Virus record (IMG/VR): IMGVR_UViG_3300037826_000044 | Span: 1 to 33,114 of that record | Length of the DNA stretch: 33,114 nt | Direction: 5' to 3' (one strand) | Origin: a virus | Shown here: in pieces, positions 1 to 33,114 of the stretch | Layout: every line of letters starts with the position of its first letter | How positions within the stretch are numbered: the first letter of the stretch is position 1 | The notes under the pieces: model-generated | Told to the model about the DNA's origin: nothing | Databases searched by the model: none | The model's input: only the letters and a program-made list of their open reading frames with translations | Made by a program: the position numbers and the translations under genes

Positions 1-248
1 AATCAGAGTTGCACCCAACCATGAAACCCGTTGAACTGGTAGAGCGCGCCATCAATAATAGCAGCAGAGACAATGGCCTTATTATCGACTGGTTCCTCGG
101 TTCCGGCACAACCATCATCGCCGCCCACCGTACCGGACGCCGCTGCTATGGGTGCGAGATATCGCCGGAGTATTGCGAGATTATCCTACAGCGTTGTGAG
201 GCGGAAGGGTTGACGGTGGAGAAGGACGGGGCGGAGTTCTACCCATGA
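1..248 (+). CDS. Beta-class (N4/N6) DNA methyltransferase, C-terminal part
   Basis: The reading frame is open through the left edge, so only the last ~80 residues are visible. They contain the conserved HPTMKPVELV segment followed by the SAM-binding motif I, here WFLGSGTTIIAA, then GRRCYGCEI. Having motif I near the C-terminus is the arrangement of beta-class amino-methyltransferases that modify adenine N6 or cytosine N4. The catalytic DPPY/DPPW motif must lie upstream of the window. The last ~45 residues are nearly identical, also at DNA level, to the end of the next gene, so the two share a recent duplication or gene conversion. The stop overlaps the next start (ATGA), implying coupling. 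Target base and sequence cannot be told from this fragment. Confidence 0.9.
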   Translation, partial: SELHPTMKPVELVERAINNSSRDNGLIIDWFLGSGTTIIAAHRTGRRCYGCEISPEYCEIILQRCEAEGLTVEKDGAEFYP

Positions 249-1546
249 TTGAACCAATCGAAACCACACGCGGCATTGACACGCTGGCACCGCACCCGCG
301 CAACTACAACCAGCATCCGCCAGAGCAGATTGCACGTATCGCCAAAAGCCTCGTGCAGTTTGGGCAGGTACGCCCGATTGTAGTGCACGGCGATACCATC
401 ATCGCAGGCCACGGTGTGTGGATGGCGGCTGCTGCGCTGGCTGACCCTGTGGTCAATGAGGCGATGTTACGCGGATATGTGTTTGATGACACCACACATA
501 CCTATGAACAATGGTGCGAGCATAGGCATGACACATTTCAATCGTTGCGCGTCACCCAACTACCCGATGACTGGACAGAAGAGCAAGCCATGGCCTACCT
601 CGTAGCTGACAACGAGACGCGACGTGGCGCTGAACCCGACGATGCCGAACTGGCCGCGCTGCTCGACGAGTTGCAGCAGGCTGATTTTGATATCGCCGCG
701 ATGGGCTTTGACGATGCCGAGTATAGCGCGCTGTTGGATGGGTTGACGCCGGAATTGCCAGAACCCGGCAGCGGCGGCGATGAGTTTGAACCCGATGAGA
801 ATGCGCCGTGCCGCGTGCAGCCGGGTGACGTGTGGCTCATCGGTGGCGTGCATCGCCTGATTTGTGGGGACTGCACCGACCCAGCGACGGTGGATCGGCT
901 GATGCAGGGGGAGCGGGCGGATGCGGTGATATACGACCCTCCGTGGGATGCTGCCGTGTCGTATACAGCAGACACAACTAGTACTGTGCTGGCATTTTGC
1001 GATGGGCGACGCGCCGCTGATGTTATAACGCTATTTGGCTCCCCTACGTGGGTATTTGTATGGGATTGTGTAACATCGTGGTATACCCCTAATCGTCCGT
1101 TGCAACGAGGCAAATTCGCGTTTTGGTATGGGGATGTTGCAAATTACCAATTTGATGGCGCACATTACGGTGAGGTCGGTGATGAACGCATAGTACGCAA
1201 TACACGCGGAGAATATGAATTTACGCCTGATCCTCGTGGCAAGCACCTGTCTGATGTATTTGTTGCCCCAATAACCAAACTACATGCCGATGGTCGCCAT
1301 TCTCACGAAAAACCGCTGGATTGGGTGCGCATGCTGATTGCAAATTGCACTGACGGGGTGTTGTTTGACCCCTTCCTCGGCTCCGGCACAACCATCATCG
1401 CGGCACATCGCACCGGACGCCGCTGCTATGGGTGCGAGATCAGCGAGGCATACTGCGAGGTCATCTTGCAACGCTGCGAGGCGGAGGGACTTATAGTAGA
1501 GCGAGTTGCTCAGTCTTTGCAGGAGCCGAACCGTGATGCTGTGTGA
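245..1546 (+). CDS. ParB-like domain fused to beta-class DNA methyltransferase
   Basis: The 433-residue protein has two parts. Residues ~5-165 form a ParB/Srx-like domain (LAPHPRNYNQHP, then QVRPIVV, then IIAGHG), common in front of phage methyltransferases. Residues ~190-415 are the methyltransferase, with catalytic DPPW at 231-234, the HEKP segment near 354 and SAM-binding FDPFLGSGTT at 374-383. DPPW suggests an N4-cytosine or N6-adenine target. Compared with the paralogous ParB domain at 2474, it carries about 30 extra residues around 62-98, just after the GHG motif. Start ATG overlaps the previous stop. Its last 56 bases overlap, tail to tail, the radical SAM gene on the other strand. The likely role is modification of phage DNA against host restriction. 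Confidence 0.88.
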   Translation: MIEPIETTRGIDTLAPHPRNYNQHPPEQIARIAKSLVQFGQVRPIVVHGDTIIAGHGVWMAAAALADPVVNEAMLRGYVFDDTTHTYEQWCEHRHDTFQSLRVTQLPDDWTEEQAMAYLVADNETRRGAEPDDAELAALLDELQQADFDIAAMGFDDAEYSALLDGLTPELPEPGSGGDEFEPDENAPCRVQPGDVWLIGGVHRLICGDCTDPATVDRLMQGERADAVIYDPPWDAAVSYTADTTSTVLAFCDGRRAADVITLFGSPTWVFVWDCVTSWYTPNRPLQRGKFAFWYGDVANYQFDGAHYGEVGDERIVRNTRGEYEFTPDPRGKHLSDVFVAPITKLHADGRHSHEKPLDWVRMLIANCTDGVLFDPFLGSGTTIIAAHRTGRRCYGCEISEAYCEVILQRCEAEGLIVERVAQSLQEPNRDAV

Positions 1547-2333
1547 TATAGCGCGGGTTTTCGTATCCCACCGGGAGATATCCTTGCAGGTCTTTCTTGA
1601 TGTAATGCCGCACGCCAAGGCGATGGCACAAATCAAGAATGCGATGGGTGTACCTCTCCCAGTCAGTCGTTCCGGTCATCGGCAGATAGTTTGCCCTGCC
1701 GATTTTATACAGATTAACAAATTCGTGCGTATGCTCAATGATCTGCAAACTGGCCTCGGTACTCAATGTCGGCTCCAGGCTGACCCACGTGAAGATACCC
1801 GCCTTGTGGAACAGACGCAACGTATTGATGCGATCATCGGGAACTGCTGCACCGCGTTCCCATTTCTGGCTGAAATCAGCATCCAACGACGTGAGCGTGC
1901 TGGCGAACGCATCCCGCTCTGGCCTGAACAAATCAAGGTCGCGCAACGCACGACTGCCGCCCTTTGTGAGCGTGCAAATGCCCAGACCATGGGCTTGCAA
2001 CGTTTGCAGCACATGACGCGTGAGCGAGTTGTCAAATGGGTGGTAGGGGTCTGTGGTGAACGACAGCATCACCTGTTCGGTGATGTCAAGTTCCTGGTAC
2101 TTCACCGCATCCTTGCGCAACTTATCAATAAACTCGGGGCGCGGCTCCGCACCGGCGTCAAACTCGGGACGCGGCATGCGCAGCACTTTGGGCACATAGC
2201 AATAGGCGCACTGATGCCCGCATCCGCGATAGGGGTTTGTGGCCAGCCTGGAATACTCGCCAGCTTGCCCGCGTGGGGCATAGATAATCGAGCAGCCTTT
2301 GACGCTCCAGCCGTCGGGGTTCAGGGTAGGCAT
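1491..2333 (-). CDS. Radical SAM protein, SplB/COG1533-like
   Basis: The protein has about 280 residues. The cluster-binding motif CxxxCxxC is seen as RGCGHQCAYCYVP (Cys38, Cys42, Cys45), followed by a radical SAM barrel with LSFTTDPYHP, LTKGG and SLEPTLS strand segments. Proteins of this kind resemble spore photoproduct lyase and its uncharacterised relatives and cleave SAM to a 5'-deoxyadenosyl radical. I chose the ATG at 2333 because a GGAG stands just upstream; the frame could extend 11 codons further by a rare ATT. It is the only minus-strand gene in the left half, has its own likely promoter and sits between two copies of a ParB module. A part in DNA base modification or repair is possible, but the substrate is unknown. 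Confidence 0.85.
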   Translation of the reverse strand: MPTLNPDGWSVKGCSIIYAPRGQAGEYSRLATNPYRGCGHQCAYCYVPKVLRMPRPEFDAGAEPRPEFIDKLRKDAVKYQELDITEQVMLSFTTDPYHPFDNSLTRHVLQTLQAHGLGICTLTKGGSRALRDLDLFRPERDAFASTLTSLDADFSQKWERGAAVPDDRINTLRLFHKAGIFTWVSLEPTLSTEASLQIIEHTHEFVNLYKIGRANYLPMTGTTDWERYTHRILDLCHRLGVRHYIKKDLQGYLPVGYENPRYITQHHGSAPAKTEQLALL

Positions 2334-2430
2334 AACAGTCTCCGTTCTGTTGTCTCCGATAATCAATGGGGCTGCCGTTCGGAGAGTCCGGCGTTGTCAC
2401 GTGCTGATCAGGCGCGTCTAGCCCATGTCT

Positions 2431-2459
2431 ATTATAGCACGGTTTTCGGCATACCAAAG
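2431..2459 (-). promoter_or_regulatory. Putative promoter of the radical SAM gene
   Basis: On the minus strand a perfect TATAAT (+ strand ATTATA, 2431-2436) lies about 100 bases before the radical SAM start. Upstream of it, at 15-18 bases, only a weak -35 (TTTGGT/TTGGTA) can be made out, so the call rests on the -10. It would give the gene independent expression and a leader of roughly 90 bases. Confidence 0.45.
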
Positions 2460-2473
2460 GCAAGAATGGGTTA

Positions 2474-2995
2474 ATGATGACTGAACCAATCGAGACAACA
2501 CGCGGCATTGACACGCTGGCACCGCATCCGCGCAACTACAATCAGCACCCGCCAGAGCAACTTGAGCGACTGTCCGCCAGCCTGCGCCAGTTCGGGCAGG
2601 TGCGCCCGATTGTAGTGCACGGCGATACCATCATCGCAGGCCACGGCGTGTATATGGTAGCGCAGCACCTTGGCTATAGCACGCTTCGCGTCACGCAACT
2701 GCCCGACGACTGGACAGAAGAGCAGGCGCTCGCCTACCTCGTCGCCGACAACGAGACGCGACGCGGGGCTGAATCCGACGACGCCGGACTGGCAGCACTG
2801 CTCGATGAGTTGCAGCAGGCCGATTTTGATATTGCTGCGATGGGCTTTGACGATGCCGAGTATAGCGCATTGCTCGATGGGTTGACGACGCAAGAGGTTG
2901 ACGCTCCGGAAGGGTTTGGGGAATATGACGAAAACATTGAAACAGACTACTGCTGCCCGAAGTGCGGCTATGAATGGTCAGGCAAGCCAAAATAA
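2474..2995 (+). CDS. ParB-like domain protein with C-terminal zinc ribbon
   Basis: Residues ~1-140 closely repeat the ParB-like domain of the gene at 245 (IDTLAPHPRNYNQHP, RPIVVHGDTIIAGHG, LPDDWTEEQA), without the ~30-residue insertion found there. Where the paralog continues into a methyltransferase, this 173-residue protein ends with CCPKCGYEWSG, which looks like one half of a zinc ribbon. The C-terminal coding sequence overlaps the start of the C5 methyltransferase by 71 bases. It may be a stand-alone partner for that enzyme or the remnant of a methyltransferase that lost its catalytic domain. Start could be either ATG of the ATGATG pair; homology to the paralog favours the second. No strong ribosome-binding site is visible. 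Confidence 0.8.
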   Translation: MMTEPIETTRGIDTLAPHPRNYNQHPPEQLERLSASLRQFGQVRPIVVHGDTIIAGHGVYMVAQHLGYSTLRVTQLPDDWTEEQALAYLVADNETRRGAESDDAGLAALLDELQQADFDIAAMGFDDAEYSALLDGLTTQEVDAPEGFGEYDENIETDYCCPKCGYEWSGKPK

Positions 2996-3986
2996 GCCAC
3001 CGTATCGCGTGCCATCTATGGACGAAATTGCAGCCGTGCCCTGGAATGGTTACACTGCGATCTCTACATTTAGCGGGTGCGGCGGGTCGTCACTTGGCTA
3101 CAAGATGGTGGGGTTTCGGGTGTTGTGGGCTAGTGAGTTTGTGCCAGCCGCGCAAGAGGTGTATCGCCTGAACCACCCTGACACTATACTTGACACCCGT
3201 GATATACGACAGGTGCAATCATCAGAGATACTAAGTGTCATAGGAATGCAGCGTGGTGAACTCGACTTGCTTGACGGCTCGCCACCGTGTGCATCGTTCT
3301 CGACTGCGGGCAAGCGTGAGGCAGGTTGGGGGAAAGTCAAGCAGTATAGCGATGTAAGACAACGTGTTGATGACCTGTTTTTCGAGTATGCGCGTTTGTT
3401 GGAAGGATTGCAACCCCGTGTGTTTGTTGCTGAAAATGTGAGTGGACTTGTGAAAGGCTCGGCAAAAGGGTACTTCAAGTTGATACTGCAAACCCTAAAG
3501 GACTGCGGCTACAACGTCAAGGCACAGGTGCTTGACGCGCAATGGCTTGGGGTTCCACAGATGCGACAGCGCCTCATCTTTGTTGGGGTGCGGAATGATT
3601 TGGATATTGCGCCCGTGTTTCCCATGCCGCTGCCCTATCGGTATACAGTGCGTGAATGTCTTCCGCACATTCGTCGCATTCGGCTCGGCGGTCACCCTGA
3701 AAATTGGAAGGCGAGTGACAGGCCAGCAGCGACTGTTACACAATCTGACGGGGCAAGAGAGAATCTTACTGCCTATCTCAGTAGTTATATGATAGAGGAT
3801 AGTAAAAAAAATATTAGAAAATACAACATTCCAGAACTACGTTGCATCTGCGCCTTTCCTGATGATTTCCAACTTACTGGTACGTTTGCTCAGCAATGGG
3901 AGCGACTTGCTCGCGCTGTTCCGCCGGTGATGATGTCGCATATTGCCGCAACGATACGAGATGAGATATTATGCAAGATATCATAG
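2925..3986 (+). CDS. dcm: C5-cytosine DNA methyltransferase with unusual motif X (Arg for Asn)
   Basis: The 353-residue protein shows the ordered motifs of the family: I, STFSGCGGSSLGY (47-59); IV, GSPPCASFS with catalytic Cys122; VI, AENV (169-172); VIII, QMRQR (212-216); IX, RPAATVTQ (266-273); and, before motif X, FPDDF (311-315). Motif X normally reads GNAVPP; here it is ARAVPP, with Arg330 (codon 3912-3914) in the Asn place next to the cofactor sulfonium. That Asn is the residue whose change to a basic one let an engineered CpG methyltransferase (M.MpeI) use carboxy-SAM, as I recall. The next gene is CmoA-like and overlaps by 16 bases. I therefore infer a carboxymethyltransferase, not an ordinary methylase. 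The start ATG at 2925 has GGGG just before it; an ATG at 2970 is an alternative. The target-recognition region is short. Confidence 0.93.
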   Translation: MTKTLKQTTAARSAAMNGQASQNKPPYRVPSMDEIAAVPWNGYTAISTFSGCGGSSLGYKMVGFRVLWASEFVPAAQEVYRLNHPDTILDTRDIRQVQSSEILSVIGMQRGELDLLDGSPPCASFSTAGKREAGWGKVKQYSDVRQRVDDLFFEYARLLEGLQPRVFVAENVSGLVKGSAKGYFKLILQTLKDCGYNVKAQVLDAQWLGVPQMRQRLIFVGVRNDLDIAPVFPMPLPYRYTVRECLPHIRRIRLGGHPENWKASDRPAATVTQSDGARENLTAYLSSYMIEDSKKNIRKYNIPELRCICAFPDDFQLTGTFAQQWERLARAVPPVMMSHIAATIRDEILCKIS

Positions 3987-4672
3987 TTCCAAAAAGCACC
4001 TGGCAGTTTGACGAGGATGTTGCCCTTGTTTTTGATGACATGCTACAGCGCAGCATCCCGCAATATGAAGTGATGCGCACAACGGTGTATGAACTCGGTT
4101 GCCACTTTGTACAGACAGGTACACACATCGTTGACCTTGGTTGTTCACGAGGCGCCGCGCTTGCGCCGTTCGTTGCCCGCTATGATACCGATTGCTCATA
4201 TATCGGCATCGATACAAGCGCACCGATGATTGAAGCGACTCGTGAGCGGTTTGTAAATCATCCTGGCGTATCAATCCAGGATACTGATCTTCGCACGTCA
4301 TATCCTGATGTACAGGCAAGTGTTACCCTCTGCGTACTCACCTTACAGTTTGTGCCTATCGAGTATCGACAGCGAATACTCCGCAGCGTTTATCGACACA
4401 CAGCCCCCGGTGGCGCGTTGTTGCTTGTTGAAAAGGTCATGGGCGAAACTGCTGACATTGACGATGTGATGGTACGCGACTATTACACGATGAAGGCGCG
4501 TAACGGATATAGCCAGGAACAAATAGAACGCAAACGCCTAAGCCTGGAAGGTGTCCTGGTGCCTGTTACGGCCCGATGGAATGAGGCAATGCTACATAGC
4601 GCTGGCTTTCAGCAAGTCGATTGCTTCTGGCGGTGGATGAACTTTACAGGTTGGCTTGCAATTAAAGATTAG
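3971..4672 (+). CDS. cmoA: CmoA-like carboxy-S-adenosylmethionine synthase
   Basis: This 233-residue class I SAM-fold protein matches CmoA along its length: WQFDEDVALVFDDMLQRSIP near the N-terminus, VDLGCSRGAAL (motif I, 54-64), IGIDTSAPMIE (78-88), TLQFVP (124-129), PGGALLLVEK (146-155), NGYSQEQIERKR (178-189) and LHSAGF (208-213). CmoA converts SAM and prephenate to carboxy-SAM, normally for CmoB and wobble-uridine modification of tRNA. Arg189 aligns with the Arg199 of E. coli CmoA that, from memory, binds the carboxylate of the product. No CmoB is visible, and the gene overlaps the C5-cytosine methyltransferase, so the product is likely used on DNA. An alternative is a relative with a different SAM chemistry. 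No strong ribosome-binding site precedes it, so translation is probably coupled. Confidence 0.88.
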   Translation: MQDIIVPKSTWQFDEDVALVFDDMLQRSIPQYEVMRTTVYELGCHFVQTGTHIVDLGCSRGAALAPFVARYDTDCSYIGIDTSAPMIEATRERFVNHPGVSIQDTDLRTSYPDVQASVTLCVLTLQFVPIEYRQRILRSVYRHTAPGGALLLVEKVMGETADIDDVMVRDYYTMKARNGYSQEQIERKRLSLEGVLVPVTARWNEAMLHSAGFQQVDCFWRWMNFTGWLAIKD

Positions 4673-4686
4673 AACAAGGCTAGCAT

Positions 4687-5112
4687 ATGGCACGCAAACC
4701 TACCGCAGCCGAATACCAGAAGCGCATTAATGAGGTGTATCTCGCTCTCATCAATGGCAGCAGTAGGCAAGATATACATCGTTATGCATCGAAAAAATGG
4801 GGAGCCAATGATCGCAGCACTGATGCTCTCATTGCTCGTGCTCGCAAGCGGTTAGACGAGGAAGCCGCTGAATATCGCGCTACGGCAATGGCTGAACATC
4901 TCGCAGCGCGTCGGCAACTGCGTAAGCAAGCGGCACAGGATAAAGACAAGCGTTTGGTGTTGGAAGTGCTGCGAGATGAGGCAAAGCTGTTGGGATTGTA
5001 TGAACCGGAGAAGGTACAGCAAGAGCAAGATGGCAAGCAGCGAATCGAGATTGTCTATGTCAACAACCCGGACAACCAGGACAACCCGGATACACTTGAT
5101 AGTACCACATAG
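4687..5112 (+). CDS. terS: Terminase small subunit, probable
   Basis: The 141-residue protein has a helix-turn-helix-like N-terminal half (ALINGSSRQDIHRYASKKWG, then DRSTDALIARARKR), a charged, probably coiled-coil middle (AARRQLRKQAAQDKDKR) and a polar Asp/Asn-rich tail. This layout fits small terminase subunits, which bind the packaging site on phage DNA and hand it to the large subunit. The identification rests mainly on its place directly before and overlapping the large subunit gene. An AAGG lies upstream of the ATG. Confidence 0.72.
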   Translation: MARKPTAAEYQKRINEVYLALINGSSRQDIHRYASKKWGANDRSTDALIARARKRLDEEAAEYRATAMAEHLAARRQLRKQAAQDKDKRLVLEVLRDEAKLLGLYEPEKVQQEQDGKQRIEIVYVNNPDNQDNPDTLDSTT

Positions 5113-6280
5113 CGCACAGCAGCAGGTTACCAGCGAGGCTAGGCGCTACAATGTGGTGGCCTGCGGGCGGCGTTGGGGCAAAACGACGCTTGGCATTGAT
5201 CGTCTCATCCATCCTGCATTAAATGGCAAGCCGGTTGCTTATTTCATCCCGACCTACAAGATGCTGGCGGAGGTATGGCGCGAAATGTCGCATGTCCTGT
5301 CGCCAATCGTGGCGCGAGTGTCGGTACAACAAAACCGACTCGAACTGACAACTGGAGGCGTTGTGGATATGTGGAGCCTGGAACGCGAGTCGGTGCGCGG
5401 ACGTAAATATACGCGTGTGGTGATTGATGAGGCGGCTATGGTGCGCGATCTGGCAGACGCATGGCAAGCGGTCATCAGGCCAACCCTCACTGACTATCGC
5501 GGGGATGCGTGGATGCTGAGCACCCCGAGGGGTCGCAACTTTTTTTGGGAGTGTTTTCAGCGCGGAATGGGTTGTGATCCGCAATGGCGCGCCTGGCAGA
5601 TGCCCACGAGTACCAACCCGCATATCAGCCCCGAAGAGATAGAAGCCGCTCGGCAAGAATTGCCACGTGTCGTATTTGAACAAGAGTACCTTGCGCAGTT
5701 TGTGAAGAGCGATACGGCGGTTTTTGATGAGCAAGACATTGCCAATGCTGCCGACGGTGCAACAGGCGAGCAGACGCCACACCGCACGGGCGCATACCTG
5801 ACCAGTGTAGACGTTGGACGCAGGCAGGATGCGACCGTCATCAACGTGTTTGATATGGCTGTACAGCCGGTGCAGCGCGTCTATCACGAGCGGGTAGAAC
5901 GCATACCGTATCCTGTCATACAGCAGCACATAGAGCAGGTGTGGCATCGCTATGGCGGGGCGCTCGTGATTGAAAGCAACGGTATCGGCGATCCTCTGAT
6001 CGAAAATCTTGCCGTGCCTGCTGAGCCGTTTGTTACGAGTAGCAAGAGTAAGGTGCAGGCCATTCAGGCGTTGCAATTGCTCCTTGAGCAGGGCGGCCTC
6101 AAGGCCGAATGGACAGAGCAGGAACGCCGCGAACTGATGGGGTACCAGTGGGATGACCGCAACCTGGTGCAGGACTGCGTAATGAGTTTGGCGATAGGCG
6201 CGTATCATATCACAGCCGCGCCGCACGAGACGCATGTCATCAACTACACCGATGACATTCCAGGGATATCGGGGTGGTAG
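5057..6280 (+). CDS. terL: Terminase large subunit
   Basis: This is the ATP-driven packaging motor and headful or site nuclease. The Walker A motif is GRRWGKTT, preceded by the conserved VVACGRR strand; the Walker B region reads VVIDEAAMV; the coupling segment is LSTPRGRN. The C-terminal RNase H-like nuclease has its first acid in TSVDVGRRQDATV and a second in VIESNGIGD, and a late conserved block in YQWDDRNLVQDCVMSLAIGAY. The 5' end is uncertain: the ATG at 5057 gives ~407 residues but overlaps terS by 56 bases, while a TTG at 5096 would start shortly before the conserved AQQQV segment with a smaller overlap. The stop is five bases before the portal start. Confidence 0.93.
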   Translation: MSTTRTTRTTRIHLIVPHSAQQQVTSEARRYNVVACGRRWGKTTLGIDRLIHPALNGKPVAYFIPTYKMLAEVWREMSHVLSPIVARVSVQQNRLELTTGGVVDMWSLERESVRGRKYTRVVIDEAAMVRDLADAWQAVIRPTLTDYRGDAWMLSTPRGRNFFWECFQRGMGCDPQWRAWQMPTSTNPHISPEEIEAARQELPRVVFEQEYLAQFVKSDTAVFDEQDIANAADGATGEQTPHRTGAYLTSVDVGRRQDATVINVFDMAVQPVQRVYHERVERIPYPVIQQHIEQVWHRYGGALVIESNGIGDPLIENLAVPAEPFVTSSKSKVQAIQALQLLLEQGGLKAEWTEQERRELMGYQWDDRNLVQDCVMSLAIGAYHITAAPHETHVINYTDDIPGISGW

Positions 6281-6284
6281 ATTT

Positions 6285-7874
6285 ATGAGCACGCTTGTAT
6301 TACCGAACGGCACACCATATCAGCCACAACCGCAACCATCGGAGGGTGCGTATTTCGAGGCGCTGGCGCAACTCCTGGAGAGCCGTATCGGTGAGCTTGA
6401 GTTGGAGTTGTACGGCCCGGATGCGCGTTGGGAACAACTGCACGGCGGCGGCGACCAGTTCACGCGTCAATCCATCCAGGAGGTTGCGAACCTCGCTGAG
6501 GTTATGTACCTCAAAAACCCGCTTATCCAGCGCGGCATCAACATCAAAACGTACTACACCTTCGGTCAGGGCGTGCAGGTGAGCGCGCCAAATCCTGAGA
6601 TTAACGACGTCATTCAATCGTTTTGGGATGATGAGCGCAACCAGGCTGAACTGACGCGCACACAGGCGATGATGGGCAAGGATGTCGATCTCCAAGTGTC
6701 GGGTAATCTGTTCTTTGTGCTCTTCACAAACCAACGCAGCGGGCGCGTCCGGGTGCGGAGTGTACCTCTTGCCGAAATCCAGGATATTGTATGCAATCCC
6801 GACGACGCAAAAGAACCCTGGTACTATTTGCGCCGATGGACACAGATGGGCGCGCAGGGCGGGTATCGCGCTGCATACTATCCCGACTGGCGTTACACAC
6901 CGCGCACCAAACCCGATGCCTATGACGGCATCGCCATTGAATGGGATGCGCCGATCTACCACGTCAGGGTGGGGGGTATGTCCTGGTGGCAGTTTGGTCT
7001 GTCAACGGTGTATGCGCAGATCGATTGGGCACGCGCATACAAGGTGTTCCTGGAGAGCATTCACAGCTACACCCAGGCCGTGAGTCGCATAGCTGTCAAA
7101 GTTACAACTGGCGGCGGTGCCGGTGGCGTTGCAAAGGCCAAGAGTAAATTTGCCTCAACCATCAGTAGTCACGATCGACGCGAAACAAACCCGGCAGCCG
7201 CAACCGGCAGCGCGTTCATTCGGGCGAACCAGGATGCCGATTACGAGCCGTTGAATATCCGTGGATTGTCGGTTGCACCGGAGGATGGTCGTCGTTTCCT
7301 GCTGATGGTTGCAGCAGCGGCAGGCATTCCTGAGGTATTTTACGGCGATGCTGATGTTGGCAACCACGCCACGGCGAAGAGCTTGGACAGACCCACCGAA
7401 CTGATGATGCGCAACCGCCAGGAGATGTGGCGCAACGTGCTGCAAGACATCCTCGGTTACGTCGTGAAGAACGCAGTGCTGGCACCACGCGGCGCGCTGG
7501 CAGATATGGCAGATGTGGAGCGCGAACCAGACGAGGCTGATCCAGGGCAGGACACCATCACCCTGGATTGGGATACCAATCCGGACACGGGAGACCCGTA
7601 CGATAGCAGCATCGATATTGATTTCCCAGAGATCATCAACATCGATGTGAAAGAGCGTGTCGAGGCCATCACCACGGCGTATCAATCGCAGACGGTGAGC
7701 GCCCGTACGGTTGCGCGCCTGCTGCTCATTGCGCTGGGCGTCGAGGATGTGGACAAAGAACTTGACGCGATGTATCCTGACTGGGCACCGGGTGATTTTG
7801 GCGACGGCACGCCGCCGGACATGGAAGAGGTAGCACGCCGGATTGTGGAGGCGATGCGAAAGGGGGATACATAA
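6285..7874 (+). CDS. Portal protein
   Basis: The 529-residue protein has the size and sequence habit of siphovirus portals, the dodecameric ring through which DNA enters the capsid. Seen are the early helical segment NPLIQRGINIKTYYTFGQG, a wing region with FFVLFTN and VRSVPLAEIQDI, the WWQFGLSTVYAQIDWARAYK stretch, the loop GIPEVFYGDADVGNHATAKS and the acidic WDTNPDTGDPY segment before the C-terminal helices. It lies directly after TerL, as usual. The ATG at 6285 is preceded by GGGGTGG; an in-frame ATG at 6234 inside terL is less likely. Confidence 0.9.
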   Translation: MSTLVLPNGTPYQPQPQPSEGAYFEALAQLLESRIGELELELYGPDARWEQLHGGGDQFTRQSIQEVANLAEVMYLKNPLIQRGINIKTYYTFGQGVQVSAPNPEINDVIQSFWDDERNQAELTRTQAMMGKDVDLQVSGNLFFVLFTNQRSGRVRVRSVPLAEIQDIVCNPDDAKEPWYYLRRWTQMGAQGGYRAAYYPDWRYTPRTKPDAYDGIAIEWDAPIYHVRVGGMSWWQFGLSTVYAQIDWARAYKVFLESIHSYTQAVSRIAVKVTTGGGAGGVAKAKSKFASTISSHDRRETNPAAATGSAFIRANQDADYEPLNIRGLSVAPEDGRRFLLMVAAAAGIPEVFYGDADVGNHATAKSLDRPTELMMRNRQEMWRNVLQDILGYVVKNAVLAPRGALADMADVEREPDEADPGQDTITLDWDTNPDTGDPYDSSIDIDFPEIINIDVKERVEAITTAYQSQTVSARTVARLLLIALGVEDVDKELDAMYPDWAPGDFGDGTPPDMEEVARRIVEAMRKGDT

Positions 7875-8119
7875 TGTACGAAAATCCGGATACATTTGAA
7901 ATAACGCATCTCACGATAGATGGTCGCATTATTCCGGCTATGGGTCAGATGTCCTTTATACAGGATCACGGTTTGTACAATGCCCCAGGCGGCATTCGTT
8001 TGTCGGCAGGCAATGCATTGATTGCAAGTTTCGACCTTCGCATTCCAACGATTATTGATGGTGAGGTTATCAACCGTGGAATCGATGCGAGGGGAGGTGT
8101 ATGCGATGACAAACGATAA
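7874..8119 (+). CDS. Small hypothetical phage protein
   Basis: This 81-residue protein begins in a TAATG overlap with the portal stop and so is translationally coupled to it. It is rich in beta-strand-like segments (ITHLTIDGRIIPAMG, SFDLRIPTIIDGEVINRG) and has no membrane segment. Coding character and tight packing support it as real, but I do not recognise a family. Its place between portal and minor head protein suggests a role in head assembly or simply an operon passenger. Confidence 0.7.
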   Translation: MYENPDTFEITHLTIDGRIIPAMGQMSFIQDHGLYNAPGGIRLSAGNALIASFDLRIPTIIDGEVINRGIDARGGVCDDKR

Positions 8120-8396
8120 CACATACATTCTTTTTGATCGCCAATGGGGGCACATCGAGATTGTTGCGCCTGATGGAACACGTACCGAAAGTGTTGTGTT
8201 TATGCGCACACTGACGGACGGTGGCGTGGAATGGTCGCGGCATGCATTGCCGCCTGAGGTTGGCAATTTAATGCACAGCCTCAACATTGATAATGAACAG
8301 GAATTGTGGCAATGGGTGGGTGAGCAGGGCGGCGATAATCGTATGGTTAAGGTTGACCTGATTGTGGAATCGATGAGAACGGAAAATCTGACATGA
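8106..8396 (+). CDS. Small hypothetical phage protein
   Basis: The 96-residue protein starts at the ATG at 8106, which has a strong GGGGAGG eight bases upstream; the frame is open further up but without a better start. It overlaps the preceding gene by 14 bases and the next one by an ATGA. The sequence is mildly acidic with strand-like HIEIVAPDGTRTESVVF and a helical second half around NNEQELW-like residues. No known family is recognised. Confidence 0.72.
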   Translation: MTNDNTYILFDRQWGHIEIVAPDGTRTESVVFMRTLTDGGVEWSRHALPPEVGNLMHSLNIDNEQELWQWVGEQGGDNRMVKVDLIVESMRTENLT

Positions 8397-9196
8397 CCAC
8401 CGTTGAGCGCATTGCGGAATCACTCGGCACAAACGAGCGTGACCGTCGTCTTCATCCCATTGAACGTCGCCTATCACAGGCGATGGCAGATGCGTTCAAA
8501 CGTCAATCGCGTACATTCCTGCGTGAGTTGCGCAAGTTGCGCGATACGTTCCCCGAGCATCTCCAGGAGAGCGTGCCAGAGAACATATGGCTCGCTGCCT
8601 GGTTGGCTGCCGTGCGCCTGACACAGCAGGCCATGGCAGACTCTATCGAGGCGGCAGCGCGTGCCGCGTGGATTGTCGGCAATGAGGATATCCAGAGGGA
8701 GATAGGATTTCGTATTGCATTCGATATTGACAATCCGGCAGCTGTGCAGTTCCTGCGTGAATATGGCGCGCAACGTGTCACGATGATTAACGAAACAACA
8801 CGGGATTATATTCGCACGCTGATGGTTGAGGGTATGGAGCAGGGCACGTCCTATACCGAGATGGCACGCCAGTTGCGCAATCGATTTGCTGAATTCAGTA
8901 CGCCCAAACCGCAGCGCCACCTGCGCAATCGTGCCGAACTCGTCGCTGTGACCGAGACCGCGAACGCATATGGTACTGCGCAACGACAGGCAGCGGAGCG
9001 CATCACGCGGGAGGGCATCCGCATGCAGCATCGTTGGATTACGACGGGCGATGATCGGGTGAGCGATGGGTGCCGGGAGAACGCGGCGGTGGGCTGGATA
9101 CCGATGGCGCAGGCGTTCCCGTCGGGCGACTACCACGAGCCGAGATTTCCCGGTTGCCGCTGCGCCGTACAACACAGGAGGGCACGCGATGGCTGA
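8393..9196 (+). CDS. Minor head protein, SPP1 gp7/Mu gpF-like
   Basis: The 267-residue protein matches the phage head morphogenesis family: long helices in the N-terminal two thirds, then the hallmark NRAELVAVTETANAYGTAQR, a HRWITTGDDRVSDGCRENAA segment and the terminal PGCRCAV. Cys and His in these last segments resemble the usual DxRtcpxCxxxdG...PnCRC pattern. Members are minor capsid proteins bound to the portal, thought to travel with the DNA. It follows the portal after two small genes and begins in an ATGA overlap. Confidence 0.9.
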   Translation: MTTVERIAESLGTNERDRRLHPIERRLSQAMADAFKRQSRTFLRELRKLRDTFPEHLQESVPENIWLAAWLAAVRLTQQAMADSIEAAARAAWIVGNEDIQREIGFRIAFDIDNPAAVQFLREYGAQRVTMINETTRDYIRTLMVEGMEQGTSYTEMARQLRNRFAEFSTPKPQRHLRNRAELVAVTETANAYGTAQRQAAERITREGIRMQHRWITTGDDRVSDGCRENAAVGWIPMAQAFPSGDYHEPRFPGCRCAVQHRRARDG

Positions 9197-9404
9197 TCAG
9201 CAGAATATCCGCGAGGCACTACTGAAATTACACCCGCCACTCGTGGAATGCGCACGACTGCTGCCCACGTCCGAACAGCGCATCCGCCCGCAGGTCATAT
9301 CGCTGGCGGTGCTCATCGAGCGACGTTACGATCTCCCGCGAACCCTGCTCACCAGGCGCGAACGGCGCGATGGTGAGATTGAGTGTTGTATTAGTAGGTA
9401 TTGA
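9189..9404 (+). CDS. Small hypothetical phage protein
   Basis: The 71-residue protein starts at an ATG preceded by AGGAGG (9175-9180) and overlaps the minor head protein by 8 bases. It is basic and probably helical (LLKLHPPLVECARLLPTSEQ, ISLAVLIERRYDLPRTLL). The family is not recognised. It is the last gene before a break in the operon that holds a likely promoter and structured RNA. Confidence 0.65.
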   Translation: MADQQNIREALLKLHPPLVECARLLPTSEQRIRPQVISLAVLIERRYDLPRTLLTRRERRDGEIECCISRY

Positions 9405-9405
9405 C

Positions 9406-9513
9406 ATGACAGACGATTTAATCAGGCCAGTGCACGGCGGCGTGTTGCATCCTATGGGTGATTGTGCTATAATACGGGTGATGGATCGACTGTGGTGGGC
9501 CATCTGGTGGTAA
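9406..9513 (+). CDS. Possible 35-residue Trp-rich peptide
   Basis: One base after the previous stop an ATG opens a 35-codon frame ending in DRLWWAIWW. An AGG precedes it but no full ribosome-binding site. The reading frame runs across the putative promoter and into the structured RNA, so both cannot easily be the main function. The Trp-rich end could be membrane-active or chance. Confidence 0.3.
   Translation: MTDDLIRPVHGGVLHPMGDCAIIRVMDRLWWAIWW
9445..9473 (+). promoter_or_regulatory. Putative sigma70-type promoter before the capsid genes
   Basis: TTGCAT (9445-9450) is followed after exactly 17 bases by a perfect TATAAT (9468-9473). Transcription would begin near 9480, just where a set of inverted repeats begins. 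It would drive a small RNA ending at the terminator at 9642 or, by readthrough, the decoration, protease and capsid genes. Confidence 0.55.
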
Positions 9514-9642
9514 ACGGGGCATGGATAACCAGTCGCGCGTGATTTTGACCCCTGCCCACCACTGATCCAACGCAATAATATTCTCACTGAATATCGAAAG
9601 ATAAGCGGTGTATTCTCCTTCGGGAGGGTGCGCCGCTTTTTT
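9480..9642 (+). ncRNA. Candidate structured small RNA or leader
   Basis: The ~160-base stretch between a promoter and an intrinsic terminator folds well by eye. Arms GGATC..TGGTGGGC (9483-9500) and GCCCACCA..GATCC (9554-9568) form a 13-pair closing helix with one asymmetric bulge. Inside it GGGG (9516-9519) faces CCCC (9549-9552), and TGG-ATAA-CCA (9522-9531) is a small hairpin. Then ATATTC-TCACT-GAATAT (9578-9594) is a perfect hairpin, and the terminator helix follows. This could be a free phage small RNA, a packaging RNA or an attenuator for the capsid operon. I do not recognise a known family. Confidence 0.5.
9603..9642 (+). terminator. Intrinsic terminator or attenuator
   Basis: AAGCGG (9603-9608) pairs with CCGCTT (9633-9638), and within it CTCC-TTCG-GGAG makes a UUCG-capped hairpin; six T residues follow (9637-9642). 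The next gene starts only 20 bases later, so readthrough must be allowed or controlled. Confidence 0.7.
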
Positions 9643-9661
9643 GTTCTCTGGAGGGGGGGGC

Positions 9662-10066
9662 ATGGCAACAAACATTACTGAGTACCTGAGCACGTATGGA
9701 CGTTCGGTAACGGTGACACACCCGACGACGCCTTCGAGCGGCGACCCGGTGCTCTGGAATAGCATCACCGGCGTAGCAATTACGGATGAGGGCGACGGAC
9801 AGAATGATGCAACCGACACGAGTGTGCTATTTGGCGATTACGTTGCGACATTGCGCGTTGTGCCGTTTGTCGGCGCAGTTGGTGCCCGCTCTGCTGCCGA
9901 CGTGGCAGTAGGGGACGCCATTTATTACGACAGTACCGTAAGTGCCTCCGAAAGTAGCGCGCTGAATGCTAACAGCCTTGGCGTGTTCTTCGGCTACGCT
10001 ATGTCGAGCGTTGCATCGGCGGCAGGCGGCACGGGCGCTGAAATTTCGGTGTGGCACATCCAGTAA
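9662..10066 (+). CDS. Capsid decoration protein, DUF2190-like
   Basis: The 134-residue protein has the pattern of DUF2190 cement proteins: SGDPVLWNSITGVAITDEGD, then LRVVPFVGAV, then VGDAIYYDS and LGVFFGYAM, that is a small beta-barrel with a conserved GDPV...G.A and GD.IYYD. Such proteins bind the outside of the capsid and stabilise it. A long G-run including GGAGG precedes the ATG at 9662. It opens the capsid gene group after the structured intergenic region. Confidence in the family is moderate, in the gene high. Confidence 0.8.
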   Translation: MATNITEYLSTYGRSVTVTHPTTPSSGDPVLWNSITGVAITDEGDGQNDATDTSVLFGDYVATLRVVPFVGAVGARSAADVAVGDAIYYDSTVSASESSALNANSLGVFFGYAMSSVASAAGGTGAEISVWHIQ

Positions 10067-11823
10067 TGCCCTACACCGTCCGTCAATGCGATGACCAGTG
10101 GTGTGTCGTGAAGGACGACGATGGTGATGTCGTTGGCAGGCACAGCACCCGCGACGCTGCTGATGCTCAAAAAACTGCCCTCGACATCAACGTCACGTCT
10201 CAGGAGGCTGAGAGTTACACACCGCCGCAAGGCGTACGAGACGCCGCTCAGCGGGCGCTGGACTGGCGAGACGAGTACGGGCGCGGCGGCACTGATGTCG
10301 GCATCGCGCGCGCGCGTGACCTGGCAAACGGGCGCAACGTCTCAGCAGATACCATTCAACGGATGGTCAGTTTCTTTGCCCGTCATGGTGTCAATCGTAG
10401 CGAGCATTACGACCTGGAGGATGGGGAACCTACGACGTGGCGCATTGCCTGGGATTTGTGGGGCGGCGATGCTGGGCGACGATGGTCTGAGAGGATAGCA
10501 AAACAAATGGACAGAGAGGAAGAAAGCACAACAACCGAATCGCAGGAAGACGCGCCGAACTATCGCGCTGCTGATGCTCGTGCTCGTTGCGGAAATTGCG
10601 AGTTTCGCCGGGACGACATTTGCACACGCTTCGACTTTGAGGCATCAAGAGACATGGTCTGCGATGATCATACCTATGCTGAGGCTGAAGAGGCTGCCGC
10701 GTCTCTAGAGAGCGCTATCCAGGAGGCAGGCCGCAAACTCAACAAAAAAAACCTGCAACGTGTGATGGATGCAATGAGGATGCTGCAAGAGATGATAGAC
10801 GAGATGACGCCCGATGAAGCGTACAAAGATGACATCGAGGAGGCGTCGTTTGTTGCCGAAACAAAATTGCGCGAACAGGAGCGCAACGGGCGCGCACTCA
10901 TCCGCATCATCACGCCTGGATGGGGCAGCAGCGGCTATTACCCTGCAGAGGTGCTGCGCCGCGACGGCCCAAACGTGTTCACCACAGGCACACAGCTTTA
11001 TCTCAACCACCCAACGCGAACCGAGGAGTCCGAACGGCCTGAGCGCGATATCCGCGACCTGGCGGGCAAACTCGCCAGTGATGCGATATGGATGGATGAC
11101 GGGCTATATGCCGATATCGAGTACTACAACAACCACCGCCCGCTCATTGCGGCTATTGGCGAGGACCTTGATGTATCTATTCGCGCCGATGGCACATACC
11201 GCACCGGCGAGGCGGAGGGTCGCAAGGGCCGCATTATTGAGCAGCTTGTCAGGGCTGAAAGCATAGATTTTGTCACCCGTGCAGGCGCGGGTGGTAAGGT
11301 GGCGCGCCTGATGGAAGCGCGCCAGGATAAACCAATTGAAAAAGTCCGGAGGGGCAAGGTGAAACCAGAGGAACTCACGGCACTCCAGGAGCGGCTTGCC
11401 CGTCTGGAGGAGACCAATCAGGCGCACGTCAATGTGCGTACGGAACTTGAGGAGGCATTGAAGGCAGAGCGGCAGGCGCGCCTGCTGACTGAGGCGCGGC
11501 ACTATATCCAGGAACGTCTCGATAGCAAACTGCCACAGCGCACAGTGGCGCGTCTGTCGCGGGAACTGGAACGCAACATTCCGTTTACCGAAGACGGCAT
11601 GGCGATTGACTATGCCGAATTCAGCAAACACATCAAGGAGGCGGGCGATGTCGCCTGGGTTGAACTGGCAGAGGCCGCGCCGTCGGGCATCATTCGCGGG
11701 ATGGGCACCAGCGCGCCTGCGGTGCTCACAGACGCCGATTTTGAATCGAAACTGGCAGAAGCGTTCCAGGCTAGCGGCATGGATGAGAAGCGCGCCACCA
11801 TTGCGGCGCGGGGGGTGCGGTGA
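10066..11823 (+). CDS. Head maturation protease fused to scaffold, with extra N-terminal domains
   Basis: The 585-residue protein starts in a TAATG overlap. Residues ~1-45 form a small beta domain (YTVRQCDDQWCVVKDDDGDV). Residues ~50-145 match a domain seen in phage and archaeal virus proteins with GRGGTDVGIARARDLANG, a FFARH segment and AWDLWGGDAG. A four-Cys stretch (CGNC, CTRFDF, MVCDDH) follows near 180-205. Residues ~275-425 look like the prohead protease, with YLNHPTRTEE, DVSIRADG and ESIDFVTRAGAGG. From ~435 a coiled coil (ALQERLARLEETNQAHV) resembles an internal scaffold. The protease would cleave the scaffold before the capsid expands. It directly precedes the major capsid gene. Confidence 0.82.
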   Translation: MPYTVRQCDDQWCVVKDDDGDVVGRHSTRDAADAQKTALDINVTSQEAESYTPPQGVRDAAQRALDWRDEYGRGGTDVGIARARDLANGRNVSADTIQRMVSFFARHGVNRSEHYDLEDGEPTTWRIAWDLWGGDAGRRWSERIAKQMDREEESTTTESQEDAPNYRAADARARCGNCEFRRDDICTRFDFEASRDMVCDDHTYAEAEEAAASLESAIQEAGRKLNKKNLQRVMDAMRMLQEMIDEMTPDEAYKDDIEEASFVAETKLREQERNGRALIRIITPGWGSSGYYPAEVLRRDGPNVFTTGTQLYLNHPTRTEESERPERDIRDLAGKLASDAIWMDDGLYADIEYYNNHRPLIAAIGEDLDVSIRADGTYRTGEAEGRKGRIIEQLVRAESIDFVTRAGAGGKVARLMEARQDKPIEKVRRGKVKPEELTALQERLARLEETNQAHVNVRTELEEALKAERQARLLTEARHYIQERLDSKLPQRTVARLSRELERNIPFTEDGMAIDYAEFSKHIKEAGDVAWVELAEAAPSGIIRGMGTSAPAVLTDADFESKLAEAFQASGMDEKRATIAARGVR

Positions 11824-12998
11824 TGAACAATCTGAATTTTGCGGGCCTGATGGAGGCCGATGGGGTGCAGGCAGCGACATTTGAAGCACTCGCCCGCCAG
11901 AATGCACAAATCAACCGGAACACAACTGAATACAAACAACGCTTGTATGAAGCTCAGGTGTATCTGAACAACCTACGCACGCGGCAAACACGCATCCCAT
12001 TGCGTGAGGCAATGAGCACGAGTGACTTCCCCAACCTTTTCGGAGACATCCTCTCTCGTCGCCTGGCGGCGGACTATATGGTATATAGTGCAGACTGGAC
12101 AGCCTACGCCGAGCGACGGATGGTGCCCGATTTCCGCGATGTCAAGACATTCGCGGGGTACGGCGGCGATCAACTGTTGACCGAGGCACCCGAAGGCACC
12201 ACAGGCGTAGGTTATAAGGCTGTGGAAGACCGCGAGCTCACCGATTACGCCGTCAAGAAATACGTCAGCAAGATCCAGTTGACAATGGAAGCACTTGTCA
12301 ATGACGACCTGGGCGCGTTTGATCGACTGCCTACCAAGCTCGCGGCAGGTGCCCGTCGGAGTGAAGAGAAGTTTGTGACTGAATTGTATGCAGGCTCGTC
12401 TGGGCCGCTCGCGGCTGTCTATAGCGTGGGCAATAACAACGTGGTCACGAGTAACCCAACGTTATCGATTAGCGCATTGCAGACGGCATACGCGGTGCTC
12501 AAGAACCAGACTGATGAGAATGGCCTGCCAATTTTCATCGATGCTGTGACGCTCGTTGTGCCGCCTGCTCTAGAAATCACAGCGCGCAATATCCTGAATG
12601 CGACACAGTTGGAGGTCGGGCTCGTGGGACAGGGTGCAGTATCTTCCCCTGCCGAAGAGCAGCGGATTGTGACTGCGAACTGGATGGCGAACCGGACGAC
12701 CCTGGTGGTCAACCCGTGGCTGCCGTACATTGCTGACTCCAATGGCGATACCTCGTGGTATCTGTTCGCGTCTCCCACCAGCGGACGCCCGGCGATTGAA
12801 GTCGGCTTCCTGTCGCTGCTGGGCGGCGCGCCTGCGGTTTTCCGCCGCCGCCCGGACGCCGTGAGCCTGACTGGCAACACTGAAGTTCCCATCGGCTCGT
12901 TCGACAGCAATAGCTACGAATGGGGGGTGATGCACGTATTCGGTGGACAACTCGCCGACTACCGCTGCACAGTTGCCAGCAACGGGACGGAGTCATAA
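11823..12998 (+). CDS. Major capsid protein
   Basis: The 391-residue protein is placed after the protease-scaffold and starts in a TGATG overlap. The N-terminal arm is helical and polar. The HK97-like core shows LLTEAPEGTTGVGYKAVEDR, YAVKKYVSKIQLTMEALVND, an A-domain with EITARNILNAT, and NPWLPYIADSNGDTSWYLF followed by GRPAIEVGFLSLLGG. These fit capsid proteins of Mu-like or related siphophages. Its end overlaps the next gene by one base. Confidence 0.9.
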   Translation: MNNLNFAGLMEADGVQAATFEALARQNAQINRNTTEYKQRLYEAQVYLNNLRTRQTRIPLREAMSTSDFPNLFGDILSRRLAADYMVYSADWTAYAERRMVPDFRDVKTFAGYGGDQLLTEAPEGTTGVGYKAVEDRELTDYAVKKYVSKIQLTMEALVNDDLGAFDRLPTKLAAGARRSEEKFVTELYAGSSGPLAAVYSVGNNNVVTSNPTLSISALQTAYAVLKNQTDENGLPIFIDAVTLVVPPALEITARNILNATQLEVGLVGQGAVSSPAEEQRIVTANWMANRTTLVVNPWLPYIADSNGDTSWYLFASPTSGRPAIEVGFLSLLGGAPAVFRRRPDAVSLTGNTEVPIGSFDSNSYEWGVMHVFGGQLADYRCTVASNGTES

Positions 12999-13207
12999 TG
13001 CAGCCAGCAACGAACGGTACTGACGAGCGCCTGGATGCCATCCTCGCAGAACTCCAGGCGCTCAAGGCAACAGTGGCGGCGTTGAAACCATCGCCGCCCG
13101 AATCGCCCGAGGGGCAGATGAGACTACAGGAGCCTGCTGATGGCAGCAACGTACGTACCAGGAACAACCGTCGGAAACCTGCGCCTCCTGGCACTGAAGG
13201 ACACTGA
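12998..13207 (+). CDS. Small coiled-coil protein
   Basis: The 69-residue protein starts in a TAATG overlap with the capsid stop. A short coiled coil (LDAILAELQALKATVAALKP) is followed by a Pro-rich, basic tail. Its 3' third overlaps the next gene by 68 bases. It is likely a small head or connector accessory; no family is recognised. Confidence 0.65.
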   Translation: MQPATNGTDERLDAILAELQALKATVAALKPSPPESPEGQMRLQEPADGSNVRTRNNRRKPAPPGTEGH

Positions 13208-13532
13208 CACATCCGACCCGGTTTTCACGGATGAGGAGTATAGTGTGTTCTATTCGTTCGAGGGCAGCAATATGCGGCGGGCCATTGCCCGCATATATGA
13301 GACGGTGGCCGGGAGCGAGCTATACATTCAGAAGGTCATCAAACTCTTAGATATCACGACCGATGGTGCATCATTGGCACGTGAGTTTCGGCTCCAGGCG
13401 AAAGAGCAGCGGAAACTGGCAGACGAGGAGGAGTTCCGCGAGGGTACCGCCTGGGACATTGCCGAGCAGAACGTGGGCGAATTTGCCGCACGTGAGATAT
13501 GGATGAACGAATGGCTACGCGATCTCACCTAA
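13140..13532 (+). CDS. Head-tail connector/adaptor protein
   Basis: The 130-residue mainly helical protein begins ATG at 13140 with AGGAG nine bases upstream. Its plan, a short N-terminal acidic segment (FTDEEYSVFYSFEGS), helix with RRAIARIYETVAG, and LLDITTDGASLAREFRLQAK, resembles head-completion adaptors of the gp6/gp15 type that sit below the portal. Position after the capsid and before the stopper gene agrees. Confidence 0.7.
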   Translation: MAATYVPGTTVGNLRLLALKDTDTSDPVFTDEEYSVFYSFEGSNMRRAIARIYETVAGSELYIQKVIKLLDITTDGASLAREFRLQAKEQRKLADEEEFREGTAWDIAEQNVGEFAAREIWMNEWLRDLT

Positions 13533-13981
13533 TACATCCGAAATTGCTGCGAAACCTGGCAGACTTCTATCCGCAAGTTGGTACGGTGCAGCGTTTGAAT
13601 GCCGCGCAAGACACCTATGGGCAGCCGGTAGAGGCGTGGCAATTGATTAGTAGCCGCCTGATCAATATCCCGTGCCGTGTCTCGCCTGTCGCTGTGAGCG
13701 AGACAGACACAATAGAACAAACGTATGGCACCATCACGCATCGCATCGCGTTGCGCGGTGCGTATTCAGAGATTGACGAGCGTATGAGATTTGTATCAGA
13801 TGGTCAGGCATACGATATCCAGGGCGTGCAGACCGATCCACAATCGCGTAGCACGTATCTCGACACCGAGATTGTACGCGGCGAGCCGGACACCGTGACA
13901 CTGGCGAGCATTCCAACGCTCGCAACAGATAGCGACGCGATCATCGTAACCGATGGCGGCGTCGGGCTATGGGTGGTGTGA
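13499..13981 (+). CDS. Head closure/stopper protein, probable
   Basis: The 160-residue protein has a central beta-rich region typical of phage head-tail joining proteins: VQRLNAAQDTYGQPVEAWQ, then IPCRVSPV, then HRIALRGAYSEIDERMRF and GQAYDIQGVQTDP. These proteins close the connector after packaging and receive the tail. It overlaps the adaptor by 34 bases; an internal ATG at 13511 is an alternative start. The stop overlaps the next start. Confidence 0.75.
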   Translation: MDERMATRSHLIHPKLLRNLADFYPQVGTVQRLNAAQDTYGQPVEAWQLISSRLINIPCRVSPVAVSETDTIEQTYGTITHRIALRGAYSEIDERMRFVSDGQAYDIQGVQTDPQSRSTYLDTEIVRGEPDTVTLASIPTLATDSDAIIVTDGGVGLWVV

Positions 13982-15045
13982 TGGCTGAGAATGAACTGAC
14001 ACAAATTATAGAGCTGGTTGAGAGCCTGACACCTGCGGATAATGACTACCTGCCCATCCAGGCATCGGCAGGTGGGGCGGGCAGCACAAAACGCACGTCT
14101 ATCGCCGCCATCCGTGATGGCGTGGCATTTGTCACGTATCAGCGCATACTGTTCGTTGGGAAACACGGCAGCGATAGCAACGATGGTACGAACCCGCAAA
14201 CGGCTTTTCTCACCATTGGCGCGGCGATGACCGCAGCGACATCGCTGGGGCCAGCTATCGACAATCGTGTTGCAATCCAAGTACTTGATGCCGGTGATTA
14301 CACCGAAAATATCACACAACCTGACTATGTGACTATTGAAGCGCCAAAGGCGACATTGTATGGGGCTATTTCGCTCGGAGACAACACACAAACCAGGTTT
14401 TTTCGCATTCGGGCGACGGGCAACGGGCAATACCTCATTCGCAAAACGGGCGGGGATGAGACGAGTTATGTGTATGTCTCGGAGTTAGACGGCACTGGAC
14501 CAACGGCTACTGAGAAGCCTGGTGATGGCACCCGAACGAATACCGACTGCGTGCAGAACAATAGCAACAGCAGTATATTATTCGTGTTCGCACCAAAGAT
14601 ATGGGTACCGCAAGGTGGGTTTGGGGTTGGTGATAGTTCGGCACAACAGGGGCACGTACATGTCAATGTAGAGGATTTGTACCTGGTGGGCGATGGCGCT
14701 ACAGGAGTCAATGCAAACCAGTTTAGCGCATCTGTTATTTTGCGGTTTGGGCACATATTGGAATTAGGCAGCCCATCGAATTGTGTCGGCATCCGTGTAA
14801 CCAGTGGTAGTTATTGCTATACTCTCGGTACGCAAATTAGGGTGCCGAACGGTAAGATTTGGGACATCAACGGCACGGGCGCGCTTGACATTGTGTGCCC
14901 TGTCACCGAAGGCACAATGGACGGCTACCCACGCACCGCCTATACCGACCGACTCACCATCAACCCTAATCTGCCCACGTCTAGCGCTGGCCTGCCCGCC
15001 GGGGCGTTCTGGAATGACGCCGGGACACTCAAGATCGTGACGTGA
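13981..15045 (+). CDS. Beta-helix fibre-like structural protein
   Basis: The 354-residue protein starts in a TGATG overlap. After a polar N-terminus, residues ~60-330 look like a parallel beta-helix: ILFVGKHGSDSNDGTNPQTA (the typical entry of pectate-lyase-like folds), AIQVLDAGDYTENITQPDYV, then coils such as VHVNVEDLYLVGDGATGVNA. The end, AGLPAGAFWNDAGTLKIV, is a motif often seen at the end of phage fibres. Such proteins bind or degrade surface polysaccharide. Its place among connector genes, not with the other fibres, is unusual; it could be a head fibre. Confidence 0.78.
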   Translation: MAENELTQIIELVESLTPADNDYLPIQASAGGAGSTKRTSIAAIRDGVAFVTYQRILFVGKHGSDSNDGTNPQTAFLTIGAAMTAATSLGPAIDNRVAIQVLDAGDYTENITQPDYVTIEAPKATLYGAISLGDNTQTRFFRIRATGNGQYLIRKTGGDETSYVYVSELDGTGPTATEKPGDGTRTNTDCVQNNSNSSILFVFAPKIWVPQGGFGVGDSSAQQGHVHVNVEDLYLVGDGATGVNANQFSASVILRFGHILELGSPSNCVGIRVTSGSYCYTLGTQIRVPNGKIWDINGTGALDIVCPVTEGTMDGYPRTAYTDRLTINPNLPTSSAGLPAGAFWNDAGTLKIVT

Positions 15046-15232
15046 TATGCAACGATTGACGACACAACCGAGCAACGCACTCGCTGAAGCTCTCACCGGG
15101 CTCCTGCGCCGCCTTAATGCCTGCATAGGTGCCTGGGGGCAGGGTGATAGTTTTGCGCGTGTAGCGCGCCTCTGGCCTGGGCGGGCGGCCCGTCTGGTTG
15201 GGTCGCCGCCCGCCATGGGTGTATTTGGTCAT
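15029..15232 (-). CDS. Ribbon-helix-helix-like regulator, copy 1
   Basis: The 67-residue protein has a basic N-terminus (THGGRRPNQTGRPPRPEA), one beta-strand (RKTITLPPGTYAGI) and two helices ending in SFSECVARLCRQSL, the plan of Arc/CopG-type DNA-binding proteins. It follows directly after the 118-residue cargo gene on the minus strand and overlaps the 3' end of the beta-helix gene by 17 bases. It is nearly identical to the protein at 15695. It may repress the shared promoter or act as an antitoxin to the gene before it; neither is shown. Confidence 0.75.
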   Translation of the reverse strand: MTKYTHGGRRPNQTGRPPRPEARYTRKTITLPPGTYAGIKAAQEPGESFSECVARLCRQSLHITSRS

Positions 15233-15236
15233 TTAC
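15047..15236. repeat. Direct repeat, regulator copy (mate 15702-15890)
   Basis: About 190 bases covering nearly all of the ribbon-helix-helix gene recur at 15702-15890 with only scattered differences. Recombination between the copies would delete one cassette. Confidence 0.85.
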
Positions 15237-15589
15237 ATCCACCGTTCGCCTGCATTCCAGCGATCAACCAGGTCTTGGACTTCCGCTTCCGTTGTGTCAA
15301 AGTATGTCAACATCTGTGCATTAGTATTCAAAACCAAATTGCCAGTATCCCAATCGTATTTTGCAAAAGTCCCGGCAACTGTTTTCCATATCGAGCGCTT
15401 ACCTTCCGGCGCTTCTGCCCATTCGCGTGGGGCAATCTCCACACGACGCACACGGGCTTTCTTGGTTTTGCTGCTATTGCCAAACTCACCCTTGATTGTG
15501 CGCTCGCTGCTGGGGAGGAACTGACCGCCCTGGTAAAATTCGCCGTTCCTACCGTACTGTCCGCCTGCTCGTGCTTTACCGTTTGTCAT
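15233..15589 (-). CDS. Cargo gene of cassette 1, hypothetical
   Basis: The 118-residue protein begins with a Gly-rich basic stretch (GKARAGGQYGRNGEFYQGGQ) and continues with charged segments such as KKARVRRVEIAPREWAEAPE and a C-terminal helix (TEAEVQDLVDRWNAGERW). It resembles an accessory protein found in some phages and plasmids, but I know no function. AAAGGA stands upstream of the ATG, and a near-consensus promoter lies at 15638-15666. Its stop abuts the start of the ribbon-helix-helix gene, so the two form an operon running against the structural genes. Confidence 0.72.
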   Translation of the reverse strand: MTNGKARAGGQYGRNGEFYQGGQFLPSSERTIKGEFGNSSKTKKARVRRVEIAPREWAEAPEGKRSIWKTVAGTFAKYDWDTGNLVLNTNAQMLTYFDTTEAEVQDLVDRWNAGERWM

Positions 15590-15597
15590 TGTGTGTG

Positions 15598-15699
15598 TCC
15601 TTTCAGTTTACTAATGTGTATGTTTAACTTGATTACAATCATACCATATTCAAGTGTGTTTGTCAAGGCTTTGTGATGCGGAATAGTGAGTAATTTAAT
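15598..15699. repeat. Direct repeat, promoter/leader copy (mate 16087-16188)
   Basis: About 100 bases holding the ribosome-binding site, operator-like repeat, promoter and the TGATGCGGAATAGTGAG segment recur at 16087-16188. With the regulator repeat this frames a tandem cassette whose middle gene differs. Confidence 0.85.
15638..15666 (-). promoter_or_regulatory. Promoter of cassette 1
   Basis: Read on the minus strand, TTGACA (15661-15666) and TATGAT (15638-15643) are 17 bases apart. An inverted repeat GATT-AC-AATC (15631-15640) overlaps the -10 and could be an operator. The same promoter occurs at 16130-16158. Confidence 0.82.
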
Positions 15700-15886
15700 G
15701 TCGCAACGATTGACGACACAACCGAGCAATGCATTCGCTGAAGCTCTCACCGGGCTCCTGCGCTGCTTTAATGCCTGCATAGGTGCCAGGGGGCAGGGTG
15801 ATAGTTTTGCGCACGTAGCGCGATTCTGGCCTGGGCGGGCGGCCCGTCTGGTTGGGTCGCCGCCCGCCATGGGTGTATTTGGTCAT
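15695..15886 (-). CDS. Ribbon-helix-helix-like regulator, copy 2
   Basis: The 63-residue protein is a near copy of the one at 15029, differing at a few residues (ESRYVRK for EARYTRK, SECIARL for SECVARL) and in a shorter C-terminus. The ATG at 15886 overlaps the stop of the 65-residue cargo gene by an ATGA, so translation is coupled. Conservation of this gene in both cassettes, while the cargo differs, suggests that it carries the control function. Confidence 0.75.
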   Translation of the reverse strand: MTKYTHGGRRPNQTGRPPRPESRYVRKTITLPPGTYAGIKAAQEPGESFSECIARLCRQSLRH

Positions 15887-16080
15887 ACCTTGTCTGCTGC
15901 AAGTGCAGCGTGGACACGGAACCATTCTTGCTGGTAATCGGGATGTGAGGCATTTGTCATGCCAGTGCGTATTTCTACAATCATATGTGCAGCATCAGAG
16001 ATGTGTATCTTTCCATCCGCTGCCGCATCCCGAATCTCCCATTCGTTATCGTATTCTGTACCGTTGTACTTTACTGTCAT
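15883..16080 (-). CDS. Cargo gene of cassette 2, hypothetical
   Basis: The 65-residue protein starts at the ATG at 16080, with the same AAAGGA leader as cassette 1. It begins VKYNGTEYDNEWEIRDAAAD and ends with a helix (YQQEWFRVHAALAADKV). It has no similarity visible to the cargo of cassette 1. A longer upstream frame exists but runs through the promoter and is unlikely. Function unknown; a toxin or anti-host protein is one possibility given the paired regulator. Confidence 0.68.
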   Translation of the reverse strand: MTVKYNGTEYDNEWEIRDAAADGKIHISDAAHMIVEIRTGMTNASHPDYQQEWFRVHAALAADKV

Positions 16081-16129
16081 TGCCGTGTGTCCTTTCAGTT
16101 TACTAATGTGTACGTTTAACTTGATTGTA

Positions 16130-16158
16130 ATCATACCATATTCAAGTGTGTTTGTCAA
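16130..16158 (-). promoter_or_regulatory. Promoter of cassette 2
   Basis: TTGACA (16153-16158 on the + strand as TGTCAA) and TATGAT (16130-16135 as ATCATA) are separated by 17 bases. The overlapping inverted repeat GATT-GT-AATC lies at 16123-16132. Sequence and spacing match cassette 1. Confidence 0.82.
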
Positions 16159-16188
16159 GGCTTTGTGATGCGGAATAGTGAGTAATTT

Positions 16189-16599
16189 ATGGCAAGGCGA
16201 ACCGTGACAATTGAGGGACTGCCCGAACTCAAACGCAAGCTGCAAAACATGTCCGAAGGGGTGCGACAGGCGAAACTGGAGGCCGCGGTGCTTGCTGGCG
16301 GGCAACTCATCAAAAATGAGGCGCAGGTGAGGGTGCCTGTCCTGACTGGTACACTCCGCCGGAGCATCACCGTGCAGATTAGCGAGAGCAACGCCACAAG
16401 CGCCAGCGCCGCCATCGGGACCAACCTGGCCTATGCGCGGCGTATCGAGTTCGGATTTAACGGGCGCGACAGTCGCGGACGACTCTACAGCCAGCCAGCG
16501 CAGCCGTACCTGCGCCCGGCGTTTGATCAGGAACGTGAGAATGCCTACCTGGAGATCCAGGATGCGCTACGGGATGCAATAGACAATGCCATCGATTGA
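16189..16599 (+). CDS. HK97 gp10-like tail completion protein
   Basis: The 136-residue protein matches the HK97 gp10/phage morphogenesis family: IEGLPELKRKLQNM at the start, VPVLTGTLRRSITVQ (the conserved PxxTGxLrrSI), AYARRIEFGFNG and PAQPYLRPAFDQ. These proteins help join head and tail. It resumes the structural operon after the minus-strand cassettes; its start lies one base after the promoter repeat ends, so the cassettes appear to have been inserted immediately upstream. Confidence 0.9.
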   Translation: MARRTVTIEGLPELKRKLQNMSEGVRQAKLEAAVLAGGQLIKNEAQVRVPVLTGTLRRSITVQISESNATSASAAIGTNLAYARRIEFGFNGRDSRGRLYSQPAQPYLRPAFDQERENAYLEIQDALRDAIDNAID

Positions 16600-16960
16600 G
16601 CAGGGGTTGTGGACATATCTCAAGAGCAGCATCACAGATTTGCGGCTCTACCCTGACAGGCTGCCGCAGCAGCCCGATCTGCCTGCTGCCATCTACCAAC
16701 GCATCAGTACCACGACGTCCTACACACACGATGGCGACACCTGCACTGATGATGTGCGCATTCAGATCAGCGCGTTCGGATTGCGACGTATCGATGCTGA
16801 TGGGTTGCTCGACAAGATACGCGAACAGTTGTCGGGCTTCTCTGGTGATATGGGCGGCGTTCGGGTAGGACGTGTGTTTCTCCGTAATCAGGTGGCGAGT
16901 TACGAGCCGGATGTCGATTATTACGTATCCAGGCAAGATTACATCATAGGACGAGGATGA
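16586..16960 (+). CDS. Tail terminator, DUF3168-like
   Basis: The 124-residue protein has the usual pattern of tail completion proteins: an N-terminal helix (IEQGLWTYLKSSITDL), PDLPAAIYQRISTTTSYTH, VRIQISAFG and a long helix with LLDKIREQLSGF. These cap the tail tube and bind the connector. It overlaps its neighbours by 14 and 4 bases. Confidence 0.82.
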   Translation: MPSIEQGLWTYLKSSITDLRLYPDRLPQQPDLPAAIYQRISTTTSYTHDGDTCTDDVRIQISAFGLRRIDADGLLDKIREQLSGFSGDMGGVRVGRVFLRNQVASYEPDVDYYVSRQDYIIGRG

Positions 16961-17346
16961 TAGCAGTCTCAACAACACAACGGGAGCGGCTTGGGATTGT
17001 GGCACGCCAGAAGCCGTTTGCGCTCATGAACGGCACAAGCGGACGCGTCGTCGGGCCAGTTGATGCGGTGTATGATGCGCTCAAATGGGTCATCAGCGTC
17101 GGGCGGAATGCGAACGGTGGGCAGGTTTCGGTAGAGATTGAGCACAGCCCAGACGGCGATACCTGGTACGCATACGATCCGCCGCTCGTGTACCAGACAA
17201 CGAACGTGGGCGAGACGGCATATATCGACATGACGCGGGCGGATGATGTACCAGTCTCAACGATTGCCCTGCGCGCCGTCATTCGCGGGCAGTTTGAGTT
17301 GAACTGGCATCACGCCGGGGTAGAGGTGGTGTGCCGCTATGTCTAA
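16957..17346 (+). CDS. Hypothetical tail-region protein
   Basis: The 129-residue beta-rich protein (KWVISVGRNANGGQVSVEIE, SPDGDTWYAYDPPLVYQT, VSTIALRAVIRGQFELNW) begins in an ATGA overlap with the tail terminator. The DGDTWYAY pattern recalls small jelly-roll or Ig-like structural domains. It may be a minor tail or decoration protein; no family is recognised. Confidence 0.68.
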   Translation: MIAVSTTQRERLGIVARQKPFALMNGTSGRVVGPVDAVYDALKWVISVGRNANGGQVSVEIEHSPDGDTWYAYDPPLVYQTTNVGETAYIDMTRADDVPVSTIALRAVIRGQFELNWHHAGVEVVCRYV

Positions 17347-18034
17347 TGTTCTGATTGCTGTCCCCATCCATACCGGTATCCATCGGCGCACCTTGGACAG
17401 TCTATTCCAGTTGCAGCACAGTCGCGCATACCAGTCTGACATCGTGATGCTGCGAGGTGGTGATGAGCACATCGCCGACGCCAAAACACGCATCGCGTGG
17501 AAATACAACCAGGCGCGAGATCTCTGCCTGCGCGGCAACTATGACTACCTACTGACGGTTGAGCAGGACATCGTATTCGAGAAGGACTCGCTCACGCGAA
17601 TGATTACCACGATCGACGAACACGCCGCGGATGTCGGTTATTCGCTTTACTGTTTCCGACAACCACCGTTCTACCGCTGGAATGCGTTCCCGGCGATGGA
17701 TAATGTCACGTTCACCGGGCAATCATTGTCATTTTTTCCAGAGCGGGCTCGGGCGGCGTGGGGGCATGTGATTGAATGCGAAGGGCAGGGCAATGGTTTC
17801 ACGCTCATTCGTCGCCGCGTTCTGGAGCGCATTCGCTACCGCGTCGAGCATCGCATCGGGGATGGTGCGCATAGTTCGCAAGATACCTTTTTCGCATTTG
17901 ACTGCCAGATGGCAGGCATCAAACAGGTGTGCGATACCAGTATCGTATGCGGGCATATTGATCAGCAGAACGGCGCGTTTGTCACGTTGTGGCCGGATAT
18001 TAACGAGGAGAAAATGCACAGGATTGAGGCATGA
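17339..18034 (+). CDS. Glycosyltransferase, GT-A type
   Basis: The 231-residue protein begins with VLIAVPIHTGIHRRTLDSL, a typical first strand and helix of GT-A glycosyltransferases, and has YLLTVEQDIVFEKDSL (70-85) where a DxD-like metal site is expected, here Glu-Gln-Asp. GNGFTLIRRRVLERI and HSSQDTFFAFD follow as in nucleotide-sugar enzymes. Overlap with both neighbours by a few bases places it inside the tail operon. It could glycosylate phage structural proteins or DNA bases; the substrate is unknown. Confidence 0.78.
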   Translation: MSNVLIAVPIHTGIHRRTLDSLFQLQHSRAYQSDIVMLRGGDEHIADAKTRIAWKYNQARDLCLRGNYDYLLTVEQDIVFEKDSLTRMITTIDEHAADVGYSLYCFRQPPFYRWNAFPAMDNVTFTGQSLSFFPERARAAWGHVIECEGQGNGFTLIRRRVLERIRYRVEHRIGDGAHSSQDTFFAFDCQMAGIKQVCDTSIVCGHIDQQNGAFVTLWPDINEEKMHRIEA

Positions 18035-19140
18035 GCGAGTACCCAACACTAACCATTATCACTGCATTGAGCAGGCCGAGGTATCTACCGGGCATATTCG
18101 ACAGCCTGAACGCTGCCGAGGGGCACAACCTGGATATTCGGCATTATATCATTCATTCGCACGGTGCCACGCATCCGGGCAATGGATGTGCCGATACGGC
18201 ACGCAATATTGACGCGGCGCTGTCCAATATCCGCGATGGGTGGGTCTGGATCTTGGATGATGACAATAGCGTGCATCCGGGGTTCTTTCGGCGGCTAGAG
18301 GAGGAAATCGCAGCACACCCAGATGCGCGGGCGTTTGTGTTCTCGCAGGAGCGAGCAGACGAGCGGCGTCTGTTGCAGGCCGCACCAGAGAACGTTCGCA
18401 TTGGCAGCATTGACACAGCGCAGTTTGTGTTACGCCGCGATCTCATTGGCGACCTGCGATGGTGCGGAATCCATGGGCATGACGGTATTTTTATCCAGGA
18501 ATTGTATGAGCAACACCCGAAAGAATTTCACTTTGTAGACGAGGTGCTATGTTATTACAACCGCCAATCGCACGGCCCACCGCGTCATGTGATGGTCAAT
18601 CTGGGGTGTGGGAGCGACGTGCGCGATGGCTGGATCAACATTGACAGCGCGCCGCGTGCGGGTGTCCGGGCGCACGACATTCGCCAGGGGCTGCCGTTTT
18701 TTAACAACAGCGTTGATTACATCTACGCATCGCACGTTCTTGAGCATCTTGATTATGGCGTCGCGCTAAGACTGATTAACGAGTGCCACCGGGCTCTGCT
18801 GCCTGGGGGCGTTGTGCGGCTCGTGCTGCCGGATGTGCCGCGCCTGCTGGCTGACTATGTGCGCGGGGACATGTCAGACTGGCAGGGATTGGCACCATTC
18901 GTCTGCTCTGCCATTCCTGGCGTAGAGGAACCGCAACCGATTGATTACGTCAACGCTATCATTTTTAACGTGGCACGCGACCCGCACCGCTATGTCTGGG
19001 ATGTGCCGCGCCTGTGCGATGTGCTATTGGCAGCTGGCTTTGCAACAGCGGAGCCGGTTGCATTCGACAGCCGCATTGATATCGATGACCCATTCAGAAC
19101 TGATCATTCATTTTATGTAGAAGCTCGTAAGGAGGGCTAA
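18031..19140 (+). CDS. Glycosyltransferase-methyltransferase fusion
   Basis: The 369-residue protein has two domains. Residues 1-~180 are GT-A-like with TLTIITALSRPRYLPGI and a clear acidic triplet in WVWILDDDNSVHPGF (76-78), and a late acidic HGHDGIF. Residues ~186-369 are a class I SAM methyltransferase with VNLGCGSDVRDGWINID (motif I), LPFFNNSVDYIYASHVLEHL, LLPGGVVRLVLPDVPRLL and a C-terminal helix with LLAAGF. Sugar addition followed by methylation of the same glycan is a plausible pathway. It starts in an ATGA overlap with the previous glycosyltransferase, so the pair are a unit lying between tail terminator and tail tube. Confidence 0.85.
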   Translation: MSEYPTLTIITALSRPRYLPGIFDSLNAAEGHNLDIRHYIIHSHGATHPGNGCADTARNIDAALSNIRDGWVWILDDDNSVHPGFFRRLEEEIAAHPDARAFVFSQERADERRLLQAAPENVRIGSIDTAQFVLRRDLIGDLRWCGIHGHDGIFIQELYEQHPKEFHFVDEVLCYYNRQSHGPPRHVMVNLGCGSDVRDGWINIDSAPRAGVRAHDIRQGLPFFNNSVDYIYASHVLEHLDYGVALRLINECHRALLPGGVVRLVLPDVPRLLADYVRGDMSDWQGLAPFVCSAIPGVEEPQPIDYVNAIIFNVARDPHRYVWDVPRLCDVLLAAGFATAEPVAFDSRIDIDDPFRTDHSFYVEARKEG

Positions 19141-19144
19141 TAGC

Positions 19145-19528
19145 ATGGCAACGATTACCGTTGTAGAGGGCGTAGGGACGTACCCATCGCTGGCGTCGGT
19201 AAATGGCGCGGCGAATGGCGCGTGGGTTGACCTGGATTCCGGTGCCAACGCCAACAGTTTCAGCGCGAAAAAGGGCGACATACTCATTGTCTACAATGAC
19301 GCCGCATCATCTAGCGACACCATCAGTGCTACCGTGGAGGGCACCAATAATCCATATGGCGTGCAGGCCGATAAAGTCAAACAAGTCAATGGGATGGAAT
19401 TTGCTATTTTTGAATTTGAAGTGCTGGAGGGTTGGGTACCTGACGGTGGCGCGCTCGTCTACCTGACGGTTGAAGAGAGTGGCACCGCAACGGCGAAGGC
19501 TTCGGTATTCCGTCCGAATCAGGGCTAG
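19145..19528 (+). CDS. Hypothetical structural protein
   Basis: The 127-residue protein has AGGAGG at 19130-19135. It is acidic, Ala/Gly/Ser-rich and beta-like (GDILIVYNDAASSSDTISAT, GMEFAIFEFEVLEGW). Position directly before the tail tube and a strong ribosome-binding site suggest an abundant virion component, such as a tube decoration or a possible target of the glycosyltransferases upstream. This is inference. Confidence 0.65.
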   Translation: MATITVVEGVGTYPSLASVNGAANGAWVDLDSGANANSFSAKKGDILIVYNDAASSSDTISATVEGTNNPYGVQADKVKQVNGMEFAIFEFEVLEGWVPDGGALVYLTVEESGTATAKASVFRPNQG

Positions 19529-19540
19529 AGGAGGTGGATT

Positions 19541-19990
19541 ATGGCAGACTGCCCAACGACAGGGGATGCTATCTGGGCGTATGGCTCACAATTATGGCGC
19601 TCCGATGGCGACGCCAACAATCCCCAATGGGAGAAAATTACCTTTATTAATCAGATCAATCCACCGGGCGGGACATCCGCAGAGATTGAGACGACGCACC
19701 ACGATACACCGGATGGGTTCACCACGTTCATTAGTGGTCTGAAAACTACCAACAGCATTGAGATGGTGGTGAACTGGAAACCGACCGAGACGAGCCACCA
19801 GATACTGTATAACGACTGGATAGATGGCTGCAATCGTAACTGGCGTATGGTAGTGATGAACAACGACATAACGATTGCAACATTTGAATTTACGGCGTTC
19901 GTGGCAAGTTTTACCCCCGAGACGCCGATTGACGGTCGTGCCGTAGCGAATGTTACGTTAAAAACGTCTGGCAAGCCAAAGCTATATTAA
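19541..19990 (+). CDS. Major tail tube protein
   Basis: The 149-residue protein resembles lambda gpV-type tube proteins: an opening strand IWAYGSQLW, FINQINPPGGTSAEIETTHH, DTPDGFTTFISGLKTTNSI, and a strand WRMVVMNNDITIATFEFTAF before the C-terminal ANVTLKTSGKP. GAGGAGGTGG precedes the ATG, fitting an abundant product. It is followed by the chaperone and tape measure as in other siphophages, and no sheath gene is seen. Confidence 0.88.
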   Translation: MADCPTTGDAIWAYGSQLWRSDGDANNPQWEKITFINQINPPGGTSAEIETTHHDTPDGFTTFISGLKTTNSIEMVVNWKPTETSHQILYNDWIDGCNRNWRMVVMNNDITIATFEFTAFVASFTPETPIDGRAVANVTLKTSGKPKLY

Positions 19991-19999
19991 GGGGGTTGT

Positions 20000-20371
20000 A
20001 TGGCGATTTTGAGCCGCAAACAGATTGACGCCCGCCCATCTGAATACAAAGACATCCCTGTCCCTGAATGGGGCGGGGATGTGCGTATTGTGCCAATGAG
20101 CGCCAGTGATTTGCAATTGTTCCTGGAAACACGGGAGTCTAATACAGTGCTGGCAGGCACCCAGGTGCTTGCCCGCGTGATGGTTGACGACACCGGCGCA
20201 CGGTTATATAGCGATGAGGAAGTGCCAGAGCTGGCAGCCCTGCCAGGGACAGCGTCGGTTATGGCAACACTGCTACCTGAGATCCTGGCGTTCAGCGGCG
20301 TGGATAAAGCGCGCCAGGAAGAGCTAACAAAAAAGTCCGCGAGCCTCAGTGGCGACTCCTCTACCGACTAG
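20000..20371 (+). CDS. Tail assembly chaperone, unshifted form (gpG-like)
   Basis: The 123-residue protein has a beta-containing N-terminus (KDIPVPEWGGDVRIVPMSAS) and a helical C-terminal half, like tail assembly chaperones that coat the tape measure. GGGGG lies before the ATG. It contains the slippery A AAA AAG at 20329-20335; ribosomes that do not slip end at the TAG at 20369. Confidence 0.85.
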   Translation: MAILSRKQIDARPSEYKDIPVPEWGGDVRIVPMSASDLQLFLETRESNTVLAGTQVLARVMVDDTGARLYSDEEVPELAALPGTASVMATLLPEILAFSGVDKARQEELTKKSASLSGDSSTD

Positions 20372-20697
20372 CGCTCAGGGCGGGCGGCCGCTACATTGTC
20401 AATCCGCACGCGTTGCTTGACGAAATGAGCGCCGAGGATTGGCTTGCGTGGCAACACTATTACAGCCTGGAGCCGTGGAGCGAAGAGCGCGCCGACCTGC
20501 GTTCTGGAATGATCGCGGCGGTGATTGCCGAAACAAACCGCGACAGGAAAAAACGCCGCAAACCGTACACGGCAGCAGATTTTATGCCTAGATTCGACAG
20601 GCCACTGCCACAACCGCAAACGCCAGAGGAGCAGGCCGCCATCCTCAGGATGTGGGTACAGGCGTTGGGTGGCGAGGATAGGACACAAACCGCATAA
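20000..20697 (+). CDS. Tail assembly chaperone, -1 frameshifted form (gpGT-like)
   Basis: After the slippery site the -1 frame continues without a stop: ..KK|VREPQWRLLYRLALRAGG.., then GRYIVNPHALLDEMSAEDWL and on to the TAA at 20697. The fusion has 112 residues from the first frame and 120 from the second, 232 in all. The second part (EDWLAWQHYYSLEPWSEERA) is typical of the gpT-like partner that recruits the tail tube, while the shared N-terminus binds the tape measure. An independent start in the second frame (ATG at 20413) would lose the conserved LLYRLALR stretch, so frameshifting is the better model. Confidence 0.88.
20329..20335 (+). promoter_or_regulatory. Programmed -1 frameshift site A AAA AAG
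   Basis: In the zero frame the codons are ACA AAA AAG; the heptamer is a canonical slippery sequence. The zero-frame stop is at 20369-20371 and the -1 frame is open both before that point and to 20697. I did not identify a definite downstream pseudoknot. Confidence 0.88.
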
Positions 20698-22994
20698 TGG
20701 CAACGATTTTAGAACAATTGAATGTCCTGCTCTCTCTAGACGCGTCCGAATTCGATCGCGGAACGCGTAATGTGGCGAACCGAGCAGAGCGCAGCGGAAA
20801 TCGCATCAGCGGCGCGCTGACAGCCGGAATGGGCGCGGCGGCAACGGGCATTACAGCAGGCGCTGCTGTCGCGGTGGGTGCCATTGCGGGCATTAGTGCA
20901 GCAGCAATCTCAGCACAGGGGAAGGTCGCGTCGCTCGAAAAGGCGTTCGGGGGCACGCTTGATGAGGCGACAGCGGATGCATTGTTTCTAGCCGATGCCT
21001 ATGATCAGGATATAACTGAGGTTGCACGCAGCGCGCAACGTGTGCAGGATGAGTTCGGGACATCGGCAGAGGATGCATTCCTGGTACTCACCGAAGGGCA
21101 GGAACTTGGACTTGATCGATTTGGCGATCTTAACGATACGCTCAACGAATACGCCGACGATTTTGCCGATCTGGGGGTGACTGGATTTGACTCCCTCGCA
21201 TTAATTAACGAGGGACTAGAATCCGGATTTATGAATACCGACAAAGTGGGCGATGCATTCAACGAATTCGGTATTAGGTTGCGCGATCCGGCAGTTATCG
21301 ATGCAATCAGTGACATTGACGAGGGCACTGCTGAACTGTTTGACCAGTTCGCACGTGGCGAGATTACGCAGCGACAAGCGTTCGAGCGCATTGCAGATAG
21401 CATTGAGGGCATTGACGACCCACTTAAACGACAAGAGGCGGGGGTACAGGCGTTCGGCACCACGTTTGAAGACTTCGGTGCCGATGCCACATTCGCGTTG
21501 GGCGAGGCGCTCGAAGAGGTGGAGGTGCTCGGTACGGAAATCGAGGAAAGTGGGCGAGAATATGAGACATTTGGCGCGCTGTGGGCAGGTATTACGAGCG
21601 AGGCCACAGCAGCTCTTGCACCGCTTGGGGACAAACTCCTCGAAATTGCCAATGAGGCCATGCCGCATATCATATCGGCTATTGAGTGGTTCGGTACGAA
21701 CGCGCCCGGCTGGATTGATATAGCAGTGGATGCAATTAACGGGTTACTGTCCATATTGGTACCATTGGCACAATACATCAGATTCGTCTTTGAGGATGGG
21801 TACACGCTCAACGATTGGTTGTTCCATCTGCCCGAGGCGATACAACCGGCAGTGCAGTTCATCGGCGAGTTAATTTCATTTTTTCGAGACCTGGCACTCC
21901 AAATCGCCGATGTCATAGGTCCAATTGTTTCATCTATCCAGGGGTTGTTCCAGGGGGCACAAACGGCAACGGGTGGATTCAGCATGGCAACCATTGGGTT
22001 AGGCGAGCAATGGCAGATGTTACAGGAAACGTTCGGTGCAGTCGTCGATGCCATCAAGAGCATTATACAAAGCGGATTTGCAATTATTCAGCAATTCCTC
22101 CAGGAAAACGGGGATAGCATCCGCTCATTCCTACAAACAACATGGCAGCAAATTACAGAGATTATATCACTGGCTATCCAATTGATAAATGCAACAATTG
22201 TGCCAGCGCTCCAGGGTATTGCGGCATTCATCGCCGAACACAGCGATGAAATTGTTGGCATCCTCACAATGGCATGGGAGCAAATTCAAACCACCGTCGG
22301 GTTGTTTTTGGACACAATCACCGCTGCAATCAAACTGGCGCTCCAGATTATTGACGGGGATTGGACAGGGGCATGGAACACCATACAGGAATTTAGCGCA
22401 AATTTCGTGCTCGCCATTGCCGATATATTAAAAACAGGGTTTAACATGATGGTTGAGATCGTGAAACTCGCCATGTCTGCGATCGGTTTGGATATTGACA
22501 AAGCGTTCGTTGTAGCTGAGGCCGGTTTTCGAGTGTTTCAAGCGCGTTTCATTGATCCTATAATTTCTGCATTCCAGACTATTGGAAATGCCATACAGAA
22601 TGCCATCGGAAATATTCTCAATCTAGGGGAAAAATTACGCAATATCAAAATCCCAGACTGGCTGAGCGATTGGGGTGGTGACATCCAACGAGGAGCTGAG
22701 GCCGTAGCCGGGGTGTTTGATCAGCGCGCCATGGGCGGCACGGGGTCTGGCTGGACGGTCGTCGGAGAGCAGGGGCCGGAACTAGTCAATCTGGGGCGCG
22801 CCAGTGCTGTACTGCCCGCAGGCGTTACAGCGGGTATCATTGGCGGCGGCGGCACATCGGTCAACCTGAATATGTCAGTCGGTAGCGTGGACAGTCCAGA
22901 GCGGGCGCAGCAGACCGCACGCATGGCGCTCGATATGGTGCTGTCGGTATTGGAGGACGGGCAACGTGATGTGCAGTTGCAGGGGGTGGTGTAA
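20697..22994 (+). CDS. Tape measure protein
   Basis: The 765-residue protein sets tail length; at about 0.15 nm per residue the tail would be near 115 nm. It starts in a TAATG overlap with the chaperone. Visible are an N-terminal LNVLLSLDASEFDRGTRNVA, an Ala/Gly-rich hydrophobic segment (AAATGITAGAAVAVGAIAGI, ~48-67), DALFLADAYDQDITEVARSA, long hydrophobic helices in the middle (LLSILVPLAQYIRFVF) and the usual C-terminal GWTVVGEQGPELVNL close to the end. Confidence 0.92.
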   Translation: MATILEQLNVLLSLDASEFDRGTRNVANRAERSGNRISGALTAGMGAAATGITAGAAVAVGAIAGISAAAISAQGKVASLEKAFGGTLDEATADALFLADAYDQDITEVARSAQRVQDEFGTSAEDAFLVLTEGQELGLDRFGDLNDTLNEYADDFADLGVTGFDSLALINEGLESGFMNTDKVGDAFNEFGIRLRDPAVIDAISDIDEGTAELFDQFARGEITQRQAFERIADSIEGIDDPLKRQEAGVQAFGTTFEDFGADATFALGEALEEVEVLGTEIEESGREYETFGALWAGITSEATAALAPLGDKLLEIANEAMPHIISAIEWFGTNAPGWIDIAVDAINGLLSILVPLAQYIRFVFEDGYTLNDWLFHLPEAIQPAVQFIGELISFFRDLALQIADVIGPIVSSIQGLFQGAQTATGGFSMATIGLGEQWQMLQETFGAVVDAIKSIIQSGFAIIQQFLQENGDSIRSFLQTTWQQITEIISLAIQLINATIVPALQGIAAFIAEHSDEIVGILTMAWEQIQTTVGLFLDTITAAIKLALQIIDGDWTGAWNTIQEFSANFVLAIADILKTGFNMMVEIVKLAMSAIGLDIDKAFVVAEAGFRVFQARFIDPIISAFQTIGNAIQNAIGNILNLGEKLRNIKIPDWLSDWGGDIQRGAEAVAGVFDQRAMGGTGSGWTVVGEQGPELVNLGRASAVLPAGVTAGIIGGGGTSVNLNMSVGSVDSPERAQQTARMALDMVLSVLEDGQRDVQLQGVV

Positions 22995-23365
22995 TGGCGT
23001 GGACATTCACCGTTGGAGCGGTATCAGCCTCGTTTGAACCGCAGGCCGATGATAACCGAAAAATTACGCCAACGCGCGCGGTACGCAGCCAGGCCAATAT
23101 GTATACCGGAGGTACCTCCGGACGCGTGGATGGGTTTGGCTATGGACCGCGCGTGTTCAGTGGCGGCTCTTTTGATGTGCGTTGCGCTACGGCAGACGCG
23201 CTGAAACTCCTCAACCCATCGCAGCTCCTAGGGCAATTTGGCACGCTGTCTGATGGCACCACCAGCTACAATGCCACGTTAACGGGGGCGAACTTGCAGG
23301 AACTCCTAACGACTGGCACGACTGGCTACGAATACAGCGGAACACTGGAGTTTATCAGTATATGA
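22994..23365 (+). CDS. Distal tail-like protein
   Basis: The 123-residue beta-rich protein (WTFTVGAVSASFEPQADD, VFSGGSFDVRCATADALKLL, YEYSGTLEFISI) starts in a TAATG overlap with the tape measure. Position between tape measure and hub protein is that of the distal tail protein that begins the tail tip. The family match is by position and fold impression only. Confidence 0.7.
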   Translation: MAWTFTVGAVSASFEPQADDNRKITPTRAVRSQANMYTGGTSGRVDGFGYGPRVFSGGSFDVRCATADALKLLNPSQLLGQFGTLSDGTTSYNATLTGANLQELLTTGTTGYEYSGTLEFISI

Positions 23366-26300
23366 GCATTGCGTTCCCAGTTACTGATAAACATGTTTCG
23401 TGGTCAGCAGCGGTATATCTCAACACTCAGTATTTTCGCTGCGTTGACTACCCGCGCCGTTCCATCGGCTATGATCGTGCACGCAGCAGTTGCACGGTCA
23501 CTATCGATGAATATGTTGAAATTACCGTCGGCACGCCTGTGCCGGCGTATGTTGTGATAGAGGCGCGTGGCGAGGATCGTGTTCCGGCGCGGCGGCGTTT
23601 TTTCACCGGGTTTACCGACAAGCCCGCGGTAGACATTGCGCCGTTCGGATACAGTTTAACGCTCGTTGACATCCTGGGGCAAATCGACAAACCTCTTGCG
23701 AGCGATGTCACCTGGAGCAACACCACGTTTGAAAATGCCGTCAAGACACTACTGAATGACGCGGGAATAGAAAACAGTCAGATAGGGGCAATTTACGATC
23801 CAGGAACCGATTACAACCTGGGGACTGTGCAAGATATCACATTGGAGGCCGGGGCTGAAAATGTGTCAAAAGTGATTGACGAATTGATGAAATTCGCCGG
23901 GTGCGCAATTTGGGTCACACCGGGCGGCATTATCCGCGTGAGTTACGACGTTAACATTCCCCGCGAAACCGGCGAGCATGCCTATGTCTGGGGTGATCCG
24001 GCGGGTGATGAGCGTGGCATTTATGCCGGCTATAGCGACAATACAAGCGGTAGCTTCGAGGCGATTACATCTGGTTGGATTGCCCGAGGGCGACGATCAT
24101 CTGGTGGCAGCACACCGACTTTCACGTTTAACGCCACGGGTATTAGTGGCAAAATTGGCAGTGGTACCTATAGATTTGCACAATCGAATAGCATCTGTGA
24201 GAAAATCGCCAAACGTGAAACAGCGAAAAACCTGCGGCCTGCCCGATCTATTACCATTCCGTGTGCCCTGGATGCCGAATTTCTGCCAGCAACTACCATC
24301 AATCTGACCATCCCCGACCGTCAGGGGTATAGCGTCAACACGACGGTGCTGGTGCGTAGCATTGATACGGCGGACGGCACGATGACATTGAATGCGGTTC
24401 TCGGCGTGCCTCAGGTATCAGGCACTGGTTTTTCAGAGAGCGATCTCGATGATATTGGCGTGGGGGATGATGGGCACCCACTCGACACGCTGTTTGAGCT
24501 TTTTGCTGATTTCACTATTACGATTGACACAGAGCCGATAGACGTTGCAGGTAGCCTGGAAAATCGGCTGTTTGTTCACGTTGACGCAACACAATCAGCC
24601 TCAGGTACTCGCACCTGGAGTGTGACGGGCGCAACCGCAACACCCGCAACCCCGACGGGCAATGAGGTGACATTTCTCCTCGACACAGCAGACCCCACAG
24701 GCGTAACCATTAATCTCAACCTCGACGATGGGGTTGCGACGCCGGTTGACGTGAGCAAGCCGCTGGCTGTGGCGGAAGTCCAAGATCTGTTTCGGCCCAT
24801 CAGCACCGCAACCGGGAGCAACGGACATCGGTTATTGACACGCGGCGGATGGCAGGCACAGACCAGGAGCGGCCAGACGTGTACCGCGGTGGCGCAATTC
24901 AACCCCAACGGCGCGTGGTCGGGATGGAATGACGGCGCGGTCTATCAGTGGGTTTTTCCTGGTGCGCCTGTGCTGAAATGGACGCATCCGACAGGCACAT
25001 CAATTTCCGTAATCTGGGTACCAGAGAACGCACAGGAAATCATCCTCGTTGCAGCAGGCAGCGATCTGTATTTGTCTACTGACGAGGGCGAATCGTTCAC
25101 GTTATTGCGCTCTAATGCCACCATAGCTGATATCAGCACCCCGCCTGATAACGCAGATACAATTGGCATTGCCGAGGGTGCAAACGTCCTCGAATCGTTC
25201 GATGGGGGCGCGACCTGGGCGACAACGATTGTCGGGGCTATTGGCAGCACAGCAGAATCCCTGGCACCCGCCCCATGGGGAAACGCATGTGCATTCAGCA
25301 GTGCAGGCAGCAGTGCCGATGTGGTCAGATTCAGCCAGGGCTACACCGTAGACTGGAGTGCCGTTGGAAGCGCGCCAACAAGCTTAACAACCATCACACC
25401 ATTGCTCACGGAGCCGGGGTATATTGCGGGTGATGGTAGCGGGAATCTCTACCTGCTCCTACAAAACGGAAGCGATTTTGACGCAACCGACATTGGAACG
25501 AATGCTAGCGGCAATATTACGGCGCTGCTGCGAGATGGCGCGGTCGGCGGTGACAGTCCGTTCGGCGATTTGTGTTATGTCGGGGATAGCGGCGCGGGGG
25601 GGTTGCAGGGCACACTGAAACTGCTCAACCGTAACATCACCCATCTGTATCGAATTGACAACGTGAGCACCGCAACCGCACAGATTGGCTATCTGCCAGT
25701 TGGCGCAACTGACATTGATGGATATAGGCTGCTCGCGCCCACCTGGGGGGCACCAATGGGCAGTGCTGGCGTTTGGGAGTATAGCGGGGGCACATGGTCA
25801 TTGCGCAGCGCAGGGCTGCCCACAGATGTGGTGCTGTATGGCGAGTGGATTGCAGCGAATCCCAACAACCCCAACGAATGGATTGCACTGTTCCACGCGA
25901 ACACCGGTAGTAACATAGAGCTTACTGGGAAAATAACCAGCAGTGGTGGCACATACAGCCCGTTCTGGCTATGGGACGGCAGCACATGGACTGAGATAGT
26001 CCGGGCTGAGACCTCTGGTCCAACATCACGCCAGGTGTATCGGGTCGAATACAACAATGCCAATGAGTGGGTTTTTGTTGTGTATTACGATGGAACGAAC
26101 GTACTTGTTTATGGCGTTGGGTCTGGCACCACCATCTCGGGTTTTTTCGGGGTGTCGGATATGTATGGCTCATACGCAATCGCCGGTGATGGCGACTGGG
26201 TACTCCAGATACAGGGTCACAGTGGGGCAGCTAACAACGACGACATACGATACGCAGACAACGCTGGCAATGTTACTCGACCGTCAGGGTCGAATGTTGG

Positions 26301-26721
26301 GGACGGCATAGGGTTTATGGCGCGGTATCCTGCAGGGAGGGAGCTGCTGCTGATAAAGAGCGACCGAGACGAATTATGGGGAACAAACGATTATCGAGCA
26401 TCACAACCAGTCAATCTGGGGTATGCAGCGCCACAAAATCGTAGCATTGTGATTAATGCAGACAATCAGGTGTTCCACGCATCCAGCAGTGGCCTGGTGC
26501 GCGTGGACAACCCATACACCTCACCTGCTGCAACCACCGTGGCGTTTAGTGGTGTTAACCTCGGGGAAACAAGAATCGACACACAAAATCACAGAGTTGT
26601 GGTTTCCATATCGGGGAGCAATGCGCATGTGTATGACACACAGACCGGTGATACCGCAGTAATCGACCTGTCGGGGCTGACAGGGCTATCTAGTGTACGC
26701 ATTATCGAGTCAGTCACATGA
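23362..26721 (+). CDS. Tail hub protein fused to Ig-like and beta-propeller domains
   Basis: The 1119-residue protein starts in an ATGA overlap. Residues ~1-360 look like a baseplate hub: GYSLTLVDILGQIDKPLA, VSKVIDELMKFAGCAIW and IIRVSYDVN. Residues ~365-480 are probably Ig-like (TRTWSVTGATATPATPTG). From ~500 to the end repeated Trp-rich blades occur with Asp-box-like motifs, STDEGESFTLL and SFDGGATWATT, as in BNR-repeat propellers such as sialidases and YCF48-like proteins. The end reads AVIDLSGLTGLSSVRIIES. It likely combines the tail-tip hub with a glycan-binding receptor domain. Confidence 0.82.
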   Translation: MSIAFPVTDKHVSWSAAVYLNTQYFRCVDYPRRSIGYDRARSSCTVTIDEYVEITVGTPVPAYVVIEARGEDRVPARRRFFTGFTDKPAVDIAPFGYSLTLVDILGQIDKPLASDVTWSNTTFENAVKTLLNDAGIENSQIGAIYDPGTDYNLGTVQDITLEAGAENVSKVIDELMKFAGCAIWVTPGGIIRVSYDVNIPRETGEHAYVWGDPAGDERGIYAGYSDNTSGSFEAITSGWIARGRRSSGGSTPTFTFNATGISGKIGSGTYRFAQSNSICEKIAKRETAKNLRPARSITIPCALDAEFLPATTINLTIPDRQGYSVNTTVLVRSIDTADGTMTLNAVLGVPQVSGTGFSESDLDDIGVGDDGHPLDTLFELFADFTITIDTEPIDVAGSLENRLFVHVDATQSASGTRTWSVTGATATPATPTGNEVTFLLDTADPTGVTINLNLDDGVATPVDVSKPLAVAEVQDLFRPISTATGSNGHRLLTRGGWQAQTRSGQTCTAVAQFNPNGAWSGWNDGAVYQWVFPGAPVLKWTHPTGTSISVIWVPENAQEIILVAAGSDLYLSTDEGESFTLLRSNATIADISTPPDNADTIGIAEGANVLESFDGGATWATTIVGAIGSTAESLAPAPWGNACAFSSAGSSADVVRFSQGYTVDWSAVGSAPTSLTTITPLLTEPGYIAGDGSGNLYLLLQNGSDFDATDIGTNASGNITALLRDGAVGGDSPFGDLCYVGDSGAGGLQGTLKLLNRNITHLYRIDNVSTATAQIGYLPVGATDIDGYRLLAPTWGAPMGSAGVWEYSGGTWSLRSAGLPTDVVLYGEWIAANPNNPNEWIALFHANTGSNIELTGKITSSGGTYSPFWLWDGSTWTEIVRAETSGPTSRQVYRVEYNNANEWVFVVYYDGTNVLVYGVGSGTTISGFFGVSDMYGSYAIAGDGDWVLQIQGHSGAANNDDIRYADNAGNVTRPSGSNVGDGIGFMARYPAGRELLLIKSDRDELWGTNDYRASQPVNLGYAAPQNRSIVINADNQVFHASSSGLVRVDNPYTSPAATTVAFSGVNLGETRIDTQNHRVVVSISGSNAHVYDTQTGDTAVIDLSGLTGLSSVRIIESVT

Positions 26722-26748
26722 CAGCGTGCAATTGTGGAGGTGATTGAT

Positions 26749-27066
26749 ATGGGTCTCGATGCTCGCATTAGGGCAGCGGCGTTGTTTCGAGAGCAAGAAC
26801 AACAAAAACAAAGGGATCTACAACAGCAGTGGGATTCTAATTACGCACAAATCCAACAGGATATTGATAATATGCGTGCAGATTCGGAGTTTTTCCCACT
26901 TTCACTATCAGCAGACAGAGAGATACCAACAGGGAGACAGTTGGTAATTGACACATTAACAATTGAGAGCACATCGACACTCACTATCGCAGGCAGATTG
27001 CATAATCTGTTTGACGAAACAACTGACGGAACAGTTGTGATTGACGGTACTTGGATAATAGGATAA
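26749..27066 (+). CDS. Small tail-tip protein with coiled coil
   Basis: The 105-residue protein begins at the ATG at 26749, which has GGAGGTGAT upstream. Residues ~15-40 are a Gln-rich coiled coil (FREQEQQKQRDLQQQWDSN), then a short beta-repeat-like end (IDTLTIESTSTLTIAGRL) as found in phage tip attachment proteins. It sits between hub and fibre and may link them. Confidence 0.72.
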   Translation: MGLDARIRAAALFREQEQQKQRDLQQQWDSNYAQIQQDIDNMRADSEFFPLSLSADREIPTGRQLVIDTLTIESTSTLTIAGRLHNLFDETTDGTVVIDGTWIIG

Positions 27067-27070
27067 ATTC

Positions 27071-28213
27071 ATGAGTGCAAAACACCTGCTTGCTGAAAAC
27101 AGCAGTTCACCAGATACACCTGACAGCGGATACGTAGCATTGTATGCTCGTGATGATAAAAAACTCTATGCGCAGGATAGTGCAGGTGTAGAAACGCCGC
27201 TAGGCGGTGGGGGTGCGGCAAACCTGCTCCTTAACGGTAACTTTGCCATCTGGCAGCGCGGAACGAGTCATACCAGCGTTAGCGAATTTGATTACGCCCC
27301 AGACCGTTGGTATGTGCTGTACCAAACTGCAGCCATTAACGTAGCCCGAACCGACGGCAGCAGCCAACGCTATGCTTGCCGTCTTACTCAACCGAACGCG
27401 ACAGCTCAACGGCTCGGTCTGGTGCAAATCATCGAAGGGGTAAACTGTCGCCAGCTCCGAGGGCAAAAGGCCACCCTCTCGGGGCGCGCCAGGCTTTCGG
27501 CTAGCGGCAATGCGCGCTTCGCTATTCTATCCTGGACAGGCACCGAAGATGGGGATGCGTCAACCGACCCCGATCCCCACTTCTCTGATACGGCAAAAGA
27601 CATCATCAACGACTGGACAAGCGCGAGCTACACGGCGGGCGGGTTTTTTGCGTCGTCGAACCTGGTGGTAGAGGGGGTAGGTAGCGTGGCCTGCGATGGC
27701 ACTAACTGGGAGGACTTCAGCCTCACCACAAGTGCCAATATGAGCGCGTCTATGACCAACGTGTTTGTGGTGGTGTGGAGCGAGTCAACACTGGCGCAGA
27801 ACGTCACACTCGACCTGGAAGCTGTACAGCTAGAAGCAGGTGAAAGCGCAAGCACGTTTCAGCAGCGTGGTGTAGGCGAAGAGTTGGCATTGTGTCGACG
27901 GTATTGCTTTGCTGATGAGGCTGTGGGATTTACCAGGCTGGGTTTTGGAATGGGGATAAATAGCAATGATGCAATTGCGATCTTTAATCTCCCGATCAAT
28001 TTGCGTACATTTCCAGTGTTAACAACAGCGGCAAACCTGTTTGAGTTCTATGCCACATCAACTATAGTTCCAACCAGCCTTTATGCATATCGTCTGGTTG
28101 GAAATGTGTTTAACCTGTATGCAACAAAAACAGGTAGCTTTACAACTGGCACGATGTACCAATTGCGTATAGGGTCTACGTCAACGTTGTTTGAGGTTGA
28201 TGCGGAATTGTGA
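27071..28213 (+). CDS. Tail fibre / receptor-binding protein
   Basis: The 380-residue protein opens with SGYVALYARDDKKLYAQDSA, a common N-terminal attachment block of phage fibres. NLLLNGNFAIWQRGTS leads into a jelly-roll, probably carbohydrate-binding, domain, ending in LDLEAVQLEAGESASTFQQR and ELALCRRYC, a known border motif. The remaining ~90 residues form a C-terminal tip domain, the likely receptor contact. Confidence 0.86.
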   Translation: MSAKHLLAENSSSPDTPDSGYVALYARDDKKLYAQDSAGVETPLGGGGAANLLLNGNFAIWQRGTSHTSVSEFDYAPDRWYVLYQTAAINVARTDGSSQRYACRLTQPNATAQRLGLVQIIEGVNCRQLRGQKATLSGRARLSASGNARFAILSWTGTEDGDASTDPDPHFSDTAKDIINDWTSASYTAGGFFASSNLVVEGVGSVACDGTNWEDFSLTTSANMSASMTNVFVVVWSESTLAQNVTLDLEAVQLEAGESASTFQQRGVGEELALCRRYCFADEAVGFTRLGFGMGINSNDAIAIFNLPINLRTFPVLTTAANLFEFYATSTIVPTSLYAYRLVGNVFNLYATKTGSFTTGTMYQLRIGSTSTLFEVDAEL

Positions 28214-28223
28214 GGAGGAGATG

Positions 28224-28526
28224 ATGGGATACACAGACACGTATTCACTGGCTGAAACAACGATTTTTCGGCAGCAGTGTATGGTCTCGCTGGTTCAGTC
28301 GGCAATTAGCATCAGTGCCGAGCCAGACACGACGGATAACCACGCGAACCGTATTGCGCTTGCACACGCAGTGCTGCGTGAACCAGAGCGACATACCAAC
28401 CTGATGAGTTATGCGATAGCATATTATGCTACCGACGAGACAGATACCGCGTTGGACACAGCGGTCGGTAGTGTGTGGGATGCATACGCAAATGCGTATG
28501 CCGAAAACACAGGAAATGTGGTATAA
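28224..28526 (+). CDS. Small protein at the end of the tail operon
   Basis: The 100-residue helical protein has AGGAGG at 28213-28218; of two adjacent ATGs the second (28224) has better spacing. It is acidic at the C-terminus and reads AHAVLREPERHTNLMSYAIA in the middle. Similar short proteins often close phage tail operons with unknown function. A strong terminator follows. Confidence 0.72.
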   Translation: MGYTDTYSLAETTIFRQQCMVSLVQSAISISAEPDTTDNHANRIALAHAVLREPERHTNLMSYAIAYYATDETDTALDTAVGSVWDAYANAYAENTGNVV

Positions 28527-28551
28527 TTAGGTTGGGATTGACGGGGACTTA

Positions 28552-28591
28552 CAGGAGCGCCAGTGGGTAATCCACTGGCGCTCCTGGTTTT
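28552..28591. terminator. Strong hairpin terminator, possibly bidirectional
   Basis: A perfect 15-base-pair stem with a five-base loop (28552-28566 with 28572-28586) is followed by GTTTT on the + strand. It lies between the convergent tail operon and the pentapeptide operon and could end both. Confidence 0.88.
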
Positions 28592-28594
28592 CAT

Positions 28595-29179
28595 TCATTT
28601 TCCAATCACCTCCAACCCGATAGTGCCCGTAGTTATGGCGCTGTGCATGTCGGCACCATCGAGATTAGCACCGCTCAGGTCGGTATAGCTCAAAATGGCG
28701 TAACTCAGGTCAGCCCCGCTCAGGTCGGCATAGCGCAAGTCGGCCTCGCTCATGTTTGCTCTGTGCAAGTCGGCCCCGCTCAAGATGGCCCCGATCATGT
28801 CGGCATAGCTCAGGACGGCCCAGCGCAGGTCTGCACCGCGAAAGTCTGCCCCGCTCAAGTCGGCCCAACACAGGTTAGCACCGCTCAGGTCGGCACCGTG
28901 CAGAACAGCTCCGCTCATATTCACCTCGATCAGGTCAGCACTGCGCAGGATGGCCTCGCTCATGGTAGCCCTGCGCAAGTCTGCCTTGCGTAGGTCGGAC
29001 CTACTTAGGGCAGCCCCGCGCAAGTCGGCCATGCGTAGGTTGACCCTGCGTAGGTCGGCCCTGCGCAGGTCGGCCCTGCGCAGGTCGACCTTGCGCAGGT
29101 TGGCATAGCTAGCACCATCCTGATTCGGGTTCATTAGCCACATCTTGTGTGACTGTAAAATGTTTTGCAGATCAATCAT
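28595..29179 (-). CDS. Pentapeptide-repeat protein 1
   Basis: The 194-residue protein is almost wholly A(D/N)LXX repeats from residue ~25 to 185, which fold as a right-handed quadrilateral beta-helix. The N-terminus IDLQNILQSHKMWLMNPNQD is shared with the two other copies and is therefore part of the family. Pentapeptide proteins of the MfpA/Qnr type mimic DNA and bind gyrase, but no such target can be read here. AGGAGGGT precedes the ATG and a stem-loop lies just upstream. It is the second gene of an operon with the acidic 78-residue protein. Confidence 0.93.
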   Translation of the reverse strand: MIDLQNILQSHKMWLMNPNQDGASYANLRKVDLRRADLRRADLRRVNLRMADLRGAALSRSDLRKADLRRATMSEAILRSADLIEVNMSGAVLHGADLSGANLCWADLSGADFRGADLRWAVLSYADMIGAILSGADLHRANMSEADLRYADLSGADLSYAILSYTDLSGANLDGADMHSAITTGTIGLEVIGK

Positions 29180-29191
29180 CTGTACCCTCCT

Positions 29192-29214
29192 GCCCGGATA
29201 CGATGCCTCCGGGC
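29192..29214 (-). promoter_or_regulatory. Stem-loop before the pentapeptide gene, copy A
   Basis: GCCCGGA (29192-29198) pairs with TCCGGGC (29208-29214), 9-base loop, ending a few bases before the AGGAGG of the pentapeptide gene. No T-run follows, so it is more likely an RNA stability or translation element. A copy is at 31247-31269. Confidence 0.6.
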
Positions 29215-29231
29215 GGGCGTAAAAACATTAG

Positions 29232-29468
29232 TTACACATGGTCAGCGTCAACGTCGTCATCGCTAACCTGGTCATCGAAACCTATCTCTATACCCTCGTC
29301 CCATCCAAACACCAGACATCCGTCGTCATCCCTGTAGAGTCCGCCGCTCTCGTCGTACCACCGAACCAGTTCCAATCCGTTCTCAACCGCTACGTCGCGT
29401 ACAGTTTTCCCGTCTACCATCTGTTCGTTCAGTGCGTCAATCCGTGCCTGGCTCATTACTCGTGTCAT
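29232..29468 (-). CDS. Acidic 78-residue protein, copy A
   Basis: The protein begins MTRVMSQARIDALNEQMVDG with a helix-turn-helix-like KTVRDVAVENGLELVRWYDE, then ends in a very acidic tail (FDDQVSDDDVDADHV). A GAGAGGA site precedes the ATG. It is the first gene after the palindromic promoter and is almost the same as the protein at 31287. The acid tail could mimic DNA or bind a basic partner; function unknown. Confidence 0.78.
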   Translation of the reverse strand: MTRVMSQARIDALNEQMVDGKTVRDVAVENGLELVRWYDESGGLYRDDDGCLVFGWDEGIEIGFDDQVSDDDVDADHV

Positions 29469-29482
29469 TATTCTGTCCTCTC

Positions 29483-29514
29483 AATTCATTCATTCAATTC
29501 ATTCATTCATTCAA
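29483..29514. repeat. ATTC microsatellite in the leader, copy A
   Basis: Between promoter and ribosome-binding site the + strand reads blocks of ATTC, three and then four units separated by A. The matching leader at 31534-31554 has two and two units. Confidence 0.85.
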
Positions 29515-29515
29515 C

Positions 29516-29551
29516 TGACACCATTGTAGCACTATGATACAGTGGTGTCAA
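29516..29551 (-). promoter_or_regulatory. Promoter within a palindrome, copy A
   Basis: On the minus strand TTGACA (29546-29551) and TACAAT (29523-29528) have a 17-base spacer. The arms TGACACCA-TGTA and TACA-TGGTGTCA (29516-29528, 29538-29550), 12 of 13 symmetric, span the promoter and are a likely operator. Confidence 0.85.
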
Positions 29552-29603
29552 TAGCTGTGAGGGATATGATAGCAAATTACTGCATAATTGGTCATAGATG
29601 AAC

Positions 29604-29628
29604 GGGGTGTCAATCATCCTGACACCCC
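29604..29628. promoter_or_regulatory. Inverted repeat GGGGTGTCA-N7-TGACACCCC
   Basis: Perfect nine-base arms surround seven bases at the 3' end of pentapeptide gene 2. The TGACACC core equals that of the promoter palindromes, so it may be a further operator or, as RNA, a weak terminator of operon B. Confidence 0.6.
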
Positions 29629-30273
29629 ATTCATGCCAGGTGCCGAACCCAACCCGATAGTGCCCGTAGTTATGGCACTGCGCAGATCAACCCTGCGCAG
29701 ATCAGCCCTGCGCAAGTCTGCCCCGCTCAGGTTGGCCATGCGCAGGTCTGCGCCGCTCAGGTTGGCGACGTTCAGGTCTGCGCCGCTCAGGTCGGCACCG
29801 CTCAGGTTTGTGTAGCTCAGGTTTGCGTAGCTCAGGTCGGTGTTGCGTAGGTTTGACCCGCTCAGGTCTGCACCGCGCAGATCGGCCCCGATCATGTCGG
29901 TCTTGCTTATGTCGGAATAACGCAGGATGGCATGACTCAGGTTGGTATTGAACAGGTCTGCAATGTGCAAATCGGCCCTGCTCATGTCGGCACTACGCAA
30001 GTCAGCCCTGCGCAGGTTGGCACCGCTCAGATTGGCCCTGCTCATGTCGGCACTACGCAAGTCAGCCCTGCGCAGGTCTGCACCGCTCAGGATGGCCCAG
30101 CGCAGATTAGCACCACTCAGGTCAACCCAGCGCAGGTCTGCACCGCGCAGGTCAGCCCCGTTCAGGTTGGTACCGCGCAGGTTAACACCGCGGAGATTAG
30201 CGGGTTTTGCACCATCCTGATGCGGATTTTGCAGCCATAGTCGATGTGCCTGCAAAATGTTTTGTGTGTCCAT
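29614..30273 (-). CDS. Pentapeptide-repeat protein 2
   Basis: The 219-residue protein starts in a TAATG overlap with the helix-turn-helix gene. Its N-terminus DTQNILQAHRLWLQNPHQDG is like that of the two paralogs, then ~35 A(D/N)LXX repeats follow. It has no acidic partner gene directly before it. It ends operon B. A gyrase-binding or other DNA-mimic role is possible but unproven. Confidence 0.93.
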   Translation of the reverse strand: MDTQNILQAHRLWLQNPHQDGAKPANLRGVNLRGTNLNGADLRGADLRWVDLSGANLRWAILSGADLRRADLRSADMSRANLSGANLRRADLRSADMSRADLHIADLFNTNLSHAILRYSDISKTDMIGADLRGADLSGSNLRNTDLSYANLSYTNLSGADLSGADLNVANLSGADLRMANLSGADLRRADLRRVDLRSAITTGTIGLGSAPGMNGVSG

Positions 30274-30527
30274 TATTCCCCCGTAGCGCCATCATTTTTC
30301 GTTCTTCGCCTATACTGCTGCCGTTCGCTGAGTTCCTCCAGCGATTTCCGTGCCCGCTGACCACGCTCTGCGGCATAGCGTTCCACGCTGTCGCGGGTAA
30401 TGCGAGCGGTACGATTAGTGCCTGGTACACGTTCCAGGCGTCCACGTCGGATATATGTATACACCGTGCGCACGTGGACGCCGAGAAACTTGGCAACCTC
30501 GGCTGTGGTCATAGTAGTGTCAGTCAT
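30273..30527 (-). CDS. Helix-turn-helix protein, MerR/excisionase type
   Basis: The 84-residue protein has the HTH_17 pattern: MTTAEVAKFLGVHVRTVYTY, IRRGRLERVPGTNRTARITR and DSVERYAAERG, as in excisionases and small DNA-binding regulators. A basic tail follows. ATG at 30527 overlaps the stop of pentapeptide gene 3 (ATGA), and the stop overlaps the start of gene 2 (TAATG), so it is locked inside the operon. It may regulate through the nearby TGTCA-N7-TGACA element. An ATG at 30512 is an alternative start. Confidence 0.88.
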   Translation of the reverse strand: MTDTTMTTAEVAKFLGVHVRTVYTYIRRGRLERVPGTNRTARITRDSVERYAAERGQRARKSLEELSERQQYRRRTKNDGATGE

Positions 30528-30535
30528 CCTGACAC
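30517..30535. promoter_or_regulatory. Inverted repeat GTGTCA-N7-TGACAC
   Basis: It covers the start of the helix-turn-helix gene and shares core and spacer (TCATCC) with the element at 29604-29628. It is a possible autoregulatory site. Confidence 0.45.
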
Positions 30536-31234
30536 CTCGCACCTGAAACCAGGTGCCGACTCCAACCCGATAGTGTCCGTAGTTATGGCACTGCGCAGGT
30601 CTGCATCACTCAAGTCTGCGCCGCTCAGGTTAGCACCGCTCAGGTCGGCCCCGCTCAGGTTGGCATCACTCAGGTCGGCATAGCGCAAGTCGGCCTTGCT
30701 GAGGTTGGCCATGCGCAGGTCGGCCCCGCTCAGGTCTGCGCCGCTCAGGTCGGCCCCGCTCAGGTTGGCATCACTCAGGTCGGCATAGCGCAAGTCGGCC
30801 TCGCTGAGGTTGGCCATGCGCAGGTCTGCGCCGATTAGGATGGCCCAGAACAGGTCGGCATAGCTCAGCACGGAGTATCGCAAGTTCGCACTGCTCAGGT
30901 TGGCACCGCTCAGGTCTGCGTTGCGTAGATTGGCATAGTTCAGGTCGGCAATGTGCAGAATAGCGTCGCTCATGATCACCTCGATCAGGTCAGCACTGCG
31001 CAGGATGGCCTCGCTGAGGTTAGCCCTGCGCAAGTCTGCCTTGTATAGGTCGGAATTGCTCATGGCAGCCCCGCGCAAGTCTGCCCTGCGCAGGTCGGCC
31101 CTGCGCAGGTCGGCCCTGCGCAGGTCGGCCCTGCGCAGGTCGGCCATGCGTAGGTCGGCATAGCTAGCACCATCCTGATTCGGGTTCATCAGCCACATCT
31201 TGTGTGACTGTAAAATGTTTTGCAGATCAATCAT
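30524..31234 (-). CDS. Pentapeptide-repeat protein 3
   Basis: The 236-residue protein is the longest of the three, with the family N-terminus IDLQNILQSHKMWLMNPNQD and about 38 repeats. Two blocks within it, at 30610-30700 and 30720-30820, are nearly identical, showing growth by internal duplication. AGGAGG precedes the start with a stem-loop upstream. It overlaps the helix-turn-helix gene by four bases. Confidence 0.93.
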   Translation of the reverse strand: MIDLQNILQSHKMWLMNPNQDGASYADLRMADLRRADLRRADLRRADLRRADLRGAAMSNSDLYKADLRRANLSEAILRSADLIEVIMSDAILHIADLNYANLRNADLSGANLSSANLRYSVLSYADLFWAILIGADLRMANLSEADLRYADLSDANLSGADLSGADLSGADLRMANLSKADLRYADLSDANLSGADLSGANLSGADLSDADLRSAITTDTIGLESAPGFRCEVSG

Positions 31235-31246
31235 CTGTAGCCTCCT

Positions 31247-31269
31247 GCCCGGATACGATGCCTCCGGGC
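31247..31269 (-). promoter_or_regulatory. Stem-loop before the pentapeptide gene, copy B
   Basis: GCCCGGA (31247-31253) and TCCGGGC (31263-31269) form the same hairpin as at 29192, at the same distance from the ribosome-binding site. Confidence 0.6.
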
Positions 31270-31286
31270 GGGCGTAAAAATATTAG

Positions 31287-31520
31287 TTACACATGGTCAG
31301 CGTCAACGTCGTCATCGCTAACCTGGTCATCGAACCCCTCGTCTCCATATGCCCATCCAAACACCAGATATCCGTCGTAGTCTCTGTAGAGTCCGCCGCT
31401 CTCGTCGTACCACCGAACCAGTTCCAATCCGTTCTCAACCGCTACGTCGTGTGCTGTTTTCCCGTCTACCATCTGTTCGTTCAGTGCGTCAATCCGTGCC
31501 TGGCTCATTACTCGTGTCAT
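31287..31520 (-). CDS. Acidic 77-residue protein, copy B
   Basis: It is a near copy of the protein at 29232, with KTAHDVAV for KTVRDVAV and a shifted acidic segment (FGWAYGDEGFDDQVSDDD). It is the first gene of operon B, behind a promoter identical to that of operon A. Retention of both copies with an intact frame suggests a useful product. Confidence 0.78.
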   Translation of the reverse strand: MTRVMSQARIDALNEQMVDGKTAHDVAVENGLELVRWYDESGGLYRDYDGYLVFGWAYGDEGFDDQVSDDDVDADHV

Positions 31521-31555
31521 TATTCTGTCCTCTCAATTCATTCAATTCATTCAAC

Positions 31556-31591
31556 TGACACCATTGTAGCACTATGATACAGTGGTGTCAA
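31556..31591 (-). promoter_or_regulatory. Promoter within a palindrome, copy B
   Basis: TTGACA (31586-31591), 17 bases and TACAAT (31563-31568), inside the same TGACACCA/TGGTGTCA palindrome (31556-31590) as copy A. Confidence 0.85.
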
Positions 31592-31631
31592 TAGCTGTGA
31601 GGGATATGATAGCAAATTACTGCATAATTGG

Positions 31632-31724
31632 TCATTCACGATGGTCATAGTCGGTTACCACGGGCTGCCCCTCGTTGGCAGCCAGGGCAATGATGGCCTG
31701 GTCTGTCGTTAGCCCGTTCACCAC
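31632..31724 (-). CDS. Possible 30-residue fragment
   Basis: A GTG start with a G-rich upstream sequence opens a frame with natural-looking sequence (LTTDQAIIALAANEGQPVVT) that ends at the edge of the long direct repeat. It overlaps the methyltransferase remnant by 7 bases. It may be the cut-off start of a longer gene. Confidence 0.3.
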   Translation of the reverse strand: MVNGLTTDQAIIALAANEGQPVVTDYDHRE

Positions 31725-31930
31725 AACATCCCCTGCCCGCTCTCCTCCTCGAAGCGCTGCGCTTTTCGGGCTGCCCGCGCTACTTCTCGCGCATCGACGC
31801 CGCTGCGCCGCTCGTGCCAGAAGCGCAGACGGGCGCGCACATACGGCAAGTAATCCTCGCTGCGCTCGATACCGACAATGTGCTCGAAGCCTGCCAGCAT
31901 CGCGCCGATCATCTCGCTGCCCGTCCCTGC
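31718..31930 (-). pseudogene. DNA methyltransferase C-terminal remnant
   Basis: The frame reads AGTGSEMIGAMLAGFEHIVG, then IERSEDYLPYVRARLRFW, matching motif I and the end of a beta-class DNA methyltransferase. Similarity begins at the AGTGSE of motif I; the preceding residues do not continue the family, and a stop lies ~25 bases further up. The catalytic half is missing, so it is inactive. The first ATG (31912) lies inside motif I. Confidence 0.7.
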
Positions 31931-31987
31931 TCTGTTCCTTAGATATTTGCCTCTACAATCAGCTAAACATTGTTACCAGGGTATGAA

Positions 31988-32176
31988 TCACGCCCGCTCC
32001 CCAAAATGCACCAGGTGGGTCTTCAACCAGGCCATCTGCTGCCCGATGCCCAGACCCACCAGCGGCGTATAGACCACGCATCGCTGCACTGTGAGCAGCC
32101 GTGCCAGTGGCTCGCGGTATGCCTCTCCTACCAGCACGACAAGCTCACTGAATCCGTATCCATTCACTATGTCCAC
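31988..32176 (-). pseudogene. DUF6884-like C-terminal fragment
   Basis: About 62 residues from a GTG at 32176 (or 32167) read FSELVVLVGEAYREPLARLL, VYTPLVGLGIGQQMAWLK, which resembles the last third of DUF6884 proteins. The N-terminal part of that family is absent, replaced by the overlapping zinc-ribbon gene. It could be a remnant or a small protein translated by coupling. Confidence 0.5.
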
Positions 32177-32474
32177 ACAAGCAGTCAGCCTCAAGAAAGA
32201 CCTCGGGTTCGAGGTCGGCGTGAGACTGATATACCCAATGCTTTCCCGTCCACGAAAGCCACTGCCCACACCTGGGGCAGGCAAAGAAGGTTTCGTCGCA
32301 CATCGTGCAGATCGCCGCCTCCTGGTCATCTTCTTCTGCCCATTCCAGTGCCCCTTCGCACGCAGGGCACACCATCTCTGGCGCGGCAGCGGCGTCGGCA
32401 ACGGCAGCGCATTGCTGCTTCCCAACGGTGGCCAGGCCGCGCTTGAGCTGTTCCTGTGAGCACGAGAGTTTCAT
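32145..32474 (-). CDS. Zinc-ribbon protein with DnaN-like first residues
   Basis: The 109-residue protein has AAAGG before its ATG. Residues 1-19 (MKLSCSQEQLKRGLATVGK) look like the start of a DNA polymerase sliding clamp, then the sequence turns into a double zinc-binding region: CPACEG, CTMCDETFFACPRCGQ and CLCGH. No other clamp part is present. It may be a chimera from recombination within dnaN or a chance likeness. A nucleic-acid-binding role is plausible from the Cys pairs. Confidence 0.65.
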   Translation of the reverse strand: MKLSCSQEQLKRGLATVGKQQCAAVADAAAAPEMVCPACEGALEWAEEDDQEAAICTMCDETFFACPRCGQWLSWTGKHWVYQSHADLEPEVFLEADCLCGHSEWIRIQ

Positions 32475-32632
32475 TGTCTTACCTTTCTTTCATCACAATC
32501 AACCAAAACAATCCTACAGTTACCCCCAGACGCGCTGTGCGCCATTCTCAGCCCCTCGGGGGTACAAACCGACCCAGGGGTCTGGTCATACCTCGGCCTG
32601 TCCGACAGAGCAGACAAGCCGCCTGACTTCAG

Positions 32633-33114
32633 TCAGTGCGGTGTATGACATTCCCCCATGACCTCGACCCACACCTGCCGAATATGCTGCATCGAGATCT
32701 TAAACGCCTTGTATGGCGCATCATGCTCAGCGCCTCGCCCGATCTCTCGCAACCTCGTCCAGTGTCCCTTGCGACCTGGTTGAACCGACCAGAATGCCGC
32801 CAGGCGGTTTGCCAGATGGGTCGCCATATTACCATCGGCACTGACCACCTCGGCTCCGCCGGCAAACATCCAGTTGGACTGCACGAATCGCAGCGATTTG
32901 CCGCACATCCACAACGGCGGCGCAACCCGATGAAACAGGCAAAATAAAGCCATTTGCATCTCTGGCGATCCCCCGAGCACGTGGATAGGCCAGCCGTCAA
33001 ATTCCCAGACGGCGCATTTGGTGGCCCCGTATCGTGTAGGAACGCTGTACCCCAGAACGACCTCGGCGTTCTCGATACGCCGAGGCAAACGGGCGATTAC
33101 GCCGCTGAATTTCG
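32633..33114 (-). CDS. DUF6610-like protein, partial at the right edge
   Basis: The frame is open to the right edge; about 160 residues are visible. Conserved-looking blocks are HRVAPPLWMCGKSLRFVQSN, AEVVSADGNMATHLANRLAA and APYKAFKISMQHIRQVW, which I associate with a phage-linked uncharacterised family (DUF6610). A TTG at 33088 is an internal start candidate, but sequence upstream (KFSGVIARLP) seems to belong to the gene. Function is unknown. The 158 bases on its downstream side hold only a small inverted repeat. Confidence 0.65.
   Translation of the reverse strand, partial: KFSGVIARLPRRIENAEVVLGYSVPTRYGATKCAVWEFDGWPIHVLGGSPEMQMALFCLFHRVAPPLWMCGKSLRFVQSNWMFAGGAEVVSADGNMATHLANRLAAFWSVQPGRKGHWTRLREIGRGAEHDAPYKAFKISMQHIRQVWVEVMGECHTPH

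Follow-up and report, generated by a model that had tools for sequence, protein, structure and literature searches.

A stretch of viral DNA of 33,114 nucleotides, referred to here in its whole length as the window, carries adjoining, overlapping genes for homologs of CmoX and CmoA, and the pair very probably constitutes a phage module for DNA modification that consists of two genes and belongs to the published CmoX-CmoA kind. That the locus is a further example of this kind, reduced to a minimal two-gene set, rather than a new discovery, is well supported. The features of the window considered in this analysis are as follows.

245..1546 (+): N4/N6 DNA methylase with a fused ParB-like domain, a separate modification enzyme; its ParB part duplicates the gene at 2474-2995
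1491-2366 (-): radical-SAM protein (PA0069/Rv2578c-like, phrog_13321), between two ParB genes
2474..2995 (+): protein with a ParB-like domain and, at its C-terminus, a zinc-ribbon-like end (CPKCGYEWSGKPK); the gene overlaps the CmoX start
2925..3986 (+): CmoX homolog, predicted DNA cytosine C5-carboxymethyltransferase, 353 aa from the ATG at 2925 (Pfam, PDB sequence and fold matches)
3971..4672 (+): CmoA homolog, predicted carboxy-SAM synthase, 233 aa (TIGR00740, phrog_4752, Arg189)
4687..5112 (+): small gene lying between those for CmoA and terminase, where a terminase small subunit is usually encoded; similar small genes recur
4976..6280 (+): terminase large subunit; terminases recur beside CmoX-CmoA loci
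18031-19140 (+): protein encoded within the tail gene region, weakly matching glycosyltransferases and methyltransferases
28595-31234 (-): three consecutive pentapeptide-repeat proteins

The published system is that of Synechococcus phage S-B43 (Yang et al., Nat Commun, 7 Dec 2025; PMC12783734). The CmoA of this phage makes carboxy-SAM, and its wild-type CmoX (SpCmoX) accepts only carboxy-SAM, giving 5-carboxymethylcytosine (5cxmC) at GC as the product. Arg350 of SpCmoX contacts the carboxylate (PDB 8YF3) and was equated with Asn304 of M.HhaI; DNA modified in this manner resists HhaI. A ligase, CmoY, adds glycine to 5cxmC, and native S-B43 DNA contains the glycine amide, free 5cxmC being absent. 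Yang et al. also surveyed IMG/VR, UniProt, and MGnify, obtaining 5,615 CmoX candidates with SPPC and Arg, in the context of which they found 4,257 CmoA, 2,251 ligases, and 1,660 ParB-domain proteins (PMC12783734). Because the sequences were chosen for Arg, this survey is silent on enzymes that lack it. Within the collection of papers searched, no other work dealt with natural CmoX of phages. That a DNA base is naturally made using carboxy-SAM came as a surprise in 2025, and the window locus contributes a minimal version with only two genes; novelty is not supported for the chemistry proposed by the sequence-only reading, which the December 2025 report had already described.

The CmoX frame is intact from the ATG at 2925, which is immediately preceded by a GGGG stretch, to the stop at 3986, with a TTG upstream at 2898. 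A start at the alternative ATG at 2970 is possible because the homology conserved in most relatives starts near residue 16. The protein matches the Pfam DNA_methylase family with 178.5 bits (E 3e-52). Motif IV reads SPPC, with C122 (bases 3288-3290) as the nucleophile, and motif X reads RLARAVPPVMM, in which the usual Asn is replaced by Arg (R330, bases 3912-3914). R330 shares an alignment column with Arg350 of SpCmoX, which bears out the earlier suggestion that the motif X of this enzyme is changed in a way that would fit carboxy-SAM. The closest sequence match in the PDB is 8YF3 (E 1.2e-62), the S-B43 enzyme with carboxy-SAM, and the same entry is the top fold match (E 8.2e-26) of the predicted structure, for which the mean pLDDT was 83.7. 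Three marks of a CmoX, these being a C5-methyltransferase fold with SPPC, the motif X Arg, and an associated CmoA, are found for the window enzyme. The target-recognition region is unlike that of SpCmoX, and the GC target may therefore not carry over.

The CmoA frame runs from an ATG at 3971 to the stop at 4672 and overlaps the end of CmoX by 16 bases. The complete C5-cytosine methyltransferase and the full-length CmoA described from the sequence alone both stand as intact frames on the + strand (2925-3986 and 3971-4672). The top NCBIfam model for the CmoA protein is TIGR00740 (carboxy-SAM synthase CmoA), matched over residues 9-232 of 233 with E 2.3e-53 at a score of 181.3 bits, slightly below the curated cut-off of 193.3; the protein also belongs to phrog_4752 (E 6.5e-79). 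Its Arg189 (bases 4535-4537) aligns with Arg199 of E. coli CmoA, which forms a salt bridge to the carboxylate of carboxy-SAM (PMC3663124). Comparison with the nearest relative (L003) gave dN/dS values of approximately 0.25 for CmoX (0.136/0.535), 0.09 for CmoA (0.027/0.304), and 0.13 for the upstream ParB/zinc-ribbon gene, indicating purifying selection on each.

Two forms of CmoA occur among the loci, and that of the window is of the canonical kind. At 107 loci only a lower-scoring CmoA is present, with about 25% identity to the window CmoA in the examples compared. Where individual examples were read, the column of Arg199 holds Glu, which by alignment is also the residue of the active CmoA of S-B43. 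We considered whether the lower-scoring matches are generic methyltransferases; against this, TIGR00740 was the best model for 10 of 10 sampled and phrog_4752 was matched by 5 of 5. This divergent subfamily (L021, L025, L029, and about 100 more loci) is paired with Arg-type CmoX, and its members are putative carboxy-SAM synthases.

The sequence-only reading had proposed, as a check, a search for other neighbouring pairs of C5 methyltransferase and CmoA along with their motif X residue. We fetched homologs by C5-methyltransferase queries only, recorded the residue in motif X and the surrounding genes, and counted distinct proteins above 250 bits. CmoA was found near 147 of 153 Arg-type enzymes and near none of the 25 with another residue. 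The pattern was the same in the subset with at least 2 kb on both sides (Arg with CmoA, 84; Arg without, 1; other residue with CmoA, 0; other without, 11). Five of the six Arg-type exceptions lie within approximately 1.3 kb of a contig end, and no CmoA was found on the entire contigs of 15 Asn-type enzymes and one Leu-type enzyme. A simple Fisher test on the loci with 2-kb flanks (p 1e-13) makes the evidence look stronger than it is, since the homologs share ancestry. In a tree from which the motif X residue and the positions next to it had been left out, Asn types occur at several places within the Arg tree, one being a 14-member clade and another (L034) lying near the group of the window, the direction of change not being given by the tree. 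A tree-based test found 4 independent Arg/other pairs on supported branches (p 0.125), too few for significance; the direction of these pairs was the expected one in almost all random pairings and the opposite one in none. This comparison with Arg-less relatives is an addition to what the survey of Yang et al. covered. Among other residues, Met occupies the motif X Asn position (GMSVPPxM), with no CmoA, in a clade mostly of Bacteroidota and their phages (L287-L303, L313, L314, L317).

By analogy with the homologous S-B43 system, which has been demonstrated biochemically and structurally, the proposal made from the window sequence that carboxy-SAM is used to make 5-carboxymethylcytosine is supported, the same residues and pairing being present and Arg and CmoA being coupled across approximately 200 homologs. 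CmoA would convert SAM and prephenate to carboxy-SAM. CmoX would flip out the cytosine, Cys122 would attack C6, and the carboxymethyl group would be moved to C5, with Arg330 selecting the carboxylated cofactor. The predicted outcome is 5-carboxymethylcytosine in the phage DNA, where it probably blocks host restriction enzymes. What we infer in this way for the window phage is the activity, the target sequence, the benefit, and whether 5cxmC is final or further converted by a ligase encoded outside the fragment.

An enzyme of this type could also use ordinary SAM to produce 5-methylcytosine, with CmoA as unrelated cargo. The fold of CmoX is indeed the general C5 methyltransferase fold, and several close relatives have the motif X Asn and are without CmoA. 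However, the window has Arg330 and an adjoining, overlapping CmoA, Arg and CmoA go together across the homologs, and carboxy-SAM is the sole cofactor taken by wild-type SpCmoX (PMC12783734), leaving the use of SAM very unlikely. It is equally necessary to consider that CmoA serves tRNA wobble modification (cmo5U) through a host or phage CmoB rather than DNA modification, a role known for bacterial CmoA and reflected in the annotation of its phage family as tRNA methyltransferase. The search of the 33-kb window with PF08003 gave no CmoB match, in agreement with the earlier statement that none is seen, and CmoA accompanies the Arg form of the DNA methyltransferase, none having been found beside the Asn form. 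We consider a tRNA role extremely improbable on these grounds, and retain the assignment of the pair as a DNA modification module.

Comparison with characterized and named systems places the window pair more precisely. The S-B43 system (PMC12783734; 8YF3) consists of the same two enzyme families, with SPPC, the motif X Arg, and CmoA alongside, its CmoX being 36% identical to that of the window. The gene order in S-B43 is CmoA-CmoY-CmoX, including the amide ligase, whereas that of the window is ParB-CmoX-CmoA, and CmoY was not seen in the 33 kb. Streptomyces phage TurkishDelight (gp122-125, NC_073473) is closer, having a ParB whose zinc-ribbon-like end is very similar, a CmoX approximately 61% identical to the window enzyme, and CmoA; unlike in the window, a CmoY-like gene, asparagine-synthetase-like and with a glutamine amidotransferase domain, lies between CmoX and CmoA. 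The 258-kb Pseudomonas phage PaBG (00176-00180, KF147891) has the order ParB, CmoX, CmoA as in the window, but its CmoX is approximately 47% identical and a CmoY-like gene follows downstream. As cited in the S-B43 report, the N374K variant of M.MpeI shows that a C5 methyltransferase can use carboxy-SAM when the motif X Asn is replaced by a basic residue, although this enzyme is engineered and CG-targeting and carries Lys rather than Arg (PMC12783734). In E. coli tRNA wobble modification, CmoA makes carboxy-SAM, as is predicted for the window CmoA, but the acceptor is tRNA hydroxyuridine through CmoB, which was not found in the window.

A second question is whether 5cxmC is the final base. We tentatively propose that 5cxmC itself, which is negatively charged, could be the final virion DNA base in the window phage and in relatives lacking CmoY, unlike in S-B43. 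It could also be an intermediate that a ligase of the CmoY type or of another family, encoded beyond the 33-kb fragment, makes into an amide, a possibility of which we are no more than half persuaded and which would extend the proposed mechanism. The S-B43 DNA contains the glycine amide with no free 5cxmC (PMC12783734), the window is an IMG/VR-type virus record of 33 kb that may be a fragment, and CmoY-like genes occur near 52 of 148 homologs with Arg and CmoA, a lower bound because small profiles were used within 9 kb. On the other hand, PF00733 (the asparagine-synthetase-like ligase) has no match in the window, even with the threshold relaxed to E 10, or in the records of the relatives L020 (60 kb) and L004 (40 kb), and no other recurrent ligase family is apparent among CmoX-CmoA neighbours. 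For the latter, the neighbours of 180 loci with Arg and CmoA were clustered in search of a substitute for CmoY; the common families, judged by eye with not all clusters annotated, were ParB, terminase, portal-type, and small genes.

The gene order in the window is ParB/zinc-ribbon, CmoX, CmoA, small gene, terminase, and portal. Genes of ParB, terminase, and portal-type families are also recurrent neighbours at other CmoX-CmoA loci. From its position and recurrence, the small gene at 4687-5112 may encode the terminase small subunit. Directly upstream of the methyltransferase, the ParB/zinc-ribbon gene is present for 119 of 153 homologs of the Arg type and for 18 of 24 of the Asn type. Since it is kept by the Asn types, this gene is tied to the methyltransferase rather than to the chemistry of carboxy-SAM; the ParB association was described by Yang et al. 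without the distinction between Arg and Asn (PMC12783734). The methyltransferase family occurs in an Arg form accompanied by CmoA and in an Asn form lacking it, with the ParB partner kept, and the cofactor switch is therefore directly testable. Close natural pairs for this purpose are the window enzyme and the enzyme of L034 or L024. The remaining interest of the locus lies in this natural Arg/Asn switch and in the possible terminal 5cxmC.

Several CmoA homologs lie in fetched stretches without CmoX (L045-L047, L049, L051, L052, L074, L078, and L113, the last from Alcaligenes phage Afa-NA1). The Afa-NA1 homolog has adenine methylases, thymidylate synthase, and dTMP kinase close by. Possibly the acceptor of the CmoA product is a different one at such loci. 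Single verrucomicrobial MAGs contain multiple CmoX-CmoA copies (L251, L254-L271, L285, L305), with approximately 7 matches in JAOSKK, 6 in JAKQDD, and 3 in JABTUJ; terminase-like neighbours suggest that these copies reside in prophages.

Upstream of the module, the ParB DNA is duplicated, the repeats 245-425/2477-2657 and 543-754/2682-2893 being 86-87% identical. The duplicated DNA (245-754, 2477-2893) flanks the radical-SAM gene, and an additional repeat pair (93-221/1373-1501) is 78% identical. The radical-SAM protein was considered as a hypermodification enzyme for 5cxmC and was rejected, a C5 methyltransferase being found at 2 and a strong CmoA at none of the loci of its 80 viral relatives. 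These relatives are 54-97% identical, have ParB-like genes at 45 of the 80 loci, and have neighbours mostly on the opposite strand. A relative of the radical-SAM protein is also present at L296 and L314, which are loci of the Met-type C5 methyltransferase clade.

Follow-up and report, generated by a model that had tools for sequence, protein, structure and literature searches.

Introduction

Why should a phage place a transcription terminator directly in front of its capsid genes? The question is raised by a 33,114-nt stretch of DNA from an uncultured phage (IMG/VR record IMGVR_UViG_3300037826_000044; we refer to the whole analysed stretch as the window), in which a promoter-like site, a foldable segment and a hairpin with a T-run lie among the head genes. 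An earlier note on this DNA had taken these parts for a small RNA or attenuator, perhaps one linked to packaging. Here we ask what the element is composed of, which of its parts are kept in related phages, and how the capsid genes might be transcribed past it.

The element lies between a 71-aa ORF of unknown function (9189-9404, + strand), a conserved upstream gene that is 86-94% identical in relatives, and the gene for a head decoration (cement) protein (9662-10066, + strand). Upstream are genes for a large terminase subunit of the ordinary type (phrog_2; 4976-6280), a portal (6234-7874) and a MuF-type minor head protein (8393-9196); the decoration gene is directly followed by a protease/scaffold gene (10066-11823, + strand) and then by the major capsid protein gene (11820-12998, + strand). 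Among cultured phages the decoration protein and the DNA from 9400 to 9662 have no match, and the capsid protein reaches a best identity of about 40%; a pattern scan found no relatives of the capsid protein in cellular genomes. Elsewhere the window encodes two ParB-like sequences (245-1546 and 2474-2995), one a domain joined to a DNA methyltransferase and the other a protein standing alone beside a cytosine methyltransferase, as well as three pentapeptide-repeat proteins on the - strand (28595-31234), in a region where near-identical promoter-like sites at 29528 and 31568 suggest a duplication.

Results

A promoter-like site and a strong terminator frame a foldable segment

The candidate promoter combines a poor -35 (TTGCAT, 9445-9450; 3/6) with an extended and perfect -10 (TGTGCTATAAT, 9468-9473) across a 17-nt spacer, so that the well-spaced -10 reported earlier is indeed present; within its region no other promoter-like site scores as well (p=0.02 against shuffles). 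Transcription is predicted to start at about 9480. In the minimum free energy fold, 9492-9500 pairs with 9554-9562 in a perfect 9-bp core helix, and an outer helix of seven pairs (9482-9488 with 9563-9569) is set off from it by a 3-nt bulge; the closing helix of 13 pairs described in the earlier note is therefore about right in size, the perfect part being the nine inner pairs. Folding of 9480-9642, which that note had called for, gives -68.2 kcal/mol against -47.7 +/- 4.0 for shuffles (z -5.15; none of 200 as good). Most of this excess comes from the terminator, since 9593-9642 alone has a z of -5.9, as compared with -0.9 for the body alone (9487-9572).

The terminator itself (9604-9642, + strand, the stem beginning at about 9603 and reaching 15-16 bp) consists of a GC-rich stem-loop of 15 pairs with a UUCG-type loop, immediately followed by TTTTTT (9637-9642), as expected of an intrinsic terminator and as the earlier note had recognised. 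At -27 kcal/mol it is the strongest of the four sites in the window that join a hairpin to a T-run, the others lying between -14 and -19 kcal/mol. Its U-run ends 20 nt before the decoration gene, and the position ahead of the capsid genes is thus as first described. Of the other sites in the window we note one at 28520-28590, where a promoter-like sequence (TGGTATAAT) overlaps an ORF end, has a long GC-rich hairpin and a T-rich stretch within about 25 nt downstream of it, and closes the + strand gene block; and one strong promoter-like sequence (TTGACAAACACACTTGAATATGGTATGAT) that occurs twice on the - strand, at 15643 and 16135, antisense to the late genes.

A GC-rich palindrome near a promoter-like string might arise by chance and have no function. 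The z of -0.9 for the body is in keeping with this, as is the count of nine-base inverted-repeat pairs within 90 nt, of which the window holds 59, so that a core helix of this kind is not rare. Chance would not explain the z of the terminator, nor the covariation in the leader, the conserved promoters and the recurrence of the body elsewhere that are described below; we regard it as very improbable for the element at large and as refuted for the leader.

The leader before the decoration gene is conserved and covaries

As relatives we used 17 IMG/VR loci whose decoration protein is 79-85% identical to that of the window, plus one, L120, at 62%. The equivalent of 9586-9664 precedes the decoration gene in all of these loci that could be read, L120 included, in the order ACUGAAU, a 4-bp hairpin with a GNRA tetraloop (UAUC GAAA GAUA, 9592-9603 in the window, + strand), the 15-bp terminator stem with its UUCG-type loop, the U-run, and the ribosome-binding site (GGAGGGGGGG; 9650-9664 on the + strand when the start codon at 9662 is included). 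Across 15 distinct sequences, all of which keep the terminator, standard pairs occupy 283 of the 283 cells in which both letters are present, and five pairs show change on both sides. The 17 doubly changed cells compare with 6.8 +/- 2.0 in shuffles (0/500 as many), and partners slid out of register are only 40-71% paired. The GNRA hairpin has been kept through compensatory changes, its stem appearing as UAUC/GAUA, UGUC/GACA, UGUC/GAUA, UGCG/CGUA or UUUC/GAAA, the last with a GCAA loop. Compensatory changes in relatives, whose lack the earlier note had named as counting against its reading, accordingly exist for the 3' third of the element (GNRA hairpin and terminator); the domain with the 13-pair helix is absent from close relatives.

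Among the records searched, 11 contain the locus, and in each of them a model of the leader found one copy, always at this place, together with weak antisense echoes and weak matches to the terminators of two further phages considered below (L173 and L174). Upstream of the leader a promoter-like site is present in 15/15 regions (p 0.003-0.027 each), with a perfect TTGACA-17-TATAAT in six, and in loci without long inserts the -10 lies 89-194 nt before the start codon. In the relatives the stop codon of the 71-aa ORF overlaps the -35 (TTGACA) of this capsid-side promoter. The leader is absent from more distant capsid relatives (L122-L124, L127, L161 and L165, decoration protein 33-46% identical), where the decoration gene stands closely behind another ORF.

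It is possible, at a probability clearly below that of the reading we prefer, that the element works purely in cis: an internal late promoter would drive the capsid genes, the 5' leader hairpins would tune or stabilise the capsid mRNA, and the body would be an inert recombination remnant. Such an arrangement would fit the fact that every relative has the hairpins attached to its decoration gene, with free variation of the sequence ahead of them, and that in L002 the promoter leads directly into the GNRA hairpin with no body between them. A stabilising hairpin needs no U-run, yet 6-8 of the first 8 positions after the stem are T in 15/15 distinct sequences, which favours termination over mere protection of the mRNA.

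The promoter and body appear to be imported

The part of the element upstream of the leader has a different distribution. Both 9440-9484, which contains the promoter, and 9485-9571, which contains the structured body ("domain X"), are missing from nearly all relatives that hold the leader, and both recur, at 89-95% identity, inside other noncoding units of otherwise unrelated phages (all + strand in the window). In L017, L173 and L174, noncoding units have promoters that match the promoter segment at 89-93% identity, L017 being a relative with the same leader, and the body is 95% identical to L085:7626-7712; with L085, L173 and L174 the window has no further DNA or protein in common. That the body is so similar in an unrelated phage suggests travel as a unit, which speaks against an inert remnant. 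Between body and leader, a linker (AATAATATTCTCACTGAA, 9572-9591, + strand) is common to L007 and L014-L018.

Direct comparison of the window with L003, L014 and L017 shows what lies upstream of the present promoter. In the relic zone (9401-9440, + strand) the resident TTGACA is kept at 9401-9406, the -10 seen in relatives is gone, and the start of an accessory ORF (MTDDLIRPV..., longer in L014) follows; such accessory-ORF relics adjoining the element would also suit the purely cis reading. The 200 bases that the earlier note had treated as a single RNA are instead a mosaic of three pieces with differing distributions.

Two copies of the body are known, in the window and in L085 (z -1.7 against shuffles), whose record ends inside its noncoding unit; they differ at four positions, none of them compensatory, and the predicted fold of the body is thus unproven by evolution. 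A search for the palindrome gave 35 matches, among which L085 and L088 were read, and the palindrome is all that L088 has in common with the window. No exact 21-mer of the body was found in the cellular genome contigs searched, and 9476-9575 has no match in plasmids. L173 and L174 have other head proteins (a portal-MuF fusion and a gpE-type capsid), and in both the noncoding unit stands after a MuF-domain gene, as it does in the window, and ends in a terminator that differs from the window's. We also note that L171 and L172 have an 18-mer in common with the L017/L174 unit, within seemingly ordinary coding sequence.

Phage morons are extra transcription units with their own promoter and terminator that lie between co-oriented genes and are absent in close relatives. 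The imported half of the element is likewise an extra unit between co-oriented genes that close relatives lack; it differs from morons in that its cargo is a noncoding RNA, and in that the promoter is imported but the terminator resident. A promoter and terminator of their own are features of the extra units of L004 and L005 and not of the window element. We have considered whether promoter, RNA and terminator might form one transferable unit, an autonomous small RNA gene acting in trans, with the capsid genes transcribed through from upstream. The occurrence of promoter and body in unrelated phages would agree with this, as would the additional full units of promoter, RNA and terminator that L004 and L005 have at this junction. 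Even so we think it unlikely, as the terminator does not move with the promoter and body (the terminators of L173 and L174 differ, and that of the window is the one resident with the decoration gene) and resident promoters are kept even where there is no body.

A packaging RNA like the phi29 pRNA, or an RNA scaffold of the head, has even less to recommend it. The location among head genes, the size of about 160 nt, and the two other phages with a unit beside MuF-type head genes would be compatible with such a role; however, nearly all relatives that have these head genes lack the body, including those whose portal is 88-94% identical, so that the body cannot be needed for packaging, and a standard large terminase is present. 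We therefore rejected a phi29-type pRNA, the absence of any Rfam match also counting against it. The broader packaging or scaffold reading is largely refuted and retains almost no credence, and the packaging link proposed in the earlier note finds no support, the conserved part being a leader of promoter and terminator.

The junction holds different modules in different phages

Across relatives, between about 200 and about 1550 bases separate a motif in the last codons of the 71-aa ORF from the start codon of the decoration gene. The simplest relatives have a promoter alone between the 71-aa ORF and the leader. L004 and L005 each have one extra unit that includes a promoter, hairpins and a terminator of its own; L007, L014, L015, L016 and L018 have small ORFs; L017 has about 700 nt of noncoding sequence; and L120 has genes for a type IV Cas7, a CysH-like protein and Cas5. 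In L120 these type IV CRISPR genes (Cas7/Csf2, CysH-like, Cas5/Csf3) and a methylase-like ORF occupy 527-3695 and adjoin the RNA unit on its upstream side. A CysH protein typifies type IV-B, and a type IV-B complex has been reported to assemble on non-CRISPR RNA (PMC7937560, PMC10848311).

Two small motifs recur in these noncoding units. A hairpin, GACAGCCGGGARAGACCGGCACA, with a GCCGG/CCGGC stem occurs at L174:4465-4486, L177:1503-1524, L178:1505-1526 and L179:601-629, and in L017 (about 2165-2190) a hairpin of the same type has the stem GCCCG/CGGGC and an unchanged loop. The GACAGCCGGGARAGACCGGCACA hairpin is also present, without annotation, between genes of E. coli phage mEp390, of Cronobacter phages CS01, SG01 and ESP2949-1, and of phage CRES7; Klebsiella and Stenotrophomonas phages as well as E. 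coli chromosomes contain further partial matches to the mEp390 region, and the hairpin matches no Rfam family. The second motif resembles the 3' end of a tRNA (L120 about 3790-3839; L017:1906-1933 and 1644-1671; L174:4393-4420), with five-pair T-arms (loop UGCAAxU; stems that differ in sequence yet still pair, GCGGG/CCCGC, GUAGG/CCUAC and AAAGG/CCUUU) followed by ...ACCA; L120 and L017 add a 7-bp acceptor-like stem, CGCAACU/(G or A)GUUGCG. ARAGORN predicts neither a tRNA nor a tmRNA in the window and the related units, these tRNA-like ends included.

One tentative reading, to which we give a minor share of our confidence, sees a place of exchange in the junction that separates the MuF-type minor head gene from the scaffold/decoration genes: unrelated phages would swap promoter and noncoding RNA modules there, and the RNAs would take part in conflicts with the host or other mobile elements. 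The same reading would take in the modules with tRNA-like T-arm/CCA minihelices and the hairpin found in intergenic gaps of enterobacterial phages.

Comparison with known leaders and RNA classes

In bacteriophage λ, the pR'-tR' leader (the source of "6S" RNA) has a promoter and a close intrinsic terminator before the late genes, and a short RNA is released unless RNA polymerase has been modified by Q. The window likewise has a promoter with a terminator shortly downstream, before late (capsid) genes; the differences are that the arrangement lies inside the head-gene region, directly before the decoration and capsid genes, and that the RNA made ahead of the terminator appears to be exchanged among phages. 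No Q-like or N-like antiterminator protein was recognised among the ORFs scanned, which are part of those of a partial genome, and no Q-like site was identified. The λ nut site consists of boxA and boxB, the latter a 5-bp stem with a pentaloop. A small hairpin with a GNRA-type loop also stands in the present leader, beside the terminator, but with a 4-bp stem and a tetraloop, and 9440-9633 contains no match to boxA (CGCTCTTTA-like) with up to two mismatches, the sole one nearby (9634) being the terminator itself.

A classical riboswitch or T-box attenuator was rejected: the one alternative pairing tried (GAAUAU/GUAUUC, columns 4-8 with 26-30) shows no covariation and is 93.2% paired against 91.8% in shuffles, 129 of 500 of which do as well. 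The body contains a Trp-rich frame (MDRLWWAIWW*, 9481-9513); a trp-type leader peptide was rejected too, as the frame exists only in the imported part, which relatives lack, and the L085 copy is without a nearby in-frame start.

GOLLD, one of the structured phage RNAs of unknown function, combines a variable 5' region with a 3' region that is conserved (PMC12286853), as does the element described here. GOLLD and ROOL RNAs are much larger (many GOLLD exceed 800 nt) and often lie near tRNA islands (PMC12286853); the present RNA is far smaller. The VIPR vrRNAs are intergenic phage RNAs of about 100 nt that join a variable part, with 9-16 YNNGG tandem repeats, to a conserved structured 3' tail (PMC13142463); we rejected this class, since neither the window nor any of the ten related loci checked has a run of at least four GGY at period 5. 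The cis-regulatory freshwater-2 RNA (Rfam RF02980) resembles the locus in having a hairpin, a U-rich stretch and an AAAGGAG-type ribosome site before a start codon, and the look-alike in L120 scores 17 against a threshold of 49.9 (E = 2), which is no match. With Rfam 15, at gathering and/or E-value thresholds, no family was found in the window, L004, L005, L017, L085, L120, L173, L174 or L177-L179.

Discussion

On balance we favour, as somewhat better than an even bet, the view that the locus is a mosaic: a promoter-driven RNA cassette set before the capsid operon's conserved, attenuator-like leader and yielding an RNA of about 160 nt, with the capsid genes transcribed by read-through or antitermination. 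It is the view that needs the fewest assumptions, treating the leader as a promoter-proximal attenuator and the imported part as a swap of promoter that lengthens the RNA. The earlier proposal of a small RNA or attenuator named the right class, to which the covariation of the leader can now be added; the one alternative pairing tried, of the antiterminator kind that a classical attenuator would use, did not hold up.

We envisage two layers. The first would be the capsid-operon leader, that is, the GNRA hairpin and the terminator placed right ahead of the decoration gene's ribosome site, with a promoter always upstream; RNA polymerase starting at this promoter would release a short RNA and would get through to the capsid genes only if termination were leaky or overcome by antitermination. 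The second would be the imported promoter and folded body (9440-9571), which may have replaced the resident promoter and thereby lengthened the short terminated product, in the phage of the window, to a structured RNA of about 160 nt. Initiation, termination and read-through at the leader are inferred here. Because the terminator precedes essential genes, full termination cannot be the sole outcome; and in L004 and L005 polymerase arriving from upstream would meet two terminators, a route that, if used, requires read-through or antitermination.

The RNA segment looks to have been swapped between unrelated phages, which suggests a tradable phage RNA gene. Since its promoter and body are common to unrelated phages, it is plausible that the RNA of about 160 nt acts in trans, in host takeover or in conflict with other elements, rather than being a passenger.

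If the favoured view is right, this group of phages keeps a leader that produces a short RNA ahead of its capsid genes as a slot for exchanged structured RNAs. It would then be of interest by what means the capsid genes are expressed when a strong, conserved terminator precedes them, and what role is played by phage noncoding RNAs that have no Rfam relatives; the modules listed here would provide concrete sequences for such work.
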